A DNA stretch of 64,000 bases from Candidatus Phyllobacterium onerii (GTDB lineage Bacteria > Pseudomonadota > Alphaproteobacteria > Rhizobiales > Rhizobiaceae). The notes under the pieces were generated by a model. That model saw only the letters and a list, made by a program, of their open reading frames with translations, was not told the DNA's origin and made no database searches. How positions within the stretch are numbered: the stretch's first letter is position 1; each line of letters opens with the position of its first letter. The DNA is taken from the NCBI RefSeq assembly GCF_028331445.1, contig NZ_JAQMHX010000005.1, forward strand, positions 1 to 64,000, written 5' to 3'. Shown one piece after another: positions 1 to 64,000 of the stretch. The translations under genes were made by a program, and so were the position numbers.

Positions 1-116
1 GCGCCATCCTGTCAGCGATCATCTTCAACGCGCTCATCATCGTCGCGCTGATCCCGTTGTCGCTGAAGGGCGTCAAATACCGGGCTGTCGGTGCAGGCGC
101 GCTGTTGAGGCAACGT
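1..116 (+). pseudogene. kdpB: 3' remnant of KdpB (K+-transporting P-type ATPase), fused to unrelated DNA
   Basis: The first frame reads a hydrophobic segment ([18 protein letters not shown]) followed by [15 protein letters not shown], which matches the last part of KdpB, the catalytic subunit of the KdpFABC potassium pump. In family members LLRR is followed by about 30 more residues ending in a hydrophobic tail. Here the resemblance stops near position 116 and the frame continues into DNA antisense to the next gene, without the KdpB end and without kdpC. The upstream part is outside the window. I infer a recombination breakpoint here, possibly the edge of the accessory region. Confidence 0.65.
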
Positions 117-167
117 GTGCGGCATTCCTCGCTTGTGTTCAAAGCTGCGGCTCCGGATCAGCCGTGC

Positions 168-509
168 TCAGGACCCTGCGTCTACGCATGCTTTTGCCGT
201 TTTCCTCAACAGGTAAACCAGTCCGGGTTCCACCACCCATTCGCCGAAATGCAGGGTTTCGACGTCGAGACTGCCGTCGCTGCGGCGTGGAACGACGCCC
301 GCGAACTGATAACGCTTTCCGGTACGGTCGGTCACGGTGTCCGATATCGGCATTCCGTCGAAGTAGCCGATGACGTCGCCCTCGGGTTGAGGACCATCCA
401 GCATGAAGTATTCAACTGGATGCCCTGGACCGATTTTCGGCGCGAATGAAAGTCCAATAGCCTTCTTACCCATTTCATCACCGGACAATTCGTGTGGAAA
501 CTCCGCCAT
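168..509 (-). CDS. Hypothetical protein, about 113 aa
   Basis: A soluble-looking protein that I do not recognise. It is rich in Gly, Pro and Asp, with aromatic patches ([31 protein letters not shown]) and no signal peptide or membrane segment. The residue pattern looks coding: conserved-looking turns and few runs of rare residues. The first ATG at 509 has no clear ribosome site. An internal ATG at 473, beginning MGKKAIGL and preceded by GGTGA, is an alternative start and would give about 101 aa. It lies between the kdpB remnant and a frameshifted TonB-like gene, so its context gives no functional hint. Confidence 0.5.
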
Positions 510-634
510 GGCAAAGCGGGGCTTTGCGTCCGGCAGAAGTCTTTCCTAGTCATTGCGACACGTTAAGCCTGTCGCTCTCCGAAATCTTGAATTCTAGTCC
601 CTGGTTTGGAAGGGAAGTGCTCCTCTGTGTTCCA

Positions 635-1043
635 TCACGGCAACAAGGACTCTTCGTAGCGGCATTGGTCGAGGCATGATCCGTTTGAGCGGAACTCTAT
701 CGAGAAAACGCCGCCGGGAACGCCGCCTACAATCTTCGGCGAAAAATCCAGGGGTACACTCATTGATGGCCTCGATCGCAGCATTGACGAACACGCGTCT
801 TTGGTCGGGACTGCCGCTAAATACGATCGCGGAAGGCTTCGGCTGACCAAGCAATGTGCCGTCGCGTTTGAAGCCGAATCTCAATGTCACTGACGCGTCA
901 TGCTGGGCGAACGCCGTTTTGCTCCAGCATCTTTGCAACGCCACGGAAACCTGGTTCATCGAGCTTAGCGGTTCCGCCGCCAGCAGTTGCGACAGCCCAA
1001 GCATATACACCGCAAGGATACTCAATCCGAATTTGCGAAACAT
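635..1043 (-). pseudogene. Frameshifted exported TonB-C-like (energy-transducer family) protein
   Basis: The N-terminus is a signal peptide (MFRKFGLSILAVYML...LAAEP). It is followed by a TonB-C-like region: a Q-x-x-LQRCW start, VTLRFGFKRDGTL, and an AAIEAINECTP stretch. Such proteins usually continue CTPLPF...G..F.IRF. Here the expected continuation (LDFSPKIVGG..GGVFSIEF) is in the next frame from about 752 to the stop at 635, while the original frame runs into Arg-rich sequence ending at 594. This fits a 1-nt insertion or 2-nt deletion near position 750. The role, periplasmic and possibly binding a TonB-type partner, is inferred from family resemblance only. Confidence 0.55.
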
Positions 1044-1184
1044 GCCATCCTCGCCGTTTCTAAGCCGCCGTGACGGCGTTAGCGATCAATTTCCGCCGGG
1101 GCCAAAGCGCTGCGTCTTGGATCGGGCATAACTTCTGTTCCGAATTTGGGCCGGGACTGGATCGACGATACTGATAGGCATCAA

Positions 1185-1470
1185 CTAATGATTGTAGCAA
1201 AGCCGCTGGGTTGGAACGTTCAAGCCATAATCGGAATGTGCTTTCGCGTTCGAGACGGACAATTGCAAAATAGTGGCCGAACGGCAGGACACCGCGCGTA
1301 TGGTTCAAGGATCACGGCAGGCTGATGCCGTGGGACCCGCTGCGGAGGTCGTATTTCAACGTTCATGGCCTGTGGACTTGTTTGGCACCGCCGTTTTTTC
1401 TCAGTCTGCCTGGCGACGAGCCGGTTGAGATAAAGCCGCTGCCAAAACCGAGACGATTCTTCCAATTATG
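1185..1470 (+). pseudogene. Decayed paralogue of the conserved unknown gene at 26720-27556
   Basis: Two consecutive frames read AFETDNCKIVAERQD (about 1238-1282) and then PWDPLRRSYFNVHGLW...PPFFLSLPG (about 1329-1420). These align with AIETDDCNVVAERQD and PWDPLQRAYFNGYALW...TPFLLNLPG of the intact gene at 26720-27556. At least one frame change lies between 1285 and 1325, and both ends are missing. This is a relic of about 95 codons from the middle of that gene. It shows that the family was present more than once in this genome, or was copied and shuffled. Confidence 0.6.
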
Positions 1471-1615
1471 CCCTATCGGTTCAATCACGCGTGCTGAACG
1501 TGTGAGATGATACAACCAATGTCCAGGATGAAGTCTATCAAGAATTGACGATGCGCCCAAGGTTTCCCCTCCCTGACAGCGGACATCGTCGATCCGTGCT
1601 TTCGTCACGGTAAAA

Positions 1616-1655
1616 GGCTCCCGCCCATTCCCCCCATGGACGGGAGCCGTTTTTT
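1616..1655 (+). terminator. Rho-independent terminator
   Basis: GGCTCCCG (1616-1623) pairs perfectly with CGGGAGCC (1641-1648), with a 17-nt loop, followed by GTTTTTT (1649-1655). The polarity is + strand. No intact + strand gene lies directly upstream, only the decayed fragment at 1185-1470, so the terminator probably outlived its gene. Confidence 0.75.
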
Positions 1656-1663
1656 ACATCACA

Positions 1664-1903
1664 TCCCGTGCCCGCTCACAACCGAGCCGAGGGAAACGCC
1701 CTCCTGAACATCGGCGCGTACGTTCCCGCCGGACTGCTGCCGCTGGCGACCGGATTTTTTTGGCCAATTGGGTTGGCCTTGGCCCTGCCACGGTTGTCTT
1801 CGCAATAGTTGTCGCCCTCAGCGCATCCACGGGAGCGACATTCGTCGGCGTGAAGATGCGCAGCATTGGAGAAGCTCATGACACACTTCCAACTCTCCGT
1901 TAA
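1664..1903 (+). pseudogene. Possible C-terminal remnant of an MFS transporter
   Basis: The frame from about 1664 reads HNRAEGNALLNIGAYVPAG followed by LLPLATGFF. After a frame change near 1758 a second frame reads GLGPATVVFAIVVALSAST and GATFVGVKMRSIGEAHDT, ending at TAA 1901-1903. This resembles the last two transmembrane helices of a major facilitator protein (a conserved charged loop, then AxVF hydrophobic stretches). No N-terminal part is present. The call rests on hydrophobicity and general pattern, so it is tentative. Its end overlaps the start of the iorA-like gene. Confidence 0.35.
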
Positions 1904-2342
1904 CGGCAGGCAAGAGCAGGTATCGGCCGATGATCCGGAAATGCCGCTGCTCTATGCGCTTCGCAACGATCTCAGCTTGCATGGACCCCGTTTCGGCTGC
2001 GGGCTCGGCCAATGCGGGGCCTGCACGGTCATCATAGACGGAGAGGCGGCGCGCTCCTGCATCACTCCGATCTCATCCGTGGGTGAAGGCAAGATCACCA
2101 CGCTTGAAGGACTGGGAACCCCCGAGCACCCTTCACCTGTCCAAGCCGCCTTCATCGAGGAGCAGGCCGTTCAGTGCGGTTATTGCATCAACGGCATGAT
2201 CATGCAGGCCACGGCATTCCTGTCAAAAACAAAAAATCCGACTGAGGGCGAGATCAGGGAAGCCTTGGCATCCAATCTCTGCCGTTGCGGCACGCACGTG
2301 CGGATTGTCCGCGCAGTGCAGCGCGCCGCTCGCGAAATCTAG
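1878..2342 (+). CDS. (2Fe-2S)-binding subunit of a molybdenum hydroxylase (IorA/CoxS-like)
   Basis: Small electron-transfer subunit of a xanthine-oxidase-family hydroxylase, about 154 aa. An N-terminal plant-ferredoxin-like [2Fe-2S] site (GCGLGQCGACTV, then a Cys about 20 residues on) precedes an all-helical [2Fe-2S] domain with QCGYC and NLCRCGTH. It would pass electrons from the Mo subunit to an outside acceptor. The length and the lack of an FAD subunit fit the two-subunit isoquinoline 1-oxidoreductase (IorAB) / aldehyde oxidase type. I chose ATG 1878 because GGAG(AAG) lies just upstream; an in-frame ATG at 1866 has no site. The Mo subunit gene follows after 8 nt. Confidence 0.88.
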   Translation: MTHFQLSVNGRQEQVSADDPEMPLLYALRNDLSLHGPRFGCGLGQCGACTVIIDGEAARSCITPISSVGEGKITTLEGLGTPEHPSPVQAAFIEEQAVQCGYCINGMIMQATAFLSKTKNPTEGEIREALASNLCRCGTHVRIVRAVQRAAREI

Positions 2343-2350
2343 GTGATGTC

Positions 2351-4561
2351 ATGTTTGAAACGTTAACCACGCGTCGTGACTTCCTCCGGACCGGAACCGG
2401 CTTGGTCGTGAGTTTTGCACTTGCCCCCGCCGTGTTTGGAGCGGCTGAGGCCTCCATATCCAAGGTCAATCCAAAACCGACGGATCTGGACCATGTCGAC
2501 AGCTTTCTGGCGGTTGGAACTGATGGCACCGTCACAGTATATTCGGGGAAAGTCGACCTCGGCACCGGAGTTAAGACTGCGCTTTCGCAGATGGTGGCCG
2601 ACGAACTCGATATTGGTTTCCAGCAAGTCATCCTGATCACGGGTGACACCATGACAACGCCGGACCAGGGGCCGACCTACGGAAGTTCGTCCATCGAAAT
2701 GGGCGGCTTCGAAATACGCAAGGCAGCGGCCACGGCCCGCAAGGCCTTGCTGGATATGGCCGCCCAAAAACTTCATGTCGAGCCGGCGTCGCTTACCGTG
2801 TCGGGTGGCCGGATCAGTTCCGGGAACCGGACGGTCACCTATGCAGAACTCGTCGGCGGCAAGTCCTTCAGCATCGGTGTCGACTCAAACGCCGCTTTCA
2901 AAGCACCTTCGGCTCTCACGCTGATCGGCACATCGGTCAAACGTGTCGACATTCCCGACAAATGCACCGGCGCATTCACCTACATGCAGGACGTGCGGCG
3001 TGAGGGAATGCTGCATGCACGGGTAATCCGCCCTCCGGCGATGGGGGCCGAACTGGTCGGTTTCGACGACGCGGAAGCAAAGAGTGTCCCAAGTTTCCTT
3101 GCAACGGTGCGGCAGAGCAACTTCCTCGCGGTCGTTTCGAGTACCGAATGGGGTGCGATCAAGGCAACGGCCGCCGTTCGGGCCAATTGGTCGGGTTGGG
3201 AGGGGTTGCCGGAACAGGCTAAGCTCTTTGATGCCGTCCGCGCGACCAAGTCCATCAAGGAGGACATCACGTCTTCGGTGGGAGACGTGCAGGCCGCTCT
3301 CAAGACGGCCGCAACGCATCTGGATGCGACATACGACTTCGCCGCCCACACGCACGGGTCAATTGGTCCATCCTGCGCGGTAGCGGAAATTGTCGACGGG
3401 AAGTTGACATGCTGGACCGCATCGCAGTCGACCCACGCTCTCAGGTTGCAGCTTGCGACGATGCTGGCGATCCCGCCCGAGAATGTGCGTTGCATTTATA
3501 TGGATGGGGCAGGGTGCTATGGCCGCAACGGGCATGAGGACGCTGCGTCAGACGCTGCACTCATATCAAGCAAGGTCGGCGGCAAGCCTGTCCGCGTGCA
3601 ATGGATGCGCGCCGACGAACACGTATGGGATCCGAAGGGTCCGCCGACGCTTCTCGACATGAAAGGCGGTCTCGACGGCAATGGTGAGATCGTCGCCTGG
3701 TCATCAAGCCTTTTCACGCCAGCGACGATGGGGACGAACGTTCCGCTCCTGACCGGCATGCTGGCTAATTCGCCAAGCACAGGCGGGATTGTGCCGGGAG
3801 GCGTCACCGCCGATCTGGCAATACCATATGACATCGCAAATGTTCACACCGTTGCACATCGGCTGGAATCGACACCGTTCCGGCCCGCCTGGATACGCTC
3901 GCCGGGCCGCATGCAGAACACCTTTGCCAACGAGAGCTTTCTCGACGAACTGCTGGCGTCGGCATCGCTCGATCCGATGTCGTATCGTCTCGAACATATC
4001 AATGACCCGCGCGGCGAGGAACTCTTGACCCGGCTTGCAAAGCTCAGCGGATGGGATGAACGGCCGTCTCCGCGCAAGTCGACGGGTGATGTCTGCCAAG
4101 GGCGAGGGCTGGCTTATGTTCACTACGACCTGACTCGTGCCTGGGTTGGCGTGGTCGCCGAGGTAGAAGTGGTGCGGAGCAAGGGCACGATACGGGTCCT
4201 CCGACTCTTCGCCGTCCAGGACTGTGGCCAGATCATCAATCCGGACGGTGTCCGTAATCAGATAGAAGGAAACCTGGTACAGACGACCAGCCGCACCCTG
4301 ATGGAGGAAGTGACCTTCGATCGGTCAACGGTCACGAGCACGGATTGGGCAAGCTATCCGATCATCACCTTTCCCGACGTTCCCGAGATTGTCGTCGAGC
4401 TGATCGATCGACCGGAAGAGAAATCCTTCGGTTCCGGAGAGCCCAGTGCCGCAGTGGTCCCAGCTGCCATTTCGAACGCCGTGTTCGATGCGACAGGAGC
4501 AAGGATTCGATCGGTTCCCATGACACCGGCAAAAGTATGGGCGGCAATCGGCGACCATTAA
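2351..4561 (+). CDS. Molybdopterin-binding large subunit of an IorB/aldehyde-oxidase-type hydroxylase
   Basis: Catalytic subunit of about 736 aa that would hydroxylate an N-heterocycle or oxidise an aldehyde with water as oxygen donor; the substrate is not predictable. It begins with a twin-arginine signal (TTRRDFLRTGTGLVVSFALAPAVFG), so it is probably exported folded to the periplasm with the small subunit. Landmarks include the DLGTGVKTALSQMVADEL and GPTYGSSS segments near the N-terminus and, near the C-terminus, FGSGEPSAAVVPAAISNAVF, the region holding the family's catalytic Glu. ATG 2351 is preceded by AGGTGA, which overlaps the stop of the small subunit gene. No FAD subunit or maturation (XdhC/CoxI) gene is nearby. 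The cytochrome c at 16109 is one possible acceptor. Confidence 0.87.
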   Translation: MFETLTTRRDFLRTGTGLVVSFALAPAVFGAAEASISKVNPKPTDLDHVDSFLAVGTDGTVTVYSGKVDLGTGVKTALSQMVADELDIGFQQVILITGDTMTTPDQGPTYGSSSIEMGGFEIRKAAATARKALLDMAAQKLHVEPASLTVSGGRISSGNRTVTYAELVGGKSFSIGVDSNAAFKAPSALTLIGTSVKRVDIPDKCTGAFTYMQDVRREGMLHARVIRPPAMGAELVGFDDAEAKSVPSFLATVRQSNFLAVVSSTEWGAIKATAAVRANWSGWEGLPEQAKLFDAVRATKSIKEDITSSVGDVQAALKTAATHLDATYDFAAHTHGSIGPSCAVAEIVDGKLTCWTASQSTHALRLQLATMLAIPPENVRCIYMDGAGCYGRNGHEDAASDAALISSKVGGKPVRVQWMRADEHVWDPKGPPTLLDMKGGLDGNGEIVAWSSSLFTPATMGTNVPLLTGMLANSPSTGGIVPGGVTADLAIPYDIANVHTVAHRLESTPFRPAWIRSPGRMQNTFANESFLDELLASASLDPMSYRLEHINDPRGEELLTRLAKLSGWDERPSPRKSTGDVCQGRGLAYVHYDLTRAWVGVVAEVEVVRSKGTIRVLRLFAVQDCGQIINPDGVRNQIEGNLVQTTSRTLMEEVTFDRSTVTSTDWASYPIITFPDVPEIVVELIDRPEEKSFGSGEPSAAVVPAAISNAVFDATGARIRSVPMTPAKVWAAIGDH

Positions 4562-4681
4562 AGTAGCCCTTGCCAACTTACGGTCACGAGAGGTTTGGAA
4601 AAAAATGCAGCGATCGAGTGTCGACGATGCACAGAAGCTAAACACGTTCCCAATCCGGGAAATGATAAATAGGAGTACGAA

Positions 4682-4994
4682 ATGTTTGACATGAAAAATC
4701 TGGACCGCTTGAAAAAATTAGGAGAATACGCGCCAGAATCGATGAGTGCATTCTGGGCATTTGACAAATCTGTGTTTGCTGACGGCGCACTCACTGTACA
4801 GCAGAAACAGCTTATGGCGGTTGCTGTCGCGCTTACTACCCAATGTCCCTATTGCATCGAACTGCATCCAAAGGCTGCCCGCGCGGCCGGGGCGAACGAT
4901 ATGCAATTGGCCGAGGCCGCGCTTGTTTCAGCGGCAATCCGTGCGGGGTGGATCCGTTACCCACGCTACCCACCTGTTCGAGAACGGAAAATGA
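4682..4994 (+). pseudogene. Carboxymuconolactone decarboxylase/AhpD-like protein with C-terminal frameshift
   Basis: Good ribosome site AGGAG at 4671 and start ATG 4682. The protein has the AhpD-type redox motif C55-P-Y-C58-I-E-L-H62, typical of small peroxidase or thiol-reductase partners of the CMD family. Up to AAIRAG (about 4948) it follows the family. The expected end (GGSVTHATHLF...) is then in the next frame and stops at 4994, whereas the original frame runs to 5017 as WIRYPRYPPV.... One extra G in the GGGG run near 4946-4950 would explain it. If real, the last helix is altered although the CxxC core remains. Otherwise it is a homopolymer sequencing error. Confidence 0.7.
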
Positions 4995-5133
4995 AGGTCG
5001 CGGTTGATCTTATATGATCCTGGAAAGGAGGCGATCGACAACCTGAACCGGGAAATTGTTGTCGGCAAGATGCGATCATTGACGCCCTGGAACGTCTAAG
5101 CCCTTTGATGGGAAAGAAGCGCGTTTTACCAAA

Positions 5134-6066
5134 TCAGAGACGGTCCATTTTCACTTGGGGTGTAGAACCGGCAAAGGCGTTGGCAGCCCGGGCAATTTCG
5201 TTGATTGTAATGCGCATGCGCGCGGACAATGTTTGGGTACGCGGCCATAAAATGTTGATGGGCAATTGCCCGCCCGACATGCCTTCAAGGACTGTCGCCA
5301 CAGTCCCACGTCGGAGATCGTCTCCAACAAGCCAAAGCGGAAGCTGTGCCAGACCAAGCCCTGACCTCACAGCAGTGAGCATTGCCTCATAATCGAGAAA
5401 TTCATGCTTGACCTTGATGATGTGAGGCGCAGTCGTGCCATCGGGCTGCTTCAAGAGCCACGCAGCGTGGAGTTCGCTACGCCATCCGGTGATACAGTCA
5501 TGTTTGGCAAGATCTTCAGCGCTGCCGGGCGATCCATGCTCCTCCAGATAGGCAGGTGTCCCGCAAATGACCAGCTGCTGTACCCCAAGGGGCCGGGCCA
5601 CAAGATCCGGGCTGTCGTCGAGAACGCCAATCCGTACGGCGAGGTCGATGCCTTCAGCAATCAGATCAACGCGCCTGTCGGTAAAACTGACACTGAGCAT
5701 CAACGCCGGATATTGTTTTGCGAGATCGATAAGCAAAGGCATCATGTACAGGCGACCGAACGCGCTCGGCAGGTCGATTCGAAGTCGGCCGGACGGCTCG
5801 CTGCGGGCCATTGTGAGACTTTCCGCCCCCCGATCCAGTTCCGCCAACACCGCAACGCAGTGAGCCAGCCAAATCTCACCGTCCGCGGTAAGTGTCAAAC
5901 GCCGGGTGGTCCGATGCAGCAGCTTCGCACCAAGACGCACCTCCAGCCTAGACACGGCTCGCGCCGCTGCTGATTTGGTCACACCTAGTTCACCAGCAGC
6001 CCTCGTAAAGCTGCCGAGGCGCGCCACGGCGACGAATTCCGGGATGCCATCGAATAGCGTGTTCAT
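5134..6066 (-). CDS. LysR-family transcriptional regulator
   Basis: 310 aa, the usual LysR length. The N-terminal winged HTH is at residues 4-63 (FVAVARLGSFTRAAGELGVTKSAAARAVSRLE...LLHRTTRRLTLTADG). It is followed by a periplasmic-binding-protein-like effector domain (GRLRIDLPSAFGR...RVDLIAEGIDLAVRIG). I start at ATG 6066 because family similarity begins exactly there; the frame is open to 6498 but that part is antisense to the oxidoreductase gene. It is divergent from that gene across a 93-bp gap, the classic layout for a LysR protein controlling its neighbour and itself. The likely targets are the oxidoreductase-efflux pair. Confidence 0.9.
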   Translation of the reverse strand: MNTLFDGIPEFVAVARLGSFTRAAGELGVTKSAAARAVSRLEVRLGAKLLHRTTRRLTLTADGEIWLAHCVAVLAELDRGAESLTMARSEPSGRLRIDLPSAFGRLYMMPLLIDLAKQYPALMLSVSFTDRRVDLIAEGIDLAVRIGVLDDSPDLVARPLGVQQLVICGTPAYLEEHGSPGSAEDLAKHDCITGWRSELHAAWLLKQPDGTTAPHIIKVKHEFLDYEAMLTAVRSGLGLAQLPLWLVGDDLRRGTVATVLEGMSGGQLPINILWPRTQTLSARMRITINEIARAANAFAGSTPQVKMDRL

Positions 6067-6159
6067 GAGACTATTGTAGCGCCACACGCACCAAAGAGTC
6101 GAGTTGAAGACGGCTAATCTTTCGGTGCGGACGAAACTAGGTATGGGAGCATCAACCAA

Positions 6160-7305
6160 ATGGAGCTCAACAACATGGCCTCTCTTTTCGATCCATACGA
6201 CCTCGGCGCGATCCGCCTCAAGAACCGCATTGTTATGGCTCCCATGACGCGCTCGCGAGCGCGCAATGACGCGCTGGCCCCGAATTCCGCCACCGCATTG
6301 TACTATGCACAACGCGCTACCGCTGGTTTGATCATTTCCGAGGGTGTGCTCGTCAGCGTCGAAGGGCGCGGCTGGGCTTATGCGCCCGGAATATACAACT
6401 CGGAACAGGTCGCCGGCTGGCGCAACGTCACCAACGCGGTGCATGCCAAGGGTGGCGTGATTTTCGCCCAGATATGGCACGTCGGTCGTTCCAGCCACGT
6501 TTCACTGCAAAATGACCTGCAAGCCCCCGTCAGCGCCGTCGAGACGCAGGCCGAAGGTGCCGTCGCCTATAGTTTCGACGAAAACGGCACGCTGGCGTAT
6601 CAGCAGCAAAGCAAGGCGCGGGCGTTGAAGATCGACGAGATCCACCGCATAACGGCAGAATTCGTCGAGGCGGCACGTAACGCCATCGCCGCGGGCTTCG
6701 ACGGTATCGAACTGCATGCGGCCAATGGCTATCTCTTCGAGCAGTTCATCAGCGGTGCACTCAATAGCCGCGACGATAGTTATGGCGGGCCATCGATCGC
6801 TAACCGGCTGCGCTTCACCTTGGAGACCGTCGATGCGATTGCCGCTGCAATCGGACCCGAACGTTTTGGTATCCGTCTGTCACCGTATGGCCGATACAAC
6901 GCCATGCAGCCTTTCGCCGATGAAGCCGAAACGTGGCTGTCTGTCGCTGCCGAACTGTCAAAGCGTCGGCTCGCCTATGTCCACATCAGCGATCAAACAA
7001 CAATGGGCAAGAATGGCATTCCCCAAGACTTCATGCAGAGGTTCCGGCATGCCTATAACGGGACACTTATCGTTGCCGGAGGCTACCTCAAAGACAACGG
7101 CCAAGCGGCCATTGACTCGGGCTCGACCGATCTGATCGCGATCGGACGGCCCTTCATCTCCAATCCAGATCTTGTGGAGCGACTGCGCAACGATTGGCCG
7201 CTTGCCGAACTCGACCGCACTACAATCTACGATGGCGGCAATAAGGGATACGTGGATTATCCGCTGTTTGAATGCGCGCACCTGACGGCAGGGGCGCGGC
7301 TATGA
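6160..7305 (+). CDS. NADH:flavin oxidoreductase, old yellow enzyme family (alkene reductase, NemA-like)
   Basis: FMN-dependent TIM-barrel ene-reductase, about 376-381 aa, which reduces activated C=C bonds (enones, maleimides, nitro compounds) with NAD(P)H. Visible landmarks are FDPYDLGAIRLKNRIVMAPMTRSRA at the N-terminus, FAQIWHVGRSSH, the active-site HAANGYLFEQF, a YGG phosphate-binding segment, and a C-terminal IAIGRPFISNPDLVERL. ATG 6175 (MASLFD) matches the family start and has GGAG upstream; ATG 6160 is also possible. It lies downstream of a divergent LysR gene and overlaps the MFS gene by 4 nt (ATGA), so the two are surely co-transcribed. A stress or electrophile-detoxification role is inferred. 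Confidence 0.92.
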   Translation: MELNNMASLFDPYDLGAIRLKNRIVMAPMTRSRARNDALAPNSATALYYAQRATAGLIISEGVLVSVEGRGWAYAPGIYNSEQVAGWRNVTNAVHAKGGVIFAQIWHVGRSSHVSLQNDLQAPVSAVETQAEGAVAYSFDENGTLAYQQQSKARALKIDEIHRITAEFVEAARNAIAAGFDGIELHAANGYLFEQFISGALNSRDDSYGGPSIANRLRFTLETVDAIAAAIGPERFGIRLSPYGRYNAMQPFADEAETWLSVAAELSKRRLAYVHISDQTTMGKNGIPQDFMQRFRHAYNGTLIVAGGYLKDNGQAAIDSGSTDLIAIGRPFISNPDLVERLRNDWPLAELDRTTIYDGGNKGYVDYPLFECAHLTAGARL

Positions 7306-8546
7306 GCGCTGAAGCGACTCCTAACTCCGAAGTCACTCGTTCCGGCCTGCCGCTTCTGGGCCTTCTGGCGCTCGCCACGACGAGCTTTCTGACAACTCTA
7401 ACCGAGGCCCTGCCGGCCGGTGTTCTACCACAGATGGGTGCCGATCTTGGCGTCAGCGAATCTTGGGCAGGACAACTCGTTACAGTCTATGCAATCGGCT
7501 CCCTTCTGGCCGCTATACCGCTGACGACGGCGACCCGCAGTTGGCGGAGACGCCCGCTTCTAATCATGACGATTGTCGGTTTCGCAATCGCTAACTCCGT
7601 CACAGCTCTTTTTGACAACTTTACCGTCATTCTGGTCGCTCGCTTTCTAGGAGGCGTTTCGGCAGGACTGCTGTGGGCACTCATGACGCCCTATGCCGTA
7701 CGGATGGCACCGGCACATTTGACCGGGCGGGCCATGGCCATTGCACTTGCCGGAATCCCGGTGGCTTTGTCGCTCGGCATTCCGGCCGGAACGTTCATCG
7801 GGCTTCAGTTTGGCTGGCGCATTGCCTTTGGCCTCATGACCCTTATGGCCGTTCTGCTCATCGGCTGGGTACTGGTGAAGGTGCCAGACTTTGCCGGAGA
7901 ACAAAAAGGCGGACAGCATTCGCTATGGGGCGTTGTCATGATGCCGGGCATGCTGCCTGTGCTTGTCACGATCCTTGCCTATGTCCTGGCGCACACTGCT
8001 CTTTACACCTATATCGCACCGCTTCTGGAAACCGTCGGATCGGGTGGCCAGACAGACGCTGTCCTGCTCACCTTTGGCATCGTCTCGTTGGCTGGCATCG
8101 CGATCGTCGGTGCAACCGTCGACCGGGCACTGAGACTGCTTACCGTGGGCGACATCGGTCTCTTTATCGTTGGCGCATTGCTGCTGACAATCGGCTCCGT
8201 CTCCCCTGTCATTGTTTATGGGGCGGCCGCGATCTGGGGCCTTGCCTTTGGCGGAGCCAGCGCGATTTTCCAGACTGCCCTCCTGCGATCGGCCGGCCCG
8301 GCCGCCGGCACCGCGGCTGCCATCATCGTGACAGTCTGGAACATCGCCATTGCCGCAGGTGGCTTCGGAGGCGGGGTTATTTTGCAGGACCTTGGCCCTT
8401 CGGCACTGCCTTGGTCCTTGCTGGCCCTCCTGAGCCCGGCTCTCGCTATTGCAACGCTGCACTCTGCCTTCAGTAGCACCAGAGCGACCCCTGCGGGGGG
8501 TGTGCCCGCGGGCGGTGTGCCCGCGCAGAGTGAACACGCTCAGTAG
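7302..8546 (+). CDS. MFS transporter, DHA1-type drug/metabolite efflux
   Basis: 414 aa with about twelve hydrophobic segments. The conserved loop after TM2 is degenerate (TTATRSWRRRPLL), and TM4-5 carry RFLGGVSAGLLWALMTPYAVRM, as in the AraJ/YdhP-like DHA1 group. ATG 7302 overlaps the stop of the oxidoreductase gene as ATGA, indicating translational coupling. The C-terminus ends in a short low-complexity repeat (PAGGVPAGGVPA) encoded by a near-exact 15-bp tandem repeat around 8492-8524. It probably exports the compound, or its reduced product, handled by the neighbouring ene-reductase under LysR control. The substrate cannot be read from the sequence. Confidence 0.9.
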   Translation: MSAEATPNSEVTRSGLPLLGLLALATTSFLTTLTEALPAGVLPQMGADLGVSESWAGQLVTVYAIGSLLAAIPLTTATRSWRRRPLLIMTIVGFAIANSVTALFDNFTVILVARFLGGVSAGLLWALMTPYAVRMAPAHLTGRAMAIALAGIPVALSLGIPAGTFIGLQFGWRIAFGLMTLMAVLLIGWVLVKVPDFAGEQKGGQHSLWGVVMMPGMLPVLVTILAYVLAHTALYTYIAPLLETVGSGGQTDAVLLTFGIVSLAGIAIVGATVDRALRLLTVGDIGLFIVGALLLTIGSVSPVIVYGAAAIWGLAFGGASAIFQTALLRSAGPAAGTAAAIIVTVWNIAIAAGGFGGGVILQDLGPSALPWSLLALLSPALAIATLHSAFSSTRATPAGGVPAGGVPAQSEHAQ

Positions 8547-8580
8547 CACTGCGTTACCTACGCCCTTGTGACGCAGGCAA

Positions 8581-8594
8581 GTGAGATATCTCAC
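8581..8594. repeat. Perfect 14-bp palindrome
   Basis: GTGAGATATCTCAC reads identically on both strands. It lies 35 nt beyond the MFS stop codon, between convergent genes, with no T-run, so it is not a terminator. It may be a protein-binding site left by a lost promoter, or chance. Confidence 0.4.
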
Positions 8595-8677
8595 CGATTG
8601 GAATGACGGCCGGCCGAGAACCGAGCTCGATTTCAAATCCTATCATTGGGCGAATAGCTGGCGTCTTGTCCGTTAGA

Positions 8678-8910
8678 TCAGGGAATCACGCGATCGGCTC
8701 GCAGTCGATCGAACGCGTCGGTGAACGACGCAACCGTATCCTGATAGTCGAGGAAGCCGAGCTTTCGACTGAGGGTCATGTCATTGAAGGTTTCGACTTC
8801 GCGGCTGAGGTCGGCGTCGGTATGCCAGAAGGGTGGCAGAATTCGTGCCGCTTCTTCGCGTTTAACGTTGTTAAAAGGTGTGCAATCGCCTTGAATGGCA
8901 CGCTTGAAGT
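8678..8910 (-). pseudogene. C-terminal remnant of an unidentified protein (perhaps a solute-binding protein)
   Basis: An open minus-strand frame from about 8910 to TGA at 8678-8680 reads VRDFKRAIQGDCTPFNNVKR, EEAARILPPFWHTDAD, then TFNDMTLSRKLGFLDYQDTV and ASFTDAFDRLRADRVIP. The amphipathic, natural-looking composition and clean stop suggest the last 75 or so codons of a real gene. Its 5' part is missing: the frame begins where the large regulator gene ends. The style recalls the C-terminus of periplasmic substrate-binding proteins, but I cannot name the family. Confidence 0.4.
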
Positions 8911-8913
8911 CTC

Positions 8914-11784
8914 TTACTCCAGATCATCCAAGACCCGTCGCGCTGCCTTGAGGTCCGTTGTGTCAAAGCCTTCGGTGAACCTGTCGAAAATTTTTTCCAA
9001 CAACTCCTTGGCCTCTTTCTTACGGGACTCGGCAAGCCAATGGCGAGCCAGCACCGTCGCGGTTCGTAGTTCCAAAGCCAGCGCGCCCTGCAAGCGCGCT
9101 GTTGCAATAGACCGCTGCAAAGCTAGTTCTGCTGCAACCGGGTCCGGTGCGGGTTGAGTCAGCCAGATTTCGGCCCGTGCACGCAGCAGTTCGGGCATTT
9201 CGAGCGCATCCACGTCCTGTTGCGTTGGTGAGATCATGTCGTCGATCGCAACCGCTGCCTCTTCAAAGTATCCTCGCTGCACAAGTGCGGCCGAGAACGC
9301 GGGCAAAAAGCGAGGTATGACCCAAAGTGCTCGTTCTGTCTTTAACTCTGCCAATGCGCCCCGCAAAAGTTCTGTCCCGTCGACCAGCTCTCCTCGCGCA
9401 ACGGCAAGTTCTCCTTGCAACGCTACGCCGAGATTGCCGTAAGGCTGCAATCCATGTCGTGCGGCGTATGCACCGATGCGATTGATGCAATGTTCCGCAA
9501 TGTCGAAATCGCCCCTTCGGATAAAAATCCCTGCAGTAAAGACCAGGGTGACGCAGCGATTTACGGGGTCGGCCCTGCTTTCTGCCTCCTCCATCGCCTG
9601 CCGGGCAGTTCCGGCAGCGCGATCAGGAAAACCGCGCAACCAATGCAAGCGCGCTTGCACGATAAGTGCGCGGATACGATGGTTATATCCGAAGAAGTCG
9701 AAAAGGTTGGAAGCCCGCAACGCGTCATGTTTGAAACCCAAGTCGCAATGGCGTTGGGCGATGTCGAGCTTTCCGAGAAGGTAATGCGAAGTGCCGAGCA
9801 TCCATTCGGTCATAATTCGGGCTTCGACGTCGTCGATGTTGCCGGCGACCGCGGCACTGCGCTCGGCAATTGCAAGAGCGCCCCGGAAATCGTTTATAAT
9901 GATGAGGTGCAGATGGAGGCCAGCGAGCAGTTGCAATTGGTGGTGACTCTCATTGAGCGACTGGGCAAGCGCCAGTCCGCGTTCGATGGCGGTTCGCACT
10001 TCCGCACCGTTGCCTCGGGTCAACATCGCCGAGATAGCCAACCCTTCCTGCAAGGTCAGCTCTTTCAGCGTACCTCTATCGGAATCGTCGAGTTCCGCCA
10101 ACCCGCACTCGCACCAATGCTGGCAGTCACCAAGCAGGAACAAACCACGAAAAAGCGGCGTGGCACGAGCAGCGAGTTCGGTTCCGATTGTTCTGTCCGA
10201 TTGACTGGAAAAACTCCATTCCAGAGCCGCGCGGACGTTGTCCACATGAGCAGCAAATGGTGATAAATCGCGTTTACTGAAACTGCGAACGTCAATTGTC
10301 GCTGATTTAAGGACGTTGCAGAAGTAAAGCGCGTGCCGGCGGGCGGCCGCATTTTGCCCGCCGCTGTCCGCAAGTTTCGCGGAGGCGTATCCCCGCGTGG
10401 TGTCCAGGAGCCGGAAGCGGGTTGACCCGTCGACGCCCTCAGTCCAGATCAAGGACTTGTCGACCAGGCTTCCAACGGCAAGGGCAACATCAAGTGGACT
10501 CCAAACAGCATCATCCGTGATCGCTTGGGCCTCCTCAAGGGTAAAATCCCCGGTGAAGACCGAGAGACTGCACAGGACCTGCCGGTCCCGGCTCGAAAGC
10601 AAATTGTAGCTCCAATCCAGCATCGCGGAAAGTGTCTGGTGGCGCGGCAACGCACTTCGCCGGCCTTGCCAAAGCAAATTGAAGCGATGGCCGAGAAGAT
10701 CGGCGGTGCCCTGGATCCCATACACGCCGACCCGCCCGGCAACTAGTTCGATCGCCAGGGGGACACCGTCCAGTCGACGGCAAATATCCGCAACGACAAC
10801 AGCATCGGCATCAGTCAAACCGGAACGATATCCACCAGCAATGGCCCTATCCATGAAAAGCCTGACGGCCGGTGAAGTCATGGCGGAGGCAACAGTAAGC
10901 TCAGGGCCATCAGGCGGGCTTTCGAGCGGAGGCAACAGATGCACGTTCTCTCCCTCGACGCGTAGGGATTCCCGGCTGGTCGTCAGAATGTGGACTTCTT
11001 TTGTCCCCCTGACGAGGCGTTCAGTCAGCTCTGCGGCTCCCTCGATCACATGTTCGCAGTTGTCGAGGACGAGGAGAACGCGCCTCTGCAAGAGGAAGAC
11101 GATGAGGCCGTCCAACGGATTTTGGGAGAGGGGACGGTACCCGACCGCAGAAGCGACGGTCGCCGGCAGCAGCGACGTTTCGGAAAGCGGGGCGAGATCG
11201 ACAAAAAAGACCGACCCCTGAAAGTATTCCGCCAGCCCGTGGGCGACGGACACGGCTGTCGTCGTCTTTCCCAATCCTCCGGTTCCGACAACGCTGACGA
11301 AACGGCTGGCCACCAGCATTTTCTTCAATTCGGCAACACTTTGCTCGCGCCCGATCATTCTTGCCAGGCGAGGGGGCAATCTGGGCACGGACGGCGTAGA
11401 CGAGCCGCCGCCTTCCGAAACGCTTTCAAGCGGACGAAGTTGTTCCGTCCAACGCACGGGGGCGACAAAACAATAGCCGCGGCCGGGAACATTAGTGATA
11501 AATCTGGCACCTTCCTGACCGTCGCGGAGGATTTTGCGCAGGTGCCCGATATGCACCCGCAGATTGACGTCCTCGACCACCAAATCGGGCCAGGCGCGTT
11601 GCATCAGTTCCCGCTGGGACAAGACCTCTCCCGAACGTTCGGCAAGCGCCGTAAGGAGGTCAAGCTGCCGGCTCCCGAGGACAACCGCTTCGCCGTTCCG
11701 GTAAAGAAGCCTCTCGGCCGCAACCAGTTGGAAGGAACCGAAAAAAGCGATGTTTGACTTGGCAGATCTCCGGCTCTCTCCCAT
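8914..11784 (-). CDS. Winged-helix regulator with AAA/NB-ARC-like ATPase and TPR-like C-terminus
   Basis: Large one-component regulator, 956 aa from ATG 11784 (998 aa if started at 11910). I prefer 11784 (MGESRRSAKSNIAFFG) because AAGGG lies 9 nt upstream and domain similarity begins there. Residues about 12-105 are an OmpR/PhoB-type DNA-binding domain (LGSRQLDLLTALAERSGEVLSQRELM...VNLRVHIGHLRKIL...FITNVPGRGYCF). An ATPase follows with Walker A GTGGLGKTT and Walker B LLVLDNCEHV, then HSLSYNLL-like helices and a long helical-repeat C-terminus, as in the BTAD/LuxR-MalT-like STAND regulators. It probably switches on ATP and ligand binding. The regulated genes are not evident, since the 3' side is a gene relic and the 5' side is gene-poor. 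Confidence 0.82.
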   Translation of the reverse strand: MGESRRSAKSNIAFFGSFQLVAAERLLYRNGEAVVLGSRQLDLLTALAERSGEVLSQRELMQRAWPDLVVEDVNLRVHIGHLRKILRDGQEGARFITNVPGRGYCFVAPVRWTEQLRPLESVSEGGGSSTPSVPRLPPRLARMIGREQSVAELKKMLVASRFVSVVGTGGLGKTTTAVSVAHGLAEYFQGSVFFVDLAPLSETSLLPATVASAVGYRPLSQNPLDGLIVFLLQRRVLLVLDNCEHVIEGAAELTERLVRGTKEVHILTTSRESLRVEGENVHLLPPLESPPDGPELTVASAMTSPAVRLFMDRAIAGGYRSGLTDADAVVVADICRRLDGVPLAIELVAGRVGVYGIQGTADLLGHRFNLLWQGRRSALPRHQTLSAMLDWSYNLLSSRDRQVLCSLSVFTGDFTLEEAQAITDDAVWSPLDVALAVGSLVDKSLIWTEGVDGSTRFRLLDTTRGYASAKLADSGGQNAAARRHALYFCNVLKSATIDVRSFSKRDLSPFAAHVDNVRAALEWSFSSQSDRTIGTELAARATPLFRGLFLLGDCQHWCECGLAELDDSDRGTLKELTLQEGLAISAMLTRGNGAEVRTAIERGLALAQSLNESHHQLQLLAGLHLHLIIINDFRGALAIAERSAAVAGNIDDVEARIMTEWMLGTSHYLLGKLDIAQRHCDLGFKHDALRASNLFDFFGYNHRIRALIVQARLHWLRGFPDRAAGTARQAMEEAESRADPVNRCVTLVFTAGIFIRRGDFDIAEHCINRIGAYAARHGLQPYGNLGVALQGELAVARGELVDGTELLRGALAELKTERALWVIPRFLPAFSAALVQRGYFEEAAVAIDDMISPTQQDVDALEMPELLRARAEIWLTQPAPDPVAAELALQRSIATARLQGALALELRTATVLARHWLAESRKKEAKELLEKIFDRFTEGFDTTDLKAARRVLDDLE

Positions 11785-11910
11785 CCAAGTCAACCCTTCG
11801 CCGCTGTCACTCCGTAAGTGGACAGAATTAGTTTTCTCCTTCGTCACAAAATCCATTTCAGTTGCACTAATTCTCTGCACGAGTGTCTCCCCATGCGCCC
11901 TTTTGGTCAA

Positions 11911-13186
11911 CGACGGAGCACCGCCGCAGGCAAAACGGCGAACTCACGTCACAAAAATTGGCATTTATCACATGAACTCGTGTCCGTGAATGTACCTCGT
12001 AGAGTGTGCTGACCGAACTTGGCTTCGCCAGAAAGGGGGACAGGAATTGAACGACGATCCGTTTCATGCCGTCGCGCCGCAAGCAATTGCTGCTGGGTTG
12101 CAATCGTTGCCGTCGCGACCACGATTGCCGCAGCGTTCTCCGGGCAGTTTTACTGAAGACGACAGCACGAACGTGGCAGCCCTCTTTCTGTTCTATCCGC
12201 AGATCGACTGCAACTCCGGCGACACGTCCGTAGCTCGCACTTTCGAAGTGTGTCAGTACAGTAGCGTGATCGAATAGCGCTGGCTTGGAGCGATGCGGCA
12301 ATTTTGGTACAATAGTCCCTTCAACCTCGTACCAATCCAACTGTTTCTTCTGAGCGCAATCATCCCAATCGCGCTCAGAGCGAGGCTCGCTTTAGGAAAT
12401 ATTATTCACACCACTGGTGTGCTTTTTTGAACGTAGGCCAAGCGTCGGAATCGTGTCCCGTCACCGCTTTTGCACCACCAGCAGGTAATGGGGTATATCG
12501 GATATTGTTGACTCCGTTGCCCAAGTTGGATGGGCTGGTGTTCGGCATTGCCGCTTCCCTTGCGCTTGACGAGCGTTTTCCAATCAGGTCCTTCAAAACG
12601 GCGTCTGCCCACCCTTCCTACACGCCAAGTGCGGCAACAGCAAAGCCGTCAATGAACGACGGCGCAGCTGCCTGGCGAGCCACAGCGGTGGCTAAAAGAC
12701 CCGTGGCCCCGGCCGAAGCAAGGCTTGATCGCTTGTATGGATACCGAAGGCGTTCCGGACAGCGGCGATCCTGTCGAGTTTCAGTCCCGCAATTCCGTCA
12801 ATATGGAGGCCGATAAGCTAGCAATGACGTTGCTCGCGCATAAGAACGTAGGTTTGCATGGACGCGGTGGCGACCTCACCGCGGAACAATCGGCTGAGTT
12901 GTAGGAGAGCGCCAATTGTGTCTGCCTCAGCCACGATTGATCGATTTCGCGAGTGGGATCACCAACGACGATCAAGGCTGCGAACGGCTGCGTTTGACTT
13001 TCCAATTCCGCGCTCCGTGCCCAAAGCAAGCTCAAAGCTGGCGCGCTAATCTATTGTTCGGATGGCGCTGTGGCGGAGTGAAGCAGTGTGCATGTGCGTT
13101 TAGGCTGCAAATACGACATTGTTTACATGAATGTCTTGCTCGAGATGACGACGCCCGCTGCGGCAACGAAAAGAACCAATTTCTTG
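11911..13186. other. 1.3 kb without a convincing gene
   Basis: Several open frames exist but none shows a recognisable domain or a good start. Minus-strand pieces around 12180-12340 (VEGTIVPKLPHRSKPALFDH), 12640-12735 (hydrophobic, GLLATAVARQAAAPSF) and 12870-13020 (QTQPFAALIVVGDP) look like fragments of once-coding DNA in different frames. They suggest a row of decayed genes. A GAGCGC(N15)GCGCTC inverted repeat lies at about 12353-12379. Confidence 0.45.
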
Positions 13187-13721
13187 TCAGAAGTCGGCAT
13201 GGAGATAGGCAAGATACGCCTTGACGCTTTTCTCCAATTCTTCATCACTGAATCCTGCATTTGCACCATGTAGAATGAAGCTGGGTAAAAGGCGGTCCTT
13301 GATGAATATTGCGGTTAGTTCGAGTGGCTTGGTCAGCTCGCTCATCGAGAAATGATTGCGGCCGCCAGCCCTTTACGCCTCGGCTGCCGTTCCCGTGGAA
13401 TAGGCGAGACCCAGTTCCTTGCCGACAAAAGCATCTCCATCACGACCATAAGCCCAACCATGGCTTAGCACACGATCAATCCAGTTTTTGAGCACGGCAG
13501 GGACGGAGTACCAATAGATCGGAAACTGCAGGATGATGCGGTCATGAGCCTCGATGAGACGCTGCTCATTGTCCACGTCAATTGTTCCTGTTGGATACGA
13601 TTGCCCGATCTCATGGACATGAGCCAGTTTTGCCTGGGGCACCCGCGCCAAGCCAGTAAGAGTGCACGGTGGAACCGGCCATGTTTGGATGGGCGGCGAT
13701 GATCAAAGTGTTGCGTGACAT
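13187..13721 (-). pseudogene. Frameshifted NAD(P)H-dependent flavodoxin-fold oxidoreductase (MdaB/YwrO-like)
   Basis: The start MSRNTLIIAAHPNMAGSTVHS (ATG 13721) is a flavodoxin-fold NAD(P)H:quinone oxidoreductase N-terminus. The next part (LAHVHEIGQSYPTGTIDVDNEQ..HDRIILQFPIYWYSVPAVLKNWIDRVL) lies in another frame ending at 13373. The C-terminal part (LTKPLELTAIFIKDRLLPSFILHGA...SVKAYLAYLHADF) lies in a third segment ending at TGA 13187-13189. In intact relatives these three segments form one protein of about 180 aa, so at least two frameshifts (near 13655 and near 13375) break it. It would have reduced quinones or nitro compounds via FMN or FAD. Confidence 0.7.
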
Positions 13722-14020
13722 TGCAAATGGCCTGCGGGAATGGGCGGGGCCAATGGCAGCCCCTTCTGTTCTAATGCGAGCTGCAGACTACTAGGTTTTT
13801 CTGGATGCTTCGAGTTTACCGTTGTGAATTCGGGTTTTGGTGGTCCTGTGGAAATCCGGTCCAGGATTACATCTTCAAGCGCCTTTAAACATCAATTTAC
13901 ACCAATTCTTCAGTTGGAAGCATATCGTTCACCTCATGGCGAACTTATAAAATTACCCGTCACGATTTTCTACTTGGGTAAGTGAAAGCTCAGCGTTTAC
14001 AACCGGATAGGATTGTTAGA

Positions 14021-14878
14021 ATGATCAGCAATGCGAAAATACTCATCGTCGGCTCTAGCGTCAGCACGTTTGTCTTGAAGGACGGCCAGAAGCAGCCGAC
14101 CGGATACTACTTCAACGAATTGGCTATCCCCGCACAGGCGTTGGTCGATGCGGGTTTTGAAATCGTCTTGGTAACGCCGCTCGGAAACGAGGCCATCGTT
14201 GATCGGCACTCCCTCAGCGCCAGCCATTTCGGGGGAAACGAAGAACGCTTTCAGAATGCCCGAGACTTCGTGACCATGAACTCCGGCCTGCGCAATCCGC
14301 GCACGATAAAGTCGGCGATCGAAGAGGGTCTCGAGAACTTCATGGGAGTATTTCTGGCGGGGGGTCATCCGCCGATGATCGACCTGATGGTGGACGCCGA
14401 TTTGGGCACCGTCCTGCGTCATTTCCACACCGAGTCAAAGCCGACGGCGCTCCTTTGCCATGCGCCTATCGCGGTGGCCGCGGCAATGAAAGAAGCGAAG
14501 CGGTTCCGTCAGGCGCTCGTCGACGGCGATACGCTCAGTGCGATGGATGCTGCACACGACTGGCAGTATGCAGGTTACAGAATGACGGTGTTCTCCAATG
14601 AGGAAGAAAAGTGGGCCGAGGAGAACGTCCTTCACGGCCGGGTGCCGTTTTACGTCGCCGACGCACTGAAGAATGCAGGAGCCATCCTGGAGTTCAAGGG
14701 ACTGTTTGTTCCTAACGTCGTCCAAGACCGTGAACTCATCACAGGCCAAAACCCTGCGTCCGATCATCTCCTTGCCGCTGCCCTCGTCAGAGCGCTTGAC
14801 GTCTATACAGCACGAAGAGCAGCGGCCATGGCGAATTCCGAGAGTCGGTCCCCGGCAAGTCTCGGCACACTCAATTGA
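14021..14878 (+). CDS. DJ-1/PfpI-family protein (Hsp31/glyoxalase III-like)
   Basis: 285 aa from ATG 14021, with AGGA about 10 nt upstream; a GTG at 13982 is a weaker alternative. It is a class I glutamine-amidotransferase-like fold with acidic residue E33 (FNELAIP), the FLAGGHPPM loop and nucleophile-elbow Cys146-His147 (LLCHAPIAV), the dyad used by Hsp31-type glyoxalases and deglycases. It would detoxify methylglyoxal or protect against aldehyde stress. It is the first gene of a same-strand run (muconolactone isomerase-like, SDR, cytochrome c, DUF2798) with gaps of 12-35 nt, probably one transcript. Confidence 0.87.
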   Translation: MISNAKILIVGSSVSTFVLKDGQKQPTGYYFNELAIPAQALVDAGFEIVLVTPLGNEAIVDRHSLSASHFGGNEERFQNARDFVTMNSGLRNPRTIKSAIEEGLENFMGVFLAGGHPPMIDLMVDADLGTVLRHFHTESKPTALLCHAPIAVAAAMKEAKRFRQALVDGDTLSAMDAAHDWQYAGYRMTVFSNEEEKWAEENVLHGRVPFYVADALKNAGAILEFKGLFVPNVVQDRELITGQNPASDHLLAAALVRALDVYTARRAAAMANSESRSPASLGTLN

Positions 14879-14890
14879 CGGGCAGCATCC

Positions 14891-15166
14891 ATGTTGTTCC
14901 AGGTGCAGATAGCGATCAGAATACCGCAAGGCGTAGACAAGACCGAGGTCGAGAAGCTCAGCGCGGCCGAAATCGAACAGGTCAAGCAACTGCAACGCGA
15001 CGGCAGGTGGCTGCACATCTGGCGCGTCGCCGGCAAATGGGCGAACACCAGTATTTTGGACCTGCAGGGCCCCGAAGAACTGCACCAGATAATCAGTTCG
15101 TTGCCGCTGTTTCCTTATATGGAAGTCGACGTCATTCCGCTCAGCCGACATCCGGCCGCGCTTTGA
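14891..15166 (+). CDS. Muconolactone delta-isomerase (CatC)-like protein
   Basis: 91 aa, the size of CatC-type small alpha+beta (ferredoxin-like) isomerases. It starts MLFQVQIAIRIPQGVDK and has the typical EIEQVKQLQRDGRWLHIWRV and SLPLFPYMEVDVIPLSRHP segments. True CatC converts muconolactone to 3-oxoadipate enol-lactone in the catechol ortho-cleavage pathway. The partner genes catA, catB and pcaD are absent here, so the substrate may differ. Many YciI/CatC-like stand-alone copies sit near redox genes. It is tightly linked to the DJ-1 gene (12-nt gap) and the SDR gene (29 nt). Confidence 0.82.
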   Translation: MLFQVQIAIRIPQGVDKTEVEKLSAAEIEQVKQLQRDGRWLHIWRVAGKWANTSILDLQGPEELHQIISSLPLFPYMEVDVIPLSRHPAAL

Positions 15167-15195
15167 TTTTACCAAGAAAACGCTAGGAGCTAACA

Positions 15196-16074
15196 ATGCG
15201 AGTTTGGTTCATTACCGGGGCGTCACGCGGCTTTGGCGCACTGATTGCGCAAGAGGCTTTGGAGGCAGGAGACGCGGTCGTCGCAACTGCGCGTAATCCG
15301 CAGACCGTCATCGGCAGGTTTGGAAATCACCCTGGTTTGCTGGCCGTAACGCTCGACGTCACCAACGAGGCGCAGGCACATTCCGCAACCGAACAGGCTG
15401 TCAAACACTTCGGTAAGATCGATGTCCTCTTGAACAATGCCGGGTTCGGTCTCCTTGCGGCCGTCGAGGAAGCGACTGCGGCAGAAGTAGAGAAAGTTTA
15501 TGCGACGAACGTCTTCGGCCTGCTCAAAGTGACCCGTGCGGTCCTTCCGCACATGCGCCGTCAGCGGTTCGGGCATGTCATCAACATATCCTCGATCGGC
15601 GGTTATGTAGGCAGCCCGGGCTGGGGGGTGTACAGCTCGACGAAATTTGCGGTCGAGGGGCTTTCCGAGGCCCTGTTGGCCGAGCTGCGTCCGCTTGGGA
15701 TAAAAGTCACCGTGATTGAGCCTGGATACTTCCGGACGGACTTTTTGGACGACGCGTCCCTCACGGTCAGTGGCGGCAGCATCACGGACTACGACGAGAC
15801 CCCGGCCGGTGCAATGCGATCCAAGGCTGCCAGTGCCAATCACGCACAGCCCGGCGATCCTGCCCGGCTGGCCAAGGCGATGATCAAGCTGGTCAATGAA
15901 CCTAACCCCCCGTTTCGCATGCCGTTCGGCTCGGACACGGTTGCCGCCATCGAAGCGAAGAACGCCGGCGTCGCCAAAGAATTGCATAGGTGGCGCTCGC
16001 TGGCGGTGTCGACGGACTTCCCGGACGCAAGGACGACTTCGGCCGAGTCGGAAAATCTCAAGGCAGCAGGATAG
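15196..16074 (+). CDS. Short-chain dehydrogenase/reductase (SDR)
   Basis: 292 aa classical SDR. It has a Rossmann TGASRGFG at residues 7-14, an NNAG motif at about 80-83, and the catalytic triad Ser133 (ISS), Tyr146 and Lys150 (YSSTK). The PGYFRTDF substrate-loop segment is typical of the subgroup annotated as oxidoreductases of unknown substrate. The start ATG 15196 has AGGAG at 15185. It lies in the middle of the 14.0-16.7 kb run and its product probably acts on the same compound class as its neighbours. Cofactor preference is uncertain: Ala and Arg (TARN) follow beta-2, which fits NADP(H). Confidence 0.9.
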   Translation: MRVWFITGASRGFGALIAQEALEAGDAVVATARNPQTVIGRFGNHPGLLAVTLDVTNEAQAHSATEQAVKHFGKIDVLLNNAGFGLLAAVEEATAAEVEKVYATNVFGLLKVTRAVLPHMRRQRFGHVINISSIGGYVGSPGWGVYSSTKFAVEGLSEALLAELRPLGIKVTVIEPGYFRTDFLDDASLTVSGGSITDYDETPAGAMRSKAASANHAQPGDPARLAKAMIKLVNEPNPPFRMPFGSDTVAAIEAKNAGVAKELHRWRSLAVSTDFPDARTTSAESENLKAAG

Positions 16075-16108
16075 TGGATTGGTTGCAAGTCACAGACGGA
16101 GCTTTGCC

Positions 16109-16483
16109 ATGGAGCAGAAAGTCAGCATGATCATTTTTGCGGCGATCGCCTCGCTTGCCGCTTTCCCAGCACTCGCTGACGGTGACGTCGCGCGCGGGAC
16201 CAGTCTTTTCAAACGGTGCTCCGGCTGTCATACGGCAACCGACCAGAACAAGGTCGGTCCAGGTCTGTTGGGCGTTGTCGGCCGTAAAGCCGGGACAGAA
16301 GCCGGATACAAATACTCCGGCGGCATGGCGAAATCGGATGTGGTCTGGGACGATACAACGCTCGACGCGTTCCTTGCGGCTCCCAGAAAGGTCGTGCAGG
16401 GCACGAGCATGTCGGTCTCGATAGCGAACGCAACCGATCGGCAGGATATCATCGTCTATCTCCACACTCTTGCCAAACAATAA
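16109..16483 (+). CDS. Exported class I cytochrome c
   Basis: 124 aa. The signal peptide (about 1-23, MIIFAAIASLAAFPALADGD) is followed by a c-type haem site C37-S-G-C40-H41 and a distal ligand candidate Met101 in QGTSM, the arrangement of soluble cytochrome c (c2/c550 type). It is a periplasmic electron carrier. It sits 34 nt after the SDR gene and 4 nt before a small DUF2798 membrane protein gene. It may accept electrons from a periplasmic dehydrogenase; the Tat-exported molybdenum hydroxylase (1.9-4.6 kb) and the PQQ dehydrogenase (50.2 kb) are candidates by location only. Confidence 0.9.
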   Translation: MEQKVSMIIFAAIASLAAFPALADGDVARGTSLFKRCSGCHTATDQNKVGPGLLGVVGRKAGTEAGYKYSGGMAKSDVVWDDTTLDAFLAAPRKVVQGTSMSVSIANATDRQDIIVYLHTLAKQ

Positions 16484-16487
16484 ACAG

Positions 16488-16712
16488 ATGTCCAAGTTTC
16501 CGTCGATGTATCGTCATTTGATTTTCGGGATCATGCAGTCAGGTATAACGTGTGCCGTGGCCGCCGGAATCGCGAGCCTTCCCTTCTATGTGCAGGGAAG
16601 CTTTGCCTCTCATTGGGCTCGTGGGTTTCTCTATTCTTGGATAATCATGCTCCCCGTGGTGGTGATCGCCGCGCCAGTCATCCGCAGGATTGTCGACGCA
16701 ATTACGCGTTGA
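16488..16712 (+). CDS. DUF2798 small membrane protein
   Basis: 74 aa from ATG 16488, with a TTG at 16470 as an alternative inside the previous gene. Two transmembrane segments (about IFGIMQSGITCAVAAGIASLPF and FLYSWIIMLPVVVIAAPVI) and a short RRIVDAITR tail are typical of DUF2798 proteins, whose function is unknown. It follows the cytochrome c stop by 4 nt, so it is almost certainly co-transcribed with that run. Confidence 0.75.
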   Translation: MSKFPSMYRHLIFGIMQSGITCAVAAGIASLPFYVQGSFASHWARGFLYSWIIMLPVVVIAAPVIRRIVDAITR

Positions 16713-16753
16713 CTGAAGCTGGCATCATCGATTTGATCCGAAAGAGAAGTGAC

Positions 16754-17485
16754 ATGGCAAGACGAAATTCAGTCGAGATCGTCGAACGTTTCTGGCGGGA
16801 GGTTTGGCAATCGAAAAATCTTAATGCGATCGACGATCTCGTCATTGAGGACTTCGCGATTACGTCGAGCGGTGGGCAGATAGAAACGCGAGACGCGTTC
16901 AAGAAGTGGGTGGCGGCATTTCTGTCCAGCATCAACGACGCAGGCGGCTGCTGGACCCCCTATGACAACAGGCCGAGGGCTCCCGTAGTCGAAGCACGCC
17001 AAGCAGCCAACGATCGGGCTTCCAGCAAGGCAACGATCACCTTGGCCGACGATTTGACTGTCAACACCGTCACCGAGGCGTCGATCGACAACATCAAGGA
17101 AGGTGATTTCGTCGGCATTGCCAATGTGCCGGACGGTGGAGGCACCAGCAGTGCCCTCGAAGTCGTCATCTTCCCGGCCGCACTCAAGGGCACGGGCGAG
17201 GGCGACTACGCCTGGTATTTGAAGCCGAACAGCAGCATGACCAATGCGACCGTTGCCAATGCCGTAAAGGGCGTGGACGGTCGGACGGTTACCGTCACTT
17301 ATCGAAGCGGACAAAAGAAGATAGCAATCCCCGATAACACGCCCATCGTGGCCCTGGCAGCCGGGAAAGCGGACGATCTAAAAGCGGGAGCGGCATTGTT
17401 TATCGCCGCGGTCAACGGCAGCGACGGCAAGTTCACCGCGCATCGTGTCATCGTTGGCACTGACGGTGTGGTTCCGCCGATGTGA
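16754..17485 (+). CDS. Chimeric gene: NTF2-like N-terminal half joined to a DUF5666-like periplasmic-type domain
   Basis: 243 aa. Residues 1-62 (RNSVEIVERFWREVWQ... to AAFLSSIND) are clearly paralogous to the first half of the intact NTF2/SnoaL-like protein at 26032, and the DNA is also very similar. From codon 63 (position 16940) the protein becomes unrelated: ATITLADDLTVNTVTEASID...GEGDYAWYLKPNSSMTNATV...VTVTYRSGQKKIAIPDNTP, ending VIVGTDGVVPPM. This resembles the C-terminal part of exported beta-rich rhizobial proteins of unknown function (DUF5666-like). The second half has lost its own signal peptide, so it would now be cytoplasmic. The frame stays open across the join, but a working product is doubtful. 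It looks like the scar of a recombination. Confidence 0.7.
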   Translation: MARRNSVEIVERFWREVWQSKNLNAIDDLVIEDFAITSSGGQIETRDAFKKWVAAFLSSINDAGGCWTPYDNRPRAPVVEARQAANDRASSKATITLADDLTVNTVTEASIDNIKEGDFVGIANVPDGGGTSSALEVVIFPAALKGTGEGDYAWYLKPNSSMTNATVANAVKGVDGRTVTVTYRSGQKKIAIPDNTPIVALAAGKADDLKAGAALFIAAVNGSDGKFTAHRVIVGTDGVVPPM

Positions 17486-17891
17486 TGGCGGGCAACAGCG
17501 GGAGTTTACGGTGATGAACGAGCGCCAAATGCGCGCCGGCCTTTCGTATTATCTCGATCGGTGTGGCGATGTCCGCATACCAGCGCGTTGGCCGCTCAGT
17601 TCTGACCGTGCTTGGGGCACGCCTCGTCATGAAACCGCACGGCCGACATAAGCTCGCCGTTATTCCCGTTTTCGAACGCCGTAACGGCAACAACGCCGCC
17701 GTACCGGGCCATGCTTTCGAAGCCTCGTCAAAGTGACGGGATCAACTAAATCTTCAGAGCAGTTTTCCTTCCGTCCAGGGAACGATTGATGACCGGCGTG
17801 CGTCACCGGCTGTGCTATTGGCGAATTGCTGGCCGCTGAGGTAAACTTGATGTTGGCGCGCCTACCAAGTCCAGCGAAACGGACCGTTTTG
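17486..17891. other. About 400 bp without a convincing gene
   Basis: It holds short open frames only. One + strand frame around 17568-17733 reads MSAYQRVGRSVLTVLGARLV followed by VIPVFERRNG, which could be the tail of a decayed small protein. Upstream of the kinase start at 17892 there is no obvious promoter motif. Confidence 0.4.
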
Positions 17892-19388
17892 ATGAGCGAA
17901 GACCCAGCGTTTGATGATGAGTTTCGTATCGCACTCGACACCATTCCAACATTGGTTTGGGCTGCTCGACCCGACGGCACTGCCGAATTCTTCAATATGC
18001 GCTGGCTCGATTATACCGGCCTCACAGCGGATGAGGCGGGGGATTGGGGTTGGGTTACGTCGATCCACCCCGAGGATACCAAAGGCCTCACCGACACATG
18101 GAGCACCATAATTGGGTCCGGCGAACCGGGCGAAGCCGAAGCGCGCTTGCGACGATCCGACGGAGAATATCGTTGGTTTCTCTTTCGCGTCGTGCCGCTG
18201 CGCGACGAGGCCGGAAAGATTGTCAGATGGTATGGAACGAAAACCGACATTGAGCACAGAAGGCAGTCGGAACAACGAAGCCAGGAAGCCGAACGGCAGT
18301 TGCGCGCGGCGATCGACACCATCCCGGTGATCGTTTGGTCGGCGTTGCCCGACGGCACCAACGATTTTCACAACCAACGTCTGCTGTCGTACACGCAGTT
18401 CTCTCCCGACCAGGCGCAAGGGATGGGATGGCAGGCGATGTTTCATCCCGATGATGTGCAGAGGCATATCGAAACGTGGTCAAAATCCGTAGCGACCGGC
18501 AACTCGTTCGAATGTGAATCGCGGCTGCGCGGAGCGGACGGCCATTATCGTTGGTTCCTGGCCCGGGGGGAGCCGATGCGCGACGAATCCGGAAACATCG
18601 TCAAATGGTATGGAACGAACATTGACATCGAAGACCGAAAACGCGCCGAGCAGGATTTGCGGACCGCTCACGCGGACCTTGCCCATGCCATGCGCGTGGC
18701 GGCGCTCGGGGAGATGGCCGCCTCGATCGTGCACGAAGTAAATCAACCGATCACGGCAATAGTGATAAGCGGCGGCGCTTGCCTCACTTGGCTCAACAAG
18801 GATCCGCCTGAACTCGACAAAGTGCGCACGTCGGTCGAGCAAATGGTGGATGCGGGCGTTCGGACCGGCGAGGTGGTCCAACGGATTGGTGTGCTCGCCA
18901 AGAAGGGCGATGCACAACAGGAACTTCTTCAGATCAACGATGTGATTCAAGAAAGCCTTCTCATGGTCGAGCGGGAGTTGACCAACCATGGCGTGACGAC
19001 GCGGGTGGAGCTTACCAGCACCTTGCCGCCGCTTCTCGGCGATCGGGTGCAGCTGCAGCAGGTGATCGTCAATCTGATCATGAACGGTGTCGACGCAATG
19101 CTGGCCGCCGCAAACCGGCCGCGCCAACTGCTGATTAAATCGGATCAGGACAGCAGCGATCGAGTAATCGTGGCGGTGCAGGATTCCGGCATCGGCATCG
19201 ATCCGAAAGATTTGGACCGTCTCTTTGACGCCTTTTTTACAACGAAGACCGACGGCCTGGGCATGGGCCTGCGGATTTGCCGCACCATCATCGAAGACCA
19301 TGGCGGCATTCTGTGGGCCTCCCGCAACGCCGCAACCGGAGCGACGTTTCAATTCAGTCTGCCGACGGAAACGCAGAGGCCAAGGTAA
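17892..19388 (+). CDS. PAS-PAS sensor histidine kinase, copy A
   Basis: 498 aa and cytoplasmic, with no membrane segment. Two PAS/PAC units (about 10-125 and 138-253, each ending W-Y-G-T-x-x-D-I-E-x-R) precede a DHp domain with phospho-acceptor His281 in IVHEVNQPITAI. A C-terminal HATPase domain follows (NLIMNGVDAM, DSGIGIDPKDL, TDGLGMGLRICRTI). This is the FixL/HEVNQP class common in rhizobia. ATG 17892 was chosen because the paralogue at 31410 starts at the same residue (MSE). It autophosphorylates on His and probably feeds the FixJ-type and receiver-only proteins encoded just downstream. The PAS ligand is unknown, and I see no haem-binding His signature. Confidence 0.9.
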   Translation: MSEDPAFDDEFRIALDTIPTLVWAARPDGTAEFFNMRWLDYTGLTADEAGDWGWVTSIHPEDTKGLTDTWSTIIGSGEPGEAEARLRRSDGEYRWFLFRVVPLRDEAGKIVRWYGTKTDIEHRRQSEQRSQEAERQLRAAIDTIPVIVWSALPDGTNDFHNQRLLSYTQFSPDQAQGMGWQAMFHPDDVQRHIETWSKSVATGNSFECESRLRGADGHYRWFLARGEPMRDESGNIVKWYGTNIDIEDRKRAEQDLRTAHADLAHAMRVAALGEMAASIVHEVNQPITAIVISGGACLTWLNKDPPELDKVRTSVEQMVDAGVRTGEVVQRIGVLAKKGDAQQELLQINDVIQESLLMVERELTNHGVTTRVELTSTLPPLLGDRVQLQQVIVNLIMNGVDAMLAAANRPRQLLIKSDQDSSDRVIVAVQDSGIGIDPKDLDRLFDAFFTTKTDGLGMGLRICRTIIEDHGGILWASRNAATGATFQFSLPTETQRPR

Positions 19389-19422
19389 CCTTGACGATCG
19401 ATCCAATGGTTGTCCGGGGTCT

Positions 19423-19983
19423 TCAATTGGACAGAAGACGGTTCTTGCGCCAGCCATGCGGGGTCTCTCCAACCGCGCGGCCGAAGACCCTCGTCAGATG
19501 CGACTGGTCGGAAAATCCGCAGGCAACCGCGACTCTGCTCAGCGGCTCCCGCGTCCCCAGCATCATCCGCTGGGCGAGGGAAACGCGTTCCTGCAAAACA
19601 AAGGCATGCGGACAGATGCCGAAAGAGGCTTGAAACGCCCTGTTGAAATGGCTCAGGCTCAGGCCGCAGACGCGGGCCAACTCCCGGGTAGAAATCGACC
19701 GATCCAGGTTGTCGCCTATATGCCGTTTTATCCGGCGGATTTGCCAGGGTGCCAATCCGCCGGATACGTTGCGCCCGTTCTCGGACCGACACTTGGTCCC
19801 TTCAACGTGGAACATCTCGATCGCCTTTTGCACGCATGCCTCGGCCACTTGATCCTCGAGCTGCCAGATCGACGCCACCGCCGACAACAAGCCGCGCATG
19901 ATTTCGTGATTGAACTGCTCGGAGTCGATACTGTCGGTTGGCAGGTGTCCGAAACTGGCTGATGGTGTGAGTGCATATGTCAT
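19423..19983 (-). CDS. AraC-family regulator, copy A
   Basis: 186 aa. The short N-terminal helical part (FNHEIMRGLLSAVASIWQLEDQVAEACVQKAIEMF) has no cupin sensor. The C-terminal AraC/XylS double HTH is at about 83-180 (IKRHIGDNLDRSISTRELARVCGLSLSHFNRAFQASFG and EPLSRVAVACGFSDQSHLTRVFGRAVGETPHGWR). It is convergent with the kinase gene (34-nt gap). It has a paralogue at 32928, and the two share a conserved upstream region (20013-20094), so both are probably controlled by the same protein, plausibly the adjacent FixJ-type regulator. Confidence 0.9.
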   Translation of the reverse strand: MTYALTPSASFGHLPTDSIDSEQFNHEIMRGLLSAVASIWQLEDQVAEACVQKAIEMFHVEGTKCRSENGRNVSGGLAPWQIRRIKRHIGDNLDRSISTRELARVCGLSLSHFNRAFQASFGICPHAFVLQERVSLAQRMMLGTREPLSRVAVACGFSDQSHLTRVFGRAVGETPHGWRKNRLLSN

Positions 19984-20012
19984 CGGGTCCTCCGCAAAAT
20001 GGCCATTTCCCG

Positions 20013-20094
20013 GACATTTTAGGAAAACCGCTCAAAGCGATCCATACTACTGGAGGCTAGCCTTGGATGACTTCCGTCTAGGTTCAGTAGACCG
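20013..20094 (-). promoter_or_regulatory. Conserved upstream region of the AraC gene, copy A
   Basis: This non-coding stretch matches 33541-33622 upstream of the other AraC copy, including AGGAAAACCG, GCGATCCATACTAC and TGACTTCCGT(C)TAGGTTCA. Conservation of non-coding DNA between diverged copies suggests a shared promoter/operator. Confidence 0.5.
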
Positions 20095-20165
20095 TTTTGA
20101 AAGATTGAACGATCAATTCCGTCATTTCGTCATTTTGCTTTGGACGTCTCGCGCATGAAACGCGG

Positions 20166-20792
20166 TCAGGTGTTGGGGCGATCGGGATTGAGGCCCAACA
20201 GGTCGGCCATGCGCACCAGCTCCGGTAGCGACGACGCTCCCATCTTCTGCATGACGTGACTGCGGTGGAGCTTGACCGTGGCTTCGCTTATGCCGACGTC
20301 GGCAGCAATCTGCTTGTTAAGGCGACCTGAGATCACCCACTCCATAATCTCCCGTTCCCTCGAAGATAACTGGTCGAAAGCTGCCCGCAATTTTGCGAGG
20401 TGTTTCGATGCCGTCCGAGACGAGCGGTCTCTCTCCACCGCGGAGTGAATGGCGTCCACCAAATCCTGATGGCGAACCGGCTTGGTCAGGAATTCGACCG
20501 CCCCGCCTTTCATGGCGCGCACCGTCATGGGCACGTCGGCATGGCCGCTGATGAAAATGATGGGGAGGTCGACGTTCGCCTGCGAGAGGTCATCCTGGAA
20601 ATCCAGTCCGCTTCGACCCGGAAGCCTGACGTCCGTGACGATGCACCCCGGATCGTCCGTCGGGCCGTCGTTCCAAAATTCTTGTACCGAACCGTACGAC
20701 TTCACGCCAAGGCCCAACGACATAACCAATCCGCTCAGGGAATCGCGGATGCCGGCGTCGTCGTCGATGATCCTTACAATCGGCTCGCTCAA
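20166..20792 (-). CDS. FixJ-family response regulator, copy A
   Basis: 208 aa. The receiver domain has the acidic cluster IIDDDAG, phospho-acceptor Asp54 (IVTDVRLPGRSG) and Lys in FLTKP. The LuxR/NarL-type HTH at the C-terminus reads LSSREREIMEWVISGRLNKQIAADVGISEATVKLHRSHVMQKM. It starts with TTG at 20792, as does its paralogue at 34294. It is the likely DNA-binding output of the adjacent PAS kinase, and the conserved region between it and the AraC gene is a plausible target. Confidence 0.92.
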   Translation of the reverse strand: MSEPIVRIIDDDAGIRDSLSGLVMSLGLGVKSYGSVQEFWNDGPTDDPGCIVTDVRLPGRSGLDFQDDLSQANVDLPIIFISGHADVPMTVRAMKGGAVEFLTKPVRHQDLVDAIHSAVERDRSSRTASKHLAKLRAAFDQLSSREREIMEWVISGRLNKQIAADVGISEATVKLHRSHVMQKMGASSLPELVRMADLLGLNPDRPNT

Positions 20793-21216
20793 GTGATTGC
20801 CCGTCGGCTAAAGTTGACATCCGGGGAAAGAATACAACGTGACGACACATTTGGCGATGGCAAGGTTCAATCAGCACGATCGCGGCGAAATTGGATGGGA
20901 GAATTCGCCGTTCCAGTCTGCCGTCCTGACGAGCCTTCCAATCACTCGTGACCCGTCCTTCACGAAGAACATTCAGGGCATACTTTTGCTGTTCAAATTC
21001 CCAGCCCGGTCGCAGAGGCCCATGGTGGCCGAGAACCTCGACCAAAGCATAGGGACTGCTCAACCAAAGACATTGCTGAGGGCCGGGGATACGATTGCAT
21101 TTGCAGAACCGGAGCCTATCATCGATCCCGATAATTCCTAACGCGATCGCATGGCGATCAGCTTGGGACAATGTATCATCGTTGTAGCAGGCGATGACGA
21201 TCGGGGCTGGAAATCA
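20793..21216. other. Divergent intergenic region, copy A (no convincing gene)
   Basis: This lies between the divergent FixJ-type and receiver-only genes. Open frames on both strands (for example MTTHLAMARFNQHDRG... on +) are not conserved as protein in the second copy; only short stretches (TTGGCGATGGCAAG) are shared. It probably contains the two divergent promoters. Confidence 0.4.
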
Positions 21217-21591
21217 GTGGTAGAGACCAGGACGATTGCGGTGGTGGACGATGACCAGACGATCCGCCGGGCGTTGGATGACCTGATACGCGCCTGCGGC
21301 TATGGATCGGCATTGTTTGCGACCGCCGAAGAGTTTCTCGCCTACCGCGACCGCGCCAGCATCGACTGCATCCTGGTCGACGTCAAGATGCCCGGCATGG
21401 GGGGCGTCGAGCTCCAATTAAAGCTCAACGCCGATCCCCCGAAACCGCCGATGATCTTCATGACTTCCTATGCCGACGACAAGACGCGCTCGGCGGCAAT
21501 GGCGGGCGGCGCTTTTGCCTTTCTTGTCAAACCCATGGAAATCCACCGTCTGACCGACCTTGTGCGGATGGCGGTGGAGCAAAAAAACTAA
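21217..21591 (+). CDS. Receiver-only response regulator, copy A
   Basis: 124 aa with a single CheY-like receiver domain and no output: DDD acidic pocket at 11-13, phospho-acceptor Asp55 (ILVDVKMPGMGG), switch Thr in IFMTSYAD and Lys in AFLVKPMEI. GTG 21217 is chosen because similarity with the paralogue (TTG 34599) begins exactly here; the frame is open upstream to 21151. Such stand-alone receivers often act as phosphate sinks or as intermediates in a branched relay with a FixL-like kinase. It is divergent from the FixJ-type gene. Confidence 0.88.
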   Translation: MVETRTIAVVDDDQTIRRALDDLIRACGYGSALFATAEEFLAYRDRASIDCILVDVKMPGMGGVELQLKLNADPPKPPMIFMTSYADDKTRSAAMAGGAFAFLVKPMEIHRLTDLVRMAVEQKN

Positions 21592-21739
21592 ACTCAGCAA
21601 CCCCTCTTTCGAGGGTGTACTACTGGACCGGAGCAGCTAGAATGGCGGTTGGGGGGTTTGGAGCGAAACGTCTCTTCGATGTGGAGTTGAGTACCGCTCC
21701 GACCGATATTTTGTCTTCCACCGTCCTTGGGTGTTTCAA

Positions 21740-22051
21740 ATGGATGTAGACAGAGACAGCATTATCGAGATCGACCGTACTCTTTCCGCCCCATGGGCGT
21801 TGCCTTTGGACCTGACTGTTGACGGTCAAGACCGCATGCCGGTCACGGAGTCACCTCCGGCCCTGGCGAATGAGGTGCACAACATAAATCTGCTGCTCGG
21901 TGCGATCGTCATCGGAGCGCAAGCCAACGTCCAGTGGCTCAAGTCGAGCCAACCCAATCTGGAGGCGGCACAACGCACTTCCGCACGCCTGCTGGCCCAG
22001 ATTCAAAATCTGTGCGAAATGGTGGATGGATTGAGATCCGGCCAGACGTGA
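21740..22051 (+). CDS. Stand-alone DHp-like (histidine-kinase dimerisation) protein, copy A
   Basis: About 103 aa. After a variable N-terminus, VHNINLLLGAIVIGAQANVQWL followed by ..PNLEAAQRTSARLL aligns without gaps to VHEVNQPITAIVISGGACLTWL followed by ..PPELDKVRTSVEQMV of the nearby PAS kinases. It is therefore the two-helix DHp hairpin with no PAS and no ATPase domain. The phospho-acceptor His is kept (about residue 47), but the adjacent acidic residue is Asn and the QP of HEVNQP is lost. It might be a phosphotransfer or dimerisation partner that tunes the kinase. A second copy lies at 35207. ATG 21740 or GTG 21731 could be the start. Confidence 0.7.
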   Translation: MDVDRDSIIEIDRTLSAPWALPLDLTVDGQDRMPVTESPPALANEVHNINLLLGAIVIGAQANVQWLKSSQPNLEAAQRTSARLLAQIQNLCEMVDGLRSGQT

Positions 22052-22140
22052 GTGTCGGGAGCTTCTCCTTTCGGGACGGCCACGACCGAAGTTTTGCTCC
22101 GCCTCCCAAAACAACGCCGAACCAACGTCCGGCTTTTTGC

Positions 22141-25100
22141 TTGATTGCCTTTTTATCGAAACTGGTGCGGAATTTCCTTCATACCGCAACTGCGATTGCG
22201 GCAATTCTGGTGTCGTGTGCTGCAGGTGCGAACCAAAATGTGTCGGTGGCCGAAGTGGCCCCAGACGTTATCAAGATGAAAGTCGAGGATCGTGACGACA
22301 TCCGCTTTCGGAGAATATCACTATCCCAGGGACTTTCCCAAACCCGCGTGTCGCAGATTGTTCAAGATGATGATGGTTATCTGTGGTTCGGCACGCAGCA
22401 CGGCGTCAATCGCTATGACGGTCAGGACTTTCATGTATTCAAACATGAACTGGGCAAACCCGAGAGTCTAAGCGGCATCTTTATATATTCCCTCTTCAAG
22501 GACCGCAACGGAACCATCTGGGTAGGCAGTGATCAATTCCTCGACGCGTTCGACAAGACGACAGGAACTTTCAGGCACTATCCGCTCGACCCGGCGAACC
22601 CGACGGTCATCCACATCAGTGAAGACTCCGAAGGCAACCTGTGGCTCTCGACCAGCCAGGGGCTGTTTCGTCTTGATCCCGCCACAGGGAAAAGTGTCAG
22701 GTTCGGACACGATGCAAAGGATGCGGCAAGCCTCTCCAGTGACGATATCAAGTCGACGGGAACCGACAGTCGGGGCGTGTTCTGGGTGGCGAGCAACGCC
22801 GGGTTGGAAGCATTCGACAGAGCCAGCGGCAAAGTCTCGGTGAGAATACCTCTCCGTGAGGAGGTCAGGGAATTCAAGTTTCACGAGGATGCGCACGGCA
22901 CCTTCTGGATCATATACGGATCGGGCAACGGATTGGGTATTTATGACCGGAATACCAACAGGCTCGTCAGATATTCCTTCGAGGGTGTCGCCGACAACAG
23001 CCTGACCGGCGTCTATGATTTGCTGGAGGCGAGCAACGGCAATGTCTGGCTGGCGACCATGGGCGCGGGACTGTTGTCGTTCGACCGGGAAAAATTCCGT
23101 TTCATCAGGTACACGAACGATCCCAACGATGTGCAAAGCCTTGCGGAGAACAGGGTTATCGCCTTGTACGAGGACGCCGAAGGCAACATCTGGACAGGCC
23201 TTCACGCAAACCCACCGAACGTTTTCCCCAAGAAAGCGCCGCCTTTCCAGAAATTGTGGCCATACCCGAGGCATCCGGACAAGCTCGGCGAATCGCTTGT
23301 CAATGCCATCTTTGAAGATCGATACGGTGCAATCTGGATCGGTGCAGGCGGTGCCCTCAACCGGATCGATACGGTTGCCAGAACAATGGAGCCTTTTGCT
23401 CCGGCGGGGCCGGGGACATCGATCGAGGTTCTGTCGATTACCGAAGACCCGTCAGGAACCCTTTGGATAGGCACTCTCGGTGGTGGGCTTTATGCCTTTG
23501 ATCAGAAAACGAAAGCATTCAGCTCGTATCGTCACGATGCCGAGAACCCGCAAAGCATCAGCAGTGACGTTGTCACCCGCGTCCTCGTCGACACATCAGA
23601 CGAGCTGTGGATCACCACCTGGAACGGCATCGACAGGTTTTCACCAAGCACGGGCAAATTCACCACCTTCAAAAGGAATCCTGCGGCTAACGCGGAGACC
23701 TATTTCTCGGTCATCAAGGACGAGCGCGGAATGCTCTGGCTGGGCACGACGGCTGGACTGGTGCAGTTCGACCCGGGTGAGGCCACCTTCAAGGTGTACA
23801 AGCACGACCCCGACAATCCTGCCAGCCTCAGCAACAACACCGTGAACACCATTCATACGGGCGGCAACGGGGTGCTGTGGGTCGGCACGCAAAACGGCCT
23901 CAACCGCTTCGACGTGGCGCACGGTACGTTTGACCACTTCTTTTCCAAGGACGGACTGGCGGGCGACGTTGTGAGTTGCCTGCTCGAAGACCACGACGGA
24001 CATCTGTGGATGAGCACCAACAAAGGCGTCTCGCAAATGGACGCGACGAGCCTGAGCTTTCAAAACTATAGCATGGCGGACGGTTTACCGGGAGACGACC
24101 TCACCGGATGGAACGCCTGCAGCACGGGCCAACACGACCGCTTCTATTTCGGCGGCTTCGCCGGCGCTGTGGCTGGAAAGAGCGCCGTTGCCGATCACGA
24201 CACGGCCTACGTGCCGCCCGTGGTGCTCACGGGACTCAAACTATCCGACCTTGAGGGAAATACCCAGTCCGTAGATGCCGCGGCCGCATTGCCGAACGCC
24301 GTGACGCTGCCCTACAACCGGAATCAGCTTGCGGTGTCATTCTCCGCATTGAGCTACAAAAGTCCCGACACCATGCAGTTCCGTTACATGCTTTCCGGAT
24401 TGGATGGACAGTGGCACAGAGCAGGGGACAACGAACGCACGATAAGCTATGCCGCTCTCCCTTCGGGAACCTTTACCCTGATGATTCAGGCTTCAACCGG
24501 CATGGGAGAATGGGTTGCACCCGGCACCGAGCTTCACATCGAGGTGCTGCCCCCATGGTGGTCAACATGGTGGTTCAGGCTGGCGGCACTCATTGCCCTA
24601 TGCGCCACCCTGGCCGCACTTTATCGCTATCGGTTGGCCAAAGTTTCCGCCCAATACAGGATCCGGCTCGAAGAGCGGATCAACGAAAGAAACAGATTGG
24701 CGCGAGAGCTGCACGATACTTTGCTGCAAACCTTCCAAGGGTTGATTTTTCGAATGCAGGCCGCACGTCACATGCTCCCTGGTCGTCCGGGGGAGGCGGG
24801 GAGAATGCTCGACCTCGTCCTCAACAAGAGCGACGAAGCCATCATCGAAGGCCGGAACGCGGTTCAAGCTCTGCGTGATCCCACCCAAGGTGACGATGTC
24901 ATCGGCTCTGTGAAACGTCTCGGCGAGGAACTTGCCAAGGTAGCGTCTGGAACCATTGACTTCAGCGTGAAGATATTCGGCCGGCCAATGGATTTCGATC
25001 CGAGCATCCGGCACGAGATCGTTCGCATCGTTTGCGAAGCCTTGCGGAACGCCTTCAAGCATTCCGGAGCGTCAACGATAGAATGCGTTTTCGCGTTTTC

Positions 25101-25335
25101 GGAGGCGGACTTGCGCGTGCGCGTCCATGACAACGGCGTTGGTTTAGGAGATAAAAACGGTGCGGCACTGGGTGCGAAAAAATGCTGGGGCATCAGAGGT
25201 ATGCGCGAAAGAGCGGAGAAAATCGGTGCAGACTTGGTCATCAAAAGCTCGGCTGGATTTGGCACGACCGTCGAATTGTCCGTCGGGTCGCAAACGGGTC
25301 CTTCGCGTGCGTGGTCGGGGGAGCCAAAGCAATGA
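22141..25335 (+). CDS. Two-component sensor kinase with periplasmic beta-propeller (Reg_prop / Y_Y_Y)
   Basis: About 1,064 aa. An N-terminal hydrophobic signal (ATAIAAILVSCAAGA) is followed by a long array of Reg_prop repeats, about 40-45 residues each with a D-x-x-G-x-L/I-W-x-G core (for example DDDGYLWFGTQHGVNRYD). Then come a Y_Y_Y domain (YNRNQLAVSFSALSYKSPDT...FRYMLSGLDGQW), one membrane helix (WWFRLAALIALCATLAALYRY), HisKA_3 with acceptor His in ARELHDTLLQTFQG, and an HATPase domain. It is a membrane sensor whose propeller probably binds a carbohydrate-like or other periplasmic ligand. The start is uncertain (TTG 22141 or GTG 22165). It overlaps its regulator gene by 4 nt. Confidence 0.88.
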   Translation: MIAFLSKLVRNFLHTATAIAAILVSCAAGANQNVSVAEVAPDVIKMKVEDRDDIRFRRISLSQGLSQTRVSQIVQDDDGYLWFGTQHGVNRYDGQDFHVFKHELGKPESLSGIFIYSLFKDRNGTIWVGSDQFLDAFDKTTGTFRHYPLDPANPTVIHISEDSEGNLWLSTSQGLFRLDPATGKSVRFGHDAKDAASLSSDDIKSTGTDSRGVFWVASNAGLEAFDRASGKVSVRIPLREEVREFKFHEDAHGTFWIIYGSGNGLGIYDRNTNRLVRYSFEGVADNSLTGVYDLLEASNGNVWLATMGAGLLSFDREKFRFIRYTNDPNDVQSLAENRVIALYEDAEGNIWTGLHANPPNVFPKKAPPFQKLWPYPRHPDKLGESLVNAIFEDRYGAIWIGAGGALNRIDTVARTMEPFAPAGPGTSIEVLSITEDPSGTLWIGTLGGGLYAFDQKTKAFSSYRHDAENPQSISSDVVTRVLVDTSDELWITTWNGIDRFSPSTGKFTTFKRNPAANAETYFSVIKDERGMLWLGTTAGLVQFDPGEATFKVYKHDPDNPASLSNNTVNTIHTGGNGVLWVGTQNGLNRFDVAHGTFDHFFSKDGLAGDVVSCLLEDHDGHLWMSTNKGVSQMDATSLSFQNYSMADGLPGDDLTGWNACSTGQHDRFYFGGFAGAVAGKSAVADHDTAYVPPVVLTGLKLSDLEGNTQSVDAAAALPNAVTLPYNRNQLAVSFSALSYKSPDTMQFRYMLSGLDGQWHRAGDNERTISYAALPSGTFTLMIQASTGMGEWVAPGTELHIEVLPPWWSTWWFRLAALIALCATLAALYRYRLAKVSAQYRIRLEERINERNRLARELHDTLLQTFQGLIFRMQAARHMLPGRPGEAGRMLDLVLNKSDEAIIEGRNAVQALRDPTQGDDVIGSVKRLGEELAKVASGTIDFSVKIFGRPMDFDPSIRHEIVRIVCEALRNAFKHSGASTIECVFAFSEADLRVRVHDNGVGLGDKNGAALGAKKCWGIRGMRERAEKIGADLVIKSSAGFGTTVELSVGSQTGPSRAWSGEPKQ

Positions 25336-25961
25336 CGGCGCGCGACCCCATTCGTGTGCTCATGGCCGATGATCATCCGCTGATCAGGGAGGGCATTTCC
25401 GCGCTAGTGTCCAGCCAATCCGACATGGCTATCGTCGGGGAGGCTTCGAACGGGATGGAAGCAACTGCAATGTACGAGGCTCTAATGCCCGACGTTGTTC
25501 TCCTCGACCTGCAAATGCCGGCCATGGGCGGGTTCGAGGCGATAACTGCGATCAAGCGCTTAAAACCGTCGGCTCGGATCATTGTGCTCACGACCTATGA
25601 GGGAGACCATCTGGCCGGCCGCGCGATCAGTCTCGGGGCCAGGGCATACCTTTTGAAAAGCGCCGTGCGCCGAGAGCTGTTGAACACCATACGCGCTGTC
25701 TTCCGCGGGCAGAAACACATCGATGCAAAGGTCGCGGAAAACCTGTCACATCATGTCGGCGAAAGTCCGTTGACCGACCGGGAAGCGGCGGTTCTTTCGC
25801 TCATAGCGGGCGGAAATTCCAACAGGGCGGTCGGCGTAGCCCTCGCTATCACCGAGGAGACGGTGAAGGGGTATGTCAAAAACATACTCGCAAAACTGAA
25901 GGCCAAAGATCGAACCCATGCCGTCGCACTGGCGATCAAGCGGGGGATAATCGAACTTTGA
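25332..25961 (+). CDS. NarL/FixJ-type response regulator partner of the propeller kinase
   Basis: 209 aa from ATG 25332, overlapping the kinase stop as ATGA. The receiver has ADDHP, phospho-acceptor Asp in VVLLDLQMPAMGG and Lys in AYLLKS. The C-terminal LuxR HTH reads LTDREAAVLSLIAGGNSNRAVGVALAITEETVKGYVKNILAKL. HisKA_3 kinases pair with NarL-type regulators, so this and the upstream gene form a complete system. The NTF2-like gene 70 nt downstream on the same strand is a candidate target or operon member. Confidence 0.93.
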   Translation: MTARDPIRVLMADDHPLIREGISALVSSQSDMAIVGEASNGMEATAMYEALMPDVVLLDLQMPAMGGFEAITAIKRLKPSARIIVLTTYEGDHLAGRAISLGARAYLLKSAVRRELLNTIRAVFRGQKHIDAKVAENLSHHVGESPLTDREAAVLSLIAGGNSNRAVGVALAITEETVKGYVKNILAKLKAKDRTHAVALAIKRGIIEL

Positions 25962-26031
25962 TGTCTGCTCCGGCCAGATCGCAATTGGGCATTGACCTAG
26001 CCGGAATGGTTCAGTTCTACAGGAGAGATAC

Positions 26032-26445
26032 ATGAGGCGAAATTCAGTCGAAATCGTCGAGCATTTCTGGCGAGAAGTTTGGCAACTGAAAAATCCCGAC
26101 GCGATCGACGATCTTGTGACGGAGGATTTTGCGATTACGTCGGGGGGTGTGGAGATAAACACCCGGGAAGCATTCAAAAAGTGGGTGGCCGCATTTCTGT
26201 CCAGCATCAACGATTTCAAGTTCGAGGTCATCGAGTCCTTTCAGAACGAGGAAGGCGACCGGGTGGCCTCGCGTTGGCGCGTTACCGGCAGAAACAACGG
26301 GTTCATGGGGACTGAGCCGACGCAGTTGCCGATCGACATGACCGGAACGGCCGTCTGGCATGTCAGGGAGGATGGCTTGCTCCAGCACAACTGGGTCGAG
26401 CGTAACTCACATGAGGTGCATCGCAGCTTGACGAAAAAGCCATGA
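26032..26445 (+). CDS. NTF2/SnoaL-like protein
   Basis: 137 aa, a single NTF2-fold domain of the nuclear-transport-factor-2-like / ester-cyclase (SnoaL) superfamily: VEIVEHFWREVWQLKNPDAIDDLVTEDFAITSG...NTREAFKKWVAAFLSSINDFKFEVIESF...VASRWRVTGRNNG...GTAVWHVREDGLLQHNWVERN. The fold holds small hydrophobic ligands; the function here is unknown. Clear ribosome site AGGAG at 26019. Its first half exists again in the chimeric gene at 16754, so this locus gives the intact reference. It is followed by the conserved unknown gene at 26720. Confidence 0.85.
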   Translation: MRRNSVEIVEHFWREVWQLKNPDAIDDLVTEDFAITSGGVEINTREAFKKWVAAFLSSINDFKFEVIESFQNEEGDRVASRWRVTGRNNGFMGTEPTQLPIDMTGTAVWHVREDGLLQHNWVERNSHEVHRSLTKKP

Positions 26446-26719
26446 CCATGGCGCGTTGACGACGCTTGATCATGTCGACAGGAGATACCCCACGCCAGCA
26501 GACAGACTGCCTCCGGACGGGATTCCGTGCAATAGTACATAGGTATCGCCCGCGCATGGCGGCGACAAAACTGCTCTCCCAAACCCGCCTTTATTCGCGA
26601 TTAGTCCGTTCCAATCGTGCCGCGTTTGTCCAATACCAGCAGGGGGGTGATGGTTCATCGTATAGCCTCAACTGTCGCGAAACCACGACTGCCGCAAATT
26701 TGAGCGAGTGATCAGGCTC

Positions 26720-27556
26720 ATGAACAGTCTTTTGAACGAGGTCCTGACGGCCCACGGGGGCCTGAAACGCTGGAACGAGTTCAACTCGGTCGAGGCGACT
26801 ATCGTGACCGGAGGAACGTTGTGGGGCATGAAGGGCCTGGTGCAGGACCCGGCTCCCCGGCGGATGACCGTGTCCCTGCATGACGTCCATGCTTCGGTCA
26901 GGCCGTTCGGGGGGCCCAATCAACGAACGTACTTCACTCCCAACCGGATCGCGATCGAGACGGACGACTGCAATGTGGTGGCGGAACGCCAGGACCCGCG
27001 TGCGTCGTTCGAGGGGCACGGCAGGACGACCCCATGGGACCCGCTGCAGAGGGCTTATTTCAACGGCTATGCCCTATGGACCTATCTGACGACGCCGTTC
27101 CTCCTCAATCTGCCCGGCGTCAAGCTTGAGGAAATGAGGCCCTGGGTGGAGGGCGACCAGGTCTGGCGGGTGCTCAGGGCAACCTTTCCGTCCCACATCC
27201 CCACCCATTCGACGGTTCAGGACTTCTACTTCGGCGCGGATTTCCTGTTGAGACGGCACGACTACACCGTCGACATAGCGGACGGCCTGACAGCCGCGCA
27301 ATTGGTCAACGACTATACGGAGGTTCAGGGGCTTGGCCTTCCGACCAAGCGCCGTGCCTACTACCGGGGCAGGGACGGTCGGCCCACCGATACGCTTCTG
27401 GTGTCGATCGACCTCAGCGATGTGCATTTTAGCCGCGGCAAGGACAGCGTCTCTATTCGCGCCGATGCTTCCAACGATGCGCTATCTATTCAAGCAGACA
27501 CGGACCCACCGCGGGGGCCGCATCAATCCGATATTAAATTGGAAACAGCACTTTAA
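26720..27556 (+). CDS. Conserved protein of unknown function, 278 aa
   Basis: I do not recognise a named family. It begins MNSLLNEVLTAHGGLKRWNEFNSVEATIVTGGTLWG, a pattern seen in LolA/outer-membrane-lipoprotein-sorting-like folds in which a helix is followed by strands, but here without a signal peptide. Aromatic-rich strands follow (PWDPLQRAYFNGYALWTYLTTPFLLNLPG, QDFYFGADFLLRRHDYTVDIADG). The start is ATG 26720; GTG 26708 is an alternative. A decayed copy of its middle lies at 1185-1470. It sits after the NTF2-like gene with a 274-bp gap in which I see no gene. Confidence 0.7.
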   Translation: MNSLLNEVLTAHGGLKRWNEFNSVEATIVTGGTLWGMKGLVQDPAPRRMTVSLHDVHASVRPFGGPNQRTYFTPNRIAIETDDCNVVAERQDPRASFEGHGRTTPWDPLQRAYFNGYALWTYLTTPFLLNLPGVKLEEMRPWVEGDQVWRVLRATFPSHIPTHSTVQDFYFGADFLLRRHDYTVDIADGLTAAQLVNDYTEVQGLGLPTKRRAYYRGRDGRPTDTLLVSIDLSDVHFSRGKDSVSIRADASNDALSIQADTDPPRGPHQSDIKLETAL

Positions 27557-28040
27557 CCGTCGCAATTCGGGAGATCTCAATCACCAAAGTTTCAACGTCG
27601 AACGTGATTGATCTGCCGACGGCGGCCCATCTGACTGCTGGTTACTCGCTCTTTTGGGTGCGTTCGTAATATTCGGCGGCCTGTCGCCTTCGGCAACGCT
27701 GCACGATACGGCACACGATGCACGCCACTCGTACGGCTTCCCCTGCCATTAGCATTCCTCGCGCGGAGATCGCTCTTGCTCAAGTCATACATGTGCCACA
27801 GACACGAAAAGCCGCCGGTAGAGGGCGGCCTCGACCAGAGCGCTGTTCTGCCATGGGCCGTCGACCCCACAGATGCGGAGAAGCTTTGGGATCTCAGCGA
27901 ACGCCTGACCGGAACGAAGGAGTTGTGGTTTGGCTTGATGACGGACAATGCCATGCCCGCGCACGGTTCCACCTGCCACATCGTCGGTTTCGTCCATCTC
28001 CTTCATGATCATACCCTTTCGAAGGCCGCAGATCATTCGG
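27557..28040. other. Gene-poor gap with a possible SDR C-terminal relic
   Basis: No intact gene. The + frame at about 27840-27915 reads VLPWAVDPTDAEKLWDLSERLTG, which resembles the last residues of short-chain dehydrogenases (DPx-A-x-x-LW-x-LSE). The rest of that domain is absent, so it would be a fragment. Confidence 0.35.
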
Positions 28041-28886
28041 TCAGCAACTGATTGTTCGGCGGGTGGCAATTCGGTTCATGCGATCGGAACTTCGCGCGAA
28101 CGAACCCTCGGATGCTCCCGCCAGGAGATCGACGGCTTGCCAGACCAGTCGGCTGGCGAAGCCGGCATCCCGCCACATGCGTGTTCGGTGTTGCATCGAC
28201 ATTTTTTCTGAAAGCGCGGTGGTTTCCAACTCTTCCAGCGAACGCTTCAGGATCAGTTCCGCAGCATCGATCTTGGAGCTCGCTTCGCCGATCAGCAGAT
28301 GTGTTGCCGCGGCGTCTGCCTGTGAGGTGTAGTCGGTGAAAGCTATAGCGCGCTTGGTTGATTTTTGGAGAAAGAGGTCAAGCGCCGCCTTCGCCATTCC
28401 CAAACCCGGCAGGGCCAGATTGGCCCGGCAGGGCCAGATTGACTGCAAAAAATGCAACATACGGGAACCGATATAGCGGTTCACCAGCCACGTGCGTCGA
28501 CGCGTAGTCTTGCCGGCGGGCTCTGCTAAGGAGAGCGATCCGCTCCTCCGGGACGAAGACATCCGCGACCCTGACGCTGGTTCTGCCGCTGCCGCGCAGG
28601 CCGATCGTGTCCCCGTCATCGACCAATTTAACTTGCGAAGCCGGATCAGGGCTGCCCCGCGGTCGACGACATTCCCCGCATCGTCAAGGACCGGGATGCC
28701 GAGCACGACCCATCCTGCGTGCTCGACGCCGCTGTTGAAAGCCCACAGTCCGTCCTCGATGACGACTCCGCCGTCTGCGCTGCGCACCTTTGCCAATCGG
28801 GGGTTGAGAACCGCCGCGGTCCGAAAGTTGCCGCCTGCGGCAAATACTTCGTCGACGACTTCCTTCGGGTAGAATGTGGTTGCCAT
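28041..28886 (-). pseudogene. Broken flavin-dependent monooxygenase / acyl-CoA-dehydrogenase-like gene
   Basis: The order and content match the acyl-CoA-dehydrogenase-like hydroxylases (HsaA/DszC/HpaB-C type). There is an N-terminal part (FYPKEVVDEVFAAGGNF...DGLWAFNSGVEHAGWVVLGIPV..DRGAALI) in one frame, a middle part (VDDGDTIGLRGSGRTSVRVADVFVPEERI...YASTHVAGEPLYRFPYVAFFAVNLALPG) in a second frame, and a C-terminal part (GMAKAALDLFLQKSTKRAIAFTDY..LIGEASSKIDAAELIL...WRDAGFASRLVWQAVDLLAGASEGSFA) back in the first frame. One frameshift lies near 28650. The other coincides with a 19-bp tandem duplication at 28405-28442. The first 60 or so residues and the end after DRMNRI are missing, so the gene is dead. 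Confidence 0.8.
28405..28442. repeat. 19-bp tandem duplication inside the broken monooxygenase gene
   Basis: Two adjacent copies of a 19-nt unit starting CCCGGCAGGGCCAGATTG (28405-28423 and 28424-28442, differing only at the last base). Nineteen is not divisible by three, and the duplication sits where the reading frame changes, so it looks like a slippage event that shifted the frame. Confidence 0.85.
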
Positions 28887-29106
28887 GGTATCCACTTCGA
28901 GGATGTTTTTTTGCCGAGCGTCAAGAGAGGCCCCTAAATTGGATGCGGTGTAGACGGTGACCGCCGGCCCTGCCCGCGCACGCCGTAAGAGATCGGCGTG
29001 CGCATTGGTTCGCTCCTCGGCCGGACGCGATCGGCTGTACACAGAAAAGGACTTCGTGTGCTTCAGCGGGCGCTGCACCGACATTACCTACTCGCGGACC
29101 GCCGAG

Positions 29107-29763
29107 ATGATGTGGGCCGACTTTTCCGCATGGCTCGTCACCGTCGGCCTGATCATGGGAGTTCTCGCCTTCATCGCCACTCTGGTCGATTTTCTCGGTG
29201 AACCCCGCGTGCGTGTTCAGACATCAGTCCGGATCCATTTTGTCGGCAGCATAATCCTGTTGGTTCTGGCCACTTTCAACATGTTCATCCACACCCACGA
29301 CGCCTGGACTTCGGTTGTCCCGTGGGGTCTGACCCTTTCCGCGATAAGCGTTGTCGTCCTCCTGGTTACCGAGTGGATGGGTTTCGTCATGGTTTTCCGC
29401 GATGGCGTAGGCGTCTCGGCACCGTCGAACCGTCCATTGTTGATCGAGAACCGAAGCCAGCCGGTTGACGTCACTCGAGGGTCCGGCGCTTGGGATAGAA
29501 GGAAGGATGCTCCGATGGAATGGATTCTATATCGTTATTGGGTTTATCAAACGCTCCGTTACGACTACGGCGGTGTGGATGCCTGGAGATACAGTGCGGG
29601 GTACAAGCAGCACATGCTTGACGGGCTGACCCCGGAGATGGCTGTCGAATGGGAAAAGACCTTCGGCGTTGTCGAACGACCGTGTTTCAGGGGTGTGTTT
29701 GACGATCGGCGTCAAAATCTCCGCGGTTATTTTTTATCCAACTCGGGGACTTTGATGAGATAG
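29107..29763 (+). CDS. N-truncated DUF2231 membrane protein with an extra C-terminal part
   Basis: Residues from ATG 29107 (MMWADFSAWLVTVGLIMGVLAFIATLVDFLG) through RIHFVGSIILLVLATFNMFIHTHDAW and WGLTLSAISVVVLLVTEWMGFVMVF are a DUF2231-type integral membrane domain with three to four helices. Family members have an additional N-terminal HPIHPM...FP helix. Here similarity resumes only at TDITYSRTAEMMW (about 29077), and the part before it is scrambled, so the gene seems truncated at the 5' end. The last 82 residues, from an internal ATG 29515 with GGAAGG upstream, are soluble, unrecognised and rich in Tyr and Trp. They could be a separate small gene. Confidence 0.55.
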   Translation: MMWADFSAWLVTVGLIMGVLAFIATLVDFLGEPRVRVQTSVRIHFVGSIILLVLATFNMFIHTHDAWTSVVPWGLTLSAISVVVLLVTEWMGFVMVFRDGVGVSAPSNRPLLIENRSQPVDVTRGSGAWDRRKDAPMEWILYRYWVYQTLRYDYGGVDAWRYSAGYKQHMLDGLTPEMAVEWEKTFGVVERPCFRGVFDDRRQNLRGYFLSNSGTLMR

Positions 29764-29846
29764 TCATGAAAACCTTGATGTTCGTCTTCTTTCCACAGCG
29801 TGATGCCCCGTCCGGTTGGGTTTTCGGATTCGAATGCTGTTATTAG

Positions 29847-30071
29847 GTGGATTGTTTTGAGGAACAGGACCAAAACATCGGGACAGAGTCCAGCGGCTTC
29901 CGGATCAAGAGCACGGGCGAAGTCATTCCCTATGCCGACAAGCGGGTGAAGATGTCCAAGGACGCCAAGTACCACAGATGCACGAGGCTCGGTGATCCGA
30001 AGATGCAGAAGTCGATCTGCATTTATGTGCCGAACAGTGGCTCGTGGTCAGAGGTGGATTCCTGCCCCTGA
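29847..30071 (+). CDS. Small Cys-containing hypothetical protein
   Basis: 74 aa from GTG 29847: it begins VDCFEEQDQNIGTESSGFRI, then KSTGEVIPYADKRVKMSK, and ends ICIYVPNSGSWSEVDSCP. The composition looks genuinely coding and secreted-protein-like (three or four Cys), but no signal peptide precedes it. A possible original N-terminus (ATGCTGTTATTAGGTGG... at 29834) is in a different frame and hits a stop, so it may be a truncated or frameshifted small exported protein. Confidence 0.4.
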   Translation: MDCFEEQDQNIGTESSGFRIKSTGEVIPYADKRVKMSKDAKYHRCTRLGDPKMQKSICIYVPNSGSWSEVDSCP

Positions 30072-30254
30072 CGCTGTACACCAGGACTCAGCATCGTGAG
30101 AGATGAGAGCCGGATCGGTTGATTCCGACCGGGCTCCATTGTCGCTTCGTGCTACAGCTGCTGACTCGAAAGTACGATCGATGCGTTCCCGACACCAAAT
30201 AATACGCTGCTCGGGTACGGAGCCTGGCTGGTCCCAAATGCTTTTTTCGGGGGC

Positions 30255-30757
30255 TTAGCCGTGGAGCTTTGCCGTGATTTCGGCGACCCGCTTTCCCTGA
30301 AACCTTGCACCTTCAAGTTCCTGTGCCGAAGGCTGGCGCGATCCGTCACTGTCGGCCATTGTTGTCATGCCGTAAGGAGAGCCACCACGGACGACGTCCG
30401 TTCCCATCTGCGCCTGGTAGGCATAAGACAACGGCACGATGATCATGCCGTGATGCTGGAGTTGAGACTGGGTCGACAGGATCGCCATTTCCTGGCCGCC
30501 ATGCTGGGTCGCCGACGATGCCATCACCGAGCCGACCTTGTCGATGAGGGCTCCTTTGGTCCAAAGCCCGCCCGTCTGGTCGATGAAGTTTTTCATCTGG
30601 GCCGACATGCCGCCGTAGCGCGAAGAAATTCCGAAGATGATCGCATCATAATTTTCAAGCTCTGCAGACTCTGCCACTTCAGCCTTTTGGTCGAGCTTGT
30701 AGTGATAAGCCTTTGCAACGTCCAATTTATTTTGGCAAACCAATTCTTGGAATCAGG
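30255..30757 (-). pseudogene. wrbA: 5'-truncated NAD(P)H:quinone oxidoreductase (WrbA-like)
   Basis: From [20 protein letters not shown] onward the sequence follows Wrb[53 protein letters not shown], then [60 protein letters not shown]. Intact WrbA has about 199 aa. Here the first 45 or so residues, including the FMN phosphate-binding loop (YYSxxGH), are missing and an in-frame stop precedes position 30757. It is therefore a non-functional 3' fragment. The breakpoint is next to the small gene ending at 30780. Confidence 0.8.
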
Positions 30758-30779
30758 CTAGTCTGGCGCAAGGGCCTGA

Positions 30780-31031
30780 TCATGCACTTTGTGCTTCGTG
30801 AAAGGCCGGACTCTCATATGTTTCAAGGTCTTCAAAAACCTTGATTTCTACCGCGGTTCCGTCGAATTTGGCCACCTTATCGAAGATTTCTTGAAGTTTG
30901 GCCTCGCGAGGAAGCGAAAAGGACCGGGTTTCCAGTAGGTTGAACACCAAGGGCCGGCCGTCCTGTCTGCTTTCCCCGTTATCCAGCACTCTGTGCATTG
31001 ACGCGGATACGATGTACCGAGCATAGGGCAT
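30780..31031 (-). CDS. Hypothetical protein, 83 aa
   Basis: Small soluble protein from ATG 31031: MPYARYIVSASMHRVLDNGE, then SRQDGRPLVFNLLETRSFSL, ending ..EIKVFEDLETYESPAFHEAQSA. The regular alternation suggests a compact alpha/beta fold. I do not recognise it. It is separated from the truncated wrbA by 22 nt on the same strand and diverges from the kinase gene that begins at 31410. Confidence 0.55.
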   Translation of the reverse strand: MPYARYIVSASMHRVLDNGESRQDGRPLVFNLLETRSFSLPREAKLQEIFDKVAKFDGTAVEIKVFEDLETYESPAFHEAQSA

Positions 31032-31409
31032 GAGCGATCTTTTCCTAGTATGATGTTGAAGACGGAAATCGGACCAATTCGGATAACTTTGCTGTGTCGA
31101 AGAGCTCCCAATATTATACCGCAAGTAGTCCGCCGAGAACAAATGGGAAAACACTTGGGAAGTCGCAGATGCTCCCACTGCAGGCAATCGCTTTATAATC
31201 CCCGATGTATCGCCAAATCCTCTAATACAAAACTTCAAATACGCCACGTTCCTACAAGATCGCGGTGGCAATTTATAATGTACACTTGCGCTCCCAACGG
31301 GAACTCAAATGCCGATCAGGTCGATAGACGGGATGCTCTGCCGGGGAGCGGCGTCTTCAGTCATGATGCTGGCGCAGCCTATATGGCGAGGCGGAACGGG
31401 GACTGTCCG
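31032..31409. other. Intergenic region upstream of kinase copy B
   Basis: About 380 bp, AT-richer than its surroundings. The frame of the kinase is open to 31050, but the residues before 31410 have no counterpart in copy A and look non-coding. It presumably contains divergent promoters. Confidence 0.4.
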
Positions 31410-32900
31410 ATGAGCGAAAATTCTTTGATTGATAATCAGTTTCGAACTGCAATCGACATGATACCCACGCTGGTTTGGGCTGCCCGACCGGACGGCTCCG
31501 CCGAATTCTTCAACAGGCGCTGGCTCGAATATACCGGACTTACAGTGGATGAGGCGAAGAATTGGGGCTGGGTGTCCGCACTCCATCCCGACGAGGCCAC
31601 AAACCTCAGGGAAACATGGAACACCATCATGGCCTCCGGCGAACCGGCGGAGGCTGAAGAGCGTTTGCGGCGGTGGGATGGTGAATACCGCTGGTTTCTG
31701 TTTCGCGCGGTACCGTTGCGCGATGAAGCCGGACAGGTTGTCAGATGGTACGGAACGAACACCGATATTGAACACAGGCGGCAATCCGAGCAGAGGACCG
31801 AAGAAGCCGAGAAGCGATTGCGTGCGGCGATCGACACCATTCCTGCCATGGTCTGGACGTGTCTGCCTAACGGCCTATGTGATTTCGTGAACGAGCGCAT
31901 GCTGTCCTACACGGGATTGTCTGCTGAGGAGATGCGAGGAACGGGATGGAAGGCAATGGTGCATCCCGACGATATGGAGGAGCATCTCCAGGCCTGGACG
32001 AGTTCGGCGGAGACCGGCAACTCCTTTGAATTCGAATCCCGCTTGCTCGGAGCGGACGGACACTGTCGATGGTTTCTGCACCGTGCAGAGCCGATGCGCG
32101 ACGAGTCAGGAAACATTGTCAAATGGTACGGAACGAACCTTGACATCGACGACCGCAGGCGGGCGGAGCAGGAACTGCGGACGGCTCATGCGGACCTTGC
32201 CCATGCCATGCGCGTGGCATCGCTCGGAGAGATGGCGGCCTCCATCGTCCATGAAGTAAACCAGCCCCTCACGGCCATAGTGATCAGCGGTGGCGCATGC
32301 TTGACCTGGTTAGGCAAGGACCCGCCTGACCTCGACAAGGTGCGCACATCGGTCGAACAGATGGTGGAGGCCGGCGAGCGGACAGGCGACGTGGTGCAGC
32401 GGCTTCGCGCGCTTGCCAAAAAGGGCGATCCGCAAAAGCAACTTCTTGCGATCAACGAAGTCATTGAAGAATGTCTGGCCATGGTCGAGCGGGAGCTCGA
32501 CAATCATGGCGTGACGGTGCGAATGGAACTTGGCAACTGCTTACAGCCACTCCTCGGCGATCGGGTGCAGTTGCAGCAAGTGATCATCAATCTGATCCTG
32601 AACAGTGTTGACGCAATGGGGGCAGATGCAAACCGCCCGCGACAGCTGCTGGTCCGATCGGAGCAGACCGACAGAGATCAGGTCATCGTCGCCGTGCAGG
32701 ATTCTGGCATCGGTATCGATCCGAAAGATTTGGACCGTCTCTTTGACGCCTTTTTTACGACGAAGCCCGACGGCCTCGGCATGGGGTTGCGGATATGCCG
32801 CACGATCATCGAAGACCATGGCGGCATGCTGTGGGCCTCCCGGAACGCCGATACTGGAGCGACATTTCAATTTAGTCTGCCCCTACAAACCAAGGTCTAG
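31410..32900 (+). CDS. PAS-PAS sensor histidine kinase, copy B
   Basis: 496 aa, full-length paralogue of the kinase at 17892 with the same layout: PAS/PAC at about 10-125 and 138-253, acceptor His281 in IVHEVNQPLTAI, and HATPase motifs NLILNSVDAM, DSGIGIDPKDL and GLGMGLRICRTI. The DHp and ATPase regions are more alike than the second PAS domain (LCDFVNERMLSYTGLSAEEM here against NDFHNQRLLSYTQFSPDQAQ), which suggests that the two kinases may sense different signals. ATG 31410 is preceded by GGGGA. Confidence 0.9.
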   Translation: MSENSLIDNQFRTAIDMIPTLVWAARPDGSAEFFNRRWLEYTGLTVDEAKNWGWVSALHPDEATNLRETWNTIMASGEPAEAEERLRRWDGEYRWFLFRAVPLRDEAGQVVRWYGTNTDIEHRRQSEQRTEEAEKRLRAAIDTIPAMVWTCLPNGLCDFVNERMLSYTGLSAEEMRGTGWKAMVHPDDMEEHLQAWTSSAETGNSFEFESRLLGADGHCRWFLHRAEPMRDESGNIVKWYGTNLDIDDRRRAEQELRTAHADLAHAMRVASLGEMAASIVHEVNQPLTAIVISGGACLTWLGKDPPDLDKVRTSVEQMVEAGERTGDVVQRLRALAKKGDPQKQLLAINEVIEECLAMVERELDNHGVTVRMELGNCLQPLLGDRVQLQQVIINLILNSVDAMGADANRPRQLLVRSEQTDRDQVIVAVQDSGIGIDPKDLDRLFDAFFTTKPDGLGMGLRICRTIIEDHGGMLWASRNADTGATFQFSLPLQTKV

Positions 32901-32927
32901 ACCGCCGATCGAAAGCAGGCAGTGTGC

Positions 32928-33509
32928 TTAATTTGACAGGAGACGGTTCCTGCGCCAGCCATACGGTGTCTCTCCGACCGCGCGGCCGAAGACCCGCGTC
33001 AGGTGCGACTGATCCGAAAATCCGCAGGCAACCGCAACTCTGCTCAAGGGTTCACGCGTCGCCAGCATCATTCGCTGGGCGAGGGAGACACGTTCCTTCA
33101 AAATATAGGCGTGCGGGCAAATGCTGAACGAGGCTTGGAATGCCCTGTTGAAATGGCTGACGCTAAGACCGCAGACGCGCGCCAGCTCGCGGGTGGAAAT
33201 TGACCGATCCAGTTTGTCGGAGACATGCCTTTTTACCCGGCGGATTTGCCAGGGTGCCAATCCGCCCGCCACATTGCGCGCCAATCCGCCCGCCATATTT
33301 CGAGCGTCGGACTGGCACTTGGCCCCTTCAACGTGGAATATCTCGATCGCCTTTTGAACACAGGTTTCGGCGACCTGATCTTCCAGCTGCCAGATCGACG
33401 CCACCGCAGCCAACAAGCCACGGACGATTTCGTGATTGAACTGCTCCGAGTTGATGCCGTCGGACGGCGCGTGGCCGAAACCGGCCGACTGTGTGAGCGC
33501 GTATGCCAT
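32928..33509 (-). CDS. AraC-family regulator, copy B
   Basis: 193 aa from ATG 33509 (MAYALTQSAGFG), matching copy A at 19423 through the whole AraC double HTH (RVKRHVSDKLDRSISTRELARVCGLSVSHFNRAFQ...GFSDQSHLTRVFGRAVGETPYGWR). The linker before the HTH carries an 8-residue tandem duplication (ARNMAGGL/ARNVAGGL) absent from copy A and encoded by a 24-bp direct repeat at 33256-33303. It is convergent with kinase copy B. Confidence 0.9.
   Translation of the reverse strand: MAYALTQSAGFGHAPSDGINSEQFNHEIVRGLLAAVASIWQLEDQVAETCVQKAIEIFHVEGAKCQSDARNMAGGLARNVAGGLAPWQIRRVKRHVSDKLDRSISTRELARVCGLSVSHFNRAFQASFSICPHAYILKERVSLAQRMMLATREPLSRVAVACGFSDQSHLTRVFGRAVGETPYGWRRNRLLSN
33256..33303. repeat. 24-bp in-frame tandem duplication in AraC copy B
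   Basis: Two adjacent units beginning GCCAATCCGCCCGCCA (33256-33279 and 33280-33303) with a few differences. The repeat keeps the frame and adds eight residues to the linker relative to copy A. Confidence 0.85.
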
Positions 33510-33540
33510 AGGGGTCCTCCGTTGAAAGGTCCATTTGCAG

Positions 33541-33622
33541 GACATTCTAGGAAAACCGTTCGAAGCGATCCATACTACCGTCGGCTGATCTTGGGTGACT
33601 TCCGTATAGGTTCAATAGACTG
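33541..33622 (-). promoter_or_regulatory. Conserved upstream region of the AraC gene, copy B
   Basis: Counterpart of 20013-20094, with the same order of blocks: GACATTCTAGGAAAACCG, GCGATCCATACTAC, TGACTTCCGTATAGGTTCAATAGAC (in part). It probably holds the promoter and regulator site shared by both AraC genes. Confidence 0.5.
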
Positions 33623-33667
33623 TTGTGCAGAATTGGAAAACCGATTCTCTCATTTCGTCAAACTTCG

Positions 33668-34294
33668 TCAGGTGTTGCGGCGATCGGAATTGAGACCCAA
33701 AAGCTCGGCCATGCGCACCAGATCCGGCAGCGACGACGCTCCCATCTTCTGCATGACGTGGCCGCGGTGCAGCTTGACCGTGGCTTCGCTGATGCCGACG
33801 TCGGCGGCAATTTGCTTGTTCAGGCGACCGGCGATCACCCACTCCATGATCTCGCGTTCCCTTAAAGACAACTGATCGAAGGCTGCCCGCAATTTCGCGA
33901 GATGTTTCGATGCCGTCCGCGCTGAACGGTCTCTCTCCACCGCGGCGTGAATCGCGTCCACCAAATCCTGATGGCGAAGCGGCTTTGTCAGGAATTCGAC
34001 CGCTCCGCCTTTCATGGCGCGCACCGTCATGGGGACGTCGGCATAACCGCTTATGAAAATGATGGGAAGGTCGACCTTCGCCTGTGTCAGGTCATCCTGG
34101 AAATCCAGTCCGCTTCGGCCGGGAAGCCTGACGTCCGCGACGATGCATCCGGGATCGCCGGTCGGGTTGTCGTTCCAGAATTCCTGAACCGAACCATATG
34201 CTTTAACGCCGAGACCCAGCGACATGACCAATCCGCTCAGTGAATTGCGGATGCCAGCGTCGTCGTCGATTATCCTTACAATCGGCTCGCTCAA
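33668..34294 (-). CDS. FixJ-family response regulator, copy B
   Basis: 208 aa, TTG start at 34294 as in copy A. The receiver has IIDDDAG, Asp54 (IVADVRLPGRSG) and FLTKP; the HTH reads LSLREREIMEWVIAGRLNKQIAADVGISEATVKLHRGHVMQKM. The recognition helix is identical to that of copy A, so both regulators should recognise the same DNA site and cross-regulation between the two modules is likely. The frame is open upstream to 34492, but those residues are absent from copy A. Confidence 0.92.
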   Translation of the reverse strand: MSEPIVRIIDDDAGIRNSLSGLVMSLGLGVKAYGSVQEFWNDNPTGDPGCIVADVRLPGRSGLDFQDDLTQAKVDLPIIFISGYADVPMTVRAMKGGAVEFLTKPLRHQDLVDAIHAAVERDRSARTASKHLAKLRAAFDQLSLREREIMEWVIAGRLNKQIAADVGISEATVKLHRGHVMQKMGASSLPDLVRMAELLGLNSDRRNT

Positions 34295-34598
34295 GTGATT
34301 GCCCCGGTCAAATTGTCGTAAGGGGAAGATACAGCGTGACGGAAGACTTGGCGATGGCAAGATCGTTCTTCCTTCAGCGGCACGATGGGCCGCTAGCCGA
34401 AGTCCTCGCGCCATATTTGCAAACTCTACCAAAGTATAGAGATACTCAACCAAAGACATCGCCGGCGGCCAGCGGTACGGTTGCATTCGCAAACGCGAGG
34501 AATATCATCGCGTCTTTATAATCCCTTCCGTTTATTCGCTCGCGGGGATGGATTGCAGAGGCGGAGCGCTGAGCGATGATGGTCGGGGCTGGAAACCA

Positions 34599-34973
34599 TT
34601 GGAGAAGACCAGGACGATAGCGGTAGTGGACGATGACGAGACGATCCGCCGGGCGTTGGATGACCTGATACACGCGTGCGGCTATGGATCGGCTCTGTTT
34701 GCAACCGCCGAAGAGTTTCTCGCCTTCGACGGCCGCGCCGGCGTCGACTGCATCCTGGTCGACGTCAAGATGCCCGGCATGGGGGGCATCGAGCTTCAGT
34801 TGAAGCTCAACGCCGATCCCCCGAAACCGCCGATGATCTTCATGACTTCAAATGCCGATGACGGAACGCGAGCGGCGGCGATGGCGGGCGGCGCTTTTGC
34901 TTTCCTGCGCAAGCCCGGGGAAATCCATCGCCTGACCGATTTCATGCGACTGGCCTTACAGCAAAAACCGTAG
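34599..34973 (+). CDS. Receiver-only response regulator, copy B
   Basis: 124 aa from TTG 34599, the same length as copy A. It has DDDETIRRALDDLIHACGYG, phospho-acceptor Asp55 (ILVDVKMPGMGG), a TSNADD switch region and Lys in AFLRKPGE. There is no output domain. It is divergent from FixJ copy B by about 300 bp, as in copy A. It is likely to take phosphate from the PAS kinase in parallel with the FixJ-type protein. Confidence 0.87.
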   Translation: MEKTRTIAVVDDDETIRRALDDLIHACGYGSALFATAEEFLAFDGRAGVDCILVDVKMPGMGGIELQLKLNADPPKPPMIFMTSNADDGTRAAAMAGGAFAFLRKPGEIHRLTDFMRLALQQKP

Positions 34974-35206
34974 AGTATAAACTCGGCCGCCTTTTAGCGG
35001 GTTATGCTGCTGGGAGGAGGGCGGTCGGCTCAATGAACACCTTCGGTCGAACTGGAGGTTTGCACGGCCGCGGGAGGAGTCATTGAAGAATTGCCGCCAT
35101 CGCAGGTGGAGACGGAGGAAATTGTAAAAGGCCTAGTTTATCTTTGTTTTGGGAGGCGGAGCAAAACGTCGGCCTTGGCCGTCCCGAACGGAAAAGCTTC
35201 CGGCAC

Positions 35207-35536
35207 TCACGTCCGGCCGCTTCGCAGCCCATCCACCAGTTCACACAGATCTTGAATCTGCGCCAGCAGTCGTTCGGATGTACGCTGTGCAGCTTCCGGG
35301 TTGGGTTTGGCGGACGTGAGCCATTGGACGTTGGCTTGCGCTCCGAGGACGATGGCTGTGAGCAGCAGATTTATGCCGTGGACATCATTCGTCGTAACCG
35401 CTGGACGACCAATTCTGGGCATGCAGCCTTGACCGCTTAAAGCCAGTTCCGGGTGCGTCGCCCGTTGGGAATAAGGCGATGCATCCAATGCCGAAGCATT
35501 TTCCGACATTGAACTCGCGGCAGAATTCAGCGTCAT
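35207..35536 (-). CDS. Stand-alone DHp-like protein, copy B (inverted relative to copy A)
   Basis: 109 aa; ATG 35536 with a strong site AAGGAGAA. The C-terminal 55 residues (VHGINLLLTAIVLGAQANVQWLTSAKPNPEAAQRTSERLLAQIQDLCELVDGLRSG) match copy A (21740) closely, while the N-terminal 45 differ almost completely. The His of the H-box is kept; the next residue is Gly instead of the acidic residue of kinases. In copy A this gene reads in the same direction as the receiver gene; here it is opposite, and flanking non-coding DNA (about 35140-35206) is inverted with it. The good ribosome site and selective conservation argue for a working gene. Confidence 0.72.
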   Translation of the reverse strand: MTLNSAASSMSENASALDASPYSQRATHPELALSGQGCMPRIGRPAVTTNDVHGINLLLTAIVLGAQANVQWLTSAKPNPEAAQRTSERLLAQIQDLCELVDGLRSGRT

Positions 35537-35829
35537 TCTCGGTTCTCCTTCTTTTCAGCGGCATGATCCATTTGGAGGGAACCTCCTGGAAACACTCGGA
35601 CATGCGATCGTTACAGTGGCTGGCTACTTGCCAGCCGACGGCATACCCGCAAATGCGCGTGCCTAAATCGACGAGTTACAGAATGTTGACTTGAACACCA
35701 ATGAGGATCGCTACGTCCTGTCTACCTTTTAATTCTAGCACAACCAAACAGGTTACGCAATTGTATTGCGTTATTTTTGCAACTTTGATAGGTAATATTC
35801 TGCAACATTCCTGAGTCGGGACGTCTTCA

Positions 35830-36858
35830 ATGCCGAGAAACCGCGTGACATTGCAAGACGTTGCCGACGCACTCGGGATTTCAAAATTTTCCGTATCGAG
35901 AGCTCTGTCGGGCAAACCAGGTGTAGCGGAAGCCACGCGCCGAAGGATTGAGCGGGTCGCCCAGGACATGGGCTATGCGCTCATGCCCGAGCCGGCGAAA
36001 AACCGAGGACAAATATTGTTCCTGCGCCAAGAAATCGACCGCGTAAGCACGGAACTGTGGTCAAACATGCTGCTTGGCGCGGAGCAGCAGGCCGAGGCCT
36101 ACGGCTACACGGTAATCCCGAAACAGGCGCAAAGCGTCTTCGACAGCCCTTCGATTGACGAGGCTGTGGTAGGGCTGATCCTTGCAGTACCTTACCCGGA
36201 GGAATTCTCCGAGTTTGCAAGCCGGAGCAACCTGCCGCTGGTTTGTTCAGGCTATGCAGGGCCCCTGGAGCGCATCGATCTGGTGTCGGGGCCCGACTGG
36301 GAAGCTGGTGTCACGATCGCACGCTACCTCGCAGCCTTAGGGCATCGCAAGTTCGCATTTGTCCACGGAGACGCTAGGTTGTTAGGCAGGGCCGAGAGAT
36401 TTCGGGGTCTATGCGACGGGGCAAGGGAGATCGACGGAAAAGTGGACGACCTCGTCTTTGACGAAGAGGCGGGTTTGCGCAAACCGCTTCTTGACTACAT
36501 GGATGCCGGCGGCAAACCGTCCGCACTGTTTTGTGCTCATGACGGTATAGCCGTGAGCGTGATTTCGGAACTGGCCCTTCTTGGAATTCGGGTGCCCGAT
36601 GATGTTTCGGTGGTCGGTTTCAACGATTTCATATCGGCCTCGCAAGTTGCCCCCCGCTTGACGACAATCAGGGTGCCTCATGTCGAAATGGGAGCGGCGA
36701 TGGCGCGTTGCATCATCGACAGGGTCTCCAATCCCCACTATCGGACGGTTCCTCCGCTTCGCATAAATCTCGTGCCGGAACTGATCATACGGGAGTCGAC
36801 GGGTCCAGCTTCCCGCGTGCCGTGGGAGCGGAAGTACGATGCGCGGCATCAAGACTGA
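35830..36858 (+). CDS. LacI-family transcriptional repressor
   Basis: 342 aa. The LacI HTH and hinge are at residues 5-60 (VTLQDVADALGISKFSVSRALSGKPGVAEATRRRIERVAQDMGY), followed by a periplasmic-binding-protein-like sugar-sensing domain (VSGPDWEAGVTIARYLAALGHRKFAFVHGD..ERFRG, FCAHDGIAVSVISELALLGIRVPDDVSVVGFNDF). It precedes the sugar ABC importer genes on the same strand and probably represses them until its ligand sugar or derivative is present. The AT-rich 290 bp upstream (35537-35829) hold no gene and likely carry its operator. Confidence 0.92.
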   Translation: MPRNRVTLQDVADALGISKFSVSRALSGKPGVAEATRRRIERVAQDMGYALMPEPAKNRGQILFLRQEIDRVSTELWSNMLLGAEQQAEAYGYTVIPKQAQSVFDSPSIDEAVVGLILAVPYPEEFSEFASRSNLPLVCSGYAGPLERIDLVSGPDWEAGVTIARYLAALGHRKFAFVHGDARLLGRAERFRGLCDGAREIDGKVDDLVFDEEAGLRKPLLDYMDAGGKPSALFCAHDGIAVSVISELALLGIRVPDDVSVVGFNDFISASQVAPRLTTIRVPHVEMGAAMARCIIDRVSNPHYRTVPPLRINLVPELIIRESTGPASRVPWERKYDARHQD

Positions 36859-36931
36859 ATACAATTAATGGGAAGACACAGCGCGGTTAATCGGCGAGAC
36901 TAGCTCAGACCCATGGGTGAAGGGCCGAGGG

Positions 36932-37879
36932 ATGAGCCATGACGATCGACACCCCGAGCGTTTAGTTTCGCCTCCCGGTTCGGGCGTCAGGAGGCTGACG
37001 ACTGCTGGCCTGGTCAGCAAAACAGCTGACTTGTTTTTCGTTCCGCTGGCTATTCTCCCGACTGTGGCCCTGAGCATCGCAGTCCTGGGCTTTCCGCTGA
37101 TACTGTCGTTGATCATGAGCTTCGTTGCCTGGTCGATTGACCAACCCGTTTCGGAAGCTCAGTTCGTGGGCCTGCGGAATTACAGGGACCTTTTCGCAGA
37201 TCCTGTCTTCCTTGCAAGTCTTGGACTCACACTTGGTTATACCGCCGCAACGGTCTGCCTCGAAATTCTGCTCGGGCTGGCTATCGCTCTGCTTCTAAAT
37301 CTGGAACTTCCGTTCATCCGCTTTTTTCGAACGGCATTGATCGTCCCGATGATGGTAACCCCGATTGTCGCTGCGCTTTGCTGGAAGCTTCTCCTCGACC
37401 CCACCTATGGCCTTGTCGACCATCTCATCGGATCGCCGGTCATCTGGCTCGGCGACCCGACGCTGGCTCTCATCACAGTGGGCGGAGTGAGCGTGTGGCA
37501 GAACGCGCCGTTCGTTGCCCTGCTCATCCTCGCTGGCCTCCAGTCCGTGCCGAAGGAGGTGATGGAAGCGGCGAGGATCGACGGCGCGACCAAGATCGCA
37601 TTGTTCCGTCACATCACGTTGCCGCTTTTGTCGCCCTATCTGCTCGTGGCGATGCTCCTACGGATCATCTTTGAGTTCAGGGCCTTCGACAACGTCTACG
37701 TGATGACGGCAGGCGGGCCTGGAAACGCGACGTTGGTGCTTTCCATTTTCGTCTACAACACGTCCTTCTTCAGCTTCGATCTAACGCTGGCCTCGGCTGC
37801 GTCGTGGATCATGCTGTTGATCGTCCTGATAGTCTCCCTGCTTCTGATAGCAACCAAGCGCCCAAAGGAGACCGACTGA
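36932..37879 (+). CDS. Sugar ABC transporter permease (MalF/UgpA-type)
   Basis: 315 aa with six hydrophobic segments and the cytoplasmic EAA loop (EVMEAARIDGATKIALFRHITLPLLSP) that docks the ATPase. It is a carbohydrate-uptake (CUT1) permease of the inner membrane. ATG 36932 lies within a purine-rich GAGGG context; the frame is open from GTG 36917. It overlaps the second permease gene by one nucleotide (TGATG). Confidence 0.9.
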   Translation: MSHDDRHPERLVSPPGSGVRRLTTAGLVSKTADLFFVPLAILPTVALSIAVLGFPLILSLIMSFVAWSIDQPVSEAQFVGLRNYRDLFADPVFLASLGLTLGYTAATVCLEILLGLAIALLLNLELPFIRFFRTALIVPMMVTPIVAALCWKLLLDPTYGLVDHLIGSPVIWLGDPTLALITVGGVSVWQNAPFVALLILAGLQSVPKEVMEAARIDGATKIALFRHITLPLLSPYLLVAMLLRIIFEFRAFDNVYVMTAGGPGNATLVLSIFVYNTSFFSFDLTLASAASWIMLLIVLIVSLLLIATKRPKETD

Positions 37880-38739
37880 TGAAATCCCTGTCGCACACAA
37901 GCTACAGGAGAGGATGCTACTACGTCTTCGTATATGCCGCACTGATCTGCATGCTTGTGACCTTTCTGCTGCCGCTGCTTTGGGTCCTTGGACTATCCTT
38001 GAAGACACGCGAGCAGATTTTCACGACACCGCCACTCTTTCTGTGGTGGCCGACCCTGGAGAACTATTTCGCGGTCTTGTCTGGAGGGAACTTTCTGGTT
38101 TCCTTCTGGAACAGCTTGTTGGTGACCACCTCGACAGTTTTGGTCTCCCTGTTTGTTGGAACACCCGCGGCGTACGCCATCGCCCGATTCCGCTTCCCCG
38201 GTCGCAAACTCATATTCTTTTCGCTGCTCCTGATGCGGATGCTGCCGCCAATTGCAGCGTTGTTGCCGTTATATGTGATGTACAGTCTGGTAGGACTGAT
38301 CAACACCAGGATAGGCCTCATCCTGGCCTATACGACATTCAGTCTACCCGTGATTGTCTGGGTCACGCGCGACTTCTTCCAAAGCGTACCGCGTGATTTG
38401 GAAGAAGCGGCCTATATGGACGGCGCGTCCCGGATGGGGGCTTTCCTCAAGATCGCCTTGCCCCTGGCCAAGCCCGGAATAACAACCGCGGCCATCTTGT
38501 CGCTGCTCCTTGCCTGGAACGACTTCATCTTCGCGGCCATTCTCACCAATAACGCCACGCGAACATCGCCGGTCCTCCTGAGCACTTACGCCGGTAGTGA
38601 GACCGGGACCGATTGGGGAGCCATCGCGGCATCCGGCATTCTGGTTCTCCTGCCCGTGATCGTGTTCTCGCTGACCGTTCAAAGGCACCTTATACCGGGC
38701 CTGTCGTCAGGAGCGGTGAACGATGCTAGAATTCCCTGA
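37879..38739 (+). CDS. Sugar ABC transporter permease (MalG/UgpE-type)
   Basis: 286 aa; the start ATG 37879 overlaps the previous stop and AAAGGAG lies upstream. Six hydrophobic segments and the EAA loop (DLEEAAYMDGASRMGAFLKIALPLAKPG) identify the second CUT1 permease. The N-terminal helix LICMLVTFLLPLLWVLGLSLKT and the WPTLENYF segment are typical. It pairs with the upstream permease. Confidence 0.91.
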   Translation: MKSLSHTSYRRGCYYVFVYAALICMLVTFLLPLLWVLGLSLKTREQIFTTPPLFLWWPTLENYFAVLSGGNFLVSFWNSLLVTTSTVLVSLFVGTPAAYAIARFRFPGRKLIFFSLLLMRMLPPIAALLPLYVMYSLVGLINTRIGLILAYTTFSLPVIVWVTRDFFQSVPRDLEEAAYMDGASRMGAFLKIALPLAKPGITTAAILSLLLAWNDFIFAAILTNNATRTSPVLLSTYAGSETGTDWGAIAASGILVLLPVIVFSLTVQRHLIPGLSSGAVNDARIP

Positions 38740-38757
38740 GGTGTGATGGAGGAAGCC

Positions 38758-40098
38758 ATGACCGTTTCCAGCAAGAAAGGCCTGATCAACCGGCGCACGC
38801 TGCTTGGATCGACTCTGGCCGGCATCAATCTGGCCGCACTCGGCCCGTCGACGACAGCCCGGGCGGAGCTTGGAAAAAAGCCTTCAAAGCTCGTCGTCCT
38901 CGGCGACAACGCCTCATGGAAGGGAACGATCCTCCAAGACGCGATTCCCGCCTTTAAAAATGACACGGGCATAGACGTCGAATACGTGCAGTTGCCCATG
39001 GAGGCGCTGGTCGTACGGTCCCGGGCCGAAATGTCCGGCCCGGGGCCTACGAGCTTCGATATCGTGCAGATGGGCTCCTCCATGATGGGATGGATGCACG
39101 CTTATGTTGAGGATCACAATCGTTTGTTGGCGTCCGCTGCCGGCAAACATGCATCCGATTTCGACATGGCTGATTTTGCGCCCCGAACGATCGATGCCGT
39201 ATCCGTTGACGGCAAGCTATGCGGCATTCCCTATCGGGGAACTATTTATATACTCCACTACCAAAAGGAATTGCTCGCAGCCGCAGGCTTTTCAAACCCA
39301 CCGTCGACCTTCGCCGAATTCCAGGCGGCTGCAGTGGCTTTGACGAAGTCAGGTGCACCGCTCCGGTACGGTTTGGGAACATGCGCGCGTCAGGGGCCGG
39401 CGATCAGCAACCACTTCTGTCCGTTCCTGTTGTCTTCGGGTGGTTCGTTCTACGATCTGAAGACGCGGAAGATCATGATCGATACGGAGGAATCCATCAG
39501 TGCGCTCGAATATTACGGGGACCTGATGACCAGGCACAGGGTAATACCTCCGGAGGCAGTGACCTGGGAATGGGATGAGATCATTGCGAACGGCCAGAAC
39601 GACCGATATGCCATGGCCGTCACGCTGAACGCGACGGGGACTCTACTGAACAAATCGAAAGCCTCCAAAACAGCCGGGCGCTGGGGTTGGACTGTCGTGC
39701 CGGGGGCGCTGAAAAGTGAACAGAGCAAAAGCCCGTTCTTTGTATGGTCGTTCGCCGTTCCTTCGGCATCGCAGAACAAGGAATGGGCGTTCGAATTCAT
39801 TCAGCACATTACGAGCAAGGAATGGGCACGGCGCTCCATGGAAAAAGGAAACGCTTCCGCCCGCCTCTCTGTGTTGACCGATCCGGAGATCGTCGAAGCA
39901 TATGGCTGGACTGGGGCGGCCGCCGAGCAGATGAAAACCGCTGTGACCAACCCGAATGACGCCAATTGGGGCTCGCTCGAGCTTGACCTCCGCGCGGGCA
40001 TCTCAAGCACGCTGCAAGGTCAAACGACAGCCAGAGACGCGTTGCAGACCGTCGCCGACAGTTGGAAGCGCAAATTCAATCGCTTGAACCCTCAGTAA
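38758..40098 (+). CDS. Sugar ABC transporter substrate-binding protein
   Basis: 446 aa extracellular solute-binding protein family 1 (MalE/UgpB-like). Export signal with twin-Arg character (INRRTLLGSTLAGINLAALGPSTTARA), then KLVVLGDNASWKG...AIPAFKNDTGIDVEYVQLP, GIPYRGTIYILHYQKELLAAAGF and PPSTFAEFQAAAVAL. ATG 38758 was chosen for GGAGGAAGCC directly upstream. It is last in the transporter operon. The expected MsmK/UgpC-type ATPase gene is absent, so an ATPase from elsewhere must power the system. Ligand identity cannot be read, and no catabolic enzyme genes are linked. Confidence 0.92.
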   Translation: MTVSSKKGLINRRTLLGSTLAGINLAALGPSTTARAELGKKPSKLVVLGDNASWKGTILQDAIPAFKNDTGIDVEYVQLPMEALVVRSRAEMSGPGPTSFDIVQMGSSMMGWMHAYVEDHNRLLASAAGKHASDFDMADFAPRTIDAVSVDGKLCGIPYRGTIYILHYQKELLAAAGFSNPPSTFAEFQAAAVALTKSGAPLRYGLGTCARQGPAISNHFCPFLLSSGGSFYDLKTRKIMIDTEESISALEYYGDLMTRHRVIPPEAVTWEWDEIIANGQNDRYAMAVTLNATGTLLNKSKASKTAGRWGWTVVPGALKSEQSKSPFFVWSFAVPSASQNKEWAFEFIQHITSKEWARRSMEKGNASARLSVLTDPEIVEAYGWTGAAAEQMKTAVTNPNDANWGSLELDLRAGISSTLQGQTTARDALQTVADSWKRKFNRLNPQ

Positions 40099-40220
40099 AA
40101 GCTGATTTCGTACTTGCCTTCCGCACCATCCAACCTTGGTAGGCGGATTGGAACAGTGTTTCTTGTGGCGAAGTGCGCACGCCTTGGGCGTTCTCGCGGA
40201 CCGCAATCAACATCTCGAGC

Positions 40221-41732
40221 TTAGTGAGTCCCGTGCGAAATCTCGAACAGTTGCCGGATTCTTTTGACGAGACCCGGAACGGCGTGCGTACCCGAGCTGT
40301 GTGAACCCCTGTCGAACAGATGTTTTTTCGCCTCTGCACGCCTTGAGAGGATAAGACCGAGTTCGTCGACCAGACTTGGCCGCTCATGCAACAGCGGCGA
40401 CAGGTCTTCCTTCGCGATCTCGTAGACGACCGCATGTACCAGGACCCGGATCGTTCCGGGTTCCCCCGCTTCGGTCAGCAAGCCCGCCTCGCCGTAGGAA
40501 TCGCCGGGGGCAAGCCTGGCGAGTTCCAGCTCGCAACCGTCTTCGATGCGGGTGACGCCGAGGACGCCGGAGCGGACGACAGCCAAGGCGTTCAACACGC
40601 TTCCCTGCTCCGCGATCACTTCATCCTTATGGAACGTTCGCCTCCGCATCGACTTGGCAAGGGCCTCGTTTTCCTCCTCGGTGAGCGTCGCAAACAGAGG
40701 TATGGCATCAAGAAGCCGCATCTGTACCGATCGTAACTGAGGATGCTCGTCGGCTGCGGGGGTTGCCGCAAATCCCGTGCCGGCAGCGTCGGCCAATTGC
40801 AGGCTGGCTGCCCTGGCGTGACGATAGATCAGATCGAATATCTCATTCTTCGCCTCTCCGACCTTGGCGATATCGGCGACCGCAAAGGATAGTTCCAGAT
40901 CGATCGCCGAACCGTTGATCCCCTTGACCTGAACGCTGCCTGGGCCCGTGGTTCTTTCAATGCAGGTTGAGTTGATGAGGACCGCCCGCATGACGTCTGC
41001 GACCAGCGCCGGAGCCGCGCCCGGAGCGAAGCTTACGCTGATCGTCACGCCGTGTATGCGGTCAGGGCTGCTCATGTTGACCAGCCTTGCCTTTGCAAGA
41101 TCGCTGTTGGGGACGACGACAAGATCGTTGGTACCGTTGAGAAGATGGGTTGCCCGCCAGTTGGTTTCGACGACTTTGCCTTCCGTTCCGTCCTTGAGCA
41201 CAATCACGTCGCCGACGGCGTACGGCCTACCGAGATTGAGTGCGATTCCCGAAAAGACGTCGTTGAGGGTGCTCTGCAGAGCCAGGCCGAGTATCACTGC
41301 GAGGACGCCCGAGGTCGCGATCAACGTTCCGACGGGAAGACTGAAAACGTTGGCGACGATCGACAGCCCGACGCCAAGATAGATAATGCCGACGACTAGA
41401 TCTTGAATGAAGCGTCCCTCGCGCGGGCTTCCCTCGAAATTAAGAAATGCGCGCGTGAATCCGATGAGGGCCCACCCGGCGTTCACCCACCAAACTATCT
41501 TGGCGACACCGATGAGGACTTGGTCGACGACGGAATTTGGCCTAGGGCCGGGGAGATAGGGAATGATGCCGTGATATACCAGCAGCACCGACAGCAGGAC
41601 AAAAAAAGTGACGTGAAGGACGAGATGCCAGGTCGGATGGCTTCGCAGCGCAACGCGTGAGATCACCGCCCCCAGTACGGCAACAGCGCCAGTCTGGATG
41701 AAAGGGTCGGCGATGATCTCTAACGTTGTCAC
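40221..41732 (-). CDS. MscS-type mechanosensitive channel with cyclic-nucleotide-binding domain
   Basis: 503 aa. Several N-terminal membrane helices lead to an MscS pore and beta domain (VGTLIATSGVLAVILGLALQSTLNDVFSGIALNLGRPYAVGDVIVLKDGTEGKVVETNWRATHL, VVPNSDLAKARLVN). From about residue 350 a CAP-like cNMP-binding domain follows (LFATLTEEENEALAKSMRRRTFHKDEVIAEQGSVLNALAVVRSGVLGV...LARLAPGDSYGEAGLLTEAGEPGTIRVLVHAVVYEI). This is the bCNG architecture: inner-membrane channels of the MscS fold gated or tuned by cyclic nucleotide. Whether it conducts on stretch, ligand or both is not predictable. It is convergent with the sugar transporter operon. Confidence 0.9.
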   Translation of the reverse strand: MTTLEIIADPFIQTGAVAVLGAVISRVALRSHPTWHLVLHVTFFVLLSVLLVYHGIIPYLPGPRPNSVVDQVLIGVAKIVWWVNAGWALIGFTRAFLNFEGSPREGRFIQDLVVGIIYLGVGLSIVANVFSLPVGTLIATSGVLAVILGLALQSTLNDVFSGIALNLGRPYAVGDVIVLKDGTEGKVVETNWRATHLLNGTNDLVVVPNSDLAKARLVNMSSPDRIHGVTISVSFAPGAAPALVADVMRAVLINSTCIERTTGPGSVQVKGINGSAIDLELSFAVADIAKVGEAKNEIFDLIYRHARAASLQLADAAGTGFAATPAADEHPQLRSVQMRLLDAIPLFATLTEEENEALAKSMRRRTFHKDEVIAEQGSVLNALAVVRSGVLGVTRIEDGCELELARLAPGDSYGEAGLLTEAGEPGTIRVLVHAVVYEIAKEDLSPLLHERPSLVDELGLILSRRAEAKKHLFDRGSHSSGTHAVPGLVKRIRQLFEISHGTH

Positions 41733-41760
41733 AAATGGGAGGGGCGTTGGCGAAGAACGA

Positions 41761-42252
41761 TCATTTCATCGCCGTTGGCTCGTCCTTCGGATCCTCATAA
41801 ATAGTGTCGGTCGGTCCGTTACCAGTGATGAGCACCGTCACGGGTTTATCGGCCGTCATTGCGAAATGCGGTGAATCGGAGGGTTCCGTATAGACCGATC
41901 CGGTTGGCAATATCCTCAGCTTGGACTTGTCGAACTTTGGCCCATAGCCGAAGTGCCAGGTCCCGGACAGGACGGTGCCCACGCGATCGCCGGCATGATG
42001 ATGGGAGGGTATCTCCGCATGAGCTTGCACCTTCAGCAGTTGCGCGTATTGCCCGGGTTTCGAAGGATCCCCGAGAATTGTTACCACCTCTACCTTGGCA
42101 TTACCGGATCCTCCCGGACCACCTGTCGCTTTTACTGCCGACAGCTCTTCCGGCGTTTTTGAATAATCCGGCAATGTCGCTGGGGCTTCCGCAGCGGCTG
42201 CATTGCCGACCAACGCGCAAACGAAGAGCGCGGCACATAGTGTCCATTTCAT
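41761..42252 (-). CDS. Exported cupin-domain protein
   Basis: 163 aa with a clear signal peptide (MKWTLCAALFVCALVGNAAAAEAP). The single cupin barrel shows metal-ligand motifs: IPSHHHAGDRVGTVLSGTWHFGYG (His-His-His and Glu-less variant) and SPHFAMTADKPVTVLI. The ligand or reaction is unknown. It follows the VOC gene by 16 nt on the same strand and is separated from the channel gene by 28 nt, so VOC-cupin (and maybe the channel) form one transcript. Confidence 0.85.
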   Translation of the reverse strand: MKWTLCAALFVCALVGNAAAAEAPATLPDYSKTPEELSAVKATGGPGGSGNAKVEVVTILGDPSKPGQYAQLLKVQAHAEIPSHHHAGDRVGTVLSGTWHFGYGPKFDKSKLRILPTGSVYTEPSDSPHFAMTADKPVTVLITGNGPTDTIYEDPKDEPTAMK

Positions 42253-42268
42253 AAGCCTGTCCTTTCGA

Positions 42269-42730
42269 TTACTTTATTTGACGCGGCTGGAGAAACTCCA
42301 GCACCACGCCGTCAGGTCCTCTCACATATGCCAGCTTGAGCCCCGCACGCTCGCCTTCCATTACGGTCTGCAGAAATCCAGCCGGATACCATCCGTGCGG
42401 GGCAATGCTGCCCAGAAGGGCATCGATATCATCGACGATAAATGCAACGTGCATTGCTCCTGGATCACAGGATCGAGGCTGAGACGATCCCCGATCTAGG
42501 GGGGAGAGGTACTCCAGTAACTCTATCTGCTTGCCGTCGCGTTCGAGCATCGCCGTCTTCATGGCTGCCCCTTCGACCCCAACGACGCCTTCGAGGAAGC
42601 CGTCGTTGGGAAAATCCGCGTTGTACAGGTGACGAAACCCCAGAACGTTCACCCAGAACGACAGGGAAGCTTCGAGACTGGAAACGGTTATCCCTGTGTG
42701 ATCTGTCGCCGTTATCGCGAACGTCTGCAT
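42269..42730 (-). CDS. VOC-family (glyoxalase/bleomycin resistance) protein
   Basis: 153 aa from ATG 42730 with GAGG upstream. It has two beta-alpha-beta-beta-beta modules: ATDHTGITVSSLEASLSFWVNVLGFRHLY...IELLEYL and PGAMHVAFIVDDIDALLGSIAPHGW...LKLAYVRGPDGVVLEFLQP. Metal-ligand candidates are His in DHTG, Glu in IELLEY, His in MHVAF and Glu in VVLEF. It may be a dioxygenase, an isomerase or a glyoxalase-like enzyme acting on a small electrophile. It reads away from an operator-like palindrome at 42765. Confidence 0.87.
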   Translation of the reverse strand: MQTFAITATDHTGITVSSLEASLSFWVNVLGFRHLYNADFPNDGFLEGVVGVEGAAMKTAMLERDGKQIELLEYLSPLDRGSSQPRSCDPGAMHVAFIVDDIDALLGSIAPHGWYPAGFLQTVMEGERAGLKLAYVRGPDGVVLEFLQPRQIK

Positions 42731-42764
42731 GGCCACCTCGGCGGTTAAAAATCACGGCATTTTT

Positions 42765-42778
42765 GAACCGATCGGTCC
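42765..42778. promoter_or_regulatory. Operator-like palindrome, site 1
   Basis: GAACCGATCGGTCC contains the perfect 10-bp palindrome ACCGATCGGT. It lies 35 nt upstream of the VOC start and also upstream of the divergent xapX-like gene. It resembles the sites at 43330 and 47882 and is a candidate for the nearby TetR-family regulator. Confidence 0.5.
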
Positions 42779-42974
42779 AATACGGTCAAGTTTCATTTCG
42801 TTCAAAGGCAGTGCAATTCTGTACAAAACGAAAATGCCGCCCGCTTGGGGACGCCAGGACGTCGGCCCAAAAGCACGACAATTTCAGACAAAACGAAGAC
42901 ATTTCGGTCAATCGATTTCTTAGTGGCAGGACTACTTTATGCGGAAGCATTTAGGGCATTAAAGGAGGAAAATC

Positions 42975-43244
42975 ATGAAAGTGTACCTGTTTTCGCTCGG
43001 GGTCGGACTGCTGGTCGGCATCCTTTACAGTTTGTTGAACGTGCGCTCGCCCGCGCCGCCTGTTGTCGCGCTCATCGGTCTTTTCGGAATGCTCGCAGGC
43101 GAACAGATAATCCCGCTGGCGAAAACCCTGGTCAACAAGGAGCCGGCTTCCGTCTCATGGCTGAACCAGATCAAGCCGCACATGTTCGGGGACCTGCCAA
43201 AAGGCGGCCGGCCACTGAAGAACGCTCCGAACGATAAGGGCTGA
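42975..43244 (+). CDS. XapX (DUF1427) domain small membrane protein
   Basis: 89 aa. Strong ribosome site AAAGGAGG before ATG 42975. Two hydrophobic segments (MKVYLFSLGVGLLVGILYSLLNVRSPAPPVVALIGLFGMLAGEQI) are the XapX/DUF1427 signature, a family of unknown function. A polar tail follows. In many genomes xapX-like genes lie next to cupin, hydrolase or aldo-keto reductase genes, as here with the alpha/beta hydrolase downstream. Confidence 0.82.
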   Translation: MKVYLFSLGVGLLVGILYSLLNVRSPAPPVVALIGLFGMLAGEQIIPLAKTLVNKEPASVSWLNQIKPHMFGDLPKGGRPLKNAPNDKG

Positions 43245-43329
43245 TTGACAGGTCCGGAGGCGCATCCGATCGGAGAAGTCTTGTACAAAATGGTCATTTT
43301 CTTGAACGTAATAACTCTTGATCTGTAGT

Positions 43330-43344
43330 GGACCGAACGGTACC
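43330..43344. promoter_or_regulatory. Operator-like palindrome, site 2
   Basis: GGACCGAACGGTACC, about 200 nt upstream of the alpha/beta hydrolase start, in a 300-bp gap without a gene. It shares GGACCGA-N-CGGT with the sites at 42765 and 47882. Confidence 0.45.
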
Positions 43345-43543
43345 TAAACAGCGCAACCACCTGACAATGAAGAATGAATGGGCTGTGAAAGTCGTGCAAG
43401 CCGGCTCCGGTTTCGCGCAGGTTACCCGTACCTCGGGTTGCGGCGGGTTGCTGGGAAAAGGCAAGGACTGAAACTGCTCACAGCTGTCGAAAATGCCGCC
43501 AATCAGCAGGCTGGTCCTGCGTCCCACATGAGGAGTCAAAGTA

Positions 43544-44557
43544 ATGAGCGATCGCCAGAACAACGCTGTAAAAGAGGGTACGACTCGCAGGGGCGTGCTC
43601 CTTGGTGCAGGTTCGGTAGCCGCTGCGGTCGGGCTTCATGCGGCCTCTACACAAGCCGCCGAACCCACGGACGCGAAAGGTTCACCGCAAGCGGCCGGCC
43701 AGACTGCCGACAAGGTCGAACTCGTTCACAAACGAGCTACCGTCAATGGAATCAGGTTGCACTATGTAACGGTTGGAACAGGGCCAGTTGTCCTCTGTAT
43801 CCATGGCTGGCCGCAGAGCCACCGGGAATTTCTTCCCATCATGGGAGAGTTTGCCGACAGGTATACGTTCATCGCGCCGGACGTTCGCGGCTATGGAGAC
43901 AGCGACAAGCCCTTTGACGGCTATGAGCCGAAGACGATCGCCAAAGACATGATCGAACTCATGGACTTGGAGAAGGTTCAGAAGTTTCACATTTTGAGCC
44001 ATGATTTGGGGGGCCCGCCTTCAGTTGCGGTTGCCTATTTGGCTTCCGATCGGGCGCTTTCCCTATCGACCATCGAAACTCCCTTCTTTGGGTTGGATTA
44101 CCCAGGTTACGTGTCTCCGGACGTCGCTTATTGGCACCTCAAGATGCACATGAATATGGACATCTCCCGGATGCTCATCGAGGGGCGCGAAGAACAATAC
44201 CTGCGGCATTTCTTCCGTGACTTCGCCTATAACCCGGAGGCCGTCTCTGAAAGTGAGGTTCAGGAGTTTGTCATGCAGATGCGCCAGCCGGGTGCCCTGC
44301 GTGCGAGCTTGAACCACTACGGATACATACCTCAGATGGCCGCACAGACTGGCGAACTCACCAAGAAGAAGTTGACGGTTCCGATGCTCGCCTGGGCAGG
44401 GAGCGCCTCGTTTGGATCACACTGTATCGACAGTGCGAAAGCGATTGCGACCTCGGCCAGGGGCGGTGTCATCGATGAATGCGGTCACTGGGTGTTCGAG
44501 GAGAAAACCCAGTTCATCTGCGATGAACTCGGCGGGTTCTGGGGTTCGCTCAACTAG
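43544..44557 (+). CDS. Tat-exported alpha/beta hydrolase (epoxide hydrolase / haloalkanoate dehalogenase-like)
   Basis: 337 aa. A twin-arginine signal (TTRRGVLLGAGSVAAAVGLHAAS) suggests folded export. The hydrolase core has oxyanion HGWPQSHREF, DVRGYGDSDKP, nucleophile Asp in ILSHDLGGP and catalytic His in DECGHWVFEE. An Asp nucleophile is typical of epoxide hydrolases and dehalogenases rather than of esterases. ATG 43544 follows ATGAGGAG. It is convergent with an AraC gene. The operator-like site at 43330 suggests control by the local TetR or AraC protein. Confidence 0.88.
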   Translation: MSDRQNNAVKEGTTRRGVLLGAGSVAAAVGLHAASTQAAEPTDAKGSPQAAGQTADKVELVHKRATVNGIRLHYVTVGTGPVVLCIHGWPQSHREFLPIMGEFADRYTFIAPDVRGYGDSDKPFDGYEPKTIAKDMIELMDLEKVQKFHILSHDLGGPPSVAVAYLASDRALSLSTIETPFFGLDYPGYVSPDVAYWHLKMHMNMDISRMLIEGREEQYLRHFFRDFAYNPEAVSESEVQEFVMQMRQPGALRASLNHYGYIPQMAAQTGELTKKKLTVPMLAWAGSASFGSHCIDSAKAIATSARGGVIDECGHWVFEEKTQFICDELGGFWGSLN

Positions 44558-44647
44558 GCCTCCAATCACGTCTTGGTGCATTTGGCAAAGTCGGGGGCGG
44601 TGGATGCATCGGAAGTGCAAAGGCGCTTCTGCGTGCAGCAGCTCACG

Positions 44648-45250
44648 TCAGATGGTTTGCTGCCGCCGCCAATTTCCGGGATTGGTGCCGTATATCTGCT
44701 TGAAGACCCTCGAAAAGTGCGCCTGGTCGGCAAAGTTGCAGGCAACTGCAATTTCCGCGATCGACTGGTCGCCCTGAAGCATGTCGAGCGAGCGCCGTGT
44801 GCGGTACTCAAGCAGCCAGCGGTGCGGCGTTCTCCCGGTCGCCCGTTTGAATGCCTTAATAAAGTAGCTGACCGAAAGCCCGCAATGGGCGGCGACTTCG
44901 TTGACGCGCACATCCCGTCCTGAATTGCCGGCAAGGTAGGCGGTCGCACACTTGAGCTGACGTGTCGTCAGTCCGTGTTGCTGCTTTCCGGAATCGGTCA
45001 CACCGCCGTAATGTTCCGATATGTGCGTATGCAAAGCCAGCATGACGTAATCGATGAACAGGCGGTCTGCCGGCTCGCGTCGATCAAGAGCGGGAACCAG
45101 TGCTTCCGCCAACGAACGTACCACGGGATCTTCCACCCCATGCTCGCCTGAAAGACCCTCGAAATTGGCGCTGCTTCCCTTGCGTGCCAGATTCTCGAGG
45201 ATAGACCGCGGGATCTTGAACCGAACGTTGTCAAAGGGCGAATCCTGCAT
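44648..45250 (-). CDS. AraC-family transcriptional regulator
   Basis: 200 aa from ATG 45250, preceded by GGTGGA; the frame is open to 45403, but the Arg/Ser-rich extension looks non-coding. The AraC double HTH is at about 100-198 (YLAGNSGRDVRVNEVAAHCGLSVSYFIKAFKRATGRTPHRWLLEYRTRRSL and QSIAEIAVACNFADQAHFSRVFKQIYGTNPGNWRRQ). The N-terminus is helical with no cupin. It is convergent with the hydrolase gene (90-nt gap). It is not closely related to the two AraC copies at 19.4 and 32.9 kb. Confidence 0.9.
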   Translation of the reverse strand: MQDSPFDNVRFKIPRSILENLARKGSSANFEGLSGEHGVEDPVVRSLAEALVPALDRREPADRLFIDYVMLALHTHISEHYGGVTDSGKQQHGLTTRQLKCATAYLAGNSGRDVRVNEVAAHCGLSVSYFIKAFKRATGRTPHRWLLEYRTRRSLDMLQGDQSIAEIAVACNFADQAHFSRVFKQIYGTNPGNWRRQQTI

Positions 45251-45526
45251 ATGACATCCACCCCCGATCAGGAAGGATTGCGATAAAGAGCCGCCCTGTA
45301 GCCGGCGTTTCTTCGGCCGGCACGCTCCGTCGCTGCTACTGCTTCGCGACCGTCGCGATATTCGCTTGTGTGGCCATTGATGATCATGGATTATACCTCT
45401 CACGGCTCCCCGCCTAACGAGGGAATTCGAAGCTTGTGTTCAATTCAGGTGGTCGGATGGAGGCCTTGACTGAGTGCGCAGCTTAAGCAGCTCGGCCTCT
45501 CTATAAAGATAGCTCGGTTATCCCGC

Positions 45527-46111
45527 TCAAGACTGCGGCCAAGCCATCATCGAAAATGTCACGAACTTATGGAGCTCGGTGCGGGAGACGCCGCCCTTGG
45601 CCTGAACCGCCATTCCCTGCACGAGCGTAACGACGTACGCGGCAGCATCGTCGGGCGTTGCATCGGGAAGCATCGGGCCGTCGAACTCGGTCCGTTGAAA
45701 GGCCTTCGCGAGCTTTCTCTGCAGATTGAACCGACTTTCGACGAGAGCCTGCTGAATGTCCTCGCCATCGCTCGAGCATGCGAGCGCGGCGTTTGTTTCG
45801 AAGCAGCCCCAGGGGTAAGCACCTTCCGTATGCAGATCGGCCTGTCCGCGCAGGTATGCTTCCGCAATTGCTCGCGGCGTTGACTGTGCCAAAGCGACAT
45901 CGATGAACCCGAGGTAATCCTTCTGGTAAACTGCATTCACTCTCCAGAACAGCTCTTGCTTGCTGGTGAACGCCTTGTAGATGCTGGATTTTTTCAGTCC
46001 AGTCGCCTCCATGAGGTCGTAGACTGACGCTCCTTCGTAACCTTTTTGCCAAAAGACTTTCATGGCCTTCTCGAGTACCTCGTGCTCGTCGAATTCCCTC
46101 GGTCTTGCCAT
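45527..46111 (-). CDS. TetR/AcrR-family repressor
   Basis: 194 aa from ATG 46111 (MARPREFD, GAGG upstream). The N-terminal HTH reads VLEKAMKVFWQKGYEGASVYDLMEATGLKKSSIYKAFTSKQELF. The C-terminal ligand domain has ...GCFETNAALACSSDGEDIQQ... and resembles the TetR group that guards oxidoreductase and efflux genes. It is downstream of, and on the same strand as, the MFS and HbpS-like genes, so it probably represses them. The palindromes at 47882, 43330 and 42765 are candidate binding sites. Confidence 0.9.
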   Translation of the reverse strand: MARPREFDEHEVLEKAMKVFWQKGYEGASVYDLMEATGLKKSSIYKAFTSKQELFWRVNAVYQKDYLGFIDVALAQSTPRAIAEAYLRGQADLHTEGAYPWGCFETNAALACSSDGEDIQQALVESRFNLQRKLAKAFQRTEFDGPMLPDATPDDAAAYVVTLVQGMAVQAKGGVSRTELHKFVTFSMMAWPQS

Positions 46112-46255
46112 TCCAATCCTCACTTTCTTGAAAAAATGTAAGGCTGCAACGACTCAAATACAAGACAAAGGGAGGCACGCTTCGACTGGTTGCGCTGGAT
46201 GTCATGCCGTGCCTCGACACCCTGTTCATTCTGCTGCGCTAACTGGCGCATTCTC

Positions 46256-47404
46256 TTACACACGACAGCCAAATATGGCGATTGCCAGAGCAACCAGCGC
46301 CATGACTATCGCCGCATATGGCGTAGCGATGAGACCCGGGCCCGCAAGCAACTGGCCGCCGATAAAGGATCCGCCGGAAATGCCGAGGTTAAACGCCGCG
46401 ATATTCATCCCCGAGGCGGTCGGTACGGCATCTGGAGCTATGATGCGGGCGACCTTCACGACCCCGTCCTGCATGATCGGGGGAATTGCGAAAGCGAACA
46501 TGCCCCAGATTGCGATCACGGTGAGAACGGCCATCTCGTTGTAGACGGCACTGGCAAAGGCCGCGAAGCAGGCGATCAATCCGAACAGCGTGATCACGAT
46601 CGCTCGTTTGGTGCTGGTAGTGTCGCTGAGCCGCCCTCCGGCGTAGTTGCCGACAACGGTAGCACCGCCAAAGAGCATGAGGGCGATGTTTACCGTGCCG
46701 TATCCTACTTTGGTAAGTCCCATGAGGATGGGAGCCAGGAACGTGAATATGACGAACGTTCCTCCGAAGGCGACGGCTGTGAGCAGGTACATGACGACGA
46801 GTTGCCTGTTGGCGAGCAGGCGCATCTGAGCAGCGAAGCCCGGTGATGCCGAATGCGGAATCGACCGCGGCAGAAAGAGCAGCAGGGCTACAAGCGCGAG
46901 AGTTCCGAGAACGGTTACAAGCAGGAACGGCGTCCGCCAGCCCGCGTTCTGACCAATCCATGATCCAAGGGGTACACCGACAACCATGGCGATGGTCAAT
47001 CCGCCCATCATCATCGCGACCGCAGAGCCAGACTTTTCCTTAGGCACCAACGTCGTCGCGACTGCAGCGCCGATGCCGAAGAAGACACCGTGCGAAACCG
47101 CCATGACGATGCGCGCTGCCAATAACGACCAGTAATTGGGAGCGAGGGCCGCCGCGAGATTGCAGGCAGTGAAGAGGGTCATCAATCCGAGGATGAGTGG
47201 TCGGCGCGGAAATTTTCCGGTCAGTGCAGAGAAAATAGGCGTGCCGAGGGTGATGGCTAGCGCGTACCAACTGACGAGCAACCCGGCCGCTGGCAATGAG
47301 ACGGCGAGATTGTCTGCAATCTCCGGGATCAGGCCGACGATGACGAATTCAGTCGTGCCGATTGCAAAGGTAGCGGCGGCAAGGGCGTACAGGGCGAGCG
47401 GCAT
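46256..47404 (-). CDS. MFS transporter, DHA1-type (arabinose efflux-like)
   Basis: 382 aa with twelve hydrophobic segments. It begins MPLALYALAAATFAIGTTEFVIVGLIPEIADNL and has the RARIVMAVSHGVFFGIGAAVATTLVP and GGRLSDTTSTKRAIV motifs, typical of AraJ/NepI-like DHA1 exporters. It lies 9 nt after the HbpS-like gene and 144 nt before tetR, all on the minus strand, so a regulated efflux operon is likely. The substrate is unknown. Confidence 0.92.
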   Translation of the reverse strand: MPLALYALAAATFAIGTTEFVIVGLIPEIADNLAVSLPAAGLLVSWYALAITLGTPIFSALTGKFPRRPLILGLMTLFTACNLAAALAPNYWSLLAARIVMAVSHGVFFGIGAAVATTLVPKEKSGSAVAMMMGGLTIAMVVGVPLGSWIGQNAGWRTPFLLVTVLGTLALVALLLFLPRSIPHSASPGFAAQMRLLANRQLVVMYLLTAVAFGGTFVIFTFLAPILMGLTKVGYGTVNIALMLFGGATVVGNYAGGRLSDTTSTKRAIVITLFGLIACFAAFASAVYNEMAVLTVIAIWGMFAFAIPPIMQDGVVKVARIIAPDAVPTASGMNIAAFNLGISGGSFIGGQLLAGPGLIATPYAAIVMALVALAIAIFGCRV

Positions 47405-47413
47405 GCTGCCCTC

Positions 47414-47812
47414 CTATGTCAATGCTGCGGCGGCGGCTTGGGCGACAAATTCGTCGTCTTCGACGGTTCCCCCGGAAACGCCCACAGCCCCGATCATCTT
47501 GCCCGTATCATCCTTGAGGAGCACCCCTCCGCCGAAGGCGATAAGACCGCCGTTACTGTTTTCAAGGGTGTAGGCCGCTGACCCCGGCCTTAAGATCGGA
47601 CCAAGTGCCGCCGTGTCCGTAGCGAACAGAGCAGCAGTCCTCGCTTTGCGGTGAGCGACGTCGATCGACGCGATGAATGTGCCATCCATTCTTGCGAAGG
47701 CAACGAGATGAGCGCCACTATCTACAATGCTGATACTCATTGGCGGAAGACTGTGCTCCGAGACTGCTGCCTTCGCGGCGGCAACCACTGTTTCTGCGGT
47801 CGTGAGTATCAT
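47414..47812 (-). CDS. GlcG/HbpS-family (DUF336) protein
   Basis: 132 aa from ATG 47812. The GlcG/HbpS fold is clear: TTAETVVAAAKAAVSEHSLPPMSISIVDSGAHLVAFARMDG and SIDVAHRKARTAALF...NGGLIAFGGGVLLKDDTGKMIGAVGVSGGTVEDDE. HbpS of Streptomyces binds haem and senses redox stress; GlcG-type members have no settled role. It is the first gene of the hbpS-MFS-tetR unit, with an operator-like palindrome about 70 nt upstream. Confidence 0.88.
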   Translation of the reverse strand: MILTTAETVVAAAKAAVSEHSLPPMSISIVDSGAHLVAFARMDGTFIASIDVAHRKARTAALFATDTAALGPILRPGSAAYTLENSNGGLIAFGGGVLLKDDTGKMIGAVGVSGGTVEDDEFVAQAAAAALT

Positions 47813-47881
47813 TGTCACTTCGTTCTCCTGTCGGTGAAGCGGCGGAGACCGCAAGCAAATTTAGGCTACGAAAACAGTTAT

Positions 47882-47895
47882 GGACCATTCGGTCC
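47882..47895. promoter_or_regulatory. Operator-like palindrome, site 3
   Basis: GGACC-ATTC-GGTCC, reverse GGACCGAATGGTCC, lies upstream of the HbpS-MFS-TetR unit. It is nearly the same as the sites at 42765 and 43330 and is a typical size for a TetR operator. Confidence 0.55.
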
Positions 47896-48185
47896 TTTAT
47901 GGCAAGTGTTTGCCACGCAAATGCAATCGGAATACCCGTGCTGGGCTAAAGACACTCCCATCGTACCCGGCTCGGCTAGCGTCGTCGGCGATCGGGCGGC
48001 CATAATCCTCGCCCACTCTCAAACACTATTCTTTCTCAAGCTATGCTGGAATTCTTGTTCGAACAGCGCACTTTTGGAACGCGTGCACCTTAGTTTCACA
48101 CGCTGGCTCACAGGAGTTCGACCGCAGCCAGATTTACGGGAAAATCGCGTGGTGGAACTTCGGGGGTAACTGGCAGTTAGCAGGA

Positions 48186-48533
48186 ATGCACGATGTCCAT
48201 TTCAACGAGGTCATTATTGCCGCGGCTGGTCGGCACTGGGTAGTCAGTTCGGTGGCACAAGCTGCGGAGCACCTTTCAGGTGGATGGCCGATCGAAGATG
48301 CTCCCAAGCTCGTTGCGGCGCGTCAGGCGTGCATCAGAGCCATGGAAGGAAAATTGGGCGGCCAAGAAGCCAGACTTGCATTCGTTGAGGCCGCCACCGA
48401 AGCGGGAGTACTCGTAGCGTCGCAATGCCGCCGCCGCACGCGAGGAGGAAAGCCTGTCAATATATGGCGAAAGAGGCGCGCAAGGAATGTGGAACAGGTC
48501 GGTGACGATCTGCGACAGGAGGGAACGGACTTC
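48186..48533 (+). CDS. DUF982 domain reading frame running into nadE
   Basis: Residues 4-80 ([32 protein letters not shown]...[34 protein letters not shown]) are a complete DUF982 domain, a small rhizobial family of unknown function, normally a free-standing protein of about 80-90 aa. Here no stop follows. The frame passes through an Arg-rich linker (about 35 codons) straight into the NadE frame at 48534. Either a stop was lost, giving a fusion, or the linker is decayed DNA that happens to be open. The 330 bp upstream (47855-48185) hold only the palindrome and no gene. Confidence 0.6.
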
Positions 48534-49371
48534 ATGGACGACGAACAACGCGAAATCATACGAACGCTCGGAGTTGCACCCAACTTTGATCCTGCCGCCG
48601 AGATCGAAAGGCGGACCGAATTTCTCGCTGGGTATTTGTCTTCATCCAGATTGAATACCTACGTGCTCGGCATCAGCGGAGGTGTCGATTCACTCCTTGC
48701 AGGTCTGCTTGCCCAGCGTGCCGTAGTGGAATTTCGCAAAAGCGGAAACGACGCCCAGTTCATCGCTGTGCGTCTGCCGTATGGCCTGCAGGCAGATGAG
48801 GAGGAGGCAACTATGGCTGTCACGACCATCGCACCCGACCGGATTCTGACAATCAACATCAAGCCGGCCGTCGACGCGATGATAATGGCGCTGAAGCGGG
48901 GTGATCTCGCGTTCCGCGACGAGGCCCATGAGGATTTCGTACTCGGCAACATAAAGGCCAGGGAACGCATGATCGCCCAGTACGCAATTGCTGGGGCTCA
49001 CCACGGCCTCGTCATCGGCACGGATCATGCGGCAGAGGCAGTCATGGGCTTCTTCACCAAGCATGGCGACGGAGCGGCCGACATCCTGCCGCTGTCCGGA
49101 TTGATCAAACGGCGCATTCGCGCCATGGCTGCAACGCTGGGCGCTCCGGATCACTTGGTTACCAAGGTCCCGACAGCCGACCTTGAGTCTCTCGTGCCAC
49201 AGCGTCCCGATGAAGATGCCTATGGGGTCACCTACGACCAGAATCGATGACTTCCTGGAAGGGAAGCTGATCGAGGAGAGTGCCAGGGACATCATTGTTC
49301 GCGCCTATAAAGCCACGCAACACAAACGCGCCCTGCCTGTAAGTCCCGACTCATCAATGCTGGACAGGTGA
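48534..49371 (+). pseudogene. nadE: NH3-dependent NAD synthetase, frameshifted near the 3' end
   Basis: From ATG 48534, with its own AGGAGG about 11 nt upstream, the protein follows Nad[32 protein letters not shown] (PP-loop ATP pyrophosphatase motif SGGVDS), [52 protein letters not shown] and [24 protein letters not shown]. The expected continuation (IDDFLEGK...RDIIVRAYKATQHKRALP) is in the next frame, ending at TGA 49369-49371, while the original frame stops at 49250. A single extra A in GACCAGAATCGA (about 49242) explains this. About 35 C-terminal residues are lost unless this is a sequencing error. An intact nadE is expected elsewhere in the genome. Confidence 0.8.
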
Positions 49372-50154
49372 TTTGAGGGTGGAAGATACGTTCCAAAGCG
49401 CGGCACGCACGAACCGAATTGTCATGGGAGGAAGGGGAGCCACCGCCAGCCATTAAGCGAAGGTTCCGTGAACAGGTGAGACCCGGCGCGGGGTTGCAAT
49501 GGGCGGTGACACGCCGGGCCTCGCGTCGGGGAGATGTGGGACTTTCCGACGGGAAACAAACCTGCTCTCAAGGTGGATTGTTCCGGAGTAAATCTTATGG
49601 ACTAGGTGAGGCCCGACGCCCTCCTTGGGCTCGGAATGATCGATGCCGGGACCTCTGTCGAACTGTCCGCACTGCAACTACGAGATCACGACTTGAACGC
49701 AAAACGCCCCCAAAGGAAAACAAGGACTAAAATGGCCGCAGACACGACTATCCTCCAGTCAGCCGCCAGGAGCGTCGAAATCATAATCATCAACGTGATC
49801 TCAATTCATTCGTCAACCAGCTTAACGCAACCGACGTTTGCAAGTTCCCGTCGCGGCGAACTGCTGGCAGTGGCGCGCGGCTCCGCAACCCATTTCCATG
49901 GAAACCGCAAACTGCCAGTGACGACGTGATTTAAGAAGTTGTCGGCAGACCGTTACTACTCTGGTGCAAACGGCTGACACGATGGTAGGCGAACGGATGT
50001 TCATTCAACACCCGGTTGAAGGAGAGGATCCTATCCTTCCAACAACTCAACTTTCGCAAAAGAGTACTCATTTTTTTGTGGCCGGATAAGGATCAAAAAG
50101 CTTCTGTCGACGTTGCGGACCAGTAATTCAGTTCAAGATCGCCTGGGAGGTCTG
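49372..50154. other. About 780 bp without a convincing gene
   Basis: Short frames only. A tiny + frame at 49642-49698 reads MPGPLSNCPHCNYEITT, a zinc-ribbon-like end that may be a relic. The last 150 bp before the PQQ dehydrogenase start are AT-richer and probably contain its promoter. Confidence 0.4.
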
Positions 50155-51960
50155 ATGTATTCCCGACTGCACACTCTTCTTTTGTCCGTTTCCGTTTTAT
50201 GTCTAGCGCTGCCTTCCCATGGAGTGGCGCAAACCAAGGGTACAGTCGGAGAGTCCTCCGACGTCGTTGTCCAAGGCTCGATCCTCGAACCGGAAAAGCT
50301 CCAGGTCAAGGACGACGCCAGGCTGACAACCCTCATCAAGCGGCCCGAAGGATTCAAGGTCGACGTTTTCGCCCGCGACCTGATCAACCCCCGGATGCTT
50401 GCCGTTTCGGACAAGGGTGTTGTTTATGCGACCAGGCGTAGCGTCGGCGATGTGATTATGCTCAAGGATGACAATGGCGATGGCAAGGCTGATGACGTCC
50501 AGATGGTGGCCAGCCGCCCCGGCATGCACGGCATTGCTTTTGACGGCAAGACGGTTTTCCTCGTCGCGGTGAACGATGTCTTCACGGCTGAGGTGAACGA
50601 CGACGGGACATTTGGTCCTCTCAAGCGCATTATCAACGACCTGCCCGACGCGGGGCAGCACGCCAACCGAACCATCGCCGTCGGACCTGACGGAATGCTC
50701 TATATCACCGTGGGCAGCACCTGCAACGAATGCCAGGAGAGCAATCCGGAAAACGCAACGATCCTCCGCGCCAAGAAGGACGGCAGCAGCCGGACGATTT
50801 TTGCCAGCGGCCTGCGCAACACCATCGGCTTCGATTGGGAGCCGACGACCGGAGCTCTCTACGGCCTCGATCACGGGATCGATTGGCTCGGCGACGAGGT
50901 TCAGGTCGAAGAGGTCAACCGCATCGAGCAAGGAAAGCGGTATGGCTGGCCGTACGTCTTCGGCATGAGTGATATCAATCCCCATATCAACACGCCGGAA
51001 GGGATGTCGCTCCACCAGTGGGCAAAGCTGTCGACGGAACCCGTGCTTGGCTACACCGCCCACAGTGCGCCCATGCAGATGGCGTTCTACGACGGCAACG
51101 CCTTTCCCGCAGACTACAGGGGCGACGCCTTCGTCGCCATGCGCGGTTCATGGAATCGCCGTCCGCCGAGCGGTTATGAAGTAGTGCGGATCAATTTTGA
51201 AAACGGCAAACCTGTCGGCTTCGAGAAATTTCTGGAAGGATTTCTTCTCAAGCAGGAAAACGGCAAATACGGCTTCCTCGGCCGCTTGACAGGTGTTGCT
51301 GTCGGCAAGGACGGATCTATTTACGTCGCGGACGATTCCAACGGCGTCGTCTACAGGGTTTCGTACGACGGCACGGCTTCTGCCCCAGCCGGGCCGGGGG
51401 CCGTTCCAAATGTGGTCGCCGAAATGCCCGTGTCGAAAATTGCCGTCGATCTTGTCGATGCGAAAACGACGGAGCCGATCAAGGTGTCCTCCAGCTTCGA
51501 CAGTGATCAGGCCGTGCCCCTCCCACATGCGGCGGACGGCGACAATGCCTCGCCGAGGCTCAGCTGGAGCGGCGCTCCGGAAGGCACACAGTCATTCGTC
51601 ATCATTGCCGACGATCCTGATGCGGCAGAACCGAAGCCCTTCGTCCACTGGCTCGCATATGACGTGCCGGGCACCACCACTGAGCTGCGCGAGGGACTTC
51701 CAACCGAGCCCGTGCTCTTGGATCCGAACGGCATGAAGCAGGGCGCGAACTCGTCCGGTTCGCATGGATATACCGGGCCCAAGCCACCTTTAGGCGATCC
51801 TGCCCACCATTACCATTTCCAGATATTCGCTCTCGACGTTCCCACCCTCGGACTTGAGCCCGGTGCCAAACGGGACGCCGTTTTGCAGGCGATGGAGGGC
51901 CATGTGTTGGCTGAAGGCCAGATTGTGGGTACGTATGAAAGGAAGACCGCGAGCAAATAA
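50155..51960 (+). CDS. PQQ-type sugar dehydrogenase fused to a YbhB/YbcL (PEBP) domain
   Basis: 601 aa from ATG 50155 (GGGAGG upstream). Signal peptide MYSRLHTLLLSVSVLCLALPSHGVAQ. Residues about 50-430 are a six-bladed L-sorbosone/soluble-glucose-dehydrogenase-like propeller (FKVDVFARDLINPRMLAVSDKGVVYATRR, GQHANRTIAVGPDGMLYITVGSTCNEC, FASGLRNTIGFDWEP..LYGLDHGIDWLGDE, YGWPYVFG, GYTAHSAPMQMAFYDG, MRGSWNR). Residues about 445-598 are a Raf-kinase-inhibitor-like PEBP domain (IKVSSSFDSDQAVPLPHAADGDNASPRLSWSG, FVIIADDPDA..PFVHWLAYDVP, GYTGPKPPLGDPAHHYHFQIFALD). Each is normally a separate protein. It is probably a periplasmic sugar or alcohol oxidase passing electrons to a cytochrome. Confidence 0.9.
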   Translation: MYSRLHTLLLSVSVLCLALPSHGVAQTKGTVGESSDVVVQGSILEPEKLQVKDDARLTTLIKRPEGFKVDVFARDLINPRMLAVSDKGVVYATRRSVGDVIMLKDDNGDGKADDVQMVASRPGMHGIAFDGKTVFLVAVNDVFTAEVNDDGTFGPLKRIINDLPDAGQHANRTIAVGPDGMLYITVGSTCNECQESNPENATILRAKKDGSSRTIFASGLRNTIGFDWEPTTGALYGLDHGIDWLGDEVQVEEVNRIEQGKRYGWPYVFGMSDINPHINTPEGMSLHQWAKLSTEPVLGYTAHSAPMQMAFYDGNAFPADYRGDAFVAMRGSWNRRPPSGYEVVRINFENGKPVGFEKFLEGFLLKQENGKYGFLGRLTGVAVGKDGSIYVADDSNGVVYRVSYDGTASAPAGPGAVPNVVAEMPVSKIAVDLVDAKTTEPIKVSSSFDSDQAVPLPHAADGDNASPRLSWSGAPEGTQSFVIIADDPDAAEPKPFVHWLAYDVPGTTTELREGLPTEPVLLDPNGMKQGANSSGSHGYTGPKPPLGDPAHHYHFQIFALDVPTLGLEPGAKRDAVLQAMEGHVLAEGQIVGTYERKTASK

Positions 51961-52018
51961 GCGGCCAGGGAAGGGGAGACGCTACCAGCCTTCGTCGGGA
52001 ACATGGACCGGGAGTCCT

Positions 52019-52064
52019 TTACCGCATTGCGCCCATGTCAGTTACCGCATTGCGCCCATGTCAG
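52019..52064. repeat. 23-bp perfect tandem duplication
   Basis: Two identical adjacent copies of a 23-nt unit starting TTACCGCATTGCGCCCATG (52019-52041, 52042-52064). It covers the last codons and stop of the GFA-like pseudogene. Confidence 0.9.
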
Positions 52065-52404
52065 TCTGCTTTCTTCGTGATAGTTGTATGTCGGCGGCGT
52101 TTGTTCGGGGGTGTCGAATGTTCCGGCATAGAAGGCGACTTCATGTGAGGCTGACGTATACTGCAAGGTGATGGGCGTGCCGCAATCCGCGCAGAAACTG
52201 CGGGAAGCAATCGGCGACGAGGCTGATGTCGGCTGCGACGGGCCCGTCCAGCCGACATCAGCCTCGTCGACCCAACTCAGTACGGCGAAAGGCCCCGCCC
52301 GTCGCCCGGCGGCACATGTCGCAATGGCAAAGATGCGTGCGTTTAATTCGCTCCAATTGAAATCGTATGTTGCCGCAAAGACATCCGCCCGCGATTTCTG
52401 CCAC
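52038..52404 (-). pseudogene. Broken GFA-family (glutathione-dependent formaldehyde-activating enzyme-like) gene
   Basis: From GTG 52404 (AAAGGAG upstream) the frame reads VAEIAGGCLCGNIRFQLERIKRTHLCHCDMCRRATGG, the Zn-binding N-terminus of the GFA/CENP-V fold (CLCG, CHCxxC). Then the frame changes: SWVDEADVGWTGPVAADISLVADCF lies in a second frame, and DCGTPITLQYTSASHEVAFYAGTFDTPEQTPPTYNYHEESRLTW to TGA 52038 in a third. The middle contains a near-perfect 53-bp inverted repeat (52216-52268), an inverted duplication that itself would shift the frame. The gene is non-functional. Confidence 0.75.
52216..52268. repeat. Near-perfect 53-bp palindrome
   Basis: Two 20-nt arms (52216-52235 GACGAGGCTGATGTCGGCTG and its exact complement 52249-52268) flank a 13-nt centre that itself contains the 12-bp palindrome GACGGGCCCGTC. 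Apart from one extra C at 52236 the whole is a perfect palindrome. It lies inside the GFA-like pseudogene. Confidence 0.92.
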
Positions 52405-52623
52405 TAGCTTCTCCTTTTCTTTGATGCCCTCATTCCGAAATCGTCTGTGTCGGTGAGAAGTTCCATGATTTGACCCCCGCAGCGCCGGCAACGAAAAGTC
52501 TGTCGACGGCGACTGTTGGTCGGACGCTCTGTCGAGTTAAGTTTGCCGCTTCTCGAAAACCGTAGTGCGTGGGAACCCGGCTGGCTTTTTCACGTTGATC
52601 ACCCACGAAGAGGAGGACAAATT

Positions 52624-52989
52624 ATGGGTAAAAAAAGCAAAGCCGTACCGAAGCGGGTTGCAGGCTTGAAGGTTCCCAAAACACTGCGCCAGTCAAAAAT
52701 CCTGCGCGGTCTCTTAAGCAATCCCGTTGGACGCGAGGTGCTGGCCAATGCTCTGACTGCTGGTGCAGCGGCGGCTGCTGCGGTACTCATCGAAGAGCGA
52801 AAGGAAATCGCGGATGCCGGCAAACAGGGCCTAAAAAAAGGGGGCCAAACGCTGAGCATCGCGACACGGGCAGTACAAAGCGGGACCAGCGCCGCAATGG
52901 GGGCGATTGGCGATACGGCACACGCCATGCTTCCAAAGAAAGTACGCAAGGGAAAAAAGTTCAGCTTCGACAAGGTCATCCAGCATTAG
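52624..52989 (+). CDS. Hypothetical Lys/Ala-rich protein, 121 aa
   Basis: Strong ribosome site AGAGGAGGAC before ATG 52624. Basic N-terminus (MGKKSKAVPKRVAGLKVPKTLRQSK), then an alanine-rich helical region (VGREVLANALTAGAAAAAAVLIEERKEIADAGKQGLKK) and a basic tail. This composition is seen in small rhizobial proteins of unknown function. A DNA- or membrane-associated role would be a guess. It is followed after 11 nt by another small gene on the same strand. Confidence 0.7.
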   Translation: MGKKSKAVPKRVAGLKVPKTLRQSKILRGLLSNPVGREVLANALTAGAAAAAAVLIEERKEIADAGKQGLKKGGQTLSIATRAVQSGTSAAMGAIGDTAHAMLPKKVRKGKKFSFDKVIQH

Positions 52990-53000
52990 CGAATAAGCGC

Positions 53001-53330
53001 GTGACATCCGATATTGAGGCACGTAGCGGCCTGCCAAAGTTCCTCGAACGATACTTGCTACAAGATTCCCGCGGCTCTTCGTGGACCCGCATGAAGGCGG
53101 TGGCGAAACTACGCGCTATGGGCATCCTCGTCAGGAAATATCCCAAGGCGACCTTGCACGCCGCATCAGCCGGTGTTTGGCAAGCAGCTAGGATTGGCGT
53201 CAGCGATCTCATAAGCACCGTCCAGGATAAGCGCATTGTTCGCTTTCGGAAACGTTACAAACCATTAAAAGTAAGCGCAATTGATATCATCCGCACTAAT
53301 GATCGGTACTCGAAAGTAATTGGGCGGTGA
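53001..53330 (+). CDS. Hypothetical basic protein, 109 aa
   Basis: GTG start at 53001, 11 nt after the previous gene, so probably the same transcript. It begins MTSDIEARSGLPKFLERYLL, continues QDSRGSSWTRMKAVAKLRAM and GILVRKYPKATLHAASAGVW, and ends YKPLKVSAIDIIRTNDRYSKVIGR. It is strongly basic and soluble. I do not recognise a family. It is the last gene with the usual GC content before the AT-richer stretch. Confidence 0.5.
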   Translation: MTSDIEARSGLPKFLERYLLQDSRGSSWTRMKAVAKLRAMGILVRKYPKATLHAASAGVWQAARIGVSDLISTVQDKRIVRFRKRYKPLKVSAIDIIRTNDRYSKVIGR

Positions 53331-53645
53331 CATGGTACGCACAGATGCGGTTTGGGCTAGAAGCCTTATGAATGGAAACCCTAATTGCTGGACGACCCAG
53401 ATACGGGCGGCTTGTTTGGAATCCAGTGAATAGTTGGCCAAGCGTATTGCCTTGCGTTTCGTGGATCGCCTCAGGAAATCGGGTCTGTTTCATTTCGGAT
53501 TTGCGAGAAGGCGATAAGAGTCAATTGATTAACGCGTGAAGGTGTTTCCGGAACGAAAGGATGTAGCCTTTGTTAGGGTTATAATCACGGAACTGTATGA
53601 GTGACGATGAAAAGCCAAAGCGCTAATGAGAAGAATGGGAGCCTC
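53331..53645. other. Intergenic gap at the edge of the AT-rich stretch
   Basis: No gene with recognisable features. From about 53330 onward base composition becomes visibly more AT-rich, which continues to about 57300. Confidence 0.45.
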
Positions 53646-53849
53646 ATGATGTTCAACCCCAATGCAGAAGTACGCATATTCATTCCGGATGAGATACTGA
53701 ACACTACAGTCAAAACGTTCACCAACGCCAAGGACGCGCTTGCCGCAATGAGCGAGCACTCAGTCCTCAAGGTAGAAGTCGAAGGGTATGGCCCAATGAT
53801 CCCGGATGAGTTTGTTGCTGGTTGCGCTGAACTCGGGTTGAGTAAATAA
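53646..53849 (+). CDS. Small hypothetical protein, 67 aa
   Basis: ATG 53646 (MMFNPNAEVRIFIPDE) has GGGAG just upstream; the frame is open from GTG 53601. It reads ILNTTVKTFTNAKDALAAMS, then EHSVLKVEVEGYGPMIPDE and FVAGCAELGLSK: a short strand-helix-strand pattern, soluble and acidic. No family recognised. It is followed by the tRNA-like sequence on the other strand. Confidence 0.45.
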   Translation: MMFNPNAEVRIFIPDEILNTTVKTFTNAKDALAAMSEHSVLKVEVEGYGPMIPDEFVAGCAELGLSK

Positions 53850-53854
53850 CGAAG

Positions 53855-53920
53855 GCCGCCGCGGCGACTGGAAAACTGATCTCGCTTGCAGCGATGTTCT
53901 ACCTGTTGAACTACGGCGGC
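53855..53920 (-). other. tRNA-like sequence, degenerate
   Basis: On the minus strand GCCGCCG (53920-53914) and CGGCGGC (53861-53855) form a perfect 7-bp acceptor-like stem 66 nt apart. Between them TA-GTTC-AACAGGTA-GAAC is a good D-arm with a match to the A-box, and CTGCAAG could be an anticodon loop (GCA, Cys). The anticodon stem has only about three pairs and there is no T-arm or TTCRA loop, so it is not a working tRNA gene. It might be an attachment-site relic or a chance hairpin. Confidence 0.3.
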
Positions 53921-53962
53921 GTAGTTTATCTTCGGGAGCACCACAGCCGTGGGAGAATTGGC

Positions 53963-54109
53963 ATGGCGATGGGAATGGGTCTAGGTATAGGGATTGGCGC
54001 AATGCTCGGAAACATGTTGTTTGATAGCACTGCGATTGGGATCGCCGTGGGCGTCGCGCTCGGTGCTGCCGTGGGGCACTGGTTGTCCAAATCTCATCTA
54101 GGAATTTGA
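53963..54109 (+). CDS. Small glycine-zipper membrane protein
   Basis: 48 aa from ATG 53963 (GGGAG upstream). Almost entirely hydrophobic with regular Gly spacing (MAMGMGLGIGIGAMLGN, AIGIAVGVALGAAVGHWL), i.e. two glycine-zipper helices. Similar small proteins are found in phage and TA contexts, but no function can be assigned. The frame is open upstream through the tRNA-like sequence. Confidence 0.45.
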   Translation: MAMGMGLGIGIGAMLGNMLFDSTAIGIAVGVALGAAVGHWLSKSHLGI

Positions 54110-54124
54110 TCGGAAGCAGTCACA

Positions 54125-54337
54125 TCATCTCTTTATAATATGGCCATCATGGAGATCGAACACTCCGTTCAAACCGCCCTGCTTCATAAAACTGCTTTCG
54201 ACTTCATGCCATCTGCCGATATAGTTACCGCAGGTCGTACATAATATTGGACTGTCCGATCGAACTTGTGTGGGTATCCGCAGATACGTCGTCCGGCATT
54301 CGGAGCATTCCAAACGTCCATTTAACTGCGTCGCCAT
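54125..54337 (-). CDS. Small zinc-ribbon protein, 70 aa
   Basis: From ATG 54337 the protein carries two CxxC pairs, C11-S-E-C14 and C33-T-T-C36, with a spacing typical of a single zinc ribbon. A polar C-terminus follows. It would bind one Zn ion; a nucleic-acid or protein-binding role is possible, but nothing more specific can be said. It lies directly 3' of the truncated deaminase gene on the same strand. Confidence 0.55.
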   Translation of the reverse strand: MATQLNGRLECSECRTTYLRIPTQVRSDSPILCTTCGNYIGRWHEVESSFMKQGGLNGVFDLHDGHIIKR

Positions 54338-54391
54338 GGCAGCCTCCATGTTTAAAATTAAAGAGTATCGGCTGTGAAGTCTTGCGCAATA

Positions 54392-55357
54392 CTATGTCCG
54401 CTGGAAGACACTCAAGAACGGTTGGGTTGTCATTCGATTGACATGTCCGCCCATGTGGTAGAGCCCTCCATCAAATTTCGGGACGTCATTGGTACCTTGA
54501 CCGATGATTTCTCCATTTGAACTCTGAATGACCGCTCCCACTTGCCTCGAAAGGCACGCAGATTTCATCGCAACACTAGCTGCGGAGAACATCGCTGTTT
54601 CTTCGGAATTCGGAGTGCGAATCCCAATCTCAAAGATTCGCTCTAAAAATGTTCCGATTACATCTTTTAGCTTGATCGTATTCTGTGCATCATTTCGAAT
54701 AAAGGTATCGGCGTGGCTCATCGTATCCTTCACGGACTGTCCATGCTCTACACCTTCGTCGTAGTCCTGGTCATTAATTTTTTGAATGTAGGCATTATCA
54801 GGCTGGTCGGTTTGTAGTCTCGCTACCCGCACATTTTCGGGGGCGAATACGCCTAATAGCCAAAACATTTCGCCGTAAACTGTCCGAAGCCTACTGACCT
54901 CGCGAGGGTTCTTAAGCGAGTCGATAATCGTGCAGTGACGTCTCACTTTGTCGACGATCAGACCTTCTTGCTCGGGATCAGGTTCCCGACCGTTGTGAAT
55001 TTTGTCGATGCAAAAATTTGCCAAAACATCTTCACCAAATCGCTCTCGAAGCGCTGAGCCAGCTTTTTGTAATTTGTCGATCCGCACTGCGTCGCTGGCA
55101 TCGACTTTCTCGTGATCCACTAGGCCCGCGCGTTCGTTGACGATGTCACTGACTTTGATAGTATCGACGCTGTAGTGATACTCCTTTGTTAAAAGTTCAC
55201 TGAGTACTTTCGAAGTAGTACTAACACCCGCGCCGACCGGCCCCACGAGTGCGATAACCAACTCGGATGTCCGTCTTTCTTCACTTGTTACCGGAGTGAT
55301 CTCTACTTCATTTTCCGGAGCATCGTTATTAGCAGCTACCCGTGATACTTGGACCAT
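54392..55357 (-). CDS. Truncated AvcD-like protein: P-loop domain plus the start of a dCMP/dCTP deaminase domain
   Basis: 321 aa. The N-terminal P-loop nucleotide kinase-like domain has Walker A GPVGAGVSTTSKVLSELL. Long helical segments follow (IDKLQKAGSALRERFGEDVLANFCIDKI; IIDSLKNPREVSRLRTVYGEMFWLLGVFAPENVRVARL). From about residue 255 a cytidine-deaminase-fold start (SVAMKSACLSRQVGAVIQSSNGEIIGQGTNDVPKFDGGLYH) appears. This is the layout of AvcD/anti-phage dCTP deaminases (about 500 aa). The catalytic HAE and PCxxC motifs come later in the family and are missing: after GGLYHMGG the protein ends abruptly. It is therefore probably inactive as a deaminase. Frame, start and AT-rich composition otherwise look genuine. 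Confidence 0.72.
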   Translation of the reverse strand: MVQVSRVAANNDAPENEVEITPVTSEERRTSELVIALVGPVGAGVSTTSKVLSELLTKEYHYSVDTIKVSDIVNERAGLVDHEKVDASDAVRIDKLQKAGSALRERFGEDVLANFCIDKIHNGREPDPEQEGLIVDKVRRHCTIIDSLKNPREVSRLRTVYGEMFWLLGVFAPENVRVARLQTDQPDNAYIQKINDQDYDEGVEHGQSVKDTMSHADTFIRNDAQNTIKLKDVIGTFLERIFEIGIRTPNSEETAMFSAASVAMKSACLSRQVGAVIQSSNGEIIGQGTNDVPKFDGGLYHMGGHVNRMTTQPFLSVFQRT

Positions 55358-55709
55358 AAGCTATTCCCCCACAACGCGATATTACCTTATTCCGCTGCGT
55401 TCGATTCGAGAAGCTGAACTTGAAGTTAATTGCTTAAACTCTTTATTGCTGGAGGCCCTCGCAGGACTAATCGCCAGGACTTCTCCCTTGGAACGGGTCA
55501 TGTTGAACTTTCCATTAGAACTGGCAGAGTTACTGGGCTCCTGACCTCACACAAAAGTCCGGAAGTGCTGGCGGTTATCTACAAGCGATATTGGAACAAC
55601 ACCTGGAATAATTGTCTGGATAAAATCTGACAGTATTTTATGAAGAGCAATGCGGAGGTTGTGATTAAATCTGAACGGCACCTGCTGTAGTCGGACTTTA
55701 CTTCGATGC
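55358..55709. other. 350-bp gap upstream of the AvcD-like gene
   Basis: No convincing protein. In AvcID systems a small inhibitory RNA is encoded just upstream of avcD on the same strand, so this gap is where one would look. I cannot see a defined RNA fold by eye. Confidence 0.35.
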
Positions 55710-56486
55710 TCATTCCTTGAAGTTAAAAAGGTCTCTTGGTGTTGGTACTGAGACCGCGGGCCCGTCGTGGCGATGCCGTTCGGCATTTTCCGCCATCTCT
55801 TGCAAAAGAAGTTGCCGGGCGGCTTCGCGAGATTGCAAGAAGATGTCGACCGCCTCGTTCAATTCGGATTGAGAAAGCAATCTGTAGTCACCGCGATTCC
55901 AAACTTCTGCGCATCGCCCAACGTCAGTTCCATTGTCAGTCTTGGGGAAGAACAGAAACTCGGCGGGGGAATTTTGATAATCAGTGAGTGACAGAAACGC
56001 ATCTTCACACACCGAAACCAGTAACCGACGTTGTAACTCCGTGAGCTTCAATTCGGTCCACCCGCAAACAAATATTGGCACGAAACGGCCGCGTTCGCGA
56101 ATTACAGACAGCGGAGAGACTGGGACAATCAAATCGCGAGAAACTCGAAACCATTCTTTCCCAAATTCTACAGCGTTGAATGCTGCGTAACTACGCTCTT
56201 GGTCATGATTAAAAAAGGTTCTAACGAGTTCTTCGTTTTGTATTTTCCCAGCAGGAGCACCAGATCGACCTGCTACTGTTACGGCGGTGTCCAGATCGAT
56301 ACCGAGTTGTATACGATCTCTAATTGCCGCATACGCGGGAGAATAGGTGAACCGCGGAGCACCTTTGACGAATGAAACGATAGACTTCGTTGTTTTACCA
56401 ACGTCATCGTGAACGAAACGCACCCAGTTAGGAGCGGACGGTGGTCTATCAAGCTTCGCGAGTAATTTGAAATAGTCCATTGCCAT
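55710..56486 (-). CDS. Unrecognised partner of the Panacea antitoxin (candidate toxin)
   Basis: 258 aa from ATG 56486, whose A is the last base of the antitoxin stop codon (TAATG), so the two genes are coupled. No known domain recognised. It is soluble, with segments FKLLAKLDRPPSAPNWVRFVHDD, FTYSPAYAAIRDRIQLGIDLDTAVTVAG, a Trp-rich middle (FGKEWFRVSRDLIVPVSPLSVI; IFVCGWTELKLTELQRRLLVSVCEDAF) and a C-terminal helix before PTPRDLFNFKE. Panacea/SocA genes are normally paired with a toxin gene, so by position this is the toxin candidate. A SocB-like (sliding-clamp-binding) role is one possibility, and the terminal DLFNF faintly resembles a clamp-binding motif, but that is speculation. Confidence 0.6.
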   Translation of the reverse strand: MAMDYFKLLAKLDRPPSAPNWVRFVHDDVGKTTKSIVSFVKGAPRFTYSPAYAAIRDRIQLGIDLDTAVTVAGRSGAPAGKIQNEELVRTFFNHDQERSYAAFNAVEFGKEWFRVSRDLIVPVSPLSVIRERGRFVPIFVCGWTELKLTELQRRLLVSVCEDAFLSLTDYQNSPAEFLFFPKTDNGTDVGRCAEVWNRGDYRLLSQSELNEAVDIFLQSREAARQLLLQEMAENAERHRHDGPAVSVPTPRDLFNFKE

Positions 56487-56974
56487 TAGTGTTTCACCGT
56501 CTTTCCGTACCAACTCTTGATCAGTTCATCCGAAATTCTCATGGAAGCATTCGTTCTAGTCTCATGGTTCCAAGTTTGATCCCACGGACCTCCCCCTATA
56601 TGAGACTGTGCGACGAGCGCGCCCGGCTTCATGGCTATATATTTCTTAACCAAGTCTTTTAGAAAAACCTCTTCATCTGCGTCGAAGGCATACAATGCTT
56701 TCACTTTTTGGCCGGTATCAGGATCAAGATATCTAGCTCGACCAGTAATCTCAGAATTACCATATTCTTTGAACTCTCGGTAAAGTTCACGAAATACAGG
56801 TCCGTGCGTCCAGGCTTCAATCTTTGCACTTAATAACGGACGCGAAAATGCAACGAGGAAATCGGCATGCAAGAAGTAAACGATCTTGTTGATATGCAGA
56901 TTTGACACTGCTCGGCGTTCGACCTCGGCCACGTCCAGGACGAAATTAGCGATTGCGCGAACATCATACGACAT
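56486..56974 (-). CDS. Panacea-domain (SocA-like, DUF4065) antitoxin
   Basis: 162 aa from ATG 56974 (MSYDVRAIANFVLDVAEV); the frame is open to 56992. The Panacea fold signature is clear: SNLHINKIVYFLHADFLVAFSRPLLSAKIEAWTHGPVFRELYREFKEYGNSEI. The WTHGPV segment is the most diagnostic. Panacea proteins neutralise diverse toxins encoded next to them; SocA of Caulobacter delivers its toxin SocB to ClpXP. It is first in a two-gene unit with the overlapping unknown gene at 55710, the classic TA layout, and lies in an AT-rich accessory stretch beside a defence-type gene. Confidence 0.85.
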   Translation of the reverse strand: MSYDVRAIANFVLDVAEVERRAVSNLHINKIVYFLHADFLVAFSRPLLSAKIEAWTHGPVFRELYREFKEYGNSEITGRARYLDPDTGQKVKALYAFDADEEVFLKDLVKKYIAMKPGALVAQSHIGGGPWDQTWNHETRTNASMRISDELIKSWYGKTVKH

Positions 56975-56992
56975 GGCTCCAACGTATGTCAT

Positions 56993-57255
56993 TCTCGTTT
57001 TGTTCGCAATGTGTACAGCCTTCTATCCCCTGTAGATTATTCCCTGACGGACAATAATTCTCGAGAAAAAATTGCTGACCCAGGAAATTGGGGCAGCGAT
57101 TTGAGCGATCTTTTGGCTTTATCAGTATGAACTATGTGTTTCCTGACAGAGCATCAGACTAACTTCGCCGGGTTCTTCCGGAAGTGCTCCCGCATCAGCT
57201 GCATTTCTTGCAGGTGCCCTTTCGGACCAAACTAAAATGCCGCTTTGTCATTTAG
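56993..57255. other. Promoter-side gap of the Panacea unit
   Basis: No protein gene. It should contain the minus-strand promoter of the TA pair. A + strand transcript ending at the terminator at 57256-57287 would also have to arise here. Confidence 0.35.
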
Positions 57256-57287
57256 GGCTCCCCAACGTCTTAGGGGAGCCATTTTTC
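57256..57287 (+). terminator. Rho-independent terminator with no upstream + strand gene
   Basis: GGCTCCCC (57256-57263) and GGGGAGCC (57273-57280) form an 8-bp stem with a 9-nt loop, followed by ATTTTTCTTT. There is no T-run on the other strand, so it works in + direction. The annotated genes on both sides are on the minus strand. Confidence 0.7.
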
Positions 57288-57388
57288 TTTGGAAGTATTT
57301 TCCGTTAAGTCTTTGACTTCACTGGAGGCAGAACGGAACTTTGGCTCCTAAACACGGAACTTTGGGTCTCCCACCACCTATTCGAGGC

Positions 57389-60300
57389 TCAACTGCACCC
57401 GGAAGTATTTCCACAGGTGTCGCACTTCAAGCACGTCCCATTACGAACCATCGTGAAGTTCGAGCATTCCGAGCAACTGTCGCCGGTATAGCCCTGCATC
57501 ATCGATTTGATTCGGCGATCCGACATCACCTTCTTTGCTTCGGCTTCAGCCTTGGCTTCTTCAGCTGCGGCTTCTGCATCCGTGTCCTCGAACAGGGCTG
57601 ACGCCGGAGTTGCTTCTGCCTGATCCTTTGCACGCTCCTCATAGTCGCGCTTGAAGGCTGTCGATTCCTGGCTGACCACTGCAATCGTTGGTTTTGCAGC
57701 GATCGCAGTTACAGTGCGGCTGGCGAGGGTCGTGACATTTGATGACGCAGTTGCCTTGGGCGCGTTAACGGCGCCTGTTCCCCCTGCGCTGCTAAAACCC
57801 TTGGGATCAGCCTTGTTGGGCGAAACGACAGTCAGAGAAGCGCCGCGTGTCAGGCCCTTCGAGACTGGCTGGGTCTTGCCTTCGGAAATACCGCGGCCAA
57901 GCGAGGTATTGGAGAAGTCGGACTGGTCGACATGGGCAAGATCATGGCGGTCAAGATAGGAAACAGCCAGTTCGCGGAACAGGTAGTCAAGGATCGACGT
58001 AGCGTTCTTGATTGCATCATTGCCCTGAACCATGCCTGCCGGTTCGAATTTCGTGAAGGTGAAAGCCTCCACATATTCCTCCAGCGGCACGCCGTATTGC
58101 AGCCCCAGCGAGATGGCGATGGCGAAGTTGTTCATCATTGCCCGGAAGGCGGCGCCTTCCTTGTGCATGTCGATGAAAATTTCGCCGAGACGGCCATCGT
58201 CGAACTCACCCGTCCGCAGATAGACCTTGTGACCGCCAACGACTGCCTTCTGGGTGTAACCCTTGCGGCGGTTCGGCAACTTCTCACGATCATGGACATA
58301 ACGTTCGACAATACGCTCTACGATCTTTTCTGTGACCTGAACGGCACGGGCCGCTGCGGGCGCTTCGATCAGCGCCTCGATTGCATCGTCTTCATCCTCG
58401 TCATCATCGGCGAGCAACGAAGAATTCAACGGCTGTGAGAGCTTGGATCCGTCGCGGTAGAGCGCATTGGCTTTCAGCGCCAGCTTCCAGGAGAGCATAT
58501 AAGCAGACTTGCAATCCTCGACGGTTGCTTCGTTCGCCATGTTGATGGTCTTGGAGATCGCGCCGGAGATGAAGGGCTGAGCGGCTGCCATCATACGGAT
58601 ATGGCTGTCGACCGAAAGGTATCGCTTGCCGATCTTGCCGCAAGGATTGGCGCAATCGAAAACCGGGTAGTGCTCTTCCTTGAGGAAGGGAGCGCCTTCA
58701 AGCGTCATCGCACCGCAAATGTGGATGTTGGCGGCTTCGATTTCCTTCTTGGAAAAGCCGAGTGCCGGCAAGATCTCGAAGGAAATGTCGTTGAGCTGCT
58801 CGTCAGTGAAACCGAGAATATTCTTCGCAAAATCTTCGCCAATCGTCCACTTGTTGACCGCGAATTTGATGTCAAAGGCCGACTTCAAAGCCGTGTTGAG
58901 CGTGGCTATGATCTCGTCCGTGAAGCCTTTGGCTTTCAGCGAACCGGGGTTGATGCCGGGCGCCTGGTTGAGATTGCCATGACCAACAGCGTAAGCTTCG
59001 ATCTCGGCGATCTGGCTCTCCGAGTAGCCCAGTGTACGTAGAGCTTCGGGCACGGCACGGTTAATAATCTTGAAGTAGCCGCCACCAGCCAGCTTCTTGA
59101 ACTTGACCAGCGCAAAGTCCGGCTCGATGCCTGTCGTATCGCAGTCCATGACGAGGCCGATGGTACCTGTCGGCGCGATAACTGTAGCTTGCGCGTTACG
59201 GTAGCCATGCTTTTCGCCAAGCTTCAGTGCCTTGTCCCATGCCGCCTTTGCATGCGTGATCAGATCCTGATCCGGGCAGTCAGCCGCAATCAAAGCGACA
59301 GGATTTACAGCGAGGCCTTCATAGCCCTGGTTTTCGCCATGCGCGGCGCGGCGATGGTTGCGGATGACGCGCAGCATGTTGGCAGCATTCGGGGCATAGC
59401 CATTGAACGCACCGAGCTCCTTAGCCATCTCGGCGGATGTAGCATAGGCGGTGCCGGTCATAATCGCAGTAAGTGCACCGCCGATCGCACGGCCTTCGGC
59501 GCTGTCATAGGGGATACCCGAAGTCATCAGCAGGCCGCCAATATTGGCGTAACCCAGACCGAGCGTGCGATACTCATAGGAGAGCTTAGCAATTTCCTTG
59601 GAGGGGAACTGCGCCATCATCACGGAAATCTCGAGTACGATCGTCCACAGACGAGCGGAATGCTCAAAGCCGGCAACATCGATCTTGCCGTCCTTGCCGC
59701 GATAGGTCAGGAGGTTGATCGAGGCCAGATTGCAAGCCGTATCGTCCAGGAACATATATTCCGAGCATGGGTTGGACGCGCGGATCGGACCAGCAGCCGG
59801 GCAGGTATGCCAGTCATTCATCGTGGTATTGAAGTGTAAGCCTGGATCAGCCGATGCCCAAGCGGCATAACCGATCTTTTCCCAAAGATCGCGTGCCTTC
59901 AATGTCTTCATTACCCTGCCGTCCTTGCGGGCGGTCAGGTTCCAGTTACCGTCGTTTTCGACGGCGCGCAGGAATTCGTCCTTGAGCGAAACAGAATTAT
60001 TGGAGTTCTGCCCGGCTACCGTCAGATAAGCTTCTGAATCCCAGTCGGTATCATAGGTCTTGAAGTCGATATCCGTGTAGCCTTGCTTGGCAAACTGGAT
60101 GACGCGCTGGATATAATTCTCTGGAACCTGATTTTTCTTGGCGGCCTTGATCTCACGCTTCAGCGCTGGATTTTTGGTTGGCTCGTAGCAGTCGCCATTG
60201 TCGGCTTCGCAATTGACGCAAGCCTTCATAATAGCAGCGAGGTGCTGCTTGACGATCTTGGAACCGGTGACGAGAGCTGCAACCTTCTGCTCTTCCTTCA

Positions 60301-61192
60301 CCTTCCAGTCGATATATTCCTCGATATCAGGGTGATCCACGTCAACGACGACCATCTTGGCGGCACGGCGTGTCGTGCCGCCTGACTTTATAGCGCCGGC
60401 AGCGCGATCGCCAATCTTCAGGAATGACATCAGACCAGAGGAACGACCGCCACCGGACAGTTTTTCGCCTTCGCCGCGAAGGAAGGAAAAGTTTGAGCCT
60501 GTGCCGGAGCCATATTTGAACAGGCGCGCTTCGCGAACCCAAAGGTCCATGATGCCGCCTTCATTGACCAGATCGTCCGCGACAGACTGGATGAAGCAAG
60601 CATGTGGTTGCGGATGTTCGTAAGAAGATTTGGACTTGGTCAGCTTGCCGGTGTCCGGATCGACATAATAGTGGCCCTGACCGGGACCATCGATGCCATA
60701 AGCCCAGTGCAAGCCTGTATTAAACCATTGCGGCGAATTAGGCGCGACGCGCTGGGTGGCGAGCATGTAGGCAAGTTCGTCGCGGAAGGCGAGGGCATCG
60801 GCTTCGCTATCGAAATACTTGCCCTTCCAGCCCCAATAGGTCCAGGTGCCGGCAAGACGATCGAAGACCTGGCGCGCATCCATCTCGGAGCCGTAGCGTT
60901 CTTCGGTAGGCAACGCCGCCAAGGCCTCTTCATCGGCAACCGAGCGCCACAACCAAGAAGGAACCGAGTTTTCCTCAACCTTCTTCAGCTTGGCAGGCAC
61001 ACCCGCCTTGCGAAAATACTTCTGTGCAAGAATATCTGCGGCCACCTGACTGAACTGGGCCGGAACATCGATATTCTCCAGACGGAAAACGATTGATCCG
61101 TCCGGGTTCTTGATCTCACTCGTCGCTACACGAAATTCGATCTCCGCATAGGCTGATTGATTCTCTTTGGTAAAACGCCGTTCGATCCGCAT
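57389..61192 (-). CDS. nrdJ: Vitamin B12-dependent (class II) ribonucleoside-diphosphate reductase
   Basis: 1,267 aa, the long alphaproteobacterial NrdJ. It makes deoxyribonucleotides using adenosylcobalamin to generate the active-site thiyl radical, so it works with or without oxygen. Visible marks: the first redox Cys in [13 protein letters not shown], the substrate and radical region [18 protein letters not shown], the second half of the barrel ([22 protein letters not shown]), and a C-terminal Cys cluster ([22 protein letters not shown]) that re-reduces the site or binds Zn. A long linker rich in Ala and Thr precedes the tail. ATG 61192 is the family start. An NrdR box at 61434 fits regulation by dNTP-sensing NrdR. 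Codon usage looks like stable chromosome. Confidence 0.97.
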
Positions 61193-61433
61193 CTTTCTCG
61201 TCCTTGTCTCTATATATAGTATCCATCAGGCGCCATGTGAAGAGTTGTGCGCGAATGGACACAATTCCGCCCTGACCGATTCCAACCCCTGAAACCGGCT
61301 GCTACACCTTCGCCCTTGATCGACGCGGTTCCCCGCGTCATTTCCGGGCTTGGTGGCCCTAACTCTGACGCCTGTTGTGTGATTCTTACCCCTTAAGGAC
61401 TGTCACACTATCTGGTAAATATTCTGCCTGTAA

Positions 61434-61449
61434 ACACTAAATATAGTGT
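61434..61449. promoter_or_regulatory. NrdR box upstream of nrdJ
   Basis: ACACTAAATATAGTGT matches the NrdR consensus (ACACWWTATATWGTGT-like). It lies about 240 nt upstream of the nrdJ start codon. A second, weaker match (TCTCTATATATAGTAT) is at 61207-61222. Confidence 0.75.
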
Positions 61450-61702
61450 TAATTGGCCATTTACCCAACAAAATAATCGACTTGCGTGCAGGCGTTTTTT
61501 CCGTCCAGACGTGATCCACCCCTTGCACGCGCGCTGGAGTGCAAGCTCTGGTAAACACTGGATAAACTGGAAAAAGGCCGGTTACAGACACTCCGGTCAC
61601 GCCACTAACGCAACGCCGTTCACCATAAAAAATGACTCGCGTGCAAGCGTCAAGTCATAGTTTTTTACATAATTGTGACCGCAATATCTTGTGTGTCACA
61701 TA

Positions 61703-61711
61703 TGTGGATAA
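61703..61711 (-). promoter_or_regulatory. DnaA box
   Basis: TGTGGATAA is the complement of TTATCCACA, a perfect consensus DnaA box. It is a single copy between nrdJ and the Nudix gene, possibly linking nrdJ expression to replication initiation. By itself it does not indicate an origin. Confidence 0.45.
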
Positions 61712-61827
61712 CGGGGAGAAACCTAAAGAAATTTTTGCCGGCTAGCGGTGTGCAAAGTTTCTGGGGAAAGGCCATCACACTGGGAAAATTTGAATGAGAT
61801 GCAAGTGCACTGTAAGCGTCGCGGCTC

Positions 61828-62322
61828 TCAGTGATCGGCTAAAGCCCCAAGATCAAAGCTTGCAAGAAGGTTTTTCAGCCCGGGTTCTTCCACCCGTTGG
61901 GCGGCCTCGTTGACGCTTACCCAATCGAGCCGACGTTCGCCGCGCTCAGGCCAATTCTTTTCCTGGTGCGAAAAATGCATAGGAAAAACATCAACGATGA
62001 AATCGCCGGATTCACCATCACACACATCGTGTTTTTCGTACGTATATGCACCGATAGAAAAGGGCGCCACGTCGCCGCGCACGCCTGCTTCTTCATAGGC
62101 CTCTCTCTGCGCGGACTGTGCAAACGTCTTGCCGACCTGTGGCCAACCCTTGGGCAGAACCCAGCGGCCGGTTCCTCGGCTTGTAATCAACAAGATCTCA
62201 GGTCGATTTTTCTTGAGGCGATAAACGAGTGCAGCGACCTGGCAGATCCTGCCATCCGGCATTTCGATCCGCTTGTCCGATACGATTTCGTTTAGATAGG
62301 TTACGTTCAATGTTCCGCTCAT
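61828..62322 (-). CDS. Nudix hydrolase
   Basis: 164 aa. The Nudix box is at about residues 57-80 (GWPQVGKTFAQSAQREAYEEAGV), with REAYEEAG supplying the metal-binding glutamates. It is preceded by the beta-strand CQVAALVYRLKKNRPEILLITSRGTGRWVLPKG. Nudix enzymes cleave nucleoside diphosphates linked to another group X. This subgroup (LxxSxxxGRWVLPKG, DIPP-like) often acts on diadenosine or inositol polyphosphates. It starts at ATG 62322 and is divergent from corA. Confidence 0.93.
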   Translation of the reverse strand: MSGTLNVTYLNEIVSDKRIEMPDGRICQVAALVYRLKKNRPEILLITSRGTGRWVLPKGWPQVGKTFAQSAQREAYEEAGVRGDVAPFSIGAYTYEKHDVCDGESGDFIVDVFPMHFSHQEKNWPERGERRLDWVSVNEAAQRVEEPGLKNLLASFDLGALADH

Positions 62323-62544
62323 TTCAGCTTGTTTTCAGCAAGTGTGAACCGATTCGAATAATCCGCAATCGTTCTTTGGCTACAGTTTGCTGCTTATATG
62401 CGACTTATGACATTTTTTTGAACAGCAGTGCAAAAAAAATGGATCGAAATTTCCAGCGGGGCGCGGTCAGAGCCCGACTAAGGGATAGCTGGAAAGGTTG
62501 GATCACAAGGGATAACCTGTGTGAAACCACAAATGGGAGGGACA

Positions 62545-63585
62545 ATGACTTCCAGATCGTCGTTCGAAGAGGCTTCGCGACCTTTCGGTGCTACAGATTC
62601 ACCAGAGGATGAAAACGTTAGTGTTGTAGCGTCATGTGTTTACGCCAACGGTCAGCGCATAGCAGACATCTCGATCGATGAAGCAGGAACGTGGACTCAA
62701 AAGGAGGGACACGTCGTCTGGATCGGATTGTTAGAGCCGGACGGCAAACTTCTGCACCGGGTTCAAAAGCAATTCGGCCTGCATAGCTTGGCTATTGAGG
62801 ATGCGGAACACGCTCATCAGCGTCCAAAGCTCGAGCAGTATGGTGATGCAATTTTTATCGTGGCGCGAACGGCACAACTGATCAATGGCCGTGTAGAGTT
62901 TGGTGAAACGCATGTTTTCCTTGGTAAAGGATATATCGTCAGCGTTCGCCACGGAGCGTCGACGTCGTATGCGGCCGTGCGGCAGCATTGGGAGACGTCA
63001 CCTTATGCACTGGCAAAAGGTGAAGATTTCATTCTCTACGCAATTCTGGATTTTATCGTCGACAATTACATGCCGGTGCTGGAAGCAATTCATGATGAAG
63101 TGGAATCGATCGAGGACCGTGTACTCGCGAAACCTATGACCAGCAGCGATATCGAACGCCTGTACATGTTGCGCCGGGATCTTTTGCGGCTGCGCAATGC
63201 GATTGGACCGCTTGTCGACGTGTGTGGACGATTAAGCAATACGGATCTGCCGCAGATACAGACAGCGATGCAGCCTCATTTCAGAGATGTCACCGATCAC
63301 GTCCGCACCGTTCAGGAGAAGATCGATGGTTTGCGTGAGGTTTTAGCCTTTGCGTTTGAAGCGAGCTTACTCGTTGGCCAAAGTCAGGAAACGGTGATTT
63401 CCAAGCGCTTGGCCTCTTGGGCGGCGATACTGGCTGTGCCGACTGCTATCGCCGGCATTTACGGCATGAATTTCAAGCACATGCCAGAGCTTGATTCTCC
63501 CAATGGGTATTACTGGGTGTTGGGTGCGATCGGACTTGTGTGCTTGACCCTATATTGGCGGTTCCGCAAGAGCGGCTGGCTTTAG
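62545..63585 (+). CDS. corA: CorA-family magnesium/divalent metal transporter
   Basis: 346 aa from ATG 62545, chosen because GGGAGG lies 4 nt upstream; the frame is open from 62521. The long cytoplasmic N-terminal domain (VVWIGLLEPDGKLLHRVQKQFGLHSLAIEDAEHAHQRPKLEQYGDAIFIV) and long alpha-helix (YMPVLEAIHDEVESIEDRVL) lead to two C-terminal helices carrying the selectivity motif Gly-Met-Asn (IYGMNFKHMPEL). It is a pentameric inner-membrane channel for Mg2+, or Co2+/Ni2+. The 222-bp gap to the divergent Nudix gene holds the promoters. Confidence 0.95.
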   Translation: MTSRSSFEEASRPFGATDSPEDENVSVVASCVYANGQRIADISIDEAGTWTQKEGHVVWIGLLEPDGKLLHRVQKQFGLHSLAIEDAEHAHQRPKLEQYGDAIFIVARTAQLINGRVEFGETHVFLGKGYIVSVRHGASTSYAAVRQHWETSPYALAKGEDFILYAILDFIVDNYMPVLEAIHDEVESIEDRVLAKPMTSSDIERLYMLRRDLLRLRNAIGPLVDVCGRLSNTDLPQIQTAMQPHFRDVTDHVRTVQEKIDGLREVLAFAFEASLLVGQSQETVISKRLASWAAILAVPTAIAGIYGMNFKHMPELDSPNGYYWVLGAIGLVCLTLYWRFRKSGWL

Positions 63586-63589
63586 AATG

Positions 63590-64000
63590 TTATCCGCCAT
63601 GGCCCTTGGTGATCGGTTCCTGGTAGGTCAGGCCCATATCCCACGGGAAATAGATCCATGTATCCTGCGAGACTTCCGTCACAAACGTGTCGATAAGCGG
63701 GCGCCCCTTGGGTTTCGCATAAACGGTAGCAAAATGCGCTTTCGGCATCATTTCGCGCACGATGGCAGCGGTCTTGCCTGTATCGGTCAGGTCATCAACG
63801 ACCAGAATGCCTTCGCCTTCGTTCTCGAGAAGCCGTGGATCAACATTCTTCAGGACCTTGAGTTCGCCTTGCTCGTCGTAGTCGTGATAGGATGCAATAC
63901 ACACCGTCTCGATCATACGAATGCCAAGCTCGCGACAGATGATGGCTGCCGGGACCAATCCACCGCGCGTAATCGCGACCATGGCACGCCATTCTCGCTG
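63590..64000 (-). CDS. gpt: Xanthine(-guanine) phosphoribosyltransferase, 5' end outside the window
   Basis: 137 codons of a protein normally about 165 aa; the frame is open to the window edge ([18 protein letters not shown]), so the start lies beyond 64000. The PRPP-binding signature [14 protein letters not shown] and the XGPRT features [16 protein letters not shown] and [28 protein letters not shown] are clear. It salvages xanthine and guanine to XMP and GMP. It is convergent with corA, with a gap of 4 nt. Confidence 0.95.

Follow-up and report, generated by a model that had tools for sequence, protein, structure and literature searches.

Stand-alone kinase hairpin proteins beside Reg_prop/LuxR two-component modules in Phyllobacterium and relatives: candidates for regulators that act by binding

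A kinase-like hairpin outside a working kinase is found in Spo0B and ChpT, which carry phosphate on a histidine, with an ATPase-like second domain in ChpT (PMC3433190). The ChpT paper has regulators binding helix 1 below the histidine (PMC3433190), and a study of the ChpT/CtrA complex and a CckA model places the docked receiver on the half of the hairpin towards the helix connector (PMC9981736). Small proteins also act on alphaproteobacterial two-component pathways, and FixT and Osp are described as single-domain receivers inhibiting FixL and CckA, with feedback (PMC7078487; PMC12471899). The anti-kinases Sda and KipI, small proteins that bind two-component parts, appear there among structurally unrelated inhibitors (PMC12471899).

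Here we describe a family of small hairpin proteins that occurs in some soil and root bacteria and resembles each of these systems in part. As in Spo0B and ChpT, a kinase-like hairpin stands outside a working kinase and would be expected to dimerise, but these proteins have no second domain and their histidine is dispensable rather than invariant. FixT and Osp share with them a small size and an alphaproteobacterial two-component setting; those, however, are receivers whereas the present family is a kinase hairpin, their mirror image, and feedback is in this case only inferred. Sda and KipI would be comparable if the binding reading proposed below is right, although as far as we know neither derives from a kinase hairpin. 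The initial annotation knew of no family of exactly this form, and we found none in Pfam, NCBIfam or PDB sequences, where only one outlying protein (G038) matches HisKA, nor in any title or abstract among the matches listed for open-licence papers on stand-alone or truncated kinases and on rhizobial Reg_prop/LuxR systems.

The window, the whole 64-kb stretch of Candidatus Phyllobacterium onerii DNA that was analysed, encodes two family members, S1 (21740..22051, plus strand; 103 aa, with an alternative GTG start possible at 21731) and its paralogue S2 (35207..35536, minus strand; 109 aa), which are small stand-alone proteins as first annotated. They are 68% identical over 80 aa, both stop after helix 2, and a Pfam scan gave no HATPase, PAS, Response_reg or any other significant match in either. 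Their relatives in the window are the PAS-PAS-HEVNQP kinase K1 (17826..19388, plus strand; HATPase_c by Pfam) and its paralogue K2 (31050..32900, plus strand, as the ORF is listed; it probably starts later). Pairwise BLASTP, run with filters and composition correction off and a search space of one protein, matches S1 and S2 to these kinases with E-values of 4e-6 to 6e-5, every match lying in the DHp region, and in none of the four pairs did any of 200 shuffles equal the best ungapped score. The gap-free alignment claimed for both small proteins holds for S1 with K2 (58 aa); the remaining three pairs contain gaps. Other details of that first description stand: the phospho-acceptor histidine is kept (H47 in S1, H53 in S2), the next residue is N48 in S1 and Gly in S2 in place of Glu, the QP of the kinases is LL in both, and the two N-termini are unlike each other, that of S1 being predicted as disordered.

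Two gene blocks surround these proteins. The first runs K1, an AraC-like gene, a FixJ-like response regulator (20166..20792, minus strand), the single-domain receiver Rec1 (21151..21591, plus strand), S1, an ORF for a Reg_prop/Y_Y_Y/HisKA_3/HATPase_c sensor kinase (21934..25335, plus strand) and a LuxR/NarL-type response regulator (25332..25961, plus strand), whose ATG overlaps the kinase stop codon. The Reg_prop kinase ORF opens within S1, and in-frame start codons past S1 are available from 22141. The second block (31-35.5 kb) comprises K2, an AraC-like gene, a second FixJ-like response regulator (33668..34492, minus strand, ORF as listed), the single-domain receiver Rec2 (34548..34973, plus strand) and S2. 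S1 is better matched by another kinase of its own genome than by K1 or K2, suggesting that it was not copied recently from its neighbours.

Profile-profile comparison indicates that the family is homologous to the DHp hairpin of HEVNQP kinases, a group we take to be that named HPK4 (Pfam HisKA, PF00512). The family profile matches 16 HPK4-type DHp regions at 98.6% over 62 gap-free columns; a 12-member alignment from which G038 and G699 were removed matches at 97.8% and three His-less members alone at 94.9%, while five HisKA_3 hairpins of the adjoining Reg_prop kinases give 0.1%. Among 11 members scanned, Pfam HisKA is matched by the G038 protein only (E 1.7e-5), and HATPase is matched in none of these 11 nor in S1 or S2. 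Unlike HPK4 kinases, the small proteins lack PAS and HATPase_c domains, their H-box is eroded and the histidine has been lost in two lineages. AlphaFold2 models, made as single chains, bear out the expected two-helix hairpin for S1 (helices at aa 40-68 and 74-100) and for the His-less protein of Rhizobium sp. BK251 (50-75 and 81-103), with a pLDDT of about 95 in both hairpins. The hairpin is the sole confidently predicted part, and an ATPase-like second domain as in ChpT is absent from both models; the N-termini are mostly below pLDDT 50 (aa 4-34 of S1 have low confidence), whole-model means are 72.9 for S1 and 70.4 for the BK251 protein, and pTM is 0.54 and 0.52. The fold by itself adds little because two-helix hairpins are common, and structure matches of such hairpins include many unrelated structures.

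Protein searches returned 13 sequences from Phyllobacterium types (P. endophyticum and P. zundukense among them), Rhizobiaceae bacterium n13 / Ferirhizobium litorale and Rhizobium sp. BK251, which where named at all are called hypothetical or uncharacterized protein. A truncated sequence (P0010) and a near copy of S1 (P0003) were left out of later counts; with S1 and five ORFs found via the Reg_prop kinase (G699, G790, G786, G799 and G038) the set comprises 17 stand-alone sequences. A tree was built from 36 rows; its columns are few (58), and it carries long-branch warnings that include G799 and the G699 group. In it, 16 of the 17 lie together to one side of a branch supported at 99/98. The exception, the G038 ORF, falls among the kinases and may have arisen independently as a kinase fragment.

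Substitution rates (NG86) suggest that purifying selection acts on most of the cores compared. Between S1 and the P. zundukense copy dN is 0.034 and dS 0.334 (dN/dS about 0.10), between S1 and S2 0.143 and 0.513, and for the neighbouring Reg_prop kinase 0.035 and 0.205; three proteins of genus g48 that bear Thr in place of the histidine give dN of 0.045-0.108 and dS of 1.08-1.89, the latter near saturation, hence dN/dS of 0.04-0.07. The whole proteins P0011 and P0014 are weakly constrained (dN 0.472, dS 1.237). Because 16 of the 17 sequences share one side of the 99/98 branch and most cores appear to be under purifying selection, the family is best read as stand-alone DHp-type hairpins and not as kinase fragments; the relatives are not all fragments of kinases, in line with the initial annotation.

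The histidine, which the first description noted as kept in S1 and S2, is present in 12 of the 17 stand-alone sequences, and in five it is replaced by Glu (P0011), Gln (P0014) or Thr (G699, G790 and G786), forming two groups on the tree (Glu/Gln and Thr). Since it has been lost in two lineages, of which the Thr lineage has the low dN/dS given above, phosphotransfer, one function suggested at the outset, cannot be the function common to the whole family. Of the other positions of the H-E-x-N-Q-P box, the 14 sequences compared have Gln+4 in none, Pro+5 in one (G038), Asn+3 in 10 and Glu+1 in one (the His-less G699); kinase residues that are kept include Trp+19 (14 of 14), Pro+25 and Ala+15 (13 each), Arg+36 (12) and Leu+6 (11). 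In a planned test on nine representatives, among them G038, and 33 columns conserved in the kinases, mean retention differed little between five catalytic columns (0.29) and the other 28 (0.37). By a split chosen only after the columns had been seen, the loop-side part (H+6 to H+36) agrees with the kinases in 74 of 135 cells and the remainder in 31 of 162 (Mann-Whitney p 0.0017). The N-terminus and much of the hairpin vary freely among members.

Phosphotransfer might still operate in the His-bearing lineages, with S1 and S2 taking phosphate from Rec1, Rec2 or FixJ and passing it on in the manner of a Spo0B or ChpT minus the second domain, and the His-less members keeping a residual role. The distribution of the histidine, beyond its presence in 12 of 17 sequences, gives this some appeal: among the loci read, the four where HPK4-type kinase, FixJ-like regulator and single receiver are all close by (S1, S2, G100 contig 19 and G799) keep it, and five that lack a FixJ-like neighbour (BK251, G100 contig 43, G699, G790 and G786) have lost it. 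These loci are not independent, however; G699, G790 and G786 do have a HEMSQP kinase and a receiver nearby, and the histidine is also present in G311 and, outside the lineage, in G038, where the stretch read shows no FixJ-like neighbour. Position +1 holds Asn, Asp, Gly, Ser, Leu or Ala, and Glu occurs there only in a member that lacks the histidine; of the 14 sequences examined, none retains Gln+4 and one retains Pro+5. Strong selection persists in the Thr-bearing trio, and we regard phosphotransfer as unlikely.

The neighbour that recurs beside the family is a Reg_prop (HisKA_3) kinase with a LuxR-type regulator, and not the HEVNQP kinases, which the initial annotation had suggested checking as constant companions; the latter adjoin the small genes in the window, but this does not generalise. 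Among seven intact copies reached via the small protein and read in context (P0004 to P0008 lie outside this count), four directly precede the Reg_prop/LuxR pair: S1 and those of P. zundukense, G100 contig 43 and BK251. The other three (S2, P0012 and P0013, two of the three on G100 contig 19 and one of these at the contig end) lie away from it, each in a genome that also has a linked copy. Approached from the kinase, all five new loci (G038, G699, G790, G786 and G799) carry a free-standing DHp-like ORF no more than 1.4 kb away, which in four is a family member, the G038 ORF being the outlier. The nine linked loci span at least four genera. The kinase is rare, occurring in 4 of 394 genomes of the taxonomic family (E 1e-40) and 1 of 397 in a sample of the order (E 1e-45). 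In genus g48, 4 of 46 genomes have it, and the G699 small protein matches 9 of 45 (E 0.001); among these nine, the same four genomes have short frames (96-175 aa) and five match in frames of 346-646 aa. In P. zundukense and G799 the kinase is split over several frames, possibly by sequencing errors, and the frames of the small protein and the regulator are open.

This arrangement also bears on whether S1 joins an HPK4-type kinase, for instance K1 or K2, in mixed four-helix bundles and lowers or redirects the autophosphorylation of that kinase. HPK4 hairpins are the closest homologues of the family, two HPK4-type kinases lie close by in the window, and one lies near the copies in G699, G790, G786, G799 and G100 contig 19. 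Such a dominant-negative action is nevertheless rather improbable: the 19-20 kb surrounding the small gene in BK251 and in G100 contig 43 show no K1/K2-like kinase, none is annotated within 24 kb in P. zundukense, and S1 is matched better by another kinase of its genome than by K1 or K2.

Linked loci share, besides their genes, a 17-bp motif, CCCCTCTTTCGAGGGTG, with the palindromic core CCCTC-tttc-GAGGG, which at S1 occupies 21601..21617 on the plus strand and ends 122 bp 5' of the ATG. The S1 core is the sole match to CCCTCTTTCGAGGG in its own genome at one mismatch or fewer. Nine of nine copies, at eight of the nine loci, lie 92-143 bp upstream of the small gene; eight are exact and that of G100 contig 43 has two mismatches, the truncated P. 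zundukense copy being counted. No motif within four mismatches occurs in the 400 bp before S2, P0013, P0012 or the G038 ORF. Across six genomes the 14-bp core has 22 matches at one mismatch or fewer, against 8 for a reversed control, and seven of its eight exact matches are at these loci, the eighth lying in BK251 before a gene that by eye resembles an aldehyde dehydrogenase. In G699 (exact), G790 and G786 (one mismatch each) a further copy sits close to where the LuxR-type gene begins, which suggests that the LuxR-type regulator may bind the motif.

A motif upstream of the small gene would also suit a protein that is an output of the LuxR-type regulator outside two-component signalling, its hairpin reused as a generic dimer or adaptor; the freedom of the N-terminus and much of the hairpin to vary, and the many unrelated structures that helical hairpins match, fit such a role. 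The co-occurrence with a sensor-regulator pair and the better retention of the loop-side part speak against it, and we consider it quite doubtful. That S1 is a decaying remnant of a duplicated kinase, as the truncated second copy in P. zundukense and the G038 ORF might suggest, is highly improbable given the common lineage of 16 sequences, the low dN/dS in most comparisons, the recurrent place and the upstream motif.

We tentatively favour, at somewhat short of even confidence, a reading of S1 as a pseudo-DHp that acts only by binding and probably serves the Reg_prop/LuxR module as a feedback part. It is proposed that the dimerisation hairpin of an HPK4-type kinase became a gene of its own, without the ATPase and with the H-box mostly gone, and that its product probably tunes signalling by binding partners, not by carrying phosphate. 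S1 would form a four-helix bundle whose loop-side half, by analogy with other kinases, docks a receiver domain. The better retention of the docking part, together with the constant presence of the LuxR-type regulator at linked loci, points to a receiver as the likeliest partner; it would most likely be that of the co-encoded LuxR-type regulator or, where present, the single-domain receiver, which docking may keep off its kinase or stabilise in one state. In three genomes the motif found before the small gene also stands close to where the regulator gene begins, which makes it probable that the small gene is a feedback element turned on by the very pathway that its product tunes. Several points count against the binding-only reading: no case is known to us in which an HPK4-type hairpin pairs with the regulator of a HisKA_3 kinase; the histidine, which pure binding would not require, persists in most members; S2, P0012 and P0013 are without the motif and away from the Reg_prop/LuxR pair; P0011 and P0014 are weakly constrained; and the planned contrast of catalytic columns is small.

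With a little more reserve, the family may represent a new class of two-component regulator, in which the receiver-docking part of a kinase hairpin has been freed as a gene, has twice been rid of its phospho-histidine, and is linked to a Reg_prop/LuxR module, through synteny and a common operator, as its feedback element. The natural series of His, Thr, Glu and Gln at the same kind of locus and with the same motif makes the need for DHp phosphorylation directly testable. If the proposal is true, FixT and Osp would have their mirror image in a free-standing kinase hairpin that persists after losing its histidine, and a docking surface alone would suffice as a useful regulator.

Two stretches of the window, 17826-22051 and 31050-35536, are paralogous blocks with the same gene set, comprising genes for a PAS-PAS-HEVNQP kinase, an AraC-like protein, a FixJ-like response regulator, a single-domain receiver and a stand-alone DHp-like hairpin protein. 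Identity between the two blocks is 76% for the kinases, 81% for the AraC-like proteins, 91% for the FixJ-like regulators, 85% for the receivers and 68% for the hairpin proteins, and the hairpin gene is inverted in the second block. The start of the first hairpin gene as called (21740) is putative; a 35-codon ORF (21642-21749) lies downstream of the 17-bp upstream motif and ends nine bases into this gene in a different frame.

A second hairpin copy is carried by the P. zundukense plasmid (stretch L064, 13230-13706). Its divergence from the family begins within the first helix, the adjacent receiver gene is broken across frames, and the motif upstream is an exact match.

Elsewhere, stretch L060 encodes a kinase of 1874 aa (6628-12252) whose box reads HDVMQP and whose long N-terminal region resembles, by eye, a protein kinase/ATPase fusion; two stand-alone hairpins lie close to it. 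In G038, a genome found via its Reg_prop kinase, a 109-aa DHp-like ORF with HDMQDP (stretch L106, 7977-8306) lies downstream of the Reg_prop/LuxR pair and clusters with the kinases; possibly it is an independent case or an intermediate one.

Rhizobium sp. BK251 has an additional motif copy with one mismatch in 17 (stretch L110, 9462). Judged by eye, the gene following it is aldehyde dehydrogenase-like and a nearby ORF is similar to window 26032-26445. The gene behind this motif copy is possibly a second target of the LuxR-type regulator, the putative binder of the motif.
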